Origin: Diphasiastrum complanatum
Lineage: Eukaryota > Streptophyta > Lycopodiopsida > Lycopodiales > Lycopodiaceae
Length of the DNA: 64,000 nucleotides
Direction of reading: 5' to 3'
Assembly: GCA_029204225.1 (NCBI GenBank)
Contig: CM055111.1
Coordinates: forward strand, 17,593,019 to 17,657,018
Shown here piece after piece: positions 1 to 64,000 of the stretch; the stretch's first letter is position 1, and each line of letters starts with the position of its first letter. The translations under genes and the position numbers were made by a program. The notes beneath the pieces were generated by a model. It was not told the origin of the DNA. It searched no databases and saw only the letters and a list, made by a program, of their open reading frames with translations.

Positions 1-369
1 TGCCCGCCAAAATTTGAGGTGTGGCTAGCATGAAGACTTTCGACAGGCAGCCCTAGGCCACGGGCACCCACGGCGCCGAGCCGTGATCTCGGACAGGGCG
101 GGTGGCGCCGGGCACCCATGCACACACACACACATGCTACCGATTAGGTGGGTTTATGTATATATTCACTCCCCTTACCTTGTAGAAATGCATATGGGAT
201 ATAAACTGGCTACCTGGACATGTGGCATTCAGACAGCCAGTTTTAAAAAAAAACAAAAAACAGAAAACGTGTGGTCAGGAGGGCACCGGGGCCAAGCCGT
301 CATACGTGCGGCCCGTGCTTGCAAGATGCGATGGGCCAAAGCCTCTTTAAAATAAAAGCAACATAAAAT
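1..369. other. No gene recognised; GC-rich edge
   Basis: The first 130 bases are clearly more GC-rich than the rest of the window, and a short CA repeat lies at about 119-133. An open frame at 83-355 (plus) has no recognisable domain and low-complexity composition, so I do not call it a gene. The stretch may be the end of a repeat that starts outside the window. Confidence 0.4.
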
Positions 370-419
370 AGATAGAATTAGAAGTGGTGTTAACTTTCTG
401 ACGAAATGAGTTTCTCAGC

Positions 420-965
420 AATATGCCAATAAAAGCTCGACTACAAGCTCGAAGGTTGTTAGGATGTCTTGCAGGGCAGGAAATTTTCTCCAAGTTCTCT
501 TTCCATTTCCACTAGCTTTAAGATCCAATTTCCTACTCTGTGACATGTTAACCTGAACTCTGTATCTGCTTCTGTGTAGTCAATCCCCTCTAGGCACAAC
601 CAAAGTTATAAGAGCCTGCCATATTCGTAAACAATAATATGATGATGGGTGTCCAACAATGCCGGTATGGAGTTCCGAGTAAGGCAGTGATGTTGAATCT
701 CAACAAAGAGCAGTTCTCTCCTTCAATCCATTTATAATCTATCAAACTTGTTTACACGCTGTACAGAATTGTGCCGAGCCAAATCATAGCCCTACTTAGC
801 TCTAACTTTAAAATTTTAACAAAACGAGATTAAGAATAATGCACAAGAATAAGAGAGAAAATGTCACAAGAGGTTATCCATTGCTTTCATTCCCAGCAAG
901 ACGTGTTCGTGCCAACTAATTGAGTCTTTTTGTGAAGCATACGTCTTTTTAGCATCAGATCTTAT
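420..965 (+). repeat. Diverged copy of the transporter gene's 3' flank
   Basis: Blocks of this stretch match 20330-20790 in order and on the same strand. Both share the words CACTAGCTTTAAGATCC, CATTGCTTTCATTCCCAGCA and GTGAAGCATACG at matching relative positions. The second copy lies just downstream of the EamA transporter gene's stop codon. No transporter coding sequence precedes the copy here, so either only the 3' flank was duplicated or the gene body was lost or lies outside the window. Confidence 0.7.
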
Positions 966-2359
966 GCTACGTTTATGCTTTTCTATTACAAGTAAGTTTT
1001 GTACAAGCATGGTTATTTTACAGTATTTATATTGTTATGGTATGGGGATTTTTTTTGGGGTGGAGAGGAGTTTTGCAATGCTCTTCTGCCTAGGCATAAA
1101 GAAAGGCCCTTCCCTATTGTCAAATAAGCGAGAAGTATTTTGTTTATTTTAAAATTTCAAAAAATTGTAGTGACAATTTGCACAAATTTTTGTATGAAAG
1201 GGTATGTGCAAAAAAGGTTGTGATATTGTGAAAATTGTTATTTTAAAAAATTGCTTTCGATATGGACTTAATAATCTCTTTGTTAATCAAAACTCTAATT
1301 TCATAATAGGTAGAAAATTGTGGAGAATTTGGGTTGCACTTGCAAGTGTGTGTCCTTGGAGAGAGAAACTTCCTTGGGCTTGGGACTTGACACTTTGCAA
1401 GTAAATGTGTGTGAGTTATGCGAGCTTATGATTTGCTAAATCACATATTTTAACAATCTCCAAATTGTTGGATATTTTGTTTGTTGAAAATGAATTGCAC
1501 AGGTAAACTCATTTACAAATATATATTTGTATTGATAATGTTGCATATTATAAAGATGTGAAATAGCATAAATATAACATCATTTGTAACCATATTCTAC
1601 ATTTCTAAGTCGCATTCAAACAACCCAATGAAGTTTGAAATTCTATTTATTAAGCTTGAATTCAAAAAGAGGAGCAGACATAGTCGTTTGATTAACAACC
1701 AACAACCTTAAGATGTCAAGACCTTGACATCACATAGAACAACTCTTGTTAACTTAGTATTGGTTGGTAAATAAACATCTCTTCATTCACATCGAAGCCT
1801 TTTAATCTCAAGTAAACATAATATATTTGCTTACATATGGTGTATTTTTGTTTTTGTTTTTGATGGTTTTCTATTAATCCATTTGAAATCATAATATTGT
1901 ATGTCATCCCAGTTGCATCACTATCAAAACTTTCAATGACATACAAATCGAACAAACTTGATTTTCGTCTCATCTTGTTTCGATTACGACCATTACCAAC
2001 TTGTTGTTTTGATATGTGTGGACTTGGATTAGGTACAATTGCAATGTTGTCATTAGGATCCAAGGAAGCCTCTGGCTCATTCTAACATAATGTTTCACTT
2101 AGAATCTGCTTCGAATAGGAACAGAGATCATGCTACACAATAACACAGACAGAAAACACTTTCCACACCAAGCTCACGTAGCAATTGTATTTCTCAAATT
2201 GAAAATACACTATACATATAGTTCTTCACTCAGGCAACCCATGCATGACGGGTTGTCATTGACAGGACGCGTGTCCCATCGCCTCGTGGCAAAGCCAACT
2301 GATAAGGTCTACTGATAGGACCCACGGTACAGTAACACAATGATTCTACTTTAATTCTA
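966..2359. other. No gene recognised
   Basis: AT-rich sequence. A minus-strand frame at 1749-2063 begins at TTG and gives a basic, Asn/Lys-rich peptide with no domain I recognise; it could be decayed linker sequence of a retroelement. Positions about 2090-2359 lie beyond the end of copia A and may contain part of its 3' LTR, but I could not fix LTR boundaries. Confidence 0.35.
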
Positions 2360-2399
2360 ACTCTCTCCCTTAAAGTAGAGTCTACTTTCTATACAGTCA

Positions 2400-4000
2400 T
2401 ATACATAGTTTTAAAGTCAACAAACTTTAAGTACATAAAGCTTTGATTTCAAGATATCAAACTTTTTTCTAACAAGAGCCTTAGTGAAAATATCAGTTAG
2501 TTATTCGTTCATACTACAATGAATAGCATGAATTTCATGACTCAACAGCCTCACGTGTACAAAGTGATACTAAATCTCAATGTGTTTGGTTCTCGTATGG
2601 AACACTAGATTCTTTGCTAGCTAAATGCCACTCTGACTGTCGCTATGTATAGTTGTGGGATTCTCCTGTTTCATGCCAATTTCTTCCAAGATTTGCCTCA
2701 ACCATATAGCTTCTTGTGCTGCACTACACATTGCCTTACTACTTCTGTGGTGGATAAAGAAAATGTACTTTGCTTTTTGCTAGACCAGGAAAAGCAACTG
2801 CCACAAAGCTAGAATACATACCTTGTGGTGGATCTACGATCATCATAGTCACCTTCCCAATCCGCATCCATATGGTCACATAACTCAGGTAAACCCTCAA
2901 GCTTCCTGTAAGCCAAGCCATAATCTAAAGTGCCTTTGACATAACGCAAAATGCACTTAGCTGCCTTCCAATGCATTTCCGTAGGTGTTACCATAAATTG
3001 ACTTCAATACCAACAACATAGCATATATCTGGTCTAGTCGTGGTAAGGTAAATCAAGCTCCCTACTAACTGCCTATACAGCGTAGCATCAAATGGCTGTG
3101 ACTCGTCAAGATGAGAAAGCTTTTTACCTAGTTCAATATGAGTGTTCACTGATTTGCAATCCTTCAACCTAAACCTATGTAACAACTCTCTGACATACTT
3201 CACCTGTGCTAAACCCAATTCATGTCCTTTTTGCCACACCTCCACTCCAAGGCAATAATGCATTAGGCTGAGATCTGTCATCTCGAATTATTTCATGAGG
3301 TCTTTCTTGATCATGTCTATTATCTTTTGATTATTTTCCGTGATAATCAAGTCATCAACATAAAGAGCAATCAAAGCAACCATATCATCAAAGCATAAGA
3401 CATAAAGATTTGGATCATAATGTGTTCTCACCATCTCCTTAGAATGAAAGTAGGCATCAATCCTGCTATATCATGCACGTGGTGCCTGTTTAAGACCATA
3501 AAGCGCTTTTTTCAAGCGACATACTTTATTCTCCTGTCCTTTCGCGACAAAGCCTTCAGGTTGATCCATGAACACCTCTTCTTCTAACTCACCATTTAGA
3601 AAAGTAGAATTCACATCCATCTGATGCAAAGCCCAATCAAAATGTGAAGCTAAAGCAACAAGTAGACGTAGAGTATTCCACTTACATACTGGCACAAAGG
3701 TCCCCTCATAGTCGATCCATTTACTTTGTGCATACCCTTTGATCACCAATCTTGCTTTGTGCTTTGCTATACTTCCATCTGCATGGTACTTAGTCTTGTA
3801 TACCCATTTACAACCAATGGGTTTCTTGCCAACTGGTGGTTCCACTAAGTCCCATGTGTAATGCTTAGCAATTGACTCCATCTCCTCTCCCATGTCCTTG
3901 ACCCAAATGTCATGATCCTTCGCTTCACCATAAGTCGAAGGTTCTTTGCTTTGAATAATGCTAGATAAGAGAGCATAATTTGCTTCATACCTTTCAGGTT
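2400..4000 (-). pseudogene. Copia A reverse transcriptase and RNase H
   Basis: RT begins near 4000 on the minus strand and carries WDLVEPP, GCKWVYKTKYHADGS, FLNGELEEEVFMDQPEGF and ALYGLKQAPRA; the active-site block ALYVDDLIIT is at about 3345. RNase H follows from about 2960 (CILRYVKGTLDYGL, then HTRTKHIEI near 2560). Frameshifts near 3470, 2990 and 2810 and internal stops make it non-functional. The order and spacing are normal for copia, so this is decay by point mutation and small indels. Confidence 0.85.
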
Positions 4001-4339
4001 GTGTCTTCTCTCTTGTTGATCTTCGTAGCTCTCCCTGGCTAGATGATCCCAGAAAGTCATCCATGTCACGGTTCTCCAACAATCTCTCAAACCACTTAGG
4101 GAGCTTTCTGTCAGGTGATCGGCTTCCTGGTGAAAATGTATCCCACGGTACATCTTTCTCCTTGCATTTGTCACCTGCAACTTCAATCCTTCTTGCACCA
4201 AAGGGTTTGTCCCTACCTCTCCAACCTGTTGAGGTGAGTAGTAGTATCTGTATCCTTGTGTCCATCACTAGGAAAGTCAATAAATGGATCATCATCACTA
4301 GGAAAGTCAGTAAATGGATCATCATCAGGAGGTATCCTC

Positions 4340-5390
4340 ACTATACCATCTTTCCCACTGGATGTGTCTCTCTTCTCAGCATCCTCGTCTTCATACATCT
4401 TAGATTCATCAAAGATGACATCACGACTGACATGTATTTTGTTCTCCACTGGATCAAAACATCTATAGCCCTTCACACGATCATCATATCCTAGGAATAT
4501 ACACTTGACAGCTTTCACATCAAGCTTACGTCTCTCTTCCTTAGGAATGTGTACAAAGGCCTTACATCCAAAGATTTGCAAGTGGTTTACCTTTGGCTTC
4601 TTCTTCATGAATGCCTCCTCAGGTGTTTTCTTTGGTATGGCAATGGTAGGACTTCTATTTTGAAGATAGACTGTTGTACTACATGCTTCTGACCAAAAAT
4701 ATTTTGGTAGTTTCATCTCATCTAGCATAGATCTAGCACTTTCCACAATCGTACAATTCTTGTACCCAGTTACACCATTGAGTGCAGGGGTATGAGCTTG
4801 CGTAAATTGTCTTTTGATTCCACATTTATCACAAAAATCATTGAAGTCATTAGACTTATACTCACCTCCACTATTTGATCTTAGAGCTTTGTTTTGAAGC
4901 TCTTGAAATTGTCAAATGCATCCGATTTCTTCTTCAAGAAGTAAATCCACATCTTACGTGACATATCATCAATAAAGGTCATGAAATAGAAGGCTTTACC
5001 TAATGACATAGTCCTCATAGGCCCGCATAAATCTATTTGGATCAAATCTAGGATGTTCTTTGCTCTAGCAACGCCACCTTTATTGAACTTCTCTCGATGC
5101 TGCTTCCCATACACACATGATTCACACATCGACTTCAAGTGGTCTTCTATCATAGGCAATCCTCTCACCATTTCCAATTTCCTCATCAAACTGAGGCTTC
5201 CTAAGTGACCAAGCCTCTTATGCCACAGTTCAGTTTGCGATGGAATGGATGAGACAAGTCTATGTTGCCCCTTGATTGTAGCATTCAACCTGTACAATTT
5301 TGTGTTGGGCTCTCTTATACCATCCGCAATAACTTTGACCTTTTGGTTGACATCCTTCACAAAGCAACCTCTGAAATCTGGTGAGTAATG
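4340..5390 (-). pseudogene. Copia A integrase, catalytic residues lost
   Basis: The minus strand encodes a GAG-pre-integrase zinc region (WHKRLGHLG, CESCVYGK) and then the integrase core (DLIQIDLCGPM, FMTFIDDMSRK). A frameshift near 4880 breaks the frame. Two of the three acidic catalytic positions look mutated: the RSDNGGEY-type motif reads RSNSGGEY and the NGVAERKN-type motif reads NGVTGYKN. The C-terminal domain continues to about 4400 (FGCKAFVHIPKEER, IFLGYD). Between integrase and RT (4261-4326) a 30-bp unit is tandemly doubled, giving two DDDPF(T/I)DFPS repeats in the linker. Confidence 0.85.
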
Positions 5391-5525
5391 CATTCCACAT
5401 CTCCTTAGCTTTGGAGAGTGTAACCAGGTCAACTGTGAGACTATCTTCAGTGGAAGATGATAGCAAGACTACTGCCTTGTCATTTTTCTCCCTCCATTCG
5501 CGTAGCTCCTTGCAACTTGCCTAAG
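5391..5525 (-). pseudogene. Family C copia gag scrap fused to element A
   Basis: The minus strand reads SSTEDSLTVDLVTLSKAKEMWNA, close to the gag of the family C copia at about 11930-12060 on the plus strand (SSSIEDSLTLDLATLSKAKEM). It ends abruptly at about 5390, where element A's GAG-pre-integrase region begins. The join is between two different copia families, so it is a recombination or insertion scar and not an original gag-pol arrangement. Confidence 0.65.
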
Positions 5526-5880
5526 TTGCCAAAAACTATAAATACACTATTCTTAGCCCTTATTAACTTTATAAAGTCAATATAGCTCTAAGATTAAAAT
5601 ACATATTGACCTCAAAACTGCCAAATAAACTCAACATGAAAAATCTTAAACTAGTTGACAATTTTTCACACTCTCTCTTCAACTAGTTCTACCACACAAC
5701 TTTGATAGAATGATATCCATTCTAAGTATAGACCTTCTTTCTATGGTTTTATAATAGCCTTCATAATTGATATAGAAAATAGTATCCACATTGGATGCTT
5801 CACTATTTCTTACATCAATTTTACATATCAAGATGTAACTAGAATATGAAGAACCAAATAGAATGTAAATACAATGATTC
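5526..5880 (-). mobile_element. 3' end of a relic related to the 42-48 kb element
   Basis: Positions about 5640-5880 match 42960-43210, the 3' internal end of the young gag-only element; shared words are GATGCTTCACTATTTCTTACA and ATAATTGATATAGA. A polypurine tract and LTR start follow at about 5674 (minus strand GAAGAGAGAG then TGTGAAAAATTGTC). The LTR part (5526-5674) more closely resembles the LTR at 57320-58093. It looks like a fragment of a second non-autonomous element sharing the same 3' internal sequence. Confidence 0.6.
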
Positions 5881-8205
5881 CTCCATATTCTTTCGTCAGA
5901 TGTATTGCAGAGGTGTTATCCATCTGCAAGACCAGAGGCTCATTCCTTGTTTCATCCAATTCGTCCAGGAACTGCCTTAGCCAAATTATCTTGTTGGCCA
6001 TCTTTGCTGCTGCAATGTACTGGGCAACAACGGTCTGCTTCTTGCTAACCCAGAGAACTACTGCTCATGATGAGATGGTGCATCCCATTGAAACGCTTTT
6101 ACAATCGTCCTTTAGGGATGCCCAGCTAGCATCACTATAGGAAAGCATCCTGAAACCTGCATCACGACAATAACACAACTCGTAATCCCTCGTCAATTGA
6201 AGATATTGCAAAATTCGTTTTGCAATCTTCCAATGTGTCGCTCATCCTGAACACTGCATAAGGGATGTCAGGTGGTGTGTTGTCTGCAAGGTACATCAGC
6301 GAACCTATTAGCTTCCTGTAAGGTGTGAGCTGCATCTGTTTTCTCTCTACCTCAGTCTTCAAACAATCATCCTTTGTCAGCACCGTTCCTGCGAGCATTG
6401 GAGTATTCGCTCCTTTGCAGTTCAGCATCCCAAAATCCTCTAGGATTTTTTGGGTGTATCTGGACTGATGAAGGTATAGCTTACCTCCCTCATAGTCCCT
6501 TTCAATTTGCAAGCCTAGGTAACACCTGGCTTCTCCCAGATCCACAATCTCGAAATATTTTGAGATGTCTATCTTCACTTCAGCAATCAGCTGCTCACTC
6601 TTGCAAAGTATCAGAGTGTCATCCACATATACAACCACAGTGATGATCTGCCCATCTGTGACTCTGACATACACATTAGAATCAGCCAACAGTGGCTTGA
6701 ATCCTAATGATTTCAGGGCTTAATCCTTCTTCTTGTACCATTGTCTGGCTGACTATTTCAGACCGTAGATATTTCTATGCATTTTGCATGCATAAATAGG
6801 AAGTGAATTTGAGACATATCCTGGGGGTTGATCCATGTAGACCTCTTCATCTAATTTGCCATGCAAGAAGGCTGTCTTATCATTTGCAATGTGGATCCTA
6901 AGGTCATAAGCTGCTGCATATGCAAATAACAGACATAGGGATGAATGTTTGACGACAGGAGAGAAGGTTTCAGAGTAGTCTATACCGTATCTCTGAGAAA
7001 AACCTTTCGCTACCAGTCTTGTCTTGTCTTTCGTTACACCCGTCTAGTCCGTATTTGAGCTTGAAGACTCATAGCTCATGTGGTGTCGTGTGAGGAACAC
7101 CAGACTTGCATGTTCTGTTCTGGATGTATGCGGCTGTAGCTACTACTTCAGCCCATAGTGCCCTTGTAGCTTTCGAGTAGGCCATCATGCATCTGGCTGA
7201 TTCCATTAGGATCCTGTTCTTTCGTTCAACACCACCATTGTGCTGCAGTGTGTAGGCTGCAATTCTTTTGTGAATGATGCCACAATTATTTCAAAAGTCA
7301 GTGAAGCGATTGGAGATGTATTCACCACCTCCATCTATTCTGATCTGCTTTACTTTGCTGCCTGTGCATCTTTCTGCCCAATTCACATATTCTGTGAATT
7401 TATCAAGTGTTTCAGATTTATTCTGAATGAAATACACTCTGGAAAATTTGCTATAATCATCAATGAAGATTATGTAATACTTTGAATCTCCTAATGAGAC
7501 CACTTTGAATGATCCGTAGATGTCAGAGTGTACTAGCTCCATAATCTTTGTCGTTTTGTAGGAGTCTTTGATGAATGGTGTGCGTGACATCTTGCCCTTC
7601 AAGCATGCATCACAGGTGGTTGAACTGGTTGCATTCGAGATCCTGAACCCTGTTATTGCTCCATGATGGCTTGCTTGCTAAAGTGCCATTGAGTTCATGT
7701 GGCAGAGTCTTCTGTGCCACAAAGTGTTTGGCGAGTCGTCATGAGTCTGATGCACCTGATCTACAGGTAGGCGTACCTTCAAATGATATAGGTTCCCTTT
7801 CCTTCTGCCTCGAGCGATGAGAGTATTGGTACTAGCATCAATCACGTTTCATGCTTGGTCAGAAAACGTCACACGCATCCCTGGATCTGCTATTCTTGCT
7901 ACAGAGAGCAAGTCTTGTTGCAGAGTAGGCACGCACAGAACGCCTTCTAGTCGTCTTTCTCTGCCATTTGTGTTGAGCCATAGTGAACCAATATCGTTCA
8001 CTTGATGTCTAGATCCATCTCCAAGAACTATGAATCTTGAGGGATCTGCACTTCTGAAATCATACATGATTCATGTCATGAAGTGTGAGGTGGCTCCTGA
8101 ATCTAGGATCACCTCATGTGTGTCAGATGTTGATGCTGCACACACGTCTTCTGTTGACAGATCCCCTGATCCAGAGGATCTGTTGATTTTTTAAAATTAA
8201 TTCTT
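5881..8205 (-). mobile_element. Ty1/copia element C, copy 1 (PR-IN-RT-RNase H)
   Basis: On the minus strand this carries protease (about 8110: VILDSGATSHFM, then FRSADPS and VLGDGS), integrase (7291-7602: LVHSDIYGSF, FIDDYSKFSRVYF, GGGEYISN), RT (about 7060-6290, with VVYVDDTLILC) and RNase H to about 5881. Many stops and frameshifts break it. It is the same family as the plus-strand copy at 10728-15178, in inverted orientation. The 5' side stops upstream of protease at about 8205, so LTR and gag are missing, and the 3' side stops at the relic at 5880. Confidence 0.85.
6162..6689 (-). pseudogene. Copia C copy 1 RT C-terminal part
   Basis: This 175-codon stretch is the longest intact frame of the copy. 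It contains VVYVDDTLILCKSEQ (the copia YVDD active site), YFEIVDLGEARCYLGLQIER, and TPYRKLIGSLMYLADNTPPDI. The last motif is normally T-RPDI, so it shows a small change. The frame then runs into RNase H with a frameshift. It is part of an inactive element. Confidence 0.8.
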
Positions 8206-10469
8206 TCTTACTTTTGCCTATCAGCAGAGACGGTGGGTTCTTCTTGAGATTATCTTTCTTGTTTAAAGACCCAGATTAGGCAAAAGAAAATAGATTCTCA
8301 TTGTAGTATATTTTGTCCTACATGTTAGAGGACAACTCAGGGTCGTCTCTCTTGAACGCACTTACATTCATACATAGATGCAAGCCAAGAACATTCATTC
8401 ACAGATCAACATACAACCCAAATGAACATTCTGTAGATTCTACAGCTACCTACTCTGAAAGTGAACTGAATCAGATCCTACACTTCTTTACTTGCATAAA
8501 TTGACAAAACAAGAAACAAGAACTAATCTATAGCATTTTAGAAGTCCAAGAATCAAGAAACCAACCAGCCTTTTGATTCTTGAACATCCCAAGAACATCA
8601 AGAACTGGATTGTAAAGAGATATGCAAGAACTACACCACAAATCCAGCCTATTTAGTTTACCTGAATGCTGGTTCCTACATTAATCCACAGACAAGAAAA
8701 AAAACTAATCCACTCTAGGAAAGCATCAAATCTAATCCACTCTACAGTCCACAACCACACAGAAAAGGAGGAAAGAGCAAGATCATAAATGCATCACTCA
8801 AGAAACAAACATGATCAAGAAGCTCAATAGATGCACCAAACTCGTGGAGGCTCTTCTCATTTCAGCATGGAGTTGATACAATTCACAAAAAGCTCCTCTT
8901 CACAAAGAGGGAGTCTCTTAAATAAGCAAGAGAGCTCCTTAGGTGGCATCCTAGTCGAATTTCCACATTTCACAATTTACAAGTGGATTAATGCTCTCCA
9001 CTAGAGATCACCATCAAAAGGTGGCTCACTCTACTTTCTTTAAGAGGGGTCTACTTGCATTTAATACATTTGCCTAGAAATACTAGTCCCTACGTGGTCA
9101 TTCCATCTTCCAGGATTCACCATGAGGCTTACACAGTTCTTACTTGTCATTACTAACTAGTATTCCTCGGCTCTCAGTCTTTATTAGTCTCGTCTTCTCA
9201 GAGACCTCCTCGGTCTAAGGTGAGAGGTGCTCTTGAGCTGCTCTGTCCAAGTATCTTGGGGATTCGTCAAAATCAGCCAACATCATCCCACCTCTAATGT
9301 GTTGCAGGACCCATTGCAACTCATATTGGACGATGTCGCTCTGCTTTGCATTGGCATCTTCGATCGTCACTTGGAAAAGCGTAGATCCTCATTCGCTTAC
9401 ATAAAACCAAGTGCTTATTGTTGCTAGTCTTTATCACAAAAATATTTTTCACAAATTGCCGCAATTGGATTAGAATGTCTTATTGCTATAGGTGGTTGAC
9501 ATTCTCAAAGTGGAGAGCTCTCAGCAACTTCACAACTTGCATGCTCGAGTGCTTTCCATGTGTCTCTTTGTTTTGTCACTTGTATCTTCCATTAATGGTT
9601 TCATCTTTGGTTTCATGACAGATTCTATCTTTTGGGAGGTCTATATCCTCCATTCGCTTCTGGGTGTTTCCGTGGTTCTTCTCTCAGTTGAAGTTTCAGT
9701 CTCAAGGAAAACCTTCCATCTACAGGTTGCACAAACTTTGATTATCAGGCTCAAGAGAATGGACTCATAAAAAATTGGTGGTAGGAACAGATTTGGATGG
9801 AAGGTTTGATAATGGTAAGAAAACATGATGAAGGCTTGGTGAAAGGATGAAGGAACTGATAGTTCTACAGTTGCAGCCTTGGACCCTTGGAATGTCGAGC
9901 TTTGACCACCACTTGTTGGGTGAGGAGATTGCTCTATTTTGCAGGTTCATGGTTGTATTCATCTTTTTGATCCGTTACTTTTGGATCTCTTTGGGCTTCG
10001 AAGGAGGGGATTCAACTATCATTGCTCCAAAGAGTTTCTTTTGATCAAAATTGATCTGACTCATCTGTTACTTAAGTTTTTGTCCTTTCCTCCTCAGCTT
10101 TGGATCTTCCTCTTTAGTTCTTCTAGCTGCCTCACCTGCTTCTTAGGTCTTTGTTTGGCTGATCAACTATTGTAGGTGGCAATTGGTCTCCGCAAGACAT
10201 TTGCAATGATCTTTCAACTGCTTCGGTAGGACTATAAAAACCTAGGGATTTCTCAGAAGAACAGTAAACTGATGATAACATTTCCTGTTGGTTTGGTGGC
10301 GTTTCTCCACAGGTGTTCTTTTGGTTGCATGCAACAAGATCTAGTCAGATCTTCACTAGGCAATCCTTACATTTACTCACATGCTTTGGTTCATCTTCTT
10401 GTGTAGATGAGGCTATGCAAGTGGATGGTGGCTTTCATGGAATGGAAGCAAATAATGGATCTGGAAAAG
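8206..10469. other. Unassigned, probably decayed retroelement sequence
   Basis: No domain was recognised on either strand. A minus-strand TATA-like motif (CTTATTTAAGAG, about 8921-8932) in a stretch with A-rich and polypurine runs (about 8540-9220) could be the promoter of an old LTR. Plus-strand frames at 9227-10537 are short and Leu/Phe/Ser-rich without a known fold. At about 10305-10375 the sequence resembles 38490-38560, just after the chromovirus, so part of this may be gypsy-derived. Confidence 0.35.
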
Positions 10470-10727
10470 AGGTCTTCATCAAGTACTTTTATTGTCAAGA
10501 GCAAGATCAAGAGGTTGATCTTGAAGGGCTTCAATAACACAAAATGAAAGGTGGCAATTCGGAGCTAGTCAAGAGCATCAAAGGGAAGCCAAGTGGAAAA
10601 GATAACTTAAATATGTTTTCGTAGGTGTTTAAAAACTCAAGTAAGGTCAAAGGAACAACAAGAAAGTGTTGTTCAAGTTTACTTTACTTGTTTTATCTCA
10701 TGTTTGAGCAATTTCTTGTGAATGTGC
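10470..10727 (+). pseudogene. Block homologous to the unknown C-terminal region of the gag-only element
   Basis: This plus-strand stretch matches the minus strand of about 44010-43740, which encodes residues near 710-790 of the young gag-only protein. Shared words include GATCAAGAGGTTGATCTTG, GTGGCAATTCG, AGCTAGT and CTCATGT, in the same order. The frame here is broken (stop at about 10536). It is cut off by the LTR of copia C at 10728. It shows that the unknown region belongs to an older, dispersed family. Confidence 0.65.
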
Positions 10728-11634
10728 TCAAGAAACAAAACGTTTCTATTTACAAAGCTTTGCTAGCTTTCAGCCCTCTGCTTGAGAAAATGTTCGCGAA
10801 CACAAAAGTCAAGAGACACGAAGCATGAAAGATTCACGAACGAGAATCTTTTGCGATCCAGCATGAGAAAGTCAGATGACGGAGACGAAACCAACGACGC
10901 GACATAAAAAAATGTCGCGAAACCTTTTCTACCCTCACGCTCCATGAAGGACCAGCAAGGTCACACAAGTACCCAGAAGTATAGATGTCTGATCTGATGG
11001 CATGACGTCAGTAGATACACTCTAAATCGTGGCTAATCTGCCACTCTTGTAATTTTCTTATTAGTTGTAGATCTAATTACTCTAATCTAAAAGGTTACAC
11101 AGAGCGACTATATACTTACTAGATGATACTTGATAGAGAGAGCATATACAGATATACAGAGATGTATGAAGTAGTCTGATGATAGTAAGCAATCAAGACA
11201 AAAAATACAAAACAAAAGTCCGCCTGCGTGCGAGACAAGTTCCTGTGATCAGGATTTACAGAGATCTACAAGTCCGCTAGTAAGCGAGACATTCACTCGT
11301 TAGAGAACTATATTTCTCTCACACCAATGCACTGCGTGGATCTGCATGCAGTGCTTGAAGAATCAGAGAAAAATCAATAGATGATCTTGTAGCCATTGTG
11401 CACATGCAAATGTATCTGCTGTTATTCATATGTCTGATTCTCTCATTCATTTAATTCCTCACCTTGGTTGAAACTTTGTTGAATGCTACATTAATTTATA
11501 AACGTAGATCAACAGTGTCTGACTACATTATGGAGGACTGTAGGAGTGATTCAGCTGGCAGTGACCAGCGATCGTATCTGAACTCCATCCGAATCACATT
11601 GAATCATTTGCGACTCATTAAATCTCTTCCATCA
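10728..11634 (+). repeat. 5' LTR of copia C copy 2
   Basis: The left end (TCAAGAAACAAAACGTTTC) matches 14785 (TAAAGAAACAAAACGTTTC) and the minus-strand LTR ending at 40293 (TGAAGAAACAAAATGTTTC). This suggests the original terminus was TG and has mutated here. The right end is placed just before the primer-binding site. A block at 11420-11610 matches 39420-39640 (minus), confirming the 3' half of the LTR. Confidence 0.7.
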
Positions 11635-11635
11635 G

Positions 11636-11648
11636 TGGCATCAGAGCC
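11636..11648 (+). other. Primer-binding site (initiator tRNA-Met type)
   Basis: TGGCATCAGAGCC differs by one transition from the usual plant copia site TGGTATCAGAGCC, complementary to the 3' end of initiator tRNA-Met. It lies one base after the LTR end and about 100 bases before the gag start codon. Confidence 0.8.
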
Positions 11649-11749
11649 TCTCTATTGTCATAATCTGACATAGCCAAGAAGCAATCAAGATCCAGGAGGC
11701 CAAGCATTCAGACGAACAACCATCAACAACAGAACAGACTTCAGAAGCA

Positions 11750-12760
11750 ATGTCTTCAATTAGCAGCATACATAACAAGATCTGTACAATTCTTGATCCT
11801 TCAGGATCTAACTTTCTAGCTTGGAAAGTTAAAACATCACTGATACTCAAGGGCGAAGGTTTATTCCCCTAGGCGGATGGCACAAAAGAGATGCCTACGA
11901 CATTAGGCAAAGAGCTACGTGAGTGGAGGGAGAAAAACGACAAGGTATTAGCCTTGCTATCTTCATCCATCGAAGATAGTCTCACACTTGACCTGGCTAC
12001 ACTCTCCAAAGCTAAGGAGATGTGAGATGCACTACTCACAGAATTTCAAACGAAATCAAGAAGTCAAATCATGATGCTGGAAGATCAGCTGACAAATCTA
12101 TAGTGAGATGAGAAAGACCTCACTTATTTCGTAAGGAAGATGAAGGATTTGTTTCTATAACTATATAACTCTGGAGCAGAGAATGCAGTGTCAGCTGAGA
12201 AGCAGCTCACTTACCTGTTGAGAGCCTTACCTAGATCATTCTAGACAATGAGGACCCTGCTCGCGAAAGATCCTACCATGAACCTCGAAAAGATGATGTT
12301 CAAGATTCGAGAGGAAGTCGAGGCAAGAGAACATCTTGATCACAAAGATGGTTTTGACCAGGCCCTCTACGACAACAAAGAAAAATCCAAGAAACAATTT
12401 ATGCCTAAGAGGGAGTCAAATCAGAGGCAGGATCGTGATCAGCAAGCAAAGAGGACCAGCAAAGTCAACTGGAAGAGCAAAGGGAGGTCGAAGCAACAAG
12501 GTGGAGAAAAGAAGACTTGTGTGAGATGCAGAAGAGACGGGCACACGGTTGATACATGATGGCTCAATCCAAAAATTGAGTGTGTCCACTACCACAAGAA
12601 GGGTCATGCAGCCATGGATTGCCAGAACTTGAGAAACAAATCAGCGCAGAACAAACAGGAGAGTAACAACAGTTCATCCTATGTCGAGGAGCTCGAGAGC
12701 CCAAAAATGGGCGCAGAAAGACCGAACAAAAACTGTTTGATCACCTATATCTGTGAAGAC
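11750..12760 (+). pseudogene. Copia C gag
   Basis: Starts at ATG (MSSISSIHNKICTILDPSGS) and shows the UBN2-type gag core (FLAWKVKTSLILKGEGLF, LSKAKEM, LEDQLTNL, FVRKMKDLF). A basic linker leads to the CCHC knuckle CVRCRRDGHTVDT, whose last Cys is now a stop codon. A second knuckle-like CVHYHKKGHAAMDC follows at about 12580. At least seven in-frame stops interrupt it. Confidence 0.8.
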
Positions 12761-12789
12761 GTGTGTTCAGCGTGAACATCTGACACACA

Positions 12790-14784
12790 TGAGGTGATCC
12801 TAGATTCAGGAGCCACCTCACACTTCATGACATCAAGACGAATCATGTCTGATTTTAGAAGTGCAGATCCTTCAAGTATCATAGTTCTTGGAGATGGATC
12901 TAAACATCAAGTGAACGGTATTGGTTCACTGTGGATCAACACCAATGGCAGAGACAAACGACTCGAAGATGTTCTGTTCATGCCTACACTGTAGCAAGAC
13001 TTGCTTTCCGTAGCAAAAATAGCAGATGCAGAAATGCGCATGACATTTTTTTATGAAGCATGCAACATGGTTGACGCTAGTACCAGTGCTCTGATCGCTC
13101 AAGGCAGAAGGAAAGGTAATCAATATCATCTGAAGGTATGCCTACTTGCAGATCAGGTGCATCAGACTCATGATGACTCGCCATACACTCTGTGGCACAG
13201 GAGACTCTGCCACATGATCTCAATGGCACTTTACCAAGCAAGCCATCATGGAGCAATAACAGGGGTAGTATCTCGAATACAACTAGTTCGACCACCTGTG
13301 ATGCATGTTTGAAGAGTAAGATGTCATGCACTCTATTCATCAAAGACTCCTACAGAACGATCAAGATTCTGGAGTTAGTGCATTCTAACATCTGTGGGCC
13401 TTTCAATATGATCTCAATAGGAGGTTCAAAATATTATATAACCTTCATTGATGATTATAGTAAATTCGCCAGAGTGTATTTTATTCAAAATAAATCTGAA
13501 ACACTTGATGAATTCATAGAATATGTGAATTGGGCTGAGAGATATACATGGAAAAAGGTTAAGTAGATCAGATTAGATCGGGGTGACGAATACATCTCGA
13601 ATCGCTTTACTGACTTCTACAATGATTGTGGCATCATTCATACAAGGACTGGAGCCTACACACCGCAGCACAATGGTGTTGTAGAAAGAAAGAACAGGGC
13701 CCTGATGGAAGCTATCAGATGCATGATGGCCTACTCGAAGGCTGCAAGGGTATTGTGGGCTGAAGCAGTAGCTACAGTCGCATACATTCTGAACAGGACA
13801 GACAAGTCTAGTGTCCCTCACACGACACCACATGAGTTATGGTGGGGTAGAAAGCCCAACCTGTCTCACATCAGAATCTTTGGCTGTGCAGCTTATGCAC
13901 ATATTCCTAATAAGCTTTGAAAGAAGCTTGATGAGAAAGCCGAGCAGGGATTTCTAGTAGGTTATGACAATAATTCATCATACTACAGAGTCTACATGCC
14001 AGACATGAACACTGTGAGAACAATGAGAGATGTCAGATTTGATGAGGGCTAGACAATGGCCAATGACAATCCTGTCAGCTATGAAGTTCTGAAAAGGCAA
14101 TACTATGACCTGCCGCCAGTGACAGAGGGAGGAGAAGATGAACACAAAAATGAAGATTTTTGAGTCACTTCCCGTTTGAGTGACGAATCTGAAAACGAAA
14201 GATTCGAGAGGTAGCTTACTTCTACAATTCCTGTAAACCAAGATGGTTCCGGACCCAGCAGAGCAAACAAAGGCAAAGACATTGTTGTCCTAGGAGGATC
14301 TCCTAGAAGCTCGACAAGACCACGAAGAGCGCCAGCAAGATACGTGCCAGGTAGCTCTGCTTCTACATCAGAAGAGTTCTGTGGATTCAGTGGCAAACCA
14401 CAGACTTTCGAGGAAGCGATTGAATTTCCAGAGAAGGACAGATGGATCCAAGCCATGAACGAAGAAGTCCATGAGGAAGAACCAGGTATGGACGTTGCAA
14501 CCATTACCATATAAGCGTAAGACTGTCAAATGCAAATGGATTTCCAAGCTCAAATACAGACCAGATGGAAATGTCATGAAATAAAATGAAAGACTGGTAG
14601 CAAAGGAATTTTCTCAGAGATATGGTATTGACTATTCTAAAACCTTCTCTCCTGTGGTCAAACATCCGTCCCTACGTCTGTTATTTGCATATGCAGCAGC
14701 TTATGACCTCATGATCCACATTGTGCACGAGAAGACAGCCTTCTTGCATGGCGAGCTAGACGAAGAGGTCTATATGGATCAACC
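12790..14784 (+). pseudogene. Copia C protease, integrase and truncated RT
   Basis: Protease motif VILDSGATSHFM is intact at about 12795. GAG-pre-integrase (LWHRRLCHM) follows, then integrase (LVHSNICGPF, FIDDYSKFARVYF, RLDRGDEYIS, PQHNGVVERKNRALME). The first catalytic Asp of the VHSD motif is Asn here. The IN C-terminus continues (FGCAAYAHIPNKL, GFLVGYD). RT begins at about 14420 and ends at VYMDQP, directly before the 3' LTR. Stops and one frameshift near 13310 break the frame. Confidence 0.85.
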
Positions 14785-15178
14785 TAAAGAAACAAAACGT
14801 TTCTAATTACAAAGCCTTGCTAGCTTTCAGCCCTCAACCCGACGAAGACATTTGCGAACTCGAAGATCTGGAGACACAAAGCACGAAAAGTTTTGCGAAC
14901 ACAAAAGTCAAAGGAAACGAAGACGAATGGTTCATGAACACGAAAGTCAAAGCAGACGAAGACGAACGGTTCGTGAACACGAAAAATTCACGAATGAGAA
15001 TCTTTTGCGGTCCAGTACGAGAGAAGGCAAACGACCAAAACAAAACCAACGACAGAAACAAAACCTTCTCCTGCCTACATGCTCCAAAGAGTACCAGCAG
15101 GATCATGCAAGTACCCAGAAGTACAGATTTCTGATCTGATGGTATGACATCGACAGATACATTTTAGGTTGTGGCTTA
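14785..15178 (+). repeat. 3' LTR of copia C copy 2, truncated, with U3 tandem repeats
   Basis: Matches the first ~330 bases of the 5' LTR and stops near GTTGTGGCT, after which the two LTRs no longer align. It carries a 39-bp tandem repeat (starts at 14897, 14936 and 14975, each with GAACAC and AAAGTCAAA/AAATTC) that appears only once in the 5' LTR. Such U3 amplification is common in plant LTRs and suggests a different source copy or later slippage. Confidence 0.65.
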
Positions 15179-16135
15179 GATTTAGGGTTTGGAAGAGATC
15201 TAGAACCTTCCATAAGTTGATAAGCTTGAGTAAGAGCATCCAAATAGGACAAAAGGCTATTATAAATAGGCTACAAGCATGGGAGCATTTCATCTCTCTT
15301 ATTCTTCTCTCATTCATTCTTATGGAATATCTCTTTGGGGTTCTACATCCATTTTTGCATTTTAGTGATGATATAATAATGGATTATTGTGTATAAAATG
15401 CTATTTTTCTTATATGTATGAGGTCCCACGTGTGAGTATTGTTGTTGTACGACTGTTGCACGGACTGGAACAATAAATCAACTTACATAAGTGATTTTGA
15501 CAAGTTCTTGTTGAGTTTACGTCTTTTACTTGTAGTAGATGCAATATTTCTGCATTGTAAAAATCTTGATTTCTCAAAAAAATTATGTATGCAATTCATG
15601 TTCGCCACATTGTGTGAACATAAGATAATTGTAAAATTTTGGCCACCATATTATGGAAAGTGAAAGTGGTCACCTACTTTCTTGACATATGATCTTTATG
15701 AAACTTGAAAATGACCTCACATGAGAGGAAATGTTTGTTTATTGGCAAAAAATTTGGGACGCAGGATTTTGAAGGCAAATTTTTTTAAAAACCTATAAAC
15801 AAATTGGAGGGAAACCTAATTTAAAAATTTCAGCCATGAATAAAGGATTTCATCATTATCCTTTAAATTTTATGCTTGAGAAAGATCCTTTTATTTTACA
15901 CTTAGTAAGATCACTCTTTAGTTACAACTTCACTTGACAGACTCACCATAATTTTATGACGAAATTATGTTGCGAAAATGAATTTTTTTTTTTGCATACA
16001 TATTAAGCAACTAGTTACAACATATACAACTTGGCAATGCCATTTACAAAGCTAGACTCCTTAGATGTTACTACATAGTGGTCGGGATTCAAGACTTCAC
16101 CTTTTTGGTGGCAATCAACAACTCTACCCAATACA

Positions 16136-16227
16136 CCCCACTATGATGGGCAAATCCTTTTTTAATACCTAAAGGATAAAACCCCACTATGATGGGCAAA
16201 TGCTTTTTTAATACCTAAAGGATAAAG
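16136..16227. repeat. Tandem duplication, 46-bp unit x 2
   Basis: Two adjacent copies of a unit beginning CCCCACTATGATGGGCAAAT start at 16136 and 16182 and differ at very few positions, so the duplication is recent. Confidence 0.85.
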
Positions 16228-16792
16228 CAAGCTTAAATAACTCCAATTTCTAAATCAATACGAATCTTCTCGGACTCCTCTTTTTTGGCTGCAAAGTTCA
16301 AACGTTCAAACGTGTTCAATTCAAGATGGCCACGACGCTAAGACCTCGGGCTCCAGCCTCCGACGCGGACCGACCTCTCACATAAGAAATATTTAGGGAG
16401 TCGGTTTCCTAATTTCCTTTCATGAGTCCAAGTGAGAGGACTACTGTCTAAGCACCAACGCCACGCAGCTGCCTCACGGACGGTGTTCCTATGTCAGATA
16501 TTATTATTATTGGTATGCAGTCATTCGCTATTCCTATTCTCGAATCTCCACGGTTTAGGGTTTAGGCCCTGCAGCAATGCCTGCCATCAGTTTTTTCGCC
16601 CTTTTTGTGGAAGAATATTTCGGATCCCATGGGATTCGGGAATCGCATACGAGGAGACTCGTGAGACATAGTCAGAGCCGACTCTGAACTCTGGACTTTT
16701 GTGCTACGTGCAACACAAGCCTTCTTGCTTGATCGAGAATATAATAAGATCAAACATACATGTATAGTTATTGCTGGATCGATCTTCAAACC

Positions 16793-16832
16793 TGTATAAG
16801 TGTAGATCGTCGTGTATAAGTGTAGATCGTCG
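16793..16832. repeat. Perfect 20-bp tandem duplication
   Basis: TGTATAAGTGTAGATCGTCG occurs twice without a gap (16793-16812 and 16813-16832). There is no mismatch, so it is a recent slippage event upstream of the transporter gene. Confidence 0.9.
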
Positions 16833-17187
16833 CAGGACATTGTGAATGCTTTCATACAGTACATACAAAGCTTAGATATTTTGCATGACTTCTTGTTTCA
16901 ACAGAGCAAGTCATCGCTTGATAATTGACTAAATATCAGACATTTTATCACTGGCAGATAAAAAAAATAACTAGCTCATCAAAGGTTGATCTCCAAAATA
17001 AATCCAACTGACTGTATAATAAGTGAAGAACACGTAGGGCTTGTTCCTAGAGTTGTAAAGCAGATTAATTCTTTATGCGGGAAAAGTTTGAAGCACTCAA
17101 TTTGGCTCTGCTGTCATATAACTGCACCTCGAACGAGTTTGGGTGCTTTTAAGAAATAGGGAATGTTTCTGCAATTAAATGCCGTGA

Positions 17188-17775
17188 CTTTTGCTCCAAA
17201 ACATTATTTTCGACGCACTTCAATATCTTGGCACTCGACTTAAGTGTTCAGTTCGAGATCTTGCTATACAATGTCTCGTACGAAGAAAAGGAATAAATAA
17301 CGTTTCGTCTTATACATCAGCTTCTAGCTCTACACGTGTTCTTGATAGTTACTCTGTGTACAATGACAGGCCGTGTGTGGCAAACAGGAAATGTGTTGTA
17401 GCTTCTCGTCTCCACCAAGCACAATATCCTATACTCAACTACTCTTGCCACAGATCTAATTCCCTTGCAAGATTGTCGAAGAAATTTACCTATTTCGCAG
17501 CCGATGTAGATCGCAGATGGAGTTATATGGGTTCGATAGATTGCTGCAAACGACCGCAATGTAGATGTGTATGTCTTAGATTTGACATAGAAAAACACAT
17601 CTTGAAGGCAAGACAAAAGAAAGATAGTAGATACCGGGTGAAAGAGGACGATAGTAGAAGTCTGGTATACAAGACAATTCACGATCCCGAAAACGAATGC
17701 CCATACGCAGCAGTGGACCAAGCACCTCACAATGCAAATCCCTCAAATTACATCGGCGCCATCCGTCCACCGCTA
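17188..17775 (+). CDS. Transporter exon 1 (N-terminal extension)
   Basis: Open from a stop at 17185 to a clear donor (CTA|GTAAGT at 17775/17776). The first in-frame ATG is at 17527; upstream codons are Ser- and Arg-rich (SSYTSASSSTRV, CHRSNSLARLSKK), which would suit a plastid transit peptide, but no ATG supports that within the exon. Either translation begins at 17527 or an upstream exon exists (a CAG acceptor lies near 17250). About 80 residues follow 17527 before the first membrane segment in exon 2. Confidence 0.5.
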
Positions 17776-18156
17776 GTAAGTACAAATGCATTTGAAATTT
17801 CAATCCAATTTGATCGAATGCCCAAGTCTGATTGATCTGCCTTTGATCCGTCTTCTAGCTAAAACGTTAGGTACTATTTCTTCACGTGTATATTTTATGT
17901 CTTTACTCGCATGATGATTGAGTTTTTATATAAGGTTAATGAAACTCTATTGATTGATCCGTCTTTACCTAGAACGTTATGTAGTAATTTCTACTGCATA
18001 TTTCTATTTGATGCGAGGTTAATGAAAGTTTACGAGGTGTTGAATTAGTGAACAGATGATCCGACTTTTAGCAATATAACTGTTTGTTCCACTACATTAT
18101 ATTCATGTTTTCTTCCAAAATTGTTCACGCTTTATAGTTGATATTGGTTGTCGCAG

Positions 18157-18658
18157 GCGTCATCTCAAAGATTGTTTGGAAACGTTCTGGAAGTAGACTC
18201 CGGCTTCCATAAACTCGCCTGGTTGAAAAGAATAAGGAAACTGGCCAAGAGTAAGCAAGTCATCGCTCTGATGCTGTTGAACCTATTAGCTGCTCTATAC
18301 GGTTCGGGTATTGCTGCAACAGAGATTGCTGATGACGCCACACCTGGCATGCCTCCAAGCTTCAGTTCTCTTTTACGATCTATATCGGCCCTGTTGGTTC
18401 ATTTTCCAGCTTTACCCAACGGGGTTGGCTCAACTGGTTAGCTTGGCATCCAAAGTTTCTTTGGTCCCAGGTTCGAGCCTCCCCTTGGAAACCAAGAAGC
18501 ATTTTCCAGCTTTGATTAGCGCCCTGAGGGATCTGGACCCTACACTTATCAGAGCAGGAGTGGAGCTAGGCTCATGGTCATTCCTATATTGCATCATCCA
18601 AACAATCGGTGCAAACGGGGATGGTTTGAACGATGCGCCGTTGCTGTATACACTCAGC
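18157..18658 (+). CDS. Transporter exon 2, interrupted
   Basis: Acceptor TTGTCGCAG ends at 18156 and donor AGC|GTAAGT starts at 18659. The frame encodes LMLLNLLAALYGSGIAATEIA, a typical EamA first helix, then SLLRSISALLVHFPAL. There the SINE breaks it. After the second copy of the target duplication the protein resumes in another frame (ISALRDLDPTLIRAGVELG). Removing exactly one repeat copy plus the insert restores continuity, which proves what the ancestral exon was. Confidence 0.75.
18400..18513 (+). repeat. 14-bp target-site duplication flanking the SINE
   Basis: CATTTTCCAGCTTT occurs perfectly at 18400-18413 and 18500-18513. Flanking bases differ on both sides, so the repeat is exactly 14 bp, in the usual size range for L1-type target-primed insertion. 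Confidence 0.92.
18414..18499 (+). mobile_element. Short tRNA-derived SINE inserted in a coding exon
   Basis: The 86-bp insert contains a pol III A-box-like GGTTGGCTCAACTGGTTAGC (about 18422-18441) and a B-box GGTTCGAGCC (about 18467-18476), spaced like those of a tRNA gene. Perfect 14-bp target duplications flank it. There is no long poly-A; it ends TTGGAAACCAAGAAG. It is much shorter than most plant SINEs, so it is a head-only or truncated copy. Confidence 0.8.
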
Positions 18659-19031
18659 GTAAGTGCTTCAACAAAGATGATGCTAAAAGACAATGATTAC
18701 ATTGACCTGAAAATATTTAGAATCTTTTCCCCGCCTTGAAACCACACTGCAATGTACAACATAAGACATATCGTAGCATTGTACGTACGTAATTCTAAAT
18801 ACTAGTGCGAAATGTTAGGAACATGGATCTTGAGATACAAACTTATGGCAATGCAATATTATGAAAGTGATGAAAATGAAGTGTTTATTGTTTGATTATT
18901 TCTATCGTTATGATCTTGCGGTTTTGTCTTTTTACAAAACTCTTTCCATCATTTCATATAAAAATTCGAAGACACAAAACTTTTGTTTACATGTCTTTCT
19001 CTCCTTCAAGCTAACAATGCATGGATAGCAG

Positions 19032-19116
19032 GTGATGCTTGTTCCCTTGATGAAACTTTGCGCTGGCCGGTCGGTAACTGGAGTCAAGTGGCTTTCTACC
19101 TTTATAGCACTATCTG
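19032..19116 (+). CDS. Transporter exon 3
   Basis: 85 bases between acceptor ATAGCAG (ends 19031) and donor ATCTG|GTAATC (19116/19117). It encodes VMLVPLMKLCAGRSVTGVKW and LSTFIALSG, matching the EamA third and fourth helices (typically V-PL and the loop before helix 4). It joins exon 2 in phase 0 and exon 4 in phase 1. It lacks its own start and is too short for simple frame scanning. Confidence 0.8.
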
Positions 19117-19293
19117 GTAATCTATCTAATATCAGCTATCAAATATTTAGTCATTCAGGCAGTTAATTAGTAGAAGCTCTCAGATGTACTACATGGTAAA
19201 AGGCATTCAGTGCATGGTCTTTCTGGAGGTGTCGATAACCTATCCCAGATGAGCGGTTAAAGTCAATAATCAAACATTGATTTTCCCTGTTAG

Positions 19294-20195
19294 GTATGGG
19301 TGTGCTGGAGGAAGAAGGTTCAGGGTGGAAAGGCATCATTATTCCACAACGTGGAAACCCGTGGGTTTTCGCGAGTTCATTAATTTCTGCTCTGCAAATA
19401 TTTCGATCAGAAGTCTTTGGAATCGCTAAAGCATTGGATGCAAAGCGTTCAAATGCCATTCAGTCGGCCGTATTATCTGTCCTCAGCTTTTTCTGGGAGA
19501 TATGCAACCTATGCACCAGTTCTAGTGATTGGGGTTTAGACTTTACAACACTGGCTCAACATTTACCATGGCTTCCATTAATCTACAATGGCATCGTCTG
19601 TGGTGGAATTTGCAGCTGGTTGGAAATACGAGCTCTGCGTGGAGTGAACGCATCCGTCGCCACTTTGATTTACATGACTATTCCGGTCTGGGGTGCATTT
19701 TTCTCTACACTTCTCCGACACAAATCTCCGAGCGAGCTTGAACTTGTGGGAGCGCCAATGATTCTGCTAGCAACTATGTGGACTAACAAAATGACTTCTG
19801 AACAGCGTACCAATAGTTCTCAACCATACCAAAATGATCAGGGTCTTACTAGACAGAACAGAGATCAGAGTAGCCATTTGAATCGTCGACAGAAATTTTC
19901 CAGGCCAGATGAAGGCTATTTGATGGAAAATGTCCTGGCATCGACGCTCCTCAGTGCTGATCATCTTCCAGGAGTCATGTTAATATCTCAACTAAAATCT
20001 CCGTTCTATACTGCTCAAACTGAGAGGCTTGTCAAAGATGTAGATGTCATATTTCAAGAGAACACGGATTGTCTATCCGACTTTACCACCATTTTTAAAC
20101 CTCCACAATGCGCCGAAGTTCATAATACGGCTGTAAATGTTGGATCTCCATGTTTTCTGGGCACTGAAGAGCATGTCTGTGATATTGGCGCATGA
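19294..20195 (+). CDS. Transporter exon 4 (second EamA repeat and C-terminal tail)
   Basis: Begins after TGTTAG (19293), completing a Gly codon, then MGVLEEEGSGWKG. It contains the second five-helix repeat: NPWVFASSLISALQIFRSEV, AVLSVLSFFWEICNL, WLPLIYNGIVCGGICSWLEI, LIYMTIPVWGAFFSTLL and ELVGAPMILLATM. A hydrophilic tail of about 130 residues follows to the TGA at 20193. EamA proteins usually end soon after the last helix, so the tail is unusual; no domain is recognised in it. No stops interrupt the exon, which argues that the gene was functional until very recently. Confidence 0.8.
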
Positions 20196-20329
20196 TCAGT
20201 GCTTAATATTTTGTTCGCCAAATGCGTAATTCAATCCAAGTAGATATAAATAATAGGCCCACGCTTGGTGCGGTGGTCTACTGTGCGTGTGTTGGGCTTG
20301 ACTACTCAGATTCCATTCGCTTCCCTGCC

Positions 20330-20790
20330 CCACTCGTGGGCGGAAACTTTTGATTCGTGTGCAAGTTCTATTTGCATTTTCACTAGCTTTAAGATCCGCT
20401 TTCCACTGATCTGTGATCTGTATAAGCTTCTTTGCTGTCAACTATCCCCTAGGCACATCCGAATCAAAAGCCTGCCATTTGCGTATAAACTCTCTCGTCC
20501 ATCTCACGATTTTGCGGTTCTGATCTCCGTCAGTCTATTGATTATTTATCGCGCAGTACAGAATACGTTGATTAGAATCGAAAGTTGAAAGTGGTAATTA
20601 TAATTAGTTCTGAGCCATGGAGGTTAAGAATCATGCAAGAGCATAAGAGGTCAGATGTGACAAGACATTTGACCATTGCTTTCATTCCCAGCATGACATG
20701 TTCATGTTCTCAGACTAAAATGCGTCAGCTCCAAGCTGTTCTGTGAAGCATACGCGGTTTCAGCATCAGCATGGAATGGCTTGTACGTAT
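20330..20790 (+). repeat. Transporter 3' flank, duplicated at 420-965
   Basis: Downstream of the stop codon; likely 3' UTR and flank of the transporter gene. It aligns in blocks with 420-965 (see that entry). I see no open frame in it. Confidence 0.65.
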
Positions 20791-22130
20791 GATAGGTACA
20801 AGCCTGAAGCCTCAGTGCCATGTTACAATGCGCTATTTCATTTTGGGAACAAACCGCTCAAAGATATTATCTCGCGTCTATTTCTTTCTTGCAAGTCCGA
20901 CACACAAATGTGACATATAAGTAAATTTTGTCCGTTTTAAGCTTAATTTATGATACTCTTCTATTTTTTAATTAATTTTGTATAAGCAAAGGTAGTTACA
21001 AATTTACAATGTGAGAGGACCTTTGCTCTAGGTCCCCAAGGGCTGTGGAACCCTTGAGCAAGGAAGGCCAACCATGTTGAAGGCCAAAGACCCCTTTTCG
21101 AGTTTGATGTCTAAGTGTGAATTTTGTTACATGTTTATTTTGAGTGGACTTTGCATGACAACCAATAAAGGTTACTTAATTTGTGAAAGTTTTTATACTA
21201 GTGGAGTTTGGTCATAAATTCTATGAGGACATCCAATGCCTAGATGTCACAAGGCTCATGTGCTATGTGGCAGCCAATAATTGGGTTGTTGGCACAAGAT
21301 TTAGTGTTAGGTGCTTATCTCTCATTAGATGTCAGTATGAGAAGTTTATTGGAAAACTAAAATGTGATGGTATTGCTCATAAAATAAATCGTTCATAACA
21401 ATGTACTTTGTAAATTGTTTAAATAATGATAATAACCTAGTACATGAGAAGATTTGTCTAAGAATTTACAATGATCCTTATGAGGCTTGAAGATGAGGAT
21501 AAATGTAGTGTTTGGAGCATAGATTTTGAGACACATTTTTTTTAAGAGACAACCTCCAATGAGCTCCAAACATGGTTTATCTAAGAGAGAATTGACGTCT
21601 TTTTCTTTTCTAGAAATGAATCTCCATAAAACTTTGATGTATGTTCACATCTTGAGATTTAACATTATGTTTTTTCGCGGATGAAGCTTTATGTACAACA
21701 ACAAGCTAGTTGGTGGAATGCAAACCTTAGATTTTCTAGATCATAGAGAGTTTTGGTATTTGTATGTGTGCAGCAAGGTATTATCAAGCTAAATCCATAG
21801 TCTATAGCTTATAAATAGTTCTTTGCTTGATTAGGTGGTGAGTTGGTGAGGACCTCATTTATTCTCTTTGAAGTTAGGAGTTAGCCACACAAATGAGGAC
21901 ATGCAAGAGAAATAAAGTACATAATAAGATAGTTTACTTTTAATAAGTGGTGAGCTGCCTATTACTTTATTTTCTCTCCTTTAATTAGGTCATGAGTCTA
22001 ATTTGTTGCACAAAATGAGGACGTAATAGATGAAAACAGGAAAATTGTGGTACAGTGCCAAGTTTTCTTGATGGGGACATAAGAAGGAAAAGCAAGAAAG
22101 TTATGCTATATGCTTAAGACAATACTAGGA
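20791..22130. other. No gene recognised
   Basis: AT-rich sequence with short frames only (for example 21183-21398, plus), none with a recognisable domain. A GC-richer patch near 21010-21110 has repeated AAGG/GGCC words but no clear element ends. Confidence 0.35.
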
Positions 22131-22400
22131 TCTACTAACCGTGACAGAGAGAGCAGTGGATGAACACTCAGACGAAGATGTTCAAGTCGCACCTCATTTG
22201 AGCGACGAATCAGATGAAGAAAGATTTGCATGCCAGCCTATTGCTACAACACCTGTAAATCGAATTGGTTCTGGACCTAGCAAAACAGATAAAGACAAGA
22301 GCATTGCAGTACCAGAAGGATCTCCTAGAAGATCAACAAGAGAATGAAGAGCGCCAACAAGATTTGTGCTAGGAAACTCAGCTTCTACATTTGAAGAATT
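22131..22400 (+). pseudogene. Copia C-like linker fragment
   Basis: Encodes EDVQVAPHLSDESDEERF, then SGPSKTDKDKS and SPRRSTRE, matching the integrase-RT linker of copia C at about 14100-14370 (RLSDESENERF, SGPSRANKGKD, SPRSSTRP). It is an isolated scrap: upstream and downstream sequences do not continue the polyprotein. Confidence 0.65.
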
Positions 22401-23938
22401 GAAATACCATGATGATGACAACATTCGGACATTTCTACACACCGCTAACGACTTTTCTCCAGGTCTACGATCTGGTATGGAATTTGTTAAAAGTTACCAA
22501 TGGCGGACCAGTCCGTAGTGACAACACGAGACTCAAGGAATGGACAAAGAATATTCTACACACCCATGTCATGGACAAACTGGAACAGTTTGTGGAAGAG
22601 CAGGGATATTTGCAAGAGGAGAACATGCAACTGGAAAAGAAATTAGCTGAACACGAGGGTTGTTATCGGTGGCACACCATTGCAATAACTGGTTGTTGCA
22701 TCCAGAAGCAGTTCAAGAGTAGGCAAACCTACAACAATCTATGACCGATGTGCAGCACTTAAAACAACACTTGTCTGACTTACAAGGCACACTTCAAGAC
22801 AAAGAAATAGAGTGGTAGAAATTACAGGAAGAGGCAAAGGGCTTATTGAAGAACATAGCAGATTTGATAGATCAACTCAAGCTTAGATGAGATTCCATGC
22901 AAGTGGATACAAGTCAACACCAACATAGCCAAGTTATGGGAAAGTCAATAGAAAATCAATCCCTGATGGTTGTACCACGTCGGGCGAAAAGACCTAGAAT
23001 AAGATTGGGAAGGAAAGTAAACAGCATGTACAAGGCTTTACAGCCTTGGATACATCAACGCAACATCGAACATGCATGGAATATTGACTATTTGTTCTTG
23101 TCATAGGTGGATATCACAACAGAAGAGTGAGATGAGCCATGGGAGCTATGTGAGTTATATGAGTTCTGGCAGAATTTGGAGTTGAAAGAACAAATGATTT
23201 TGGCTTGGGCATTCTTACAAGGTTGGATGAAGATATATATATATGAAGTCAAACATACCTTACTGATACATAATGACTTGCACTATCAAACCATTATGAA
23301 GTGCACAAGGTTTACAACATGGGCAACAAGATCTTGTAACAAGTTTGATGCGGTATATGCTACGGTGGCAAGGCATATAAATATCACATACCCATTATTA
23401 TGGCAGCTATATTACTGATGAGAAGAGGGTTTCCAAGAGAAAATCGACAAAGCAACTCAGAATTTCCACACTCACGGCACTTTCCAATTCATGGACTTTG
23501 TTGTGATTGCTATACAATAGACACGGGAGTTGTTTGTCAACAAACGCTATACGATGATAACCACTGAATGGCTGGAAAAGACAATGCTAATAGACCACGG
23601 TTAGTATCCAGTGTTATGGATGAAAAACAAAATCTGTTGCTCCAACCTATTTGGCATGGACTAGCCATGCTAGTACCATAAACACGAAACTGGACATCGT
23701 CGCAACTGCAACAACATTGATAGAAATGTCATGGTCAAAGAAAATAGCCAGTGAATTTAAATTGCTTACCATTGATTCACAAGAAAAGGGTGAACCTGTA
23801 AGTCATTTCTTGGGGGTACGTACATCCGACGAGAGTGACAGTGAGCATCATAGCAAGGAGGTTAAACGAAGAAAGACGATGAAGAAGACCCAGACTCGAC
23901 ACTCAGTGGAACTAGTGTTTTTCCACCAGGGAATATGT
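22401..23938 (+). pseudogene. Relic of an unrecognised coiled-coil protein
   Basis: Several plus-strand frames appear to come from one decayed protein: VMDKLEQFVEEQGYLQEEN and QLEKKLAEHEG (heptad-like coiled coil), LKQHLSDLQGTLQDKEIEW, then a basic stretch (RRAKRPRIRLGRKVNSMYK) and later HINITYPLLWQLYY. Stops and shifts occur every 100-350 bases. At 23939 a TGTTAGGTCC start after a purine-rich run could be an LTR. I do not recognise the family; a gag-like or structural retroelement protein is possible but unproven. Confidence 0.35.
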
Positions 23939-24244
23939 GTTAGGTCCATTTTGGCCATTACAATGTACATTGTAAATAGGGATTGAATTCAAATATAATT
24001 GAAGGTCTATTAGTTATGTATTTGAAGTTTTATTTACAAGGACGATGCACTAACAAGTCACTTACACGAATCGACTAGATTTGAATCGCAATCTTAAACT
24101 AGAGTAATTTAAACTCATAGTTAAATTTACCTTAGTAAGGTATAAAGTACATACGTGTAACTCATATATTGGTTAAAGCTATTCAATGGAGCGATGCATT
24201 TGTAATTTCTAGAGATGTGTTTGTCCACTCCGTAGAGTAACAAA

Positions 24245-24463
24245 GATTATCTTTTTTGAACTATGTCCTCCGCATCCGTGTATTAATTACATTGAATGCT
24301 TGTCACCTAATTAGGAAAGTCATTGTACTTGAAAGTATATGGCTTTTGTGACAACTATACATAGTATATACGATCAATGAATCATTATCGTTCATTATCG
24401 TTGATGCGGACGAGGACGCCACTGGAACGTTCCTCGTTTATTTTAGACGACCTTCGAGATTTT

Positions 24464-24505
<42 letters not shown>

Positions 24506-25103
24506 ATTTTTTGCAAGAAGCCGAAGGTGCCCTTAAAAAGGCAAAGATGTCTTGAAAACAGTTTAACTCATGAAAGTAGATGACCTTCGAAAATTTTCTC
24601 TCTCTTTGCATTTTTCGAAAAAATGCAAAAAAGCCGAAGGTGTTGAAAATAGTTAACTTTTGAATTGCACAAGCTAAACTTTTGAACTATGCAAGTATCG
24701 CATATCGGAGAAATGAGAAAAAACCAAAGCTGTTGAAAACATAATGTATTTCTGCAAACTGTAAAAAAAGTAATATATTTCTGCAGACTTGTTCTTAATG
24801 TTAATTTCATGAAGATGGCCAAGTATTCAATGACTTCAGGTTATTGAGCTTAACATGAACTTGAAATTATGATAGGATTGGTTACCCTCCTTTGCTGGAG
24901 ATCAACCGGAAGCCCGTTGTAGACGTTCTTCAAATAAATTGGTTGTCTAAATTTGTGATTCCTATAGGTATCAGATAAGCAGACATAGAACCAAAGTTGG
25001 TTTCACCTGACCCTAGATCAATGATCAATAAACATGCAGGAAGAATCATGAAATAGAAATTAGTCATTAACCAAGGAGGCAATTGTGGGCTTAATTTCCA
25101 ACA
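24245..25103 (+). repeat. Dispersed repeat X, copy 1
   Basis: Aligns over its whole length with 47905-48822 on the same strand. Shared words include TGATGCGGACGAGGACG, GAACGTTCCTC, GGAGATCAACC and CCAAGGAGGCA. It abuts the copia E integrase at about 25103, so one of the two was inserted or deleted there. It encodes no recognised protein. It could be an LTR or a non-coding transposon. Confidence 0.75.
24465..24506. repeat. Compound (CT)n(CA)n microsatellite
   Basis: A run of CT dinucleotides passes directly into a CA run at 24481. The sister copy of repeat X at 48 kb has only a few CT units at the corresponding place, so the array grew after the copies separated. Confidence 0.9.
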
Positions 25104-26060
25104 GAAATTAGCGCACAACAATGCTTGATCCCAAAATGGCTTATCAAGTTTAGCACTTAACCTCATGGCTTTGGCACTTTCACATAAAGTCCTTTTCTTC
25201 TTTTCAGCAACTCCATTTTGTTGTGGGGTCCTTAGTGTTGTATATTGTCTCTTGATCCCATGCTCACCACAAAAGGCCTTGAACTTGGTAGATATGTACT
25301 CTCCACCATTGTCACTCCTTAAGCACTTGATCCTTGTGGAAAATTGATTTTCCCTTGCATTCTTGAACTTAACAAAGACATCATACACTTCATCTTTGCT
25401 CTTTAGTAGATACATCCAACAAAATCTACTAAAATCATCAATGAAAGTTACATACATCTTAGCTCCACTATTGCTAATTTGATGAATATTCGAATGTACA
25501 ACTTGAAAAGGCTTTATAGATATAGATGTAGATCTAGTATAAGGTTGTCTATGAGACTTTGACAAAGCACAAGACTCACAAACATGATTGATGCTACTTA
25601 AGGAACTTAGAAGACCAATCACAACTTGCTTCCTAGCCATTACCTCCAATAACTTGAAGTTGAGGTGTCTTATGACAAACCTCTTGAATAGGTATTTGCT
25701 CTCTTGCAACACATCCAACTTGGTTAGCAATAATACAAGCAGCTAGTTTGAACAACTTTCCTTGTTTTTTACCTTTTTCAATCAAGATATCCTTCCTTTT
25801 GATCATACAAGCATCTCCATCAAACTCAACTTTGAGGCCTTTACTTAGCAATTGACTCACACTAAGTAAATTCTTGGTAATAAATAGAACGAACAAAACA
25901 TCCTATTGGTAGAGAGAGAAATATGAATTGTGCCAATCCCTTTGATTGCACACTCACCATCAATATTGGCGGTGTAAATCACCCTCTTGTCATCTCCATA
26001 TGCCAACAAAGAAGTGAGAAGTGCACCATCTTTACTCATTTGACATTCTCAATCAAAGCA

Positions 26061-26126
<66 letters not shown>

Positions 26127-26288
26127 TTAGGATCAAATAGCTTTGGGTAGGTGCTCGAGCCGCAACCCAAAGTCTTTCCTAGCCAAGGCCTTCTATCTGT
26201 CATCTCTCTTTCTCTCTCTCTTTCCTAAGTTGCTTGTGAATAGCTTTGGGTGCACTCGAGCCCCCAAAGCCTCTCTCAACCTAGGCGT

Positions 26289-26319
<31 letters not shown>

Positions 26320-26791
26320 ATGCAAGTGAAGGCGGGGTTGACGCTTCCCAATGTTCGGACCCTATGCTACATTGACGACACAACAATGGCGCCGTTGTCA
26401 AAGCCTTTCCTAGCCAAGGCCTTCTATCTCTCCTCTCTTTCTCTCTCTCCTTCCTAGGTTGGGTGTGAATAGCTTTGAGTAGGCGCTCAAGCCCCCAAAG
26501 CCTCTCTTGACCTAGGCGTTCTCTCTCTCTCTCTCTCCCTTTTGCTATGTAGGTGAAGGCGGGGTTGACGCTCCCAGCGTTCAAACCCTATGCTACATTG
26601 ACACAACAGAAGTACTCTTTGTAAATAGTCATGTGTGAACTTGCTCCACTATCAATCCACCATGGATCTAGATATCCATCATTAGCAAGCATGTATGAAG
26701 ACAACACAAAATCATCATCATTTTCATCTTGAACATCCAAACCATCCTCATCAAGAATAAGCCTACCAAATTTGAACTTGTTTTGAGACAT
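25104..26791 (-). mobile_element. Ty1/copia element E, partial, interrupted by an insertion
   Basis: Minus-strand protease (26791-26610: WWIDSGASSHMT, then KEYF), protease C-terminus and GAG-pre-integrase (26060-25640), and integrase (25560-25104: HSNIHQI, FIDDFSRFCWMYLL, RSDNGGEYISTKF, TPQQNGVAEKKKRT). The first integrase Asp is Asn (HSN for HSD); the second Asp and the Glu are intact. Gag before residue ~40 of the open frame and everything after integrase are missing. A 540-bp insertion splits protease. Confidence 0.85.
26070..26609. mobile_element. 540-bp polypyrimidine-rich insertion in copia E protease
   Basis: Flanked by a 9-bp near-perfect target duplication: AAATACTCT at 26061-26069 and AAGTACTCT at 26610-26618. 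Outside it the protease frame (KEYF and then ALIENVK) is continuous. The insert is a tandem dimer of a ~230-bp unit (for example TTTCCTAGCCAAGGCCTTC at 26175 and 26405) with long CT tracts. Each unit ends in GTTCAAACCC or GTTCGGACCC plus TATGCTACATTGAC, which resembles a pol III B-box. It could be a SINE dimer or a small DNA element; the class is open. Confidence 0.65.
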
Positions 26792-27169
26792 TTATAGAGA
26801 GGGTTATAGAGAGAGTCCAGGTGGCCAGAGGCATCTCAGGACACTCTGCTAACCGAGGATAATACCGAGACTGATGAAAAAAAGGCCCCTCGGTATAAAC
26901 CACGGTATAAAACAAAATGTAAATGGATCTCACTTTTGGAAGTTGTTACCTATCAACACATTGAATTCCATTTTCTATCAACATTGGTTGCCATATGCAC
27001 AAGTGAATAAAGAAATTTATGTATCACAAAAAAATGATGATCACAAATTGTGTACTCACATGCATCTACTTTTTATTCGATGTCAACTAGTCAATTAATA
27101 AAGTGTTATTGCATCTATGAGCAATATGATTAATATTACAATGAGTTAAAATACATCGTATTGTGTCAC
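26792..27169. other. No gene recognised
   Basis: AT-rich; contains short inverted words around CGGTATAAA (about 26875-26915). No domain or element end was identified. Confidence 0.35.
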
Positions 27170-28030
27170 TTATTTATTTGGTAGTTCATTGTTATCATTT
27201 TCTACATCATCATGTGACAAACCTGCCAAACCAAATGAGTCTATCTCTAGTTCTATCCAAATATCTCTTATAGCTTCATCATAAATAAGTTGATCTTCAA
27301 AAGCTAATGGCGACGGTTGCAACGAGTGAGACCAAGAAGGTGTGTCGTGTGTCGTTGATCCATCCGATGATGCATCACGCTCAACATCATCATTAGCTTG
27401 TGAAGCTTGCACATGATCATCCTCCAAAAATGTGTTATCGAATCCATCATCACGATCTTGTTCATGAGGTGCACCAACTAGCAGCGCCACGTCCTCCACG
27501 ACATCTCTATCTTCAAAAATTCTTTTACTTCGAGGAGCGACTTGAATCACGTACGACCATCTGGAACGATCGGGGTGAAAGACCACTTGTAATTGATCGA
27601 TGTTACCATAAACATTGACTCGTAGTTAATATCCATAGCTTTGTTACAATTGCTTGGGTATTACTATATACAATATACATTTTTTGCAGTACACTGAAAA
27701 TCGACTGATTGACAACAAAAGAGCATAGACATCTTGAAGACATAGAAGAAATGTACATGCTCACATGGTTGATGAAAAACAAATGTATCGCTTTGATCTG
27801 TCCAAAGCTTGGCAGATTCAATGGCAAAATAATGACTCTCATCTTTGACAGTTGCATTGGGACCATTGCAAATAACTTTGAACCATTGGACATCAAATAT
27901 GAAAAAGTTGAATTGTCTAAATCCAACTTCAAAGATGCCATTGATTGTCCCACAATAATCAAGTTGAAAAGAGAGTAAACTGGTGTCCGTTGTGCTTGCT
28001 CGACTCTCTTGGGTAAAATTTGCCATGACT
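27170..28030 (-). pseudogene. DUF4216-type transposon protein, C-terminal relic
   Basis: The minus strand encodes SFQLDYCGTINGIFEVGF, FDVQWFKVICNGPNATVKDE, YFAIESAKLW and DTFVFHQPCEHV. After a gap or frameshift it continues with FHPDRSRWSYVIQVAPRSKR and an acidic tail. The order (YG-I--I-EL, V--F-C-W, F-L-A-Q---V-Y, W-V----PR) is that of DUF4216, which follows the transposase region in En/Spm-like (CACTA) plant transposons. Frameshift near 27640. No transposase or TIR was identified here, so the assignment to CACTA rests on DUF4216 alone. Confidence 0.6.
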
Positions 28031-28149
28031 CCACAATCGTACGTATTTCTATTTTTGTCAATATGCTATGTACGAAAGTGTCATCCATGCACACAGTGCA
28101 TTGTATTTTTTGTACTGAACGATATGGAACTAAATGTCACAAGAACACA

Positions 28150-28640
28150 TGTGGCAAGTATCCACGCACAACATAAAGGAGGAGGCACGGGCAAAAAATT
28201 TTCACATGGATATAGTCGTGGATAGGCATGGATATACGCATAGATACGATGCATGGATTATCCACGCATGGATGTTCCACGCAAGTGTCATTTCCAGCAG
28301 CAGATCGGCCGGATGTCATGAAATTCAAACTACGTGGATTATCCACGCCAACTCCGACAACCGGCAGCCAGGCAAACCTCTGACACCCGAAGACAGAAAT
28401 GTGAATTTTTATTTCTCATGGATAATCCACGCCATAGTAAGATTTTTTAAAAAAAGGCTCAACTTTTGCGTGGATATTGTGTGGCAAATTATCCACGTGT
28501 GGATTATCCACACGAAATGTTTTTATCCACGTGAAATCCAGAGAGCTGGGGTCGTGGATACCGCATGGATAATTTTTTTTTTATCCATGCGGTATCCATG
28601 CGATTAAGTCTCTAGATTTTGCATGGATAATCCATGCAGA
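28150..28640. repeat. Array of palindromic TGGATWATCCA motifs
   Basis: At least a dozen full or half copies of GTGGATTATCCACG / CATGGATAATCCATG occur in both orientations in under 500 bp. One is an uninterrupted palindrome, GCATGGATAATCCATGC (28621-28637). Another is an 18-bp perfect inverted repeat (28555-28572 and 28581-28598) around eight T. The motif is not seen at this density elsewhere in the window. It sits directly upstream (minus sense) of the DUF4216 relic, where a subterminal repeat region of a DNA transposon could be. Confidence 0.75.
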
Positions 28641-29060
28641 TTTTTTTGACCCAAAAGAAAAAAGATTTGGCACAAACCAAAATGTGGTTCACTCCTAAAC
28701 TAGAGGCCGACTTCCTTTTTCTGTTGTGTGTGAGAGAGAAAAAGAGAGTATAGATGGGAGTGAGGATGAGATGGGGATGAATGTGAGTGAGAAGATTGAT
28801 AGTGTTTAGGATTTTTTCATTGATGGATGTTAATAGTATGTGTTTTGTGATCATATGTTTTAAGATATATTTTGTTTGTGATGTAGGCTTGGATATGAAA
28901 AATGAAAAAAGAACTTTCATTGCAAAGGATTGAAAGATCAAGTGCATGCAAAAGGAAAAGCAAAGATTAAAAACAATGGAGATACAATAGTAAAGGTAAA
29001 TTCACATTTATTTTGATTCATTTGCCATGCAAATCATGTGCTAAAATAGATACATTACAT
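28641..29060. other. No gene recognised
   Basis: AT-rich; a minus-strand frame over 28612-28947 has hydrophobic low-complexity composition and no known domain. Confidence 0.35.
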
Positions 29061-29190
29061 TGAATTCATCAATAGATACATTTGCATTCCATAGATGTGC
29101 AATAAATAGACTATACATTGCATTGAATACATCAATAAATACACTTGCATTCAATAGATGCACATTCAATAGACTATACATTTGCATTCA
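29061..29190. repeat. Tandem duplication, 63-bp unit x 2
   Basis: Units start at 29061 (TGAATTCATCAATAGATAC) and 29124 (TGAATACATCAATAAATAC) and both contain AATAGACTATACATT. They differ at several positions, so the duplication is older than those at 16 kb. Confidence 0.8.
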
Positions 29191-29344
29191 TGAATTAAAA
29201 ATATATGCATTCAAATTTTTTGCAAGAATGATTTGGTGCCAAAACATTATATTGATTGATTTAAAAAAAAGTACATTGATGAGAGAATAGATTCTCCCTT
29301 CAAACATTGCCTTCTACAAGGCCTTACATTTAATTTAAAAACTC

Positions 29345-29512
29345 TACTCATCATCACTTCCTCCCTCCTCGCTTCCTTCGTCTTGTAGGTGTACGTTGGT
29401 GTCCACATCTTCAAACTCCCCTTCGCTCTCATTCATGTTCTCTTCCACATTTTGCTCCTCAATATTTTCCACACTTTCTTCCACATCACGAACGCTTGAA
29501 GTTGTAGAGCCT
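29345..29512 (-). pseudogene. Acidic C-terminal tail of an unknown protein
   Basis: A minus-strand frame ends at a TAG near 29345 and is extremely acidic: VRDVEESVENIEEQNVEENM, EGEFEDVD and EGSEEGGSDDE. Upstream (29513-29700) a splice-like AG and broken codons follow but no domain. Acidic tails of this kind end several plant transposase families, but nothing here identifies one. Confidence 0.3.
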
Positions 29513-30176
29513 CTCTACAAAATAGAATCGAAAGATTCAATTAAATTGAAATTAAACTTACTTGTAAGCCACAAAGTAAACAATCACGAAACAATAAGGG
29601 TTAAGAGTTTACGATTGAAAACAATCCATGGGATTCCATAAAAGCCTTAAGGCCGACATATCCATGATCAAAACCTTGTTTGTACTACGTGGTGGTCATG
29701 TGTCTTCCAAAATCACTAAGCTACATTCAACAAAAAAACATAGTTTAGTAATAAAAAAAATTAACAATCTCACTATCATAATCTTTTCTAGATTTTATGA
29801 GAATATTTTACTGTAGGATTTTACATAAAATATATTTTTTAATATGATGGAACATAAAAGAATCAATTCAAAGATCATTATGGTAGTATTTAATTGTTAA
29901 AACTAGTTTTATATTGTTATAAATTTTATTTTTCTTGAGATTTGACATACAAGACAAAATCAAGAGATAAGAAATAGTACATATTATTATTAAACAAGTA
30001 ATTTGACAAGTTTTTTAAGATTTTATGACGTAATATTATGTCAAATTGGTAGCAATGTTACTAGAATATTAGATTTACATTAAGCATAACTAGAATATAC
30101 ATGGATTAGATGTTGGCATGTCTTTAACAAATTTTATTATATTTGTTCAGTACATACAGTCTCATAATGATTACTT
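29513..30176. other. No gene recognised
   Basis: Very AT-rich, with short frames only. Confidence 0.35.
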
Positions 30177-30782
30177 ATGATGTGGTATAGAGTAGCTGGC
30201 TACAATGTGTATATGTCATCGATGATGTCATCATCATCAGATAGCGATTCATCTCATGATCGCAATAGCAGGTATATATTGTTATTGATATTGGCATCAA
30301 TTGCACTTTATTTGTTATTTGAATATGAGTGTATAATTTTTCTTGCAAATTTATTCCTACAATAACATTTGATTGGAATTATGATTTTTTTTTTCTAGGG
30401 AAATTATCGTACCTCCACATAATTTGGAGAAAACATAAAAATTGAGCTCTATCACAGAAAAAAGGGAACAAGCAAGACTAAAGTATAATGAACAACTATT
30501 GACTGGTTCATCTTCAAGCTCTTCCATCAGTCGACGTAGACCGCCTATTGATCCATCACATGTATGTATATTGATTTATGTCATGATTTTTTTATTTGTA
30601 ATAGTGATGTACTCTGATTTTGTTGAGGATTGCGATATAGTATATTGCTCTTTGGAAAGCCAAGACACCACTCCATCACAAATAAGGTTGCAAATGCACT
30701 AAATTTACAAAGACTATTTTGTCAATTTTTGTCACATGTTACAATTCGTCACATGTTAGAATTTGTCAATTTTTACTTGAAT

Positions 30783-31062
30783 CAGATGTAGTTTATCTTG
30801 ATTTCCATATCCAATCACCCATAATAGACTCATCCCCTGTCAGTAGCCGGAATACTCCTTAAGATATGGGATTTTTGAGGAAAACCTCAAAAAAGTTTCC
30901 CGAACACTAGAGAGAGAGTTAAAAGTAACCAACACTCCCAATTCTAGGAAGGTGTGAAGCCATTTTTTTCTTTAGTTAAAGGCGTGGTTCAAATGCTTTT
31001 GTTGGAAGATGAGTTCCACAAAAAAGCGCAAACGCCGCAAGGAGGGAGCATGTGGTGACATT
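30783..31062 (+). repeat. Dispersed repeat R1, copy 1
   Basis: Reverse complement of 55150-55465. Shared words are GATTGGATATGGAAATCAAG, GGGTGATT, CCTTCCTAGAATTGGGAGTG and GAACTCATCTTCCAACAAAA, all on the minus strand here. This copy has only nine bases of CT/GA repeat where the other copy has about 100. A weaker third copy may lie at 54070-54130. Confidence 0.85.
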
Positions 31063-31137
31063 TTGGAGTAGGATATAATTGTGTGGTTCGGGAGTTTTGA
31101 TTAGCACTCTATAATGTTCTCATGAAGTGTGTTTAGG

Positions 31138-31343
<206 letters not shown>

Positions 31344-31866
31344 TGATACATCTAACATTTTGAACTTTTGCAGAAGAAGGAACGTAAGTTGGTTTCAAGG
31401 AAAAGAGTTGCAAGAGAGATCGAGAATATTATTGATAGGATAAATCACATGAATATTGATTTTGGATCATTATTGGTCTTAGATGATGACCCCTTGCATG
31501 ATATAATTATTTCATCAATGCCTTGTGATTCAATCCATGTCTCCAAATCTCTAGAACATTCTTACCACCCAACCACACCTATTCTAGATGTTGCACATGA
31601 GACGATACTCCACGTGGATTCCACAAACTTGACCACCCTTTGAAAAGGAGAACACGTCTTGGACGTACTATGACTAGTTTGAAAGATAGTTGCAAATTTC
31701 TATGCATTGTTGATGTGTCAAAAGACATTCTAGGTTCTTTGTCTGATCTTCCTCTTCCACCTAGCTTGCAAGCATTAGTAAAACTTTCATTAGAAGTAGA
31801 TATTCATGTTGGCCACTCCAATCACCATTACCATTAAATGGAACACCATTTACGTATTGGGGTCCA

Positions 31867-32490
31867 ATGTACAGGATCATGCCTAGTGAACACTTTCCTG
31901 AGGCTGGTTTGGGCCTTTTTGCATTGAGTAGTATTGAGGTCCCTCTAAATAGTGTTGTGACATTGATGCCATATGCAGGACATCAATACAATTGGGGTGA
32001 TTGGCATGCTTTGTGTCATCACCAATGGAGGATGCAAGTATATGGCTTGAATTAAAATGCTTGTTCTTTAGAGGAGCAACACATGCAAGGAGGCAACATC
32101 TCAAGGGCAAATTGTACATACATTGATGGACATCCAAATATGCACGGAAACATTGCTGCATATATATATAGTTCCATTGGCCACTCTCTATTGACAAATT
32201 GTGATTTTGAAGAATGCACCAATGGAAAAGAAGAATGTTTTACTAGGATTGTAAAGGGCACTTATGTAATGGTCTGTGCCACTAGATCTATTAGGTTTGG
32301 GGAGGAATTGTTCATCAAGTATAGTTTCAACCATCCTCTACCCAAATGTGAAGATTTAAAATCTGTTTATATGCAGAGATCTATAATCCATGCATCTTGT
32401 ATTTGGTTTGTGTCATTAAATATTTCAAATGTTAGGAGCATTATTCGCCATTTGCCTAGATGTTTACATAAGATAATAAGTGAAAGCTAA
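31867..32490 (+). pseudogene. SET-like domain
   Basis: Residues read PEAGLGLFALSSIEVPLNSV (SET start: G-G-FA--I--G), LMPYAGHQYNWGDW, a stop at 32053, then YIDGHPNMHGNIAAYIYSS, GHSLLTNCDFEE and VMVCATRSIRFGEELFIKY. The last motif fits the canonical R-I--GEEL---Y end of SET domains, whose final Tyr is catalytic. The usual NHSC-PN substrate/SAM loop is replaced by GHSLLTNC, which would be unusual for a protein lysine methyltransferase. Assignment rests on motif order only. Confidence 0.55.
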
Positions 32491-33470
32491 TGAATGTGAA
32501 ATCCATAAATATGTAAATATGTAGAAGCGTGCAATTCTTTGAGTCCATTGAATATTAACAAATTGAAAAGAAAAATGGTCTAATAGATACATTGGTATGT
32601 TCATACTTTTTAAACAAAGAAGTAATTTATATTCATATGCAACATTTATCAAGTATTGGAAGAAAATGTTTATCTAGCATTGTTTGAACCTACTTCTTGT
32701 TATTTTGGTATATAGGATTCTTCATCCTCATTTAGCATTGGAGACAATAATCCTCGTAATGGTCGACGTAGACGATGAATGCAATACAACGGTCCTCATA
32801 TAAAGCAATTACCTCGTCGTCTACGTCAAGGCTTAAAAGAGATGATGGAAATTGATGAGCACATTAATCAAGAGACTAATGCATCTGAATATAGCTCATC
32901 TAGATCTACTTCTTCACAAACAAGTTCCAACGATGAAAATGAGCTTCCAATGGTCAAGTTAAATGGAGCACTAAGAAGTATATATGGCTTACATCCTCAA
33001 TATCGGAGTATTGTAGAAAACTATCTACAAACTACTTCTCTACAGCCTGGGTTTCGATTAAGGAAAACTATGGAATATGTTTTAAAGTACGAGCAACGAG
33101 AAGAAAGGCTTAAGCTGGAAGCTGAAAGGAAAGAAGAACAATCTAGGTGGTTTGAGAAAATGAAGATGCAAATTCAGAACTTAGTGAGTGTATATACTAA
33201 AGCATCAACAGATGGACAATGGGAATGAAAAGGAAGAAACTTATGAAGATGAAGATGATCCCAACAATGAGTCTAATGAGCAAAGTGACAACAACGAAGC
33301 GGATGAGCGAAGCAAGGACAATGATTCGGATGAGCAAAGCGACAATGAAAGTCAAGTCCCAGGTCCAGATATAGTTGCAGACAACAAAAGTCCAATTCAA
33401 GATTCGGACCAAGTTGCAACAACAGATGGTAAAAATCAGGATTCAAACGAAAGTTGAGATTTAGATCAGG

Positions 33471-34690
33471 ATGGGAGAATAATTGAACATCCTTTTGAGT
33501 TTAACTTCAACCATCAAAGTCCGGAACTTGACCTACATCGATGCATTAATCTGGTGAATGATCAATCAACTATGGGTCATCAAAATGAGAAAATTGTTAT
33601 GCTCAAAGAAAGTCGATCAAGGCATTCACCAAAATTTCATAATGAGGACTATATGGCACCGATATTCCATGGCTTGGAATTGAGTGGCTATTTAAATGAT
33701 CGGCGATCTGCGAACCAATTCAATTTGATTTGGGAGCCTTTGAGAATATTTTTAGTTTTGACAACAATCTAATGGAGTATGAGGTATTCAACAAGGATAT
33801 TGTCCACAATGAAGAGATTTCATTATTCCATATAATCTAACTTGTATCAATACCTTGGATTATTGTTCAATGCCTCATAACTTCAGTTGGAGAACCCTAT
33901 TCCTAGAGATTCTCTAGAACTCAAAAGCCAATATGTAATTCACCTGCATATTTAGCATGTATGGATGTGAATAATTATTGGGAATATTCTCTCAGTCAAC
34001 CAATACTCTATAGGAAGCTGATTTTAAAATATGCCATCAATCTATATTAGTTTCTTTGGAGAAGTTCTCGTTGCTCAAGCGATACTAACTCAGTGAATCT
34101 TTCATTCAATAATTTCAACAATGATTGTTCATCAATGGTTATTTGGAACAATCGAAACATCAAATCCTTGGTTCATACACCTCCTCCTTATATACCTCTC
34201 TGTAGACTATACATTCATGAGAGTGTCTGCCTTTGGAATGTATTTTCACTATTTGGGATTGATGCTTCAACGATTTATATGGGCAACTGCAAATTTTATA
34301 TTTCAAAACGAGAGTCCATTTTAGAGATCAATCAGGTCGAATATCTACAACCACCTATGAATGAGGTATTGACCAAATTTGAGGAAATATATTTTGGTCA
34401 AGAGTATGCCTAGAGACATGTGTCAATATTCATGCTGACTACTTCATTTGGAGCATTTATATACGAACATCAATTCATGACTACCATTCTTTATGAAAGA
34501 ATTGTACAAGCAATATGGATCTTTCATCAGCCTCTTCTTCGACCATTATTTTTCCCCAATAGAAAAGCAAGTTGCAGACCTTCAACAAGCACTTTTCAAT
34601 TTAGGTACCTACTACCATGTGTCTCAGATTTAGTAGACCCCCTCCATCATACTCTCACATTTTCACTTTTACCTTTGTATCATTGACACT
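33471..34690 (+). other. Broken reading frames of unknown origin
   Basis: Frames at 33554-33772, 34093-34413 and 34420-34686 (plus) probably belong to the same decayed gene or element as the SET-like block, since they share its strand and composition, but they show no recognisable domain. Confidence 0.3.
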
Positions 34691-35299
34691 TGGCAAAAGG
34701 TGAATTTGGCTCCTAATTTCTTGTGAATATAATATATGTAATCCAATTAAAGGCTGACACTTCAGCACAACTTGCCCATGTGCCTAATATTTAAAGCTCT
34801 CTGAAGGGCTAGAATTTAATCATTTTAGTCTCTAACGGTTAGTTTTTTGACATGTCATAAAAATTTAAAATTCCTTTGTCATTTGTAAACTTCCATCAAA
34901 ATATTTGCATTGGTATTAAGGTTCAAAGTGGCATTTGGCCTTGACTTGCATTTTATGTTTGGCGGTTCCATTCTTTGAGTTGCCAGTTCTCTTCCAAGTG
35001 ACATACTAGAGCAATCTTGGGTCAAAATTGACCGTTCCTAAAAGGCAAAGAGATTTTTGTATTAGTCATAATATTGATAAGTACATTAAAATGTTGGATT
35101 GTTCTACTATCAAAATTGATTCATCTAAATAATCGATCCTTAATCTAGATCTATTCATTATCCAGTTTTGTAGTTTTATTTATGTTTCTACACAATCTAT
35201 AGAAATACTTGGGAATCACTCAATAGGTGGCTCCAACATATCAGATAAGGCTAAAAGCATGGTTTGGTGTTACAACATAGACTTTCAAGGACACTACCT
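34691..35299. other. No gene recognised
   Basis: AT-rich spacer before the chromovirus; no LTR end identified. Confidence 0.35.
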
Positions 35300-35407
35300 T
35301 TTTTGGGTAGAAATCTATTTATGTTTTCTACTGGAGGAGAGATCCATTGTAGTCAACTTGGACATGTTATGAAATTCTGCCTTGAGTGACAGAAAGGCGC
35401 AGCTCAA

Positions 35408-35860
35408 GTGATTGAGATGTCAGGTAAAGAAAATCTTAAGCTAGAAATCAATATAGTTAATTGTGAGTGCGATTGTTCTCTTAGTACTACCTCATTCTTG
35501 CCAAATGATTTATTTCATTTGAAAGGCACTATAAATGGACATGAAGTTAGTATTTTAGTGCACAGTGGATCTACTCATAATTTTATTAACTCTAGTCTTT
35601 TGCAGAAACTCGGCCTCAAAACTGAAGTCAGTAACCATAGATATCGAGTATATCTAGCTTCAGGTGCAGAGTTGGAAACGTGAGATGCTAAAGTTCCAAG
35701 GCTCCCAATTTGGATCCAAGATTATAGAAAGTTAATTGATTTTCATGTTTTAGATTTAGCACGTACGGACATAATTCTAGGATACGAGTGGTTATTTAAT
35801 AAGCATTCTGAGATAGATTTTGAGAAGCACGTTCTCTCCTTTTAGGAGGATAAAGAAATA
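35408..35860 (+). pseudogene. Chromovirus protease with mutated active site
   Basis: The frame reads TINGHEVSILVHSGSTHNFIN and continues LARTDIILGYEWLFNKHSEI. In gypsy proteases the catalytic motif is D-[ST]-G; here Asp is His (VHSGS). A stop at 35683 interrupts the second half. Confidence 0.8.
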
Positions 35861-36890
35861 GTTACATTGTTTGAAGACAATTTTGTACATCCATCTGGGA
35901 TGAGTTCATGTGCTAATGTGATGGAAATTTTTGATTCACATTATGAAGTTTATTCTTTATTTGCCAAGCCAATTTTGGATTTATCTAAAATGCATCTAAG
36001 TAGTTTTGAATTGTCAAAAATTCTAAACTCGGTAGACTTAGATCAGGAGCAAATTGAGAAGAATAAGTTACTGTTTGAATTTAAAGATGTATTTCCAGTT
36101 GAATTACCTCGTGGAATATCGCCGTCCAGATTGGTAGACCACAAGATAAAGTTAATTCTAGGTAGTAGACAACCTTACAGGTTTTCTCAGAAAGAAGAGA
36201 TAGAGATTACTAAGAAAATTAAAAATTATCTAAAGATGGGTCATATTCAGCCAAGCAAGTCACCTTGGAGTGCTCCTATTCTTCTTAAATCGAAGAAAGA
36301 TGGAGGCTTCAGGTTGTGTGTGGACTACAAGGGGTCGAATAAGGTAACTATTAAAAATAGATATCTTTTGCCTCATATGGATGATTTGGTAGATCGATTA
36401 GGTGGAGCAAAATACTTCACAATGATAGATCTTAGAACCGGTTATCATCAAATTAAGATTCATCTGGATGACGTGCAAAAGACTGATTTTTGGATGAGAT
36501 TCGGTCATTATGAATTTTTCATGCTTCCTTTTGGGTTGACGAATGCACCAGCTACATTTTAACAGATGATGAACGATCTTTTTCATCCATATCTAGGGAA
36601 GTTTGTGGCTATATTCTTGGATGATATTCTCATCTACAATAGGACACTTACGGAGCATTTGAGTAATCTTAAGACTATTTTAGATATTCTCAGGCGAGAT
36701 AAAGTTTATGCTAAGGAATCTAAATGTGAATTCTTTAAGCATGAGTTGTTGTACTTCGGTCATAAGATCACCCGTACTGGGTTGGAGATGGATGAAAGTA
36801 AGGTCAAGACAGTGCTTGAGTGGCCAATACCAAAGACTCTGAAGTACTTTCGTAATCAGAATGATATGAGGGGTCATAAAGCTTGATGGG
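35861..36890 (+). pseudogene. Chromovirus reverse transcriptase
   Basis: [85 protein letters not shown], a stop at 36560, and VAIFLDDILIYNRT. The last carries the FLDD form of the YxDD active site typical of gypsy RT. The frame continues to LYFGHKITRTGLEMDESKV (connection region) and stops near 36886. Confidence 0.9.
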
Positions 36891-38460
36891 CTGAGCTTAC
36901 ATAAGAATTTGATCATGAGATCTGATATGTCAAGGGCAACTGTAACCAAGTTGCAGATGCACTTAGTCAGATTGGTAAACTAAATGAACTTTCATTCACC
37001 CAGAGTTTCACTAATCTGTATCTTTCGTTGAGAGAAAAGTGTGAATTGAATTCTCATTTTGGTCCCATCTGGAAGATGGTGGAGACAGGTTAAAATGAGA
37101 ATGGAATAGAGATTTACTCACAAGGGTCTCAGGTTCCTAGGAAAGATAAGAAGATAGTGGAATAGTTCTCAATCTGAGGTAGTTCACTATTTTGGAATGG
37201 AAAAATTTGTGTACCAATGGATGATGAGTTAAAGGAGAAAATTCTTTATGAAGAAGAGAGTTTTATTGGCCAAAACTTAAGCCATTTTTCGAGCCTTATG
37301 TGGTTAGATGTAGACCTTGTCAATTAGCCAAAGCTGAACGCTTAAAGACTGGAGGGCTGTTACATCCCCTAGATGTCCCTCATAAATGATGGGAAAATAT
37401 ATATATGGATTTTGTGGCTGGACTTCCAAGGACCCAACGTCAAAATAATTCTATTTGAGTTGTGGTAGACAGGTTGACAAAGTTAGCTACTTTTATACTC
37501 GTCAAGTCAACTGCTAAGGCTTCAAATTTAGCCTAGATCTTTGTGGAAAGATTATTTAGGCTTCAAGGATTGCCAAGTGATATAGTTAGTGATAGAGATC
37601 CTAAATTTACAGGTCACTTTTGGTCATCTATGTTCCATAAGCTTGAATCCCTGCTTAGTTTTAGTTTTTCTGATCATTTTGGAATCAGATGGCCAGACTG
37701 AGAGAACTAATCAGACTATGGAAGATATGTTGAGAACATATGTGTCTCATAGGCAATCTTAGTGGAAAGACTATGTTCCTTTAATTGAGTTTGCTTATAA
37801 CAGAAGGAAATAATCTGTTACAGGTTATAGTCTGTTTATGCTGATGTAAGGTTTTCAATCTAGATCTTTGATAAATGTGAAGACAAAGTCTGTTAAGATC
37901 CAGAAAGTTGCGGATTTCTTGCATGATATGCATGAAATGTTGCAAGTGGCCCATGATTGTATCCGAAGTGCTCAGGATAGAGCTAAGCACTATGCCAATC
38001 TTAAGAGGTCTTCCAGAGATTTTTAAGTTGATGACTGGGTATATCTTAGAATACCTAAGGATCCTAAGACTATGCGTACGAGGAAGCATTATAAATTTTC
38101 TGCGAGATATTGTGGACCGTTTTGGATTATAAAAAAAAATTGGTTCTTTAGCTTACGAACTAGATCTTCAGAAGAAGTCTACAGCTCACCTTGTGTTTCA
38201 TGTAAGCCATCTTGAATTAAGTTTACATGAAGGTGACATAGTTGGTTCAGAGGAAGATCTTATCCATTTGAAAGACTTAGCGCTTAAGGTTCCTTTGGAA
38301 CTTGAAAAAGTAATCTGAACCAGATATAAACAATTGAGAAATCATTCTATCTATGAGTGCTTGATCAAGTGGAAGGGACAGACTGAGGATGATGATTCAT
38401 GGGAGCGGGTCGAAAGCATCACTATGGCTTGGAGGTGGATTGGTTAGGGTATTGACTAGC
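36891..38460 (+). pseudogene. Chromovirus RNase H remnant, integrase and chromodomain
   Basis: GNCNQVADALSQIGK marks the end of RNase H. Integrase pieces include YMDFVAGLPRTQ, VVVDRLTKLATF and GLPSDIVSDRDPKFTGHFW, the last with the second catalytic Asp. At the end (about 38320-38415) RYKQLRNHSIYECLIKWKG and DDDSWERVE form a chromodomain. The frame is broken by many stops and shifts. Confidence 0.8.
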
Positions 38461-38555
38461 CTCTCCATGTTAGCTGGGCGGTTCATGCTCCATAGGTGTC
38501 CTTTTGGTTTGCATGTGACAAGATTCTTGAAGATCTTCACTTGGCAATCGTTATT

Positions 38556-39420
38556 TGTCCTATGATCCAGCTTCTTCCTAAGTTGTTTAGGAATGTGAAC
38601 AAAACATACACAACCAAAGATTTTTAAATGGCTGATACTAGGCTTGTGTCCATGCCAAACTTCATAAGGAGTTTTGTTGTTGACAACTTTGGTGTTGGAT
38701 CTATTCTATAAGTAACAGGCTATGACAATAGCTTTTGCCAAAACTTTGCAAGTAGGTGCGCTTGATGTAGCATGGATCTAGCTGAGTTGAGAAAAGTTCA
38801 ATTCTTCCAGTCTGCAATCTTGTCCTGTTGAGGTAAATAGGAAGTGGTGAACTACCTTCTAATACCATGTTTAGCCATGTAGTTAGAGAGGTATTCACCG
38901 CCACCATTAGTTCGGAGTGCTTTCACTTTTGTAGACGTTTGTGTCTCAGCCATGACTTTGAATCTCTTGAAGCAATCAAAGGTTTCAGATTTGTGCTTAA
39001 TGAACATGACTGTAGACCATCTAGAATAATCATCTATGGAAGTGATAAAATAGATTGCATCTCCTAAGGACGGAGTTGGCAATGGACCACAAAGATCGCT
39101 ATGTACAAGATCCAATACATGCTTTGTTTTGATGGAATGTGATTTGGAAAACTTGCTTCTAGAGTGTTTGCCATAGATGCATGATTCACAAAAGAAAGAT
39201 TTCCTATCCAATGAAAAAGAGAAATACAATCCATCAACTAAATTATCACAATGCATATAAGAAAGTGATCTTGTATTTACATGTCCAAATCGACTATGCC
39301 ACAGAATAGCACTATCGTTTACATTTTCATGAGAGATGCTAGCTAATGCAACTAAGTTAAAGAGCACGTAAAGATTTCCGACTCTAGTGCATGTGGTCAG
39401 AGTAGTATCTTCATCTGAAG
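38556..39420 (-). pseudogene. Copia G: GAG-pre-integrase and integrase
   Basis: The minus strand encodes ILWHSRFGHVNTRSLSYM, CESCIYGKHSRSKF, LVHSDLCGPLPTPSLGDA, FITSIDDYSRWSTVMFI and ALRTNGGGEYLSN, then the C-terminal part to about 38556. The second catalytic Asp (RTD) is Asn. The first Asp is intact. Upstream (39420-39493) the open frame runs into the neighbouring LTR, so residues there are not part of the protein. Confidence 0.82.
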
Positions 39421-40293
39421 TGAAAAAATCGCGAAGCCAAACAATCGGGAATGAAATCAATTCGGATGGAGTTCGGATATGATTGTTGGTCACTGCCTAC
39501 TATATCATTCCTGCAATCCTCCAGAATGTAGACAGACATTGTTGACCTACGTTCTAAATTAATTCAGCATTCAACAAGATTGAACCAATGTGTGAAATAG
39601 ATAAAACATGTGAATGAGATACACGAACAATAGCAGACAATATTCAATCGAGATCAGACAAAATTCAGAATGATATGTGCATAACAGCTATAACATTGTC
39701 TACTGATCCTCTTAATTTCAAGCATTGTGTGATAGACCCACATAGCGCAGTGGCATGACAGAAGCGATGGTCTCCCACGAACAGTGTCTCGCTTACTAGT
39801 GGACTTCTTGGATCTCCGTGGATCCTGCTTACAAAATTGTCTCGCTCACTAGAGGACTTTTCTGTTCTATATTTTGTCTATCTGTGTTTGTGTATATTTG
39901 ATGCATTTAGCAATTGCATATATTCAAAGTAACATTTTTGACTAGATAGATTAAACAATCTATAACTAATCTTAGATTACAAGAGCGGTGGATTAGGCAT
40001 GTCCTAACGCTCTTTTGTTGATGTCACAATATCATATCAGAGATTAGTACTTCATGGTACTTATTTGATCTTCTTGGTCCTTTGGAACGCGAAGGTTTCA
40101 TGTCGTGAAGAGTTTCGTGTCGTTTTGTGTCATTTGACCTTCTCCTATTCTGTCGCAAACATTTTCCTTTTGCGTCGTTTGACCTTCTCCTGTTGTTCGT
40201 GTTGTTCGCAAACATTTTTTTTTCATGTCTTTTTGTCAGATTGGGAGTCAAGAGCTAGTAGAGCTTTGGTAACAGAAACATTTTGTTTCTTCA
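39420..40293 (-). repeat. LTR of copia family C, copy 3 (minus)
   Basis: Begins (minus sense) TGAAGAAACAAAATGTTTC at 40293 and aligns with 10728-11634: shared 3' blocks include TGAATGCT, ACGTAGRTCAACA and GAACTCCATCCGAAT. It contains repeated TTTGACCTTCTCCT words near 40130-40195 (a U3 tandem repeat of about 50 bp). It directly abuts the copia C RNase H on its right and copia G on its left. Confidence 0.75.
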
Positions 40294-40722
40294 TCTCAAA
40301 GCGTGATAACTTGATGACTCCAAGACTTCTCCTCTGTTTCTCGAACAGACCTTTGTCTAAGGCCTTTGTGAAGATGTCAACAACCGCCTTCTTCGTTCCA
40401 ATGAAAGTAGTCTACAGCTTCTTCTTTTCGATCAGATCCCTTATCAAGTAGTACTTGATTGCAATGTGTTTCTTTCTTGAGTGAAACACGAGATCCTTTG
40501 TCAGGTGTATTGTGGATGTATTTTCCATCTGCAAAATCGGAAGTTCATTTCTCGTTTCACCTAGTTCATCAAAGAACTATTTGAGCCAACTGATTTCATT
40601 GGCCATCTTTGTTGTTGTTACGTATTCTGCTTCGCCAAATGATTGAGCCACGATGGTCTGCTTTTTGATGACCTAGAGAATTGCTGCTCCTGCTACAATG
40701 GTGCATCCTCCTGAGAAACTTT
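40294..40722 (-). pseudogene. Copia C RNase H joined to copia D protease
   Basis: The minus strand encodes AGAAILWVIKKQTIVAQSFG and MANEISWLK, then LPILQMENTS, LVFHSRKKHIAIKYYLI and DIFTKALDKGL. It resembles the RNase H of family C copy 1 at 5881-6140. It is in family C context (followed by a family C LTR) but directly preceded by the protease of a different family. Integrase and RT are absent. Confidence 0.75.
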
Positions 40723-40724
40723 TT

Positions 40725-41695
40725 TGACTATCCCTTTGCTTTCCACACGTATGGTGCTTGAATCTCCGAGGTAGATGAATTGATCTCTGTTGTAAGCTGC
40801 ATACTCGATAAACCATTGCTTGCGATAGGTCATGTGTTGGGTAGCGTCACTGTCCAAGTACCAGCTATCGTGGTCTTTGTTGCCACTGTTGTAAGCCATT
40901 AATAGGTGTGTATCTTGTTCCTTAAATTTTGTCGCATTGGAGGAGTTTGGCTACTGCTGTTGTTGCTTATTTGTCTCATTGTAGATGCGGATGCGACACT
41001 CCTTGATGTTGTGATTGGCTCTCTTGCAATATCTATAGAAGATCTTCTTGCGTGATCCACTGTTCTCACCTTGAGTGTGAGGGTTCTACTGTTGCTGCTG
41101 CTGCACTTGATTCTTGGCCTTGGAATAGTCTTTCTTCTTGGTGTACAGGGCCATGGATTTGTCTTTGATGGATAGGTCACTGGTCTTTCTCCGTATTTCT
41201 TCTTGAAGAAGATGACCGATCACCTTTTGAAGAGTGAGGTCGGGTTGTGTGGAGATCATCACCACAAAGTATTCATATGACTTTGGAAGAGAAGAAAGCA
41301 AGGTGATAACGACATCATCATCTTAAATGGCACATCCTACAGCTGATAACTGATCCAATACAGATTTGAAGTTATTGATGTGAGAAGTGATGGCAGTAGA
41401 ATCAGACATGCTAAGAGTAAAAAACTTACTTCTAAGATGTAATCTAGTGGTTACATCATGAGTCTCATAGATATTTGATAACAAATCTAATATATCATCT
41501 TTGATCTTTCATGTCTTTGCTTGATCACCGTCTTCTGGTTTTAGGTCAGAACCTTCTACTAGATTCCAAAGATCTCTATCTATCAACATCATGCGAAGTT
41601 TTAACTTCCAGATGTAGAAGTTAAATCCATTGAACTTGTCAATGATTCTAGCTTCGTTGGATGATGAAAATGAAGAGCTACCAATGTGAGACAAA
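40725..41695 (-). pseudogene. Copia D gag and protease
   Basis: Gag begins MSHIGSSSFSSSNEARIIDK, FNFYIWKLKLRMMLIDRDLW and continues with LSSLPKSYEYFVVMI. The zinc knuckle reads YRYCKRANHNIKEC, where the first Cys is Tyr. Protease reads SWYLDSDATQHMT, where the usual DSGA is DSDA. Both changes would inactivate the proteins. A primer-binding site lies just upstream. Confidence 0.8.
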
Positions 41696-41746
41696 TTAAC
41701 AGTAATACAAATAGAACAAACTTAATCTCTCAATTTATTTGAGCTA

Positions 41747-41760
41747 TGCTCTTATACCAA
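41747..41760 (-). other. Primer-binding site of copia D
   Basis: Minus-strand TTGGTATAAGAGCAT is one mismatch from the initiator tRNA-Met type TGGTATCAGAGC. It lies directly next to the LTR that begins at about 41763. Confidence 0.65.
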
Positions 41761-41762
41761 TC

Positions 41763-42290
41763 TGATGGGGCAAGGGAGAATGGAGAACACGAACGAAAAA
41801 GAGAGCAAGAATATTTGCGGAATAGCTCTCCCTCTACAATCAGCTGCTAGATGCAAAAATAGTCTAGTAGATTATTTATGCTAGGTTAGTCACAGCTTAA
41901 TCGTTCTATTGTCCAACATGATCTTAAAAATTAACTTATACTCACAAAAACATAATGCGTACAGTCCACCGAAGAGATTAGAAATAGTTTGAGGTATTAC
42001 TATAGATCAAATTTCAATGAGAAGTTTAGTTCAAAAAATAGTTTGAAAGAGCATTATGACAGTGCAAGTTCCTCAGACGTCAAAGACAGCCATCGTCTGA
42101 TAAAAAACTGAAGAGTTGTAGACGTCCGGGTTCTGATCCGAGTGAGTGAACAAATTTTATCAAACAACAATGAAATGCATTCAAATCACAATAAGCATTC
42201 ATCTACGTTATACACAGATAGAAGAGCATATAGTTGTTATATTATACTAGAGCACAACAAATGACTGTTACAACCAGAATGATGGTGTAA
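41763..42290 (-). repeat. 5' LTR of copia D (minus)
   Basis: Aligns as reverse complement with 52050-52692: shared words are CTATGTATAACGTAGATGAATGC (partly), TCTAATCTCTTCGGTGGACTGTA and CCCTTGCCCCAT. It does not resemble the family C LTR at the other end of this element (39420-40293), so the element is a chimera. Confidence 0.7.
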
Positions 42291-42326
42291 CTAGGAGGCT
42301 CAAAATCATTCATCTCATGGATGGAG

Positions 42327-42973
42327 TGTGAAAAATACAGATCCTAAGTGGATCTAAACTCCAAGATCATTGGCTTGAATGCTTGCACTCCAGACTACAT
42401 AAGCTAGGAATTGGCAACACATTCTATGCTACCTAGAATGCAAAGAACTTGATCAAAAAGCATTTATCACAAATGGAAACTTCCATAAACATCAAGTGCG
42501 GCCCAAAATAGCATTATACAGTCCATAATACATCAGCCTACCACTTTTGGAAAGCACCTAAGATCATACACACAAAGCTTGAACTCAATCACTACACAAT
42601 GCCAACAATGGAAGGAGAACCCAATAGAAAAATCTCTCATTATGCAAATGAATACAATGGATCTGCTCCAACCTGTTTCTCCACGGCCTACCTGCTATAT
42701 ATAGCTGAGAGAGATGACTCTCTCTCCTCTCTCTAGACCCTCCTTACCTAAAATATGCCCTATATAGGTAAATTTGGCATATATGTCCAAAATACATGAA
42801 AATGGACTCATTTCGAAGGTCTTGAAGTTTGACACTTCTTCATACTGAAAAAATACACTTACTAAAAATATCTAGACCTGTTTCACACGTGTGAAAAGTC
42901 AGATCCTAAACTATGTGCCATTTTTAGCAATTTTGGCCTAAAACTAGACAAGGAAATGTTGACAATTTTCACA
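42327..42973 (-). repeat. 3' LTR of the gag-only element
   Basis: Same length and ends as the 5' LTR. It is followed on its right by CTCCCTCTTCAAC, the complement of the polypurine tract. Confidence 0.95.
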
Positions 42974-42986
42974 CTCCCTCTTCAAC
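42974..42986 (-). other. Polypurine tract
   Basis: Minus-strand GTTGAAGAGGGAG directly upstream of the 3' LTR start TGTGAAAA; it primes plus-strand synthesis. The same tract is next to the LTR at 63058-63070. Confidence 0.88.
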
Positions 42987-45900
42987 TTAACTTGCTAGTT
43001 TTACAACACTACTTTGTTCCAACTTAAGAATGATCTCCATCATCAGAATAGATCTCTTCTCAAGGATCCTAATATGTACAAAATAGGACACAACATAATT
43101 GATATAGATAATAGTGTCCATATAGGATGCTTCACTATTTCTTACATCAATTTTACATAGAATCATAAAAATGGTACATGTAAAAGAACATAGAATCTCA
43201 ATTAATGAATTCCTCCATGTATCCATCTCTGGTTTCTCTGTAAAATAGCAGCAAACAAGTTGTAAATGAAAGTGATCAACAAGTGTTTGCATGCCTCCTC
43301 CACATTTCACTATACATATAGTGAATGCAACATGTATCTCCATGAATGAACTTCCATCACCACCTTGCCTTTGTAGATCTTCAATCCATGAAAGCCTTTG
43401 AGTGAATGAATGCCAAAAAGATGTGTTCCCTACTCCATTTGAATGACCAAAACCTGAACTTGAAATACTTGAAGTACCTCCACAAGATTTGCACACAACG
43501 CTTGATCCTACAATGTCAACAAGTTGCCAATTTGCCAACACTAGAATACTAGATCTTGAACTTTGTTCAAAAGAAAACATATTGACCACTTCAATACCTT
43601 TCAAGATCTGAATGAATTCATGTACTTGATCATACAAACCAGCAATGATAACTATTCCATCTCCAAGATCCAAAGGATGCAAAACTATGGAACTAGTTTT
43701 ATTGAAATTTGACAATTTCAACACATTGACATAACAATGTTCATACATGAGATTAGGCAAGTGAGGTAGAGTAAGAAGACACTTCCTTGCAGCTCCAAAG
43801 ACCTTACTTGAACCTTCAAGAACCTGTAAAAACAGATCCAAAATGCCTTGACCATTTGTCTCTTCTTTGATGCTTTTCACTAGCTTCGAATTGCCACTTG
43901 TCTCTTGGTGTTGATGAAGCAATCCAAGATCAACCTCTTGATCTTCCAATAAGACATCAAAGATCTTGCATATGTGAACATCTTCAGATCTGAAACTCTG
44001 AAGATACTCCCTCTCAAACACATGATTAAGATCCCACAAGATCTCATCAATGCTCAAATTTGACCCTTCACTATAGTTAGTGAAAACAATGCCACCATCA
44101 TAAACCAAAAGATAGATTCCAACATTTCCATTTAACATGAAGTAGAGTAGGTGAAGATGAGTATCAAACCTAATCAAAACAGCCCTCTTGAGTTCATAAC
44201 AAACCTCAATAAGCTCACCAATGATATCTCCCTTGCCTTGAAGAAGTTGCCACTTGAGTTGCTCCATGTAGTCTTCTTCAACCAACCTTTTGCCATCTTG
44301 ACCATGAATGAACAATCCACCACAATCATAGAATGCTTTGAGTTGATGAAGAGATGTTAGATCCATGCTTTGGATCTTCCCAAGAACCACTCTTCCATTG
44401 CCCTTTCCTTCACAAGACTCCCTCTTAATGCTAGCACCACAAAAGTTAGAAACCTCCCTCTTGATAGTTGCACCATAAGAAGTAGAAGACTCTTGAATAT
44501 TAGAAGCCAAGAAAAGAATCCTTAGTACCTTCAACATAAGAGTGATTGAAGTACTCTCTCTTTTCAAACATGAACTTCTACTCAATGATTTAGGTAATGA
44601 GTCATATGATAATGATTCTTCCTCACTATCGTTCATAAAAACATCATTCAAAGTACATCCTACTTTGAACACTTCACATACTTCTCTTCCTTTTGACTTG
44701 TGATCTCCCTCACCAAGTCTCGTGATAGAAACCTTTGATCTACTCTTTTTATGAAGAAATGTGACACCACTTGTTGCACAAATGACTTTATCACAAAAAG
44801 ATGTAAAAGAACCATTTCCTTCAAGCATGCTCAAAGCACCATCATCTTTTCCCACATGATTACATACATCAATATGAAAAGAATTAGAAGAATAACCATC
44901 TTCTTGCAAAGAATGACACTTAGCATCTCCATCTTTTTCCATATGAACAAACAAGTCATTAGCAACAATCACTTCCAAAGAAGAATCTTCATCAACTCCA
45001 TTGATGAAGTTAGCTCCTTCCTTACCTTTTCCATTTTTGCACTTGCCATCTAGCACCATTGAAGAACCACCAAGCCTTGGAAGTCCATGAGTAGAAGAGT
45101 ACAAACATGATGCTAATTTAGCTCCACATGACTCCATATGACTAGTAGGTAACACTAGTGCATCTTCAAGATCCAATGGATCCAAAAAATTGACCATAGA
45201 TTCACCAAAGCTTGCCAAGTTAGCACAACAATTATCATCTCCAAGAAGTACATTAGATCTCAACCTAGATCTAGCATTTTGTTTCTTATGGCATTCATTT
45301 GCAAAATGTCCTTTTATCCCACAATAAAAACATTTGAACTTGGACTTATCTTGCTTCCTACTTTGCAAAGAAGAAGAATGCTTTCCATGCTCCAAACTAC
45401 CTTGCTTGGACCACTTGCCTTTGAACTTGCCCTTTGTGAAAAGAGCTTCTTCATCTCCACCTTGTGTTGATGCACCACCACCTTTGGCTTGCAACCTATG
45501 CTCTTCAGCCACCAAGATCTCTTGCAAGTCATTGACACTTGGCAAGGACTTTTGTATAGCAAAGCATTGTACAAGGTTAGAATGTTCATCAAGCAAACCA
45601 TTCAACATGACTTGAACTAGTTCCCCATCCTTTATGCTTTCATCTATGCATGCTAGATCATCATTCAAGGATTTAACCTTCAAGACAAATGAATGTGCAC
45701 TCTCTCCCTCTCTTTGACAACTTTGGAAGATTTGCCTTCTTAGGGTGAGAACCCTAGATGTGGATTTGGACTCATAGATCTTCTTCAAAGCATTCCATGC
45801 TTCACTTGAAGAAGTACATTTACCAACTTCTTTAAGAAGTTCATTGGTAACATTCATCTTTATGATATGTAAGGCTCTTTTAGCCCTTCTATCAAAATTT

Positions 45901-46061
45901 AGTTGCTCTTGAAGAATTAGAGGTCTTTCTTCAATTCCCACAACTATATCCATTAGCTCATTCAACTCTAGTAAAGACTCCATCCTCACTTTCCAAGTTG
46001 AATAGTTTGTAGAGTTTAACCTCTCTTTAGCTTCCAACATGATTCCACCATTGGATGTCAT
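42987..46061 (-). CDS. Gag with a long unknown C-terminal region (1024 aa)
   Basis: First ATG of the frame is at 46061 (MTSNGGIMLEAKERLNSTNY); upstream codons in the same frame have no ATG. Residues ~8-185 are a copia Gag (DUF4219/UBN2 type: NSTNYSTWKVRMESLLEL, EAWNALKKIYESKS, SLNDDLACI). The CCHC knuckle CFYCGIKGHFANEC is at ~245-258. From ~265 to 1024 no domain is recognised: an acidic/Ser-rich part, a repeat (GATIKRE / GASIKRE at ~580-600), then a hydrophobic part with LLYFMLNGNVGIYLLVYDGG, DQEVDLGLLH and CKSCGG. The protein ends just before the polypurine tract. The frame is free of stops over 3 kb in AT-rich DNA, so it is coding or only just became free to drift. Confidence 0.88.
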   Translation of the reverse strand: MTSNGGIMLEAKERLNSTNYSTWKVRMESLLELNELMDIVVGIEERPLILQEQLNFDRRAKRALHIIKMNVTNELLKEVGKCTSSSEAWNALKKIYESKSTSRVLTLRRQIFQSCQREGESAHSFVLKVKSLNDDLACIDESIKDGELVQVMLNGLLDEHSNLVQCFAIQKSLPSVNDLQEILVAEEHRLQAKGGGASTQGGDEEALFTKGKFKGKWSKQGSLEHGKHSSSLQSRKQDKSKFKCFYCGIKGHFANECHKKQNARSRLRSNVLLGDDNCCANLASFGESMVNFLDPLDLEDALVLPTSHMESCGAKLASCLYSSTHGLPRLGGSSMVLDGKCKNGKGKEGANFINGVDEDSSLEVIVANDLFVHMEKDGDAKCHSLQEDGYSSNSFHIDVCNHVGKDDGALSMLEGNGSFTSFCDKVICATSGVTFLHKKSRSKVSITRLGEGDHKSKGREVCEVFKVGCTLNDVFMNDSEEESLSYDSLPKSLSRSSCLKRESTSITLMLKVLRILFLASNIQESSTSYGATIKREVSNFCGASIKRESCEGKGNGRVVLGKIQSMDLTSLHQLKAFYDCGGLFIHGQDGKRLVEEDYMEQLKWQLLQGKGDIIGELIEVCYELKRAVLIRFDTHLHLLYFMLNGNVGIYLLVYDGGIVFTNYSEGSNLSIDEILWDLNHVFEREYLQSFRSEDVHICKIFDVLLEDQEVDLGLLHQHQETSGNSKLVKSIKEETNGQGILDLFLQVLEGSSKVFGAARKCLLTLPHLPNLMYEHCYVNVLKLSNFNKTSSIVLHPLDLGDGIVIIAGLYDQVHEFIQILKGIEVVNMFSFEQSSRSSILVLANWQLVDIVGSSVVCKSCGGTSSISSSGFGHSNGVGNTSFWHSFTQRLSWIEDLQRQGGDGSSFMEIHVAFTICIVKCGGGMQTLVDHFHLQLVCCYFTEKPEMDTWRNSLIEILCSFTCTIFMILCKIDVRNSEASYMDTIIYINYVVSYFVHIRILEKRSILMMEIILKLEQSSVVKLAS

Positions 46062-46269
46062 GATGCTAAAATCTTCTTGTGTCCTTAGGCTCTGTTCTAA
46101 TGCACCTAGCACTCTCCTTTCTCTCAATAAATGAAGAAGGAGAAGATCTTAAAAGATTTAGAACCCTAAATGACCTCTATCTTGAAACTATTTGGCTTTC
46201 AAGCATAGAAAGGAAGATTGAAACACATGCAACACTTTGCACACACTAAGAATGGATTACAAACTCAAA

Positions 46270-46760
46270 CCAACCTGAACACACTCTTGCTTAAGCTCTC
46301 AAACTTTCCAGCAAGTGACCAAATCAAGTTATGGTGTGAAGAGTTACTTGCATTCTTAGAAAATACCCAAAACTAGGATGCCAAAATTACCTAGTAATGA
46401 ACAAACTTGATCAACATATGATCACCACACTAAGATATTGATTCAACCTGTAAAACCACATGTAAACCACACTTCTAAAAGTTTATAAACTCCAGCAAGT
46501 GATAAATACAAGATTTAGAGGTGAATGAATGAGCACACTTAGTGAATCACAAGACTAGCTTCACTATCTTGTCAAAATTTGGTGTTTAGATGTAGATCTA
46601 AGATCACTTCACATGAGAATGTTCCTCAACCTGTTAAGAACCTGAAAACACACTTGCATAATGGTTAACACCTTCCAGCAAATGCTCCAATCAAATTACA
46701 TAAGGAGAGTTACTTACATGCTCAACAAAGTACACCAAAATTTATGCCAAAATTGATGAC
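46270..46760 (-). repeat. Three degenerate ~184-bp repeats in the leader
   Basis: The words CAACCTG...CCAGCAA recur with starts at 46308, 46492 and 46675 (spacing 184 and 183) between the primer-binding site and the start codon. They could be a packaging signal, a promoter-proximal element, or neutral duplications. Confidence 0.65.
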
Positions 46761-47223
46761 AATCTTTACAATATGCTCTTCACAATGGAGCTTACAATAT
46801 GTTCACCCAAAAAAGGGGATCTTTCATCCAAATGGGAGCTTTGCTCAGCCTTTAGGAGAATTACAACTCACTCAAAAGAGCATTTGTCATCCACTTAAGG
46901 AGAAGTTTCATCCACTTAAGGAGAGTGTTCATCCAAGAATGGAGATTGTCAACAATAGGATTGAAAAGAACATTGTTAGTATTGAATATGCACAAGCCTC
47001 ACAATCAACAAATGATTAGGTGTTATGATCTGATCCAAAATAGTTTCTTTTCAGTCTCTGATCTTCAATAGACCTGAAATATGCTTTTGATCCACAAGTT
47101 CAACTCAAAAAACAAAGGTTAGTAAAATTTGATCAACAAAGCAATGCAAAATCATGCTAGAACTTGATCAAACATCCAAATATCACCAAAAATGGAATAC
47201 TTACTATGAATAGAAGCCAACCA

Positions 47224-47235
47224 GCTCTGATACCA
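47224..47235 (-). other. Primer-binding site (initiator tRNA-Met)
   Basis: Minus-strand TGGTATCAGAGC matches the 3' end complement of plant initiator tRNA-Met exactly and directly touches the LTR. Confidence 0.92.
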
Positions 47236-47603
47236 TGTGAAAAATACAGATCCTAAGTGGATCTAAACTCCAAGATCATTGGCTTGAATGCTTGCACTCC
47301 AGACTACATAAGCTAGGAATTGGCAACACATTCTATGCTACCTAGAATGCAAAGAACTTGATCAAAAAGCATTTATCACAAATGGAAACTTCCATAAACA
47401 TCAAGTGCGGCCCAAAATAGCATTATACAGTCCATAATACATCAGCCTACCACTTTTGGAAAGCACCTAAGATCATACACACAAAGCTTGAACTCAATCA
47501 CTACACAATGCCAACAATGGAAGGAGAACCCAATAGAAAAATCTCTCATTAAGCAAATGAATACAATGGATCTGCTCCAACCTGTTTCTCCACGGCCTAC
47601 CTG

Positions 47604-47613
47604 CTATATATAG
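47604..47613 (-). promoter_or_regulatory. TATA box of the 5' LTR promoter
   Basis: Minus-strand CTATATATAG lies about 270 bases inside the 5' LTR from its U3 end, in a GA/CT-rich setting. The same box is in the 3' LTR (42694-42703). Transcription would start about 30 bases downstream, so R-U5 would be about 340 bp. Confidence 0.7.
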
Positions 47614-47789
47614 CTGAGAGAGATGACTCTCTCTCCTCTCTCTAGACCCTCCTTACCTAAAATATGCCCTATATAGGTAAAATTGGCATATATGTCCAAA
47701 ATACATGAAAATGGACTCATTTCGAAGGTCTTGAAGTTTGACACTTCTTCATACTGAAAAAATACACTTACTAAAAATATCTAGACCTG

Positions 47790-47805
47790 TTTCACACGTG
47801 TGAAA
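47790..47805. promoter_or_regulatory. G-box palindrome in U3
   Basis: TTTCACACGTGTGAAA is a perfect 16-bp palindrome with a CACGTG core, the binding site of plant bHLH and bZIP factors. It lies in U3, upstream of the TATA box. The other LTR has it at 42891-42906. Confidence 0.7.
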
Positions 47806-47904
47806 AGTCAGATCCTAAACTATGTGCCATTTTTAGCAATTTTGGCCTAAAACTAGACAAGGAAATGTTGACAATTTTCACATGGAGCATCAAGTAGATT
47901 GTGC

Positions 47905-48822
47905 TGGGATAATCCATTTATAGATTGCATCCATGTATTAACTACAATAAATGTTTGTCATCTAATTAGGCAAGCCATTGTACTTGGAAGTATTTGGCTT
48001 GTGTGACAACTATACATTGTGCACACGGTCAACGAATCAGGGAATGTTGATGCGGACGAGGACGTCGCAATTCTCTCACTTCACAAATTCGGGAAGTGTC
48101 TGGGAACGTTCCTCATTGAAAATAGACGACCTTTGGGACTTTCTCTCTCTTCACATTTTTTCGCAAAAAGCCGTAGTTGAAGGTGCCCATAAAAAGGTGA
48201 AGGTGTCTTTAAAACAGTTTAACTCATGAAAATAGATGACGTTTGGGAATTTTCTCTGTCTTCGCATTTTTGGAAAAATGCGAAAAAACTGAAGGTGTTA
48301 AAAACAGTTGAATTTTGAACTGTGCATAAGTTAAACTTTTGAACTATGCAAGTGTCACATTTCAGGGAAATGCAAAAACACCAAAGCTGTTGGAAACATA
48401 GTTCATTTTTGCAGATTGTTGCGACACTTAGTGTATTTCTGCAGACTGTTGCGACACTTAGTGTAATTTTGCAAACTGTTGAAAACATAGTGTATTTCTA
48501 CAGACTTGTTCTAAATGCTAATTCGTGGAAGTCATTGAATATGGCCAGGTCTTCAATGACTTCAAGTTATTGAACTTAACATCTGAATTTGAAATTATGA
48601 TAGGATTGGTTACCCTTTTGTTGGAGATCAACCAGAAGCCCGTTTGTAGACGTTCTTCAAATAGTTTGGCTATCTAAGTTATGAATTCTACAAGTATCAG
48701 ATGAGCAAACGTACAACCAAAGTTGGTTACACCTGACCCTATATAAATGATCCATAAACGTGCAGGAAGAATCTTGAAATAGAAAATAGTCATTCACCAA
48801 GGAGGCACTGTGGGCTTAAATT
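47905..48822 (+). repeat. Dispersed repeat X, copy 2
   Basis: Sister of 24245-25103. The young gag-only element is inserted directly beside or inside its left end, so the repeat is older than that insertion. It contains an amplified 30-bp tandem block not found in copy 1. Confidence 0.75.
48382..48500. repeat. 30-bp tandem repeat, ~4 units, inside repeat X
   Basis: Units start at about 48382, 48411, 48441 and 48471; the core is GCAGACTGTTGCGACACTTA followed by GTGTATTTCT. Copy 1 of repeat X has one or two degenerate units here. Confidence 0.85.
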
Positions 48823-48902
48823 CCAATGGAGAGAACCCACCAACCGTCTTGTAGTTAGCAGTGAGTCTCAGGGGTCAGTTAGCACCCCTGAGAGGGGGGA
48901 TG

Positions 48903-49322
48903 CTAAATATCTGCCAAAAAAAGCTTAGTATCATCAGGTAAGTCATATTTTAGCCTGGGGAACTGATTATTCTTAAAGATATTGGTGACAATTTTGCACA
49001 ATTTATGCCTCATAAAGCCTTTCTTTTGAAAAACATTGATCAACGTTTGTACTTTCTCAATGAAAATGTTTTGATCACTACAACAGTACATTGCTGCAAT
49101 GACCTGTGAAATAACGACCTCGCATAAATTGAAAATAGGCATGTTTGATGAAAGATGAATATATTGGCAGATCGAAAAGGGTAGTGTTTTCCTTTTATCA
49201 TTTTTAGACATTAGGAAATTGCCCGTATTTGACTCAAATTTAGTAATAATGTTTAACAAGTTGGCAATATTGTTTTCAACATTGTTTTTAGTGCTCTTCA
49301 ACAAGACAAATGAATGTTCCAA
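48903..49322 (-). pseudogene. Unrecognised 139-codon frame, possibly retroelement RT end
   Basis: The minus-strand frame begins at TTG and encodes SDQNIFIEKVQTLINVFQKK, GFMRHKLCKIVTNIFKNNQF and LKYDLPDDTKLF. The pattern of a long helix, a KKG(F/Y) turn and a basic helix resembles the thumb region of Penelope-like or GIY-YIG-associated RTs, which I name only as a lead. No start ATG and no further domain, so it is at best a fragment. Confidence 0.3.
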
Positions 49323-49739
49323 GTAAAATACTTACATATTATTGGAGAATGATATTTTCTAGTGATCTTTGCACCTAGTAAAATTCCTATAAAAAAGTGG
49401 CTAGGTCATTAGGAGAAGCCATAATTTAATATCTGTTGGGTGCAAGGGTCACTAAAAAGCATTTTCCCAAGTGTAAAAGATTGTCTTGGAATTTAATTAT
49501 GGCTAAAAATATTTTTATGGCCCACAAATTTTGACATTTTACAAGGTGCAATATGCTTCCCAAAATTCTTTATGGTCATTTTATGAGCTGTAAATTGCTT
49601 TTGCAAAGTTTGATGGAATTCAAGATTTTGTAACATGTCACATGTCACTTTCATAAACAATAATCTACATTACATTCTATATGTATAAAACTCACACACA
49701 AAGCTAAAGCAATACTTTTGAAATAAATGCATTTTTTCC
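49323..49739. other. No gene recognised
   Basis: AT-rich, no domain. Confidence 0.35.
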
Positions 49740-50005
49740 TTGCCACCAACACTGTGATACCTAAGAGTTCATTCTCCTCCTCCTCCCAAGGACTTATTAA
49801 ACTTATTCCCAAATCTGAGATGCCCACTAGAATATCTAATTACCACCCTCTAACTATGCTAAACACCTCTTACAAGATCGTAGCGAAAGCCATTACTAGA
49901 AGGATTGCCCCTCTCCTCTCCTCTCCTCCCACTTTTCCAAGAGTCAATATGGTTTTATTGAAGATAGATCCCTTTTTGACACCATAAGGTTCTAGCCTAC
50001 GGAAG
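49740..50005 (+). pseudogene. LINE (L1-type) reverse transcriptase fragment
   Basis: LIKLIPKSEMPTRISNYHPL, TMLNTSYKIVAKAITRRIA, then in another frame SQYGFIEDRSLFDTIRF. These are consecutive RT motifs of plant L1 elements (L-PK--------RPISLLN, Q-GF---R---D). One frameshift near 49930 separates them. Only about 90 residues of RT remain and copia sequence follows, so it is an old scrap. Confidence 0.82.
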
Positions 50006-50019
50006 AAGTAGCTATCTTT

Positions 50020-52000
50020 ACAAACTTAGCCACTACTACTCTTCTAACATTCAAGCCTTCACACAGCCACTTCTGAATCAACTGATATGCTGTGGCATTT
50101 TAGACTTGGCCACCTTAATTTCAATAGTATTCAGCAAATGTCTGCTCAGAGTCTAGTACAAGATCTGTTGTCTATTAGCAAGCCAACTTCTCCGTGCGAA
50201 AGTTGTATTATCAACAAGCATGCTAGAAGCCCTTTCACTTCAGATTCAGTTTATACTTCCAAAGGCTTGCTTGGCCTTGTACATAGCGACATTTGTGGCC
50301 TGATGCAGACTGCTTCGACAGGGAGAGCTCTCTATTTCCTAACCTTTATCGATGACTTCTCACGAAGGACTGCTATTTACTTTTTGAAGAACAAATTCGA
50401 AGCATTCAAATTCTTCAAGTAGTTCAAGGTGTTTGTAGAAAATCAGACCCAGAGGAAGATCAAGTCTCTATGCACAGATGGAGGGGGGAGTATATTTCCA
50501 CAAAATTTAAGGAGTGCTACAAGGCCAGCGAAATACATCAAAAATACAACTAGTCCAATGGTATAGTTGAATAGAAGAATCAGACACTCATCAAAAGTGC
50601 CAAGAGCATGATGGCCCATGCCTCTCTTCCAAAGAAAATTTGGACAGAAGCTATTACTTCAGCTGTCTATTTGTAAAATTGATCCATTACCAAAACCTTG
50701 AATGGCAAGACACCTTATGAGGTGTGGACAGGATCGAAACCATCATTCAAAAGTATTTGAGTGTCTGGATGCATCGCTTTCGCTCAGATCCCTGAAGATC
50801 TAAGAAGAAATCTAGATGACAAGAGTAGAAAAATGATTTTCATCAGCTATTCCCCAAACCACAAGACATACAAGCTTTACAATCTGGATACCGAGAAGGC
50901 ATTCACCACTAGAGATGTCATTTTTGTGGAAGACCGATTCATCGACCACAAAGGAAAAGCTCCATCGATTTCCTATCCCAGAGCCAACAATTTGGAACTC
51001 AGCATTGATTAACAACTTGACTCTGACTCCGACAAAGTGATAGACCCTCGACAAATCGAACCATCTCAGAGGATCAAAGTTCAACCTAGAAGATCGAACT
51101 GATCCAGACATCCTCCATCCTTATTCGTCGATGATCCAGCCTATTACTTTGTGCAGGAACCAAACATTGTTTCAGAGGCAATGTCGACACCTGATGCTGA
51201 CTAGTGCAAACCAAAATGGACACTGAATTTGATTATCTCATCGAGAATCAAACATGGACTATTACCGAGTTGTCAAAAGATCGAAATCCAATTCCATACA
51301 AATGGATATTCAAAGCAAAGTATGATGCTGAAGGAAAATTAAATCGATACAAGGCTAGACTTGTTGCCAAAGACTACTCCCAGATTTCAGATCTGGATTA
51401 TCTAGAGACCTTCAGCCTTTTCATTAAGCATGCTTCGATCCATCTACTACTCTCCTTTGTAGCTACAACCGATCTTGAAGTCCACCAAATGGATGCCTAG
51501 ACTACCTTCCTCAACAGGGCTATCGAAGAGGAGATCTACATGTCATAGTCAGAAGGATACAAGCTCAGGGGCAAGGAGCACCTTGTATGCAAAATTCACA
51601 AGGCACTCTACGGGTTGAAACAGTCACCTAGAGCTTGGTTCCAAAAAATCAATGTATTTTTGATCGAGAATGGTTTTATTTCAAACTCAACAGACTCGAA
51701 TGCCTACTTCAAGTCTGTATCAGATTACTTCATCATCATTATTCTCTATGTAGATGATACACTTCTATTCAATATTGATCTGAATCTGATGAAGGGATCG
51801 AAATGCATGCTATCCCAGGAGTATAAAATAAGTGACATGGGTCGAGCCCACTACTGTCTCGAAATCCAAATCCAAATCCAACGAGATCGACCCAACAGAT
51901 TGATTTTCATCAGTCAGCAATGATATCTCAACAATGTGCTGAAAAAATATGGAATGGCCAGCTACAAACCAAGTCACTTTTCACTTGACTCTGGACATAA
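50020..52000 (+). mobile_element. Ty1/copia element D, copy 2 (IN and RT)
   Basis: GAG-pre-integrase (LWHFRLGHLN, CESCIINKHARSPF), integrase (LVHSDICGLM, FLTFIDDFSRRTAIYFL), IN C-terminus (50761-51012), RT start (YKWIFKAKYDAEGKLNRYKA), ALYGLKQSPRAWF and IILYVDDTLLF. It ends inside RT near 52000; RNase H is missing. A D-type LTR follows at 52050. Frameshift near 50490 in the second catalytic region and several stops. The LTR links it with the 5' half of the chimera at 40.7-42.3 kb. Confidence 0.85.
51615..51923 (+). pseudogene. Copia D RT segment with intact YVDD
   Basis: 102 codons containing ILYVDDTLLFNIDLNLMKG and EYKISDMGRAHYCLEIQI; the latter is the copia FEMKDLGEAHYFLGIEI-type block. 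It is preceded by QSPRAWF and followed by a stop at 51921. Confidence 0.8.
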
Positions 52001-52049
52001 ATAGATCATCCGAGCATAGATTATGAGACCCTCCGTCCATTAGACATAT

Positions 52050-52692
52050 TATTTGAGACTCCCAGATATGCCGTCATTTTGGTTGTAATTGCTATATTAT
52101 TGTGATTCAGTGTAAGATAGCAGCAGCATGCTTTTCTATCTATGTATAACGTAGATGAATGCTTGTTGTGATTGAATGCACTTTATTGTTGTTTGATCGC
52201 ACTTGTTTACTCACTCTGATCAGAACACGGATGTCTATGACTCCTCAATTTCTGATTAGACGATGGTTGTGTTTGATGCCTAGGAAACTCGCGATATCGT
52301 ACTGCTCTTTCCATCTATTTCAGAACACGGACGTCTACGACTCCTCAACTTCTGATTAGACAATGGTTGTCTTTGATTCCAAAGAAACTCACGATATCAT
52401 ATTGCTCTTTCCATCTATTTCATAACCAAACTTCACATTGAACCCATTTTCCAGTAATACCACACACAAACCATTTCTAATCTCTTCGGTGGACTGTACT
52501 CTCATTTTTGTGAGTATGAACTAATTTTTAAGATCTTGTTGGCCAATTAGAATACTTAAGCTGTGAATATATTTTGCATAAGCTTTCTATTAGATTGTTT
52601 TTGCATCTAGCAACTGATTGTAACGGGAGAGCTGTTCCACAATATTCATGCTCTCTTATCCGTTCACATTCTTCTATCTCCCTTGCCCCATA
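52050..52692 (+). repeat. LTR of copia D (plus), with a 100-bp U3 duplication
   Basis: Aligns with the minus-strand LTR at 41763-42290. It follows truncated RT directly, so it is the 3' LTR after an internal deletion. A 100-bp unit (starting AACACGGATGTCTATGACTC) is repeated at 52224 and 52324; the minus-strand LTR has one unit. Confidence 0.75.
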
Positions 52693-52709
52693 AATTTCTT
52701 GTGCAATAG

Positions 52710-53215
52710 GTGGCCGAGTATTATTTTGGATGGAAGGACACCTTTTGAGATGCTATTCAAGAGGAGGTCAAGTGTCAACTTGATGAAAGGACCAAGGAGG
52801 ATCCATCTTCAAGGAAAGGTATATCTATTGGATATAGTGAGGTGAGTATCTAGAGTTTGCGGTCGTTATGCTGTTGGATTGGTAAGCGCTTTCTATCATA
52901 GAGATTTGCCATACTCCCTAGTGCTCAGGGGCTAGATCGGACGGTCTAGGTTTGGTTGGGACGGTTTCGTCCACTGCACTCCCTTATTGTGTTCTCGACG
53001 CTCAATCCTAATTAGAGGTCTTGGCGGATGTTTTGGATGATACTTTGGATGTTGATGTTGAAGAGCCTACTACAAATCAAAAGCCAAGGATAACATCAAG
53101 GCAAAGGCAACAACCTTTGAGACTCACTTATGATGAAAAAGGTAAGCAAGTTGACTTCTTTCACAAGCACATGCTCCTCCAACGGGCTACTAAATATCCA
53201 ATCTTTGCTTGTTGA
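52710..53215 (+). pseudogene. Copia integrase C-terminus and linker scrap
   Basis: ILDGRTPFEMLFKRRSSVN and, in another frame, KEDPSSRKGISIGYSE are the end of a copia integrase. The region 53000-53215 (TNQKPRITSRQRQQPLRLTY) could be the following linker. The stretch between (52860-52990) is not explained. Confidence 0.55.
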
Positions 53216-55149
53216 AAAAGAAAGTTCATAGTGGTGTGAGTTGGGTATAGTTGTTTACTGTGGTCAAGCCCACAAATCCTCAAACCTTGGTTGTTATATT
53301 GTTGAGATGTAAGGGCCTTGTGGTTCATGTTTAAACTTGGTCAATTGTTTACAGCACTCTATTCTACGAGCTCATATGTTCAGAACTCAAAATAAAAATG
53401 AAAGACGGGAAGGTCCTTCTTTCACCAATCTACCAATGGGAAAACTCCAATCTAAATAAAAAATGCAGTGGATTATATGAAACCTCCTCTTTCTTTTATC
53501 TTAATCTCAGTTTTAAATTTTTAATGAAGAGAATGGTGCTGCCTCCACCACAAAATTTGGTGGGAGCAAAAAAATTATGGCAAAATTTTTTTACGTGCAC
53601 CAAATTTTCCCTTGTTGTACATGCACGTTCCGCTCGAAAGGTGCGGGTAAACAAAATTTTATGACAAAAGGAACATTGAAAAAACAAAACTTATGGTAGG
53701 AAAGGATGCCTCCTTGGGTCATTCCTCTTTAGGAAGGGTAAATGTCCTCGGAGGGTGATACTGACCCCTCCCCCCCAAATCAACCAATGGGAAAACTCCA
53801 ATTTAGATAAAAAAATGCGGTGGATTGTGTAAAACCACCCCTAGTTTGTGCATGGAGTCAAGTTTCTTAGATGACAAGGGGTGTGCTCATGGTTGGCAAC
53901 TTGCCTGCATTTCTTTTTAACATAGTTTCTAATTTATACAGAACTAAGCAGTGCTCAAAAAAATCGGTAGATTTTCTCAAAAACCAATACCATAAAATAT
54001 CTGACGATTTTTTATACATGCATATATACCTCTTTATGAGTTATTTAAAAAATCTTCAAAAAATTGAGCATTTCTATAAAATGCAAGTTTTTTTGAGGAT
54101 AACTCAAATGAGGTTTCCCGAGCACTAGAACTAAGAGTAGGGCCCCATGGGCTGGATACGTGTCTTCTTTTTCTTAAGTTTATCCTGCTCAGAGGTCCTC
54201 ATGTAAATTGCATCCACCAGAGGCTACAATATAGGGATCCGGCTCTCCAGAGAAGTACCCTTTGCGAGGCTAAGATACCATTGAATTGCAAATCTTGAAA
54301 ATTAGCAAGATTTTCATGGTGTTCTGCCATGGCATGCCAATGATCTCCACTCAAATAGGGGATCGCCTAAAATTCGTCACCTTTGCATTTTGCAAGGCAG
54401 TCCTCTTCACCGGGCTTGGAAACACCTCAGGGGTATGTTCACTAGCGATGCTCTATTCAATGGGCTTGGAAACACCCAATGAAGTTCTCTCTTCAAAAAA
54501 TTCTCAGGTTTTTTGAGCTGAAGGGCTGGTGAGTAGACTTTGTGCCTTTGTTGGTTAGAGAGGCTGATGCTCTGCCCTTGATCCTGCAAAGTTCCAAGAA
54601 ACATCTTTTTTGAAGCCAAAAATATCCAACGCTCACCTCCGACCCATGGGTCCTTGCTCTAAGCATGGTCCTTTTTCTGCTACAAATGGTGATGAATTGG
54701 AGATGGCCCGTGTAAGCAATAGTTGCTAAGTTGAAAGCAATGCTCAAAGAGAATCGGCAAGGTCCTACAACCAACCTATTGGTTTTAAAATTTACAGATT
54801 GATCTTGAAACATGTAGGAATCCAAAAGTCTAAAAATCGACTAAAAATATGAGTAGCGAAAAACTTATCTCCTTGATGCAAAAATAGGAAAAACGTTTTT
54901 AGAATAGTTTGACATATTTCATTTAATCACTTACATTTTATGTCAACTTTTAGAAAGTAGATATACATGTTACAACAAATAGCATTACTCTTTGGATTTC
55001 TTTTGGCAAACTTAGAAGTACTTCAAATTTATGCTTGTTATTGAGGGTCGTAAACTCTTTTAATTTATTACCTAGTTTCAAATTGCAGAGAATTAATTTC
55101 CTAAGAAGATTTTAATAAACAATTTGCAGATGCACTTTTGAACTTAAAT
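53216..55149. other. Unassigned, repeat-rich
   Basis: No domain. A ~45-bp word (CCAATGGGAAAACTCCAATC and after) occurs at 53433 and again at 53786 with few changes. A segment at 54070-54130 resembles part of repeat R1 (GAGGTTTCCCGAGCACTAGA). GGGCTTGGAAACACC occurs twice (54413 and 54463). Confidence 0.4.
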
Positions 55150-55454
<305 letters not shown>

Positions 55455-55465
<11 letters not shown>

Positions 55466-55660
55466 CTATTTGGATTTTTTCTTTTAAAAGCAAGTGAGAT
55501 CTAATCATTCTATTTGGATTTTTCCTTTTAGAAGCAAGTGAGAGATTAACTTCATCTAATTATTCTATTTGGATTTTCCTTTTAGAAGCAAGTGAGAGAT
55601 TAACTTCATCTAATTATTCTATTTGGATTTTTTCTTTTAGAAGCAAGTGAGAGATTAACT
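55455..55660. repeat. Tandem repeat, ~56-bp unit x 4
   Basis: Four units containing TCTATTTGGATTTT and TTTTAGAAGCAAGTGAGAGA follow one another. They begin immediately after repeat R1. The first unit is diverged and shortened. Confidence 0.88.
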
Positions 55661-57319
55661 AAAAGTATCGTGGCACTCAGTCTATCGCTCAATATTTATT
55701 GGCCAAACTATACTTGAAGTGTCATAAGTGTCAAAGATTAAAGCATTTCCAAAAAAAACTTTACAGAGTTTACCTCTCATACTCTTGGATTCTCTGTGTG
55801 CACTCCATTGGCCTAAATATGATCGTTGACAATCCTCCTTGTCCGAATCCTAAGGCCTTTGCATTGTGTGCATGTACATGGTATCCTCTCATCATATTCT
55901 GGTTGGAACTGGTCCAATAATCCAATTGCAAATCACACATATTCTTTCAGTGTCATTCAAGTGGAAATTGACAAATTCTAACATGTGTAGTGATTACGTA
56001 GCCAAACAATTAATTTGTCGCGAAACGCTCGACAAAAAATCAGTCACGAATCACAAGACAAATAATTAGTCGCGAAGAACTACAGAAACGCATACATTCT
56101 GAGATGAAGTTGATCACAATAAAAGATAGTATTGATTCAGTATGAAACCAAAAAAGATGTAAATGAGTACAATAAGTTGCAGATCGAAAGCCGCGTACTC
56201 TATGTTATCTCTGAGCGACTAAAATGAAAGTTTGAACTAAGCGCAATGCTGATAAGCAGTAGTGCAATAGCAATCTCTAAAACAACTCTAAGAAGTGAGC
56301 TAGAATGCTCAGGAGTGTTCAAGCTCGCAGGCTTGAGAGAGAGAGAGCTAACTATTCAAAATGTTTCTTTTGATTGATAATGAAAACTGTATGAATATGA
56401 ACAGCTATTTATACTAAGAAATTAGGTCACCAATTGTGATCATCAATTGGTTGGCATCCATCCGGTTCCTTGTCATTGATTGTTGATAAGTGGTGAAAAT
56501 GCCGTAATATATGCATATCTTCAGTTTCATGTAGAATGTAAGTTGTAGCTTCTCATAGTCTGTTAGGCAAAAGTAGATTATTCAATATAACGTATATATT
56601 TATGATGCAATAGCTAACATTCAGGGATCTCCATTTGTTGTAATCTGAATATGGCCACTTATAAGCTGCAAGATTTCCATGAAATTTATTTGCATGTGGT
56701 TTTGAGTTATCACAAAATTAAGGCTGATAGTGATAAGTATAGTATCTTAGTATCACAGCTTGTAGAATTAGTATCTAAAGGCTTCTTGAAGATCCTGCAG
56801 GAGATTTTGGACTGGCAAAGGACCTCATGGAAGATGATCTAGCTTCTTCTGTAAGTTAAGGAACATCTGACCATTTAGATATGCATAATATTTTGTGATT
56901 GTTTAAGGTGTTGCTAACTTTATTGAACCATGTTCTTCCACCAATTTGTGAATTATTAATCCAGTCGGATGAGTGCCTGTTACTATAGATTTGGCTCTTT
57001 CTTAAGTCTACTAAGCTATATCTTCAGAAAATAAAACTGTTTGCCTTTGTACATGTTTTATAACATGTATCAAAAATCAATACATCAACAGTAATGCTAC
57101 TCATAGTTTGGTCATATGATGCTCTGTGTCTACTAGATCTCACTCATTCATACATGTTTCTGCAGATATTTTCCTAGTTCCACACTGTTGTGCAATCACA
57201 AGGCACAACCTTTATGTTCTACATTGGTTAAGCCTATAGATGTGCTTATAGGAACTTAGGTTTGAAGGAACATAGGTTTCAAAATAATTATTAAATGTGC
57301 TTTCTTAACAATGCATCAA
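55661..57319. other. No gene recognised
   Basis: AT-rich; frames at 55699-55920 and 56651-56842 (plus) show no domain. Confidence 0.3.
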
Positions 57320-58093
57320 AAAACTAGAAAATAAATCTTGATCTAGATTACCAATTTGACACATAACAAATATGGATAATCAATAAACAAGATCAAAGAC
57401 CCAAATCCGAGTCCACTCGTGTGTACTACAGGCTGTAGTATGGCCTTAAAACTAAGAAACAAGTAGAAATTGATTTGGTTTCATTTGGTCACAAAAACTC
57501 AATGTACATAGTGAACTAGCTTGAGATTGCCATTGAGCTCCAAAACGTTTTCTCTCTTCTCACTATGGGAGCTTGGAATACATAGCAAATTTGACTTCCT
57601 TCTTGAAATTAGGTGGATTTCCAGCATGCAATAAGGAAGTTAACTCACCCTTCTTTCCCTAAAATGAAACTCTGGCCTAGATCCTAGACTTATGCTTGGT
57701 AGGTAAGACATCACCAATATAGTGCACCAATGGATGAATGGACCCAAGAGAACCATGTATAGGCATGAAATGAGATAAGATGGAGAAAATGTCTCTTTCC
57801 ACGAGTTACATCATTTTATAGCAGGTCCAAACCTAGTTTCAAACTTTGGTTTCCCTCCATAATAAAAAACCCTACTATTTATGTGACTATATTCAATGTC
57901 TCTACTACTCAAATTTGAATCTACTAAAACTCGTGTACTACACTTTCCCACACTTTCAAAAAGTGTTTATTCAAATGAATTTAGACTAATATAACTTTGA
58001 AAAGTCAAACTCTAAGTCTAATATGAAAATTGGCCTCAATTGCCAAACATATAAATATGACCAAAATAGCAAAACTAGTTGAAATTTCTCACA
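57320..58093 (-). repeat. Solo LTR of a copia B-like family
   Basis: Aligns with the LTR at 61115-61711 in its R/U5 part (CTTGATCTAGATT, TTCTCTCTTCTCACTATGG, GGAAGTTA) and with the LTR end at 5526-5674 in its U3 part (minus sense GGCCAATTTTCATATTAGAC). It ends (minus sense) TGTGAGAAATTTC at 58093. No internal retroelement sequence adjoins either side and no clear target duplication was found, so solo or truncated. Confidence 0.65.
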
Positions 58094-58129
58094 TATGGAT
58101 CAATTTATCCGGAAGATCTAGATACCAGC

Positions 58130-60100
58130 TTATGTCCAGATTTTAAGTCCGTTAGTAATCTTCTCAAACTTGTATGTGAAGGAAAGAATGGATTACTTGA
58201 ATATTGTCAAAGGTTGCATGACATTGGCTTGCATGATGCAAATTGTTGAGTCTCAATCAACATTTGCAATGTGCTAATGAACAATTGCAATATTATGTGC
58301 AACACTCTAGTAATGAAAAGATTGCACTCAAGCATGTTATGTCGGAGTTGAATACTACAATAACAAGTCTTCAGAGATCAAAAACCAAGATATGTCAAAA
58401 TCATTGGAGAAGTTGCGATCTGAAAGTTTAAAATCAATTGTTGATGTGGAAATGATCAAGAAAGACAGTGATGAAAAAGAAACGAAAAAGAGTAACGAAG
58501 AGGAACATTGATGGTTTATCTTTACATAGCGGCAATCAGAAGAAAAGAATTCGAACATTCAAGTATGTTAGATTATAAATTTTTTACTTCATTTGTATAT
58601 TTTTATTTAATTTTGGTTTGTTTCAATTGCATTATCAATTTTATTGTTGACTAAACATCATATGGCTTTGATATGTGTGTTGCAGATCATGCTTGGTTGC
58701 AAAGGACTATTTCAAAAATCGATCATGCAAAAATCAATCATGCATTGGAGAATCTTTAAGTCATGTTCTCCCAAGAAAGTCAACAAGAGCAATGATGGAA
58801 AATGATCGATTCAAAAAATGAAAAATGAAATTACACAGATAGTTTTGAGTAAGAATCAAACTTATTTGGATGCAAATGTGATACAAGGTGCATGTGATCA
58901 GGCTGGAATTAGCAAAATGCTTATTCTACATTTTTCAAAATAATTCAAGAAGCATTCTCTCAAGTGGAAATTAAGAAAACTTATCTTCCTCGTCCATATC
59001 GAGTAACATTAGCAAGAAATTATTCCAACAAGAGAATGTTCAAGGTTGTTGGCCAACCATTTCATATAAATGATTTATACAAATTTGAAAGTGGTGAGCT
59101 TAAATACAACGATTGCAACAATATTTTCCTTGATGTCAAAAATGTCTTAAAATACATTATTTGATTCTATGAACCACATGAACATCAAACAAATGGAAAG
59201 TTGATTATTGTGATGAAACTAGACAAAGCTGGAATCATCAAAGGTCAAAAGCTAAAACGGGTGAGTGTCACTTTGATGAACAAAATATCAGATACCAATG
59301 ATAGCACATTCAGTGTTCAATCAGAAAATCACATATGGTGGATAATTGCATTCTAGGTACATTTGACATATTTCTATTCAATTTGTTTAGGTACACTTCT
59401 ATTTTTGAATACATGATTAATGCAGCATACATTACTTGCTTTTCTACAGGTTTTGAAAGAGGATCATAATGTTCTCTCATGGATATTTTCGCGTACAAAT
59501 TATGGCGAAATTATAAAGGGACATTTGGAGGGTCAGAAACTTACAGTGGAAAATCATGGATGTTTTCAAATCCAATGGCATCTTGCAAGTTATTTAAAAA
59601 CAATAAAATGTATGTATAATGTCTCTCATGGGGCAACATCAAAGCATCTTTGTATTTAGTGCGTGAAGAATTGCTACGATATGAGTTTGGGATGAGCAAA
59701 CAATGGCCCAACAAGAGAAGTAGAAGATCCAAATCTAAAAGGTGTTTTGCCAATTCCACTGAAATATGTTCATATATGCACATTGCATGTTGAGGTACAT
59801 GTGAGGTACATGTGATTGAGAAACTTATTAATCTTCACATTCTATTTGCTTGGAATACAAAACCAGAGTCCTTGTCTAAATCAGCTATCAAAAAGTTGGA
59901 AGAAGTTCTTTCAAAAACATGACTACATAAAGGAAATGTCACAACTGAAAAAAGTGAGAAATTGTCTGGAAAGTCAGGAAATGTTCCTAGTAAGCCATCA
60001 ATTGGAGGTGCTAAAGCAAGGATATTCATATCCAATCACACTTGCAAATAATCCGATATCACTTATTGTATTTGGAAAGATATTGTTTCAGTAACACAAG
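58130..60100 (+). pseudogene. Multi-exon relic of an unrecognised protein
   Basis: Plus-strand pieces: coiled coil (LQYYVQHSSNEKIALKHVMS, 58243-58500); after TTGCAG (58685) a broken part; KKTYLPRPYRVTLARNYSNK and GQPFHINDLYKFESGELKYN (58964-59163); a possible intron before TTTTCTACAG (59450); and VLKEDHNVLSWIFSRTNYG, FQIQWHLASYLKTIKCMYNV and SHGATSKHLCI (59450-59660). The last block resembles a motif seen in several uncharacterised transposon-like proteins (hydrophobic W--D-K followed by C--C); the second Cys pair may be C-I-(stop)-C here. Function unknown. Confidence 0.35.
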
Positions 60101-60179
60101 AGAATAGGAGAAGTACTCGAATGCAAAAAGCACAATTGTGGAAGAACTTTGACATGCTCCCATTTATGGTCCAAAAAGT

Positions 60180-61110
60180 ACTGTACTTTCACATGGTATC
60201 AGATCCAAGTACAAGGGCTTGAATCATTGATCAAATCAAATCCATTTTTAGCAAGTATTGGTGCTAAAAACTAGTTTTGTGAGGGCGAGCTAGAAGCTAA
60301 GGTTTGGTGAGGGGATTTGATTCCAAAGTTTGTAGGGTTCAAAATCCATATTGTTCACACGTGTGAGCATCTCTGAACTTGCAATTAATGTATGATATTC
60401 ATTTGATCATTAAAAATTGATTTTGAGAGATCTTGATGTGATTATTAAGTCACTTACAGGTCTTGAAAGTACATCAAGAGGTGTGAGGGAGATGTGAGGG
60501 AGTGATAGAACTGAGATTATAAGTCCATTTGTTGGATTAGAAATTTAATTTGAGTCAAACACTACAAGTGTGAGACCTTTGTGAGTTTCAAAGTTAATCA
60601 AATCTATTTCTTGTAGTAAGATGGGATCTATTGGAGTATACCTTCTAGAAGCTAGTGAGAGATTGAATTCTACTAATTATGCTATTTGGAAGGTTAGGAT
60701 GGGGTCACTAATGGTGCTCCAAGACTTTATGAGTTCTTGATTGAGGATGAAGATGAACCTCTAGGTGCACATGAGTTAGTGAGATACAAAAAGAGATTTA
60801 GGTTTGCACTTCATTGTGTGAGGATGAATTTGAGCAATGAGCTTTTGAGAGAACAATCATTATGTACAAGTGCTAAAGAGGCTTGGAATTATTTAAAATT
60901 AATCTATGAATCTAGCAACACTTCTAGAGTACTTATGCTTAGAAATCAAATTTTGCAAAGCATTAAGAGAAGTGAGGAGAGTGCACCTGATTATGTGCTT
61001 AGAATCAAGTCTCTAAACAGGGAGTTGGCTTCCATTGGAGAGAATATTCAAGATGGAGAGCTTGTATAGATTGTTCTTAATTGGCTAGGAAATGATTTTT
61101 CAAATTTGGT
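60180..61110 (+). pseudogene. Copia gag fragment with primer-binding site (plus)
   Basis: TGGTATCAGATCC at about 60196 follows CTTTCACA, as in the LTR family of the 42-48 kb element. After a ~430-bp leader, gag begins MGSIGVYLLEASERLNSTNY, has a frameshift near 60720, and continues FALHCVRMNLSNELLREQ, CTSAKEAWNYLKLIYES and RIKSLNRELASIGENIQDGE to a stop at 61069. It aligns with the Gag part of the 1024-aa protein. It is cut at about 61110 by copia B's LTR. The leader contains TTCACACGTGTGAG near 60355. Confidence 0.78.
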
Positions 61111-61114
61111 CCAA

Positions 61115-61711
61115 AGCTAGTCAACAAAATCTTGATCTAGATTGGCAATTTGACAAATAACAAGCATTGATAATCAAATCAAAGATCAAGAACATAGATC
61201 CGAGCCCACATGTGTGAAGAGAAGCCTGTTGTACGGCCTGTAGACAATGTTTAAAGTGTACTAAGTGTTGGTTTCATTTGGAGCAAAGAAAAAAAATTTA
61301 CATAGAGAGCAAATCTGAAATTGCCAATGTGCTCCAAAAATAATCTATCTTCTCACTATGGAGAGATGGAATACATAGCAAAACTTACTTTCTTTGTAAA
61401 GTTAGGTGAATTTCTAGCATGTAATAAGGAAGTTATCTCAACCTTTTTGCCCTAAAATGAAACCCTAGCCTATTTCCTAGAGTCATGCTTGATAGATAGC
61501 TAGTTGGTCAAAATCTCATCATAAATCAAGGTCTAGATCCTATAAAGTAGGGATCTCTACTAAATAGACACAACCACTTCTTTTGACTCGAGCTAGCCTA
61601 CTTTAGGAGTAGATTGCCACATGGCACTTTGGCCATACATGTGTGGAATCCAATTATAGACAAAAATTTACAATATGCTACATGGCTACATTTGCCAAAG
61701 TTGGCAATTTT
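61115..61711 (-). repeat. 3' LTR of copia B (minus)
   Basis: Starts (minus sense) TGTGAAAAATTGCC at 61711, directly after a polypurine tract (TTGAGGAGGAG). The other end lies near 61115, against the gag fragment. It belongs to the same broad LTR group as the gag-only element (same terminal TGTGAAAA and neighbouring polypurine tract) but is clearly diverged. Confidence 0.7.
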
Positions 61712-62402
61712 TCACACTCCTCCTCAAATCTAGCCTTGGAAACAATAATGCTTTTAACAATCACTCCAATTAAAAATCTAAGCTTGACAAATGAATCTTT
61801 AGGTAAAGATTTAGTAAACAAATCAGCCAAGCAACTTGATGATGGCACATGTTGGAGCTTGATCTCTTTGGCTTGCACTTTCTCCCTCACAAAATGATGA
61901 GCAATCTCGATGTGCTTGCTCCTTGCATGGAATGTAGGATTAGTGGCAAGTGATTGGGATGATTGGTTGTCACAATAGATGATTGGGATCTCTTCCTTGA
62001 TGACATGTAGCTCCACCAATAGCCTTTTGAGCCACAAGACCTCCTTGCATGTTGATGTCAAGGCCTTGTATTTGGATTCTATGAAAGATATGGAGACTGT
62101 ATCTTGTTTTTTGGAAAGCCATGATACTAATCCATCACATAGAAAGGTGGCAAAAGCACTTGTTAATTTCCTGTCCACTTTGTCACCCGGAAAATCCGAG
62201 TCACTATAGGCTCTTAAGCCAATATTAATCCCTCTATACAATATGCCAAAATTTGTAGTAGATGAGATATATCTAAGAACTCTTTTGGCCATCTTCCAAT
62301 GTGAAACTAAAGGACTTTGCATTAATTGACTTAACTTTCCAACACTGTAACTAAGATCAAGTGCAGTTATAGTCAAATATGTTAAGGAGCCTATAAGACT
62401 TC
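61712..62402 (-). pseudogene. Copia B RT end and RNase H, interrupted
   Basis: Minus-strand LIGSLTYLTITALDLSYSVG, KMAKRVLRYISSTTNFGILY, SDSDFPGDKVDRKLTSAF, SISFIESKYKALTSTCKEVL and HARSKHIEIAHHFVREKV. RNase H acidic residues: D of SDSD is present, the STEAEY Glu block reads FIESKY, and CDN is intact. Only about 220 residues are present because another element is inserted at 62402. The frame is open over this stretch. Confidence 0.85.
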
Positions 62403-63057
62403 TGTGAAAAATACAGATCCTAAGTGGATCTAAACTCCAAGATCATTGGCTTGAATGCTTGCACTCCAAACTACATAAGCTAGGAATTGGCAACACATTC
62501 TATGCTACCTAGAATGCAAAGAACTTGATCAAAAAGCATGTACCACAAATGGAAACTTCCATAAACATCAAGTGCGGCCCAAAATAGCATTATACAGTCC
62601 ATAATACATCAGCCTACCACTTTTGGAAAGCACCTAAGATCATACACAATAGCTTGAAGACAATACACACAACAATGCTCTCAATGGAGGAAGAAACAAT
62701 GACAATGATCTATTGATCTCAATGAAGCATACAAAAGGTTTCTCCAACCTGTTCTCCATGACTTCCCTACTATTTATGGATGAGGAAGATGACTCTCTCT
62801 CCTCTCTCTAGAAGGTACTTGACCCTAGATATTCCCTATATAGGAAAAATAGCTAAAAATGGCTTATATGACCAAAATACATCAAAATGGTCTCATTTTG
62901 AAGGGTATGAAGTTTGACACTTCATCATACTGAAAAAATACAGTAAATAAAAACATTGTGGCCTGGTTCACACGTGCGAAACTCCAGAACCAAAACTATT
63001 TACAATTTTAGCCAATTTAGGCCTCAAACTAGCTAGGAAATGTTGACAATTTTCACA
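62403..63057 (-). repeat. 3' LTR of the probable autonomous partner
   Basis: 655 bp with the same ends as the gag-only element's LTRs. Its first ~245 bp (62403-62647) differ from theirs at about 3 positions; the rest (R start and U3) is strongly diverged, including a different TATA-like box (CCATAAATAG near 62770). The G-box palindrome is degenerate here (TTCACACGTGCGAA). It is inserted in copia B's RT; ACTTC (62398-62402) is the likely left target duplication, but the right end is outside the window. Confidence 0.85.
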
Positions 63058-64000
63058 CTCCCTCTTCAACATTGGATGCTAGTTTCAACATAGTCTTTGA
63101 GCACATTCCAAGATTAGATCTATGCATTAAATATAGGTCCTTTCCCAATGGTTTGGTGAAGATATCAGCCACACACTCCTTTGAAGAGACATGTTGAAGC
63201 TCCACCTCTTTGGCAATGACTTGATCTCTCACAAAATGGTGAGCAATCTCAATGTGCTTGCTCCTTGCATGAAAAACAGGATTGCTTGCCAAGCTTTGGG
63301 CTGAAAGGTTATCACAAAGTATGATTGGAGTCTTCTCTGGTTCCAGCAAGTGAAGATCCAATAACATCCTCTTGATCCAAAGAATCTCCTTGGTGCATGT
63401 TGTTAATGCCTTGTACTCGGCTTCGGTGGAAGATAGAGAGATAGTTGGTTGCTTCTTTGATAGCCATGAGACCACTCCATCTCCAAGATAGATTGCAAAG
63501 GCACTTGTTGACTTCCTATCCATTTGATCACCTGCAAAATCTGAATCTGAAAATCCACAAAGGTTAGGTGTAGTACCTCCATACAAGATGCCAAAATCTC
63601 TAGATCCCGAGATGTATCTAAGTACTCTCTTTCCTAGCTTCCAATGAGCCTCACTAGGATCTTGCATAAATTGACTTAGTTTACCAACCACAAAGCTTAG
63701 ATCAGGTCTTGTGATGGTTAACCATATAAGAGATCCTATTAGCTTTCTATAGAGAGTAATGTCCTTGAAGGATCTTTCATTACTTCTTGTAGTTAGCTTT
63801 ACATTTGATTCCATAGGAGTAGAAACAACTTTACAATCTTCCATATGAAACCTTTTTAGAATAGAGTTAACATACTTTTCTTGACATATGAATGTAGATT
63901 TAGAAGTTCTAATAATCTCTATTCCTAAGATATAATGAAGTTCACCAAGATCTTGAATTTCAAACTCTCTTTTGAGTGCCATCTTGATTTCATCTATATC
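63053..64000 (-). CDS. Copia Pol C-terminus: RT end and RNase H, intact to the window edge
   Basis: Open to position 64000 with no stop. RT connection QDLGELHYILGIEIIRT, VVSTPMESNVKLT, LIGSLIWLTITRPDLSFVVG; RNase H with FSDSDFAGDQMDRKSTSAFA, LSSTEAEYKALTTCT, ILCDNLSAQSLAS and HARSKHIEIAHHFVRDQV. Catalytic D, E, D and the His-rich segment are all intact. The stop codon TGA is formed across the LTR boundary: the polypurine tract codes for VEEGV and the LTR's TGTGA gives the stop. An intact Pol plus a shared LTR make this the best candidate for supplying proteins to the gag-only element. Confidence 0.9.
   Translation of the reverse strand, partial: DIDEIKMALKREFEIQDLGELHYILGIEIIRTSKSTFICQEKYVNSILKRFHMEDCKVVSTPMESNVKLTTRSNERSFKDITLYRKLIGSLIWLTITRPDLSFVVGKLSQFMQDPSEAHWKLGKRVLRYISGSRDFGILYGGTTPNLCGFSDSDFAGDQMDRKSTSAFAIYLGDGVVSWLSKKQPTISLSSTEAEYKALTTCTKEILWIKRMLLDLHLLEPEKTPIILCDNLSAQSLASNPVFHARSKHIEIAHHFVRDQVIAKEVELQHVSSKECVADIFTKPLGKDLYLMHRSNLGMCSKTMLKLASNVEEGV

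Follow-up and report, generated by a model that had tools for sequence, protein, structure and literature searches.

What moves an LTR retrotransposon that carries a Gag protein and no recognisable working enzymes, and what is the long protein region fused to that Gag? The question is raised by an element within 64,000 nt of Diphasiastrum complanatum DNA (GCA_029204225.1, CM055111.1: 17,593,019–17,657,018, forward strand), this whole stretch being referred to here as the window. The original prediction regarded the element as recently moved and gag-only, and as its leading candidate for an undescribed system. Its structural features are as follows:

42327–47882, minus strand: complete LTR retrotransposon with LTRs, primer-binding site, polypurine tract, target duplication and a Gag-led frame
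47236..47882, minus strand: 5' LTR, 647 bp
42327..42973, minus strand: 3' LTR, 647 bp, with 2 differences from 47236–47882
42322..42326, no strand: target-site duplication TGGAG, left copy
47883..47887, no strand: target-site duplication TGGAG, right copy
47224..47235, minus strand: primer-binding site TGGTATCAGAGC
42974..42985, minus strand: polypurine tract, purine-rich TTGAAGAGGGAG, abutting the 3' LTR
46065..47235, minus strand: leader of 1.17 kb; it holds 17 upstream ATGs, and a stretch of ~147 nt is directly duplicated (70%)
42987..46061, minus strand: single open frame of 1024 codons plus stop, encoding Gag and the C-terminal region
45483..45983, minus strand: Ty1/copia Gag PF14223, E 5.3e-22
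45291..45335, minus strand: CCHC zinc knuckle, motif present, 17.8 bits and so under the Pfam cut-off of 20.8

The two differences between the 647-bp LTRs lie at 42643/47552 and 42773/47682, and TGGTATCAGAGC, which presumably matches the initiator-Met tRNA, directly follows the 5' LTR end ...CACA on the minus strand. No convincing pair of splice sites has been found around the leader, and the window contains a single intact copy of the element. The open frame starts with the gag ATG (46061), ends with the stop at 42987 and lies within a stop-free stretch of 1053 codons, and the longest open frame among 300 dinucleotide-Markov simulations of the element interior is 220 codons. PF13961 (E 2.3e-06) lies just N-terminal of PF14223, and these Gag domains and the CCHC knuckle are confined to residues ~16–258, where the codon before the ATG (46064–46062) is counted as residue 1. 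The Gag is of the type that characterises the Ty1/copia superfamily (PF14223). Thus, the predicted LTR pair with its TGGAG duplication, primer-binding site and polypurine tract, the 1024-codon stop-free frame and the restriction of copia Gag to the first quarter of this frame are all borne out, supporting the view that 42327–47882 is a young copia element of TR-GAG type, structurally complete, bearing gag and apparently non-autonomous.

TR-GAG elements, whose defining paper is reportedly dated 2015, are described as having two LTRs, one Gag frame and no other enzymes, and AT5TE33540, which has a 562-residue Gag, transposes in Arabidopsis ddm1, in agreement with the earlier statement that such elements are known in plants (PMC8704663, PMC9784723). 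The present element resembles them in its two LTRs and Gag frame and differs in its 1024 codons, with ~760 residues past Gag and the knuckle (PMC8704663, PMC9784723). It has a primer-binding site and a polypurine tract with its LTRs, and the Gag domain lies in its only long frame; it does not encode Gag alone, since the ~760 further residues are open and partly codon-periodic.

Two parts of this C-terminal region, and their coding signatures, are as follows:

44385..45227, minus strand: residues 280–560, with strong codon periodicity over about 281–490
42990..43517, minus strand: residues 850–1025, with a weak coding signature

Strong codon-type periodicity is also seen at residues 561–770. 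The 3-base periodicity of the C-terminal region is 0.0268, none of 270 overlapping background windows exceeds 0.0225, and Gag is unremarkable in the same test. Stop codons are absent from the region, against 36.7 expected and a minimum of 21 in 200 simulations. No family or PDB sequence beyond Gag passes the curated cut-offs, one of the scans being of the C-terminal 767 residues; among the weak Pfam matches of the C-terminal region CVNH ranks first (E 0.014; 16.5 bits, the cut-off being 24.5), and the PDB sequence search returns zinc-knuckle rows only (E 0.18–0.49). A search of a protein database including plant proteins gives no match to the C-terminal region, and the same search missed Gag too. 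No viral contig matches the element, and Rfam reports nothing at its gathering thresholds. Single-sequence AlphaFold prediction of residues 490–760 yields an unusable model (pLDDT 35.6).

Profile–profile comparison points to a highly diverged copia reverse transcriptase (RT) core in the middle of the region:

44013..44321, minus strand: diverged copia RT core, residues 582–684
44091..44102, minus strand: YDGG in place of the copia RT motif YVDD

The RT core is in register and the catalytic YVDD aspartates are absent. The likeness was first spotted by eye, as was that in a weak tblastn row of the frame against the window (RT at 3632–3210, E 0.076) in the same register as the later alignment, and was then tested on the whole C-terminal region, which was compared with four types of profile (RT, RNase H, INT and linker). 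The hhalign score against a profile of 47 copia RT rows is 35.3, which is matched by none of 520 shuffles (maximum 23.7) and none of 160 block shuffles (maximum 25.2). The window has 85 frames of 90 residues or more that lie outside the element; six of them outscore the RT core, all of these being copia RT, and the others score at most 20.0. Omission of row P0004 and use of two disjoint halves of the profile give scores of 39.6, 36.3 and 41.5 with the register unchanged, and none of 300 shuffles reaches the real score of these reduced profiles (maximum 26.4), so that 0 of 980 shuffles overall reach the RT score with hhalign. HMMER alone did not establish the RT signal, its outcome being weak to negative: in three tests the score is reached by 51 of 2000, 86 of 2000 and 52 of 4000 shuffles, the second of these tests placing its best alignment in another part of the region, and the Pfam scan did not report RVT_2 for the element's frame. 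The proposed check of the region by profiles and structure prediction has been productive for profiles, by hhalign, and not for structure.

Profile comparison of the C-terminal region detected neither integrase nor the SH3/linker, both with working controls; several of the top INT controls are themselves profile rows, and the independent ones at 50048–50419, 4884–5468 and 4216–4911 score 143.8–178.4. RNase H is likewise undetected with profiles, its controls being partial: the strongest two (649, 580) are profile rows and the independent two (69.6, 42.6) match only the first 24–30 columns; a further RNase H comparison, likewise negative, had no positive control. A frame-shifted RNase H in the tail, plausible by eye, is unsupported in three frames, again with controls only partly independent. 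Protease is not recognised by Pfam or by the part of one INT-profile row with which it was sought. Accordingly, of the INT-before-RT order that is the hallmark of copia pol, only the RT core is detectable, and no functional pol domain is seen, as in TR-GAG elements: the RT lacks YVDD, and INT, linker and RNase H are undetected, the last with partial controls. The statement that no pol enzymes follow Gag holds for recognisable working enzymes and overlooked the diverged RT core, devoid of YVDD, that lies at residues 582–684. The proposal that the region as a whole is a new retroelement protein region is unsupported, its middle matching a decayed RT core, and what stands of that proposal is an extension with a coding-type signature; the roles suggested for it in packaging, localisation or competition gain no support and are not contradicted. 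The RT core appears to be the only recognisable part; residues ~280–560 and ~700–850 carry no assignment, and one to pol does not extend to most of the region.

A candidate source of the missing enzymes lies about 15 kb from the element, and its LTR can be compared block by block with that of the element:

62403..63057, minus strand: 3' LTR of the putative autonomous partner
63056..64000, minus strand: partner pol, an open frame of 315 codons that reaches the edge of the window and holds the RT end (RVT_2, E 1e-9) and RNase H
42327..42572, minus strand: U5/R-side LTR block of the element, 243/246 identical to the partner LTR from 62403, with an abrupt boundary at ~42572
42951..42987, minus strand: U3 terminus and polypurine tract of the element, 36/37 identical to the partner

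What we take, from its motifs, to be the RNase H at 63056..64000 resembles other copia pol in the window. The pol-bearing relative at 62403–64000 is absent from the original prediction. Overall LTR identity between the two elements is 84%, and no difference occurs over the initial 60 nt of the U5 end. The LTR block adjoining the near-identical one is identical at 279 of 375 positions (Fisher p 6.5e-20 for the contrast with 243/246). Such a mosaic (243/246, 279/375, 36/37) is expected of shared machinery together with template switching in R. These sequence comparisons suggest that the element at 62403–64000, seen within the window as a 3' LTR and the end of pol, is probably the autonomous partner.

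The DNA of the tail (43064–44000) gives an nhmmer row against pol at E 0.18, at equal distance from the LTR. With lax gap costs, no shuffle of 300 reaches the score of the tail against the neighbouring copia sequence at 61720–62409 (z 4.0; reverse-complement control z 1.9), and 6 of 300 reach that against the partner pol (20 of 300 for the control). When gap costs are strict, the counts are 97 of 300 for the neighbour and 1 of 300 for the partner, the latter at a non-colinear place. In a global test, 33 of 200 shuffles (0.165) reach the score of the real tail–pol pair and 0 of 200 that of the reverse-complement control. The signs of homology to pol are thus mixed and dependent on gap cost; they are weighed neither way and do not establish descent from this family in particular.

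We consider it probable that the element is a semi-autonomous copia Gag donor with a dead but open pol remnant and is moved by the enzymes of its sister element. The element would supply Gag to shared particles, and its RNA would be packaged, reverse transcribed and integrated by the partner family; R–U5 may have been swapped between co-packaged RNAs by a template switch at the first strand transfer. The C-terminal region may derive from a copia pol that has largely disappeared or has diverged too far to be recognised, and its frame may be kept open by selection, given about 37 stops expected and none observed. The region most likely serves at present not as an enzyme but as an extension that is fused to Gag and tolerated.

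How far the amino acids of this extension matter can be judged from two older relics in the window:

10388..10726, plus strand: relic of the C-terminal region, with stops (tblastn residues 667–786 at 10388–10741; nhmmer 10460–10773)
5654..5888, minus strand: 3'-end relic with residues ~948–1025, polypurine tract and LTR edge

The LTR of another element starts at ~10727, beside the first relic. The last ~77 codons of the frame match the 3' end of an older relic without codon-position bias. Differences by codon position are 38/29/26 and 12/15/20 against the two relics (p 0.28 and 0.32), as compared to 42/47/87 for Gag. These gapped counts supersede the ungapped dN/dS values, which agree in direction: one relic pair, cut in two ways, gives 0.59 and 0.71, and the other pair gives 1.19, whereas the value for Gag is 0.085 in a stretch of 37 codons and is saturated in one of 130. 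Against this trend, amino-acid identity for the relic pair at residues 950–1009 is above the null (P 0.01), but another frame behaves likewise (28 vs 27). The comparison argues weakly against constraint on the last third, the relics being broken and short.

The absence of codon-position bias fits a reading in which mobility is as described above and selection acts against stops and frameshifts alone, leaving the amino acids nearly free. On this reading a long untranslated stretch after gag would destabilise the RNA or unbalance Gag, and the lack of any of the ~37 expected stops combined with the extreme divergence of the RT core speaks for it. It is nevertheless only a tentative possibility, because codon periodicity is strong at residues 281–490 and 561–770, although this may be inherited from ancestral pol, and because the relics compared are broken and short. 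The periodicity, together with an open, Gag-fused frame in which the RT-like register is kept and the YVDD aspartates are lost, would also suit a dead RT repurposed for a trans-acting role, such as being part of the particle or interfering with the autonomous element; with no evidence of conservation and one intact copy in the window, this is unlikely. Less likely again is its fuller form, in which the Gag-fused dead RT is kept translated and has re-evolved as a trans-acting protein that shapes or restricts shared particles, R–U5 exchange keeping the pair matched. Capture of a host gene, or a domain that is new altogether, is improbable: residues 280–560 are still compatible with it, and nothing beyond Gag passes the curated cut-offs or matches the protein database, but that silence weighs little when the same search missed Gag, and an RT core sits in the middle of the region. 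An autonomous element recently disabled and dead on arrival, which a single intact copy in the window would allow, is barely credible in view of the intact frame and an RT divergence far too great for recent loss in an element whose LTRs differ at 2 of 647 sites.

The preferred reading, a Gag donor moved by its partner, has its closest precedent in wheat. RLG_Quinta, a centromeric gypsy (RLG) family of which 935 full-length copies have been analysed, is described as encoding Gag and an unknown domain in one frame, without RT or INT, and has RLG_Cereba as its autonomous partner (PMC11302176). The present element is similar in joining Gag and an extra region in one frame with no RT or INT function, and differs in being Ty1/copia, in having one intact copy and in that its extra region is partly dead RT (PMC11302176). 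Calling it an undescribed system was therefore too strong (PMC11302176); the overall design is already known, and the element is a variant and not a new kind of system. It is an apparent copia counterpart of the wheat partnership, and it gives one example of what an unknown domain of this sort can be, namely an eroded reverse transcriptase that has been held in frame. RLG_Sabrina and RLG_WHAM are termed semi-autonomous, having kept Gag and lost RT and INT, and are presumed to be mobilised by partners (PMC9744471); these are gypsy elements that keep a protease, and that account of them mentions no dead RT (PMC9744471).

The sharp LTR mosaic makes the partner assignment testable from sequence. 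RLG_Quinta and RLG_Cereba have conserved LTR termini, and the LTR half from near the TATA box is conserved between them (PMC11302176). Onsen LTRs are reported to recombine for the most part during the first template switch, in R, and to do so between members of the same family (PMC5668417). The mosaic seen here is consistent with such a switch, and the two parties would have been a Gag-only element and the partner presumed for it. As in the RLG_Quinta type, the termini and polypurine tract of the present pair are conserved (36/37, and 60 nt at U5), the autonomy of the partner being inferred from the visible end of its pol.

The element is an LTR retrotransposon with a single long, Gag-led frame, and it lies in the window together with two relics of its C-terminal region and a putative autonomous copia partner.

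42327–47882, minus strand: the element, with LTRs, TGGAG at both outer edges, a primer-binding site and a polypurine tract
10388–10726, plus strand: relic of the C-terminal region, with stops
5654–5888, minus strand: relic of the element's 3' end
62403–64000, minus strand: the partner (LTR, 62403–63057; pol, 63056–64000)

The two LTRs, each of 647 bp, differ at 2 sites, indicating a recent insertion at usual rates. TGGTATCAGAGC directly follows the 5' LTR, and TTGAAGAGGGAG stands just before the 3' LTR. The frame opens with the gag ATG (46061) and is 1024 codons long, with its stop at 42987, whereas the longest open frame in simulated interiors is 220 codons (n = 300). The LTR pair, the TGGAG repeats and the frame of the original prediction were thus borne out by sequence analysis. 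The 1.17-kb leader (46065–47235) contains 17 upstream ATGs and a duplication of ~147 nt.

Pfam identifies Retrotran_gag_2 (E 5.3e-22) and DUF4219 (E 2.3e-06) in Gag, and the CCHC knuckle scores below the cut-off. Since the differences between Gag and a gag relic at 60613–61124 fall 42/47/87 over the codon positions, Gag has evolved as a protein. This plus-strand relic adjoins one of two related ~375-bp repeats (57333–57705 and 61127–61498, 76% alike).

The C-terminal region, ~760 residues numbered here from the codon before the ATG (46064–46062), has no in-frame stop against ~37 expected from its own composition (simulated minimum 21, n = 200), and the alternative frames of the same strand have 34 and 76. 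Its 3-base periodicity is 0.0268 against a background maximum of 0.0225 (270 equally long, overlapping windows). In windows of 140 codons, the periodicity peaks at residues 281–490 and 561–700 (a level attained by 0.55% of 549 background windows), is lower at residues 491–630 (22%), is borderline at residues 701–840 (4.6%) and is unremarkable beyond; this test is incomplete because Gag itself is not outstanding in it. Compared with the broken relics, differences by codon position are 38/29/26 at residues ~660–785 and 12/15/20 at residues ~948–1024, with no bias, and so the last ~77 codons resemble read-through of an old 3' end. Upstream of them, the evidence for coding is divided. A 35-nt run (43125–43159) is identical in the older relic (5793–5827), where aligned flanks differ at about a quarter of sites (47/207), and is possibly a cis signal.

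Beyond Gag and the knuckle, nothing in the frame rises above the cut-off in Pfam, NCBIfam, PHROGs or PDB by sequence, the best sub-threshold Pfam row for the C-terminal region being CVNH (E 0.014). A protein database search with this region gave zero matches, a silence that is weak because Gag was missed too, although plant copia proteins are present there. Copia reverse transcriptase (RT) phrases were recognized by eye, and a tblastn row (E 0.076) has the same register. With HMMER, shuffles matched the real score of whole and core RT profiles in 51/2000, 86/2000 and 52/4000 cases. In a profile–profile alignment (hhalign) of the entire region against a 47-row RT core profile, residues 582–684 matched with a score of 35.3 (E 4e-4, probability 35%) in the register FLNG, EEEVYMEQ, YGLK, YVDD and FE. 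This score was reached by 0/520 shuffles (maximum 23.7) and 0/160 local block shuffles (maximum 25.2). Of all 85 window frames outside the element that span 90 residues or more, six score higher, all copia RT, and the remainder reach at most 20.0; Gag scores 14.2 and the two alternative frames 17.2 and 14.3. The score is 39.6 without row P0004, and 36.3 and 41.5 with two disjoint halves of the remaining 46 rows (0/300 shuffles as high). The region called unknown in the original prediction does lack a family above cut-off, but residues 582–684 match the copia RT core. YDGG stands at the YVDD position, and so polymerase activity is not expected of this RT-like core.

Integrase (17.4; shuffle maximum 24.3) and linker/SH3 (14.5; shuffle maximum 21.4) are not detected in the C-terminal region by profile (n = 100 each), and window frames carrying them, some outside the profiles, score far higher. 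RNase H was not found in the region as a whole (13.1; 203/240 shuffles as high), nor did any frame of the last third reveal it, although independent RNase H controls were limited. Comparison of the tail with pol at the DNA level gave mixed results that varied with gap costs. The element likely carries a dead, diverged, still open pol remnant, which may be used or whose frame may merely be kept open.

The partner's LTR is joined to 315 open codons, comprising the RT end and RNase H of copia, up to the window edge; the RNase H assignment follows from its motifs and its resemblance to the window's other copia pol sequences. The partner (62403–64000) is inserted into another copia element (61678–62402), whose RT/RNase H region it interrupts. 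The LTRs of element and partner are 84% identical overall, with 243/246 identical positions at 42327–42572, the R/U5 side on the minus strand, against 279/375 at 42573–42950 (Fisher p 6.5e-20), and 36/37 over the U3 terminus and polypurine tract. Because a TATA-like CTATATATAG lies at 42695–42704, the block boundary would be ~90 nt downstream of a predicted start site. Strong selection on R-U5 could also keep this block alike, but its abrupt edge favours exchange. In such an exchange, co-packaged RNAs of element and partner would swap R-U5 at the first strand transfer to produce the LTR mosaic. An LTR pattern of this kind, consistent with exchange at this step, is reported for Onsen (PMC5668417).

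The element is likely a recent, semi-autonomous copia that would contribute Gag, rely on the partner's enzymes and have exchanged R-U5 with it. Wheat RLG_Quinta, which has Gag plus DUF1, is paired with autonomous RLG_Cereba in the same arrangement, including LTR termini common to both and a conserved LTR half from near the TATA box (PMC11302176). A search of one literature collection with narrow terms for a copia counterpart with GAG plus an unknown domain gave that wheat paper alone. Transposition of one TR-GAG has been demonstrated (PMC8704663).

Elsewhere in the window, the copia stretches 5372–8151 and 10727–15176, which are oppositely oriented, are members of a single family (85.7% over 1.09 kb), and the latter interrupts the relic of the element's C-terminal region at 10388–10726. 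An RVT_1 frame at 35867–36562 (E 4.9e-12) is a reverse transcriptase from a non-copia family. A 299-codon EamA-transporter frame at 19296–20195 (E 4e-10) is possibly a piece of a host gene.
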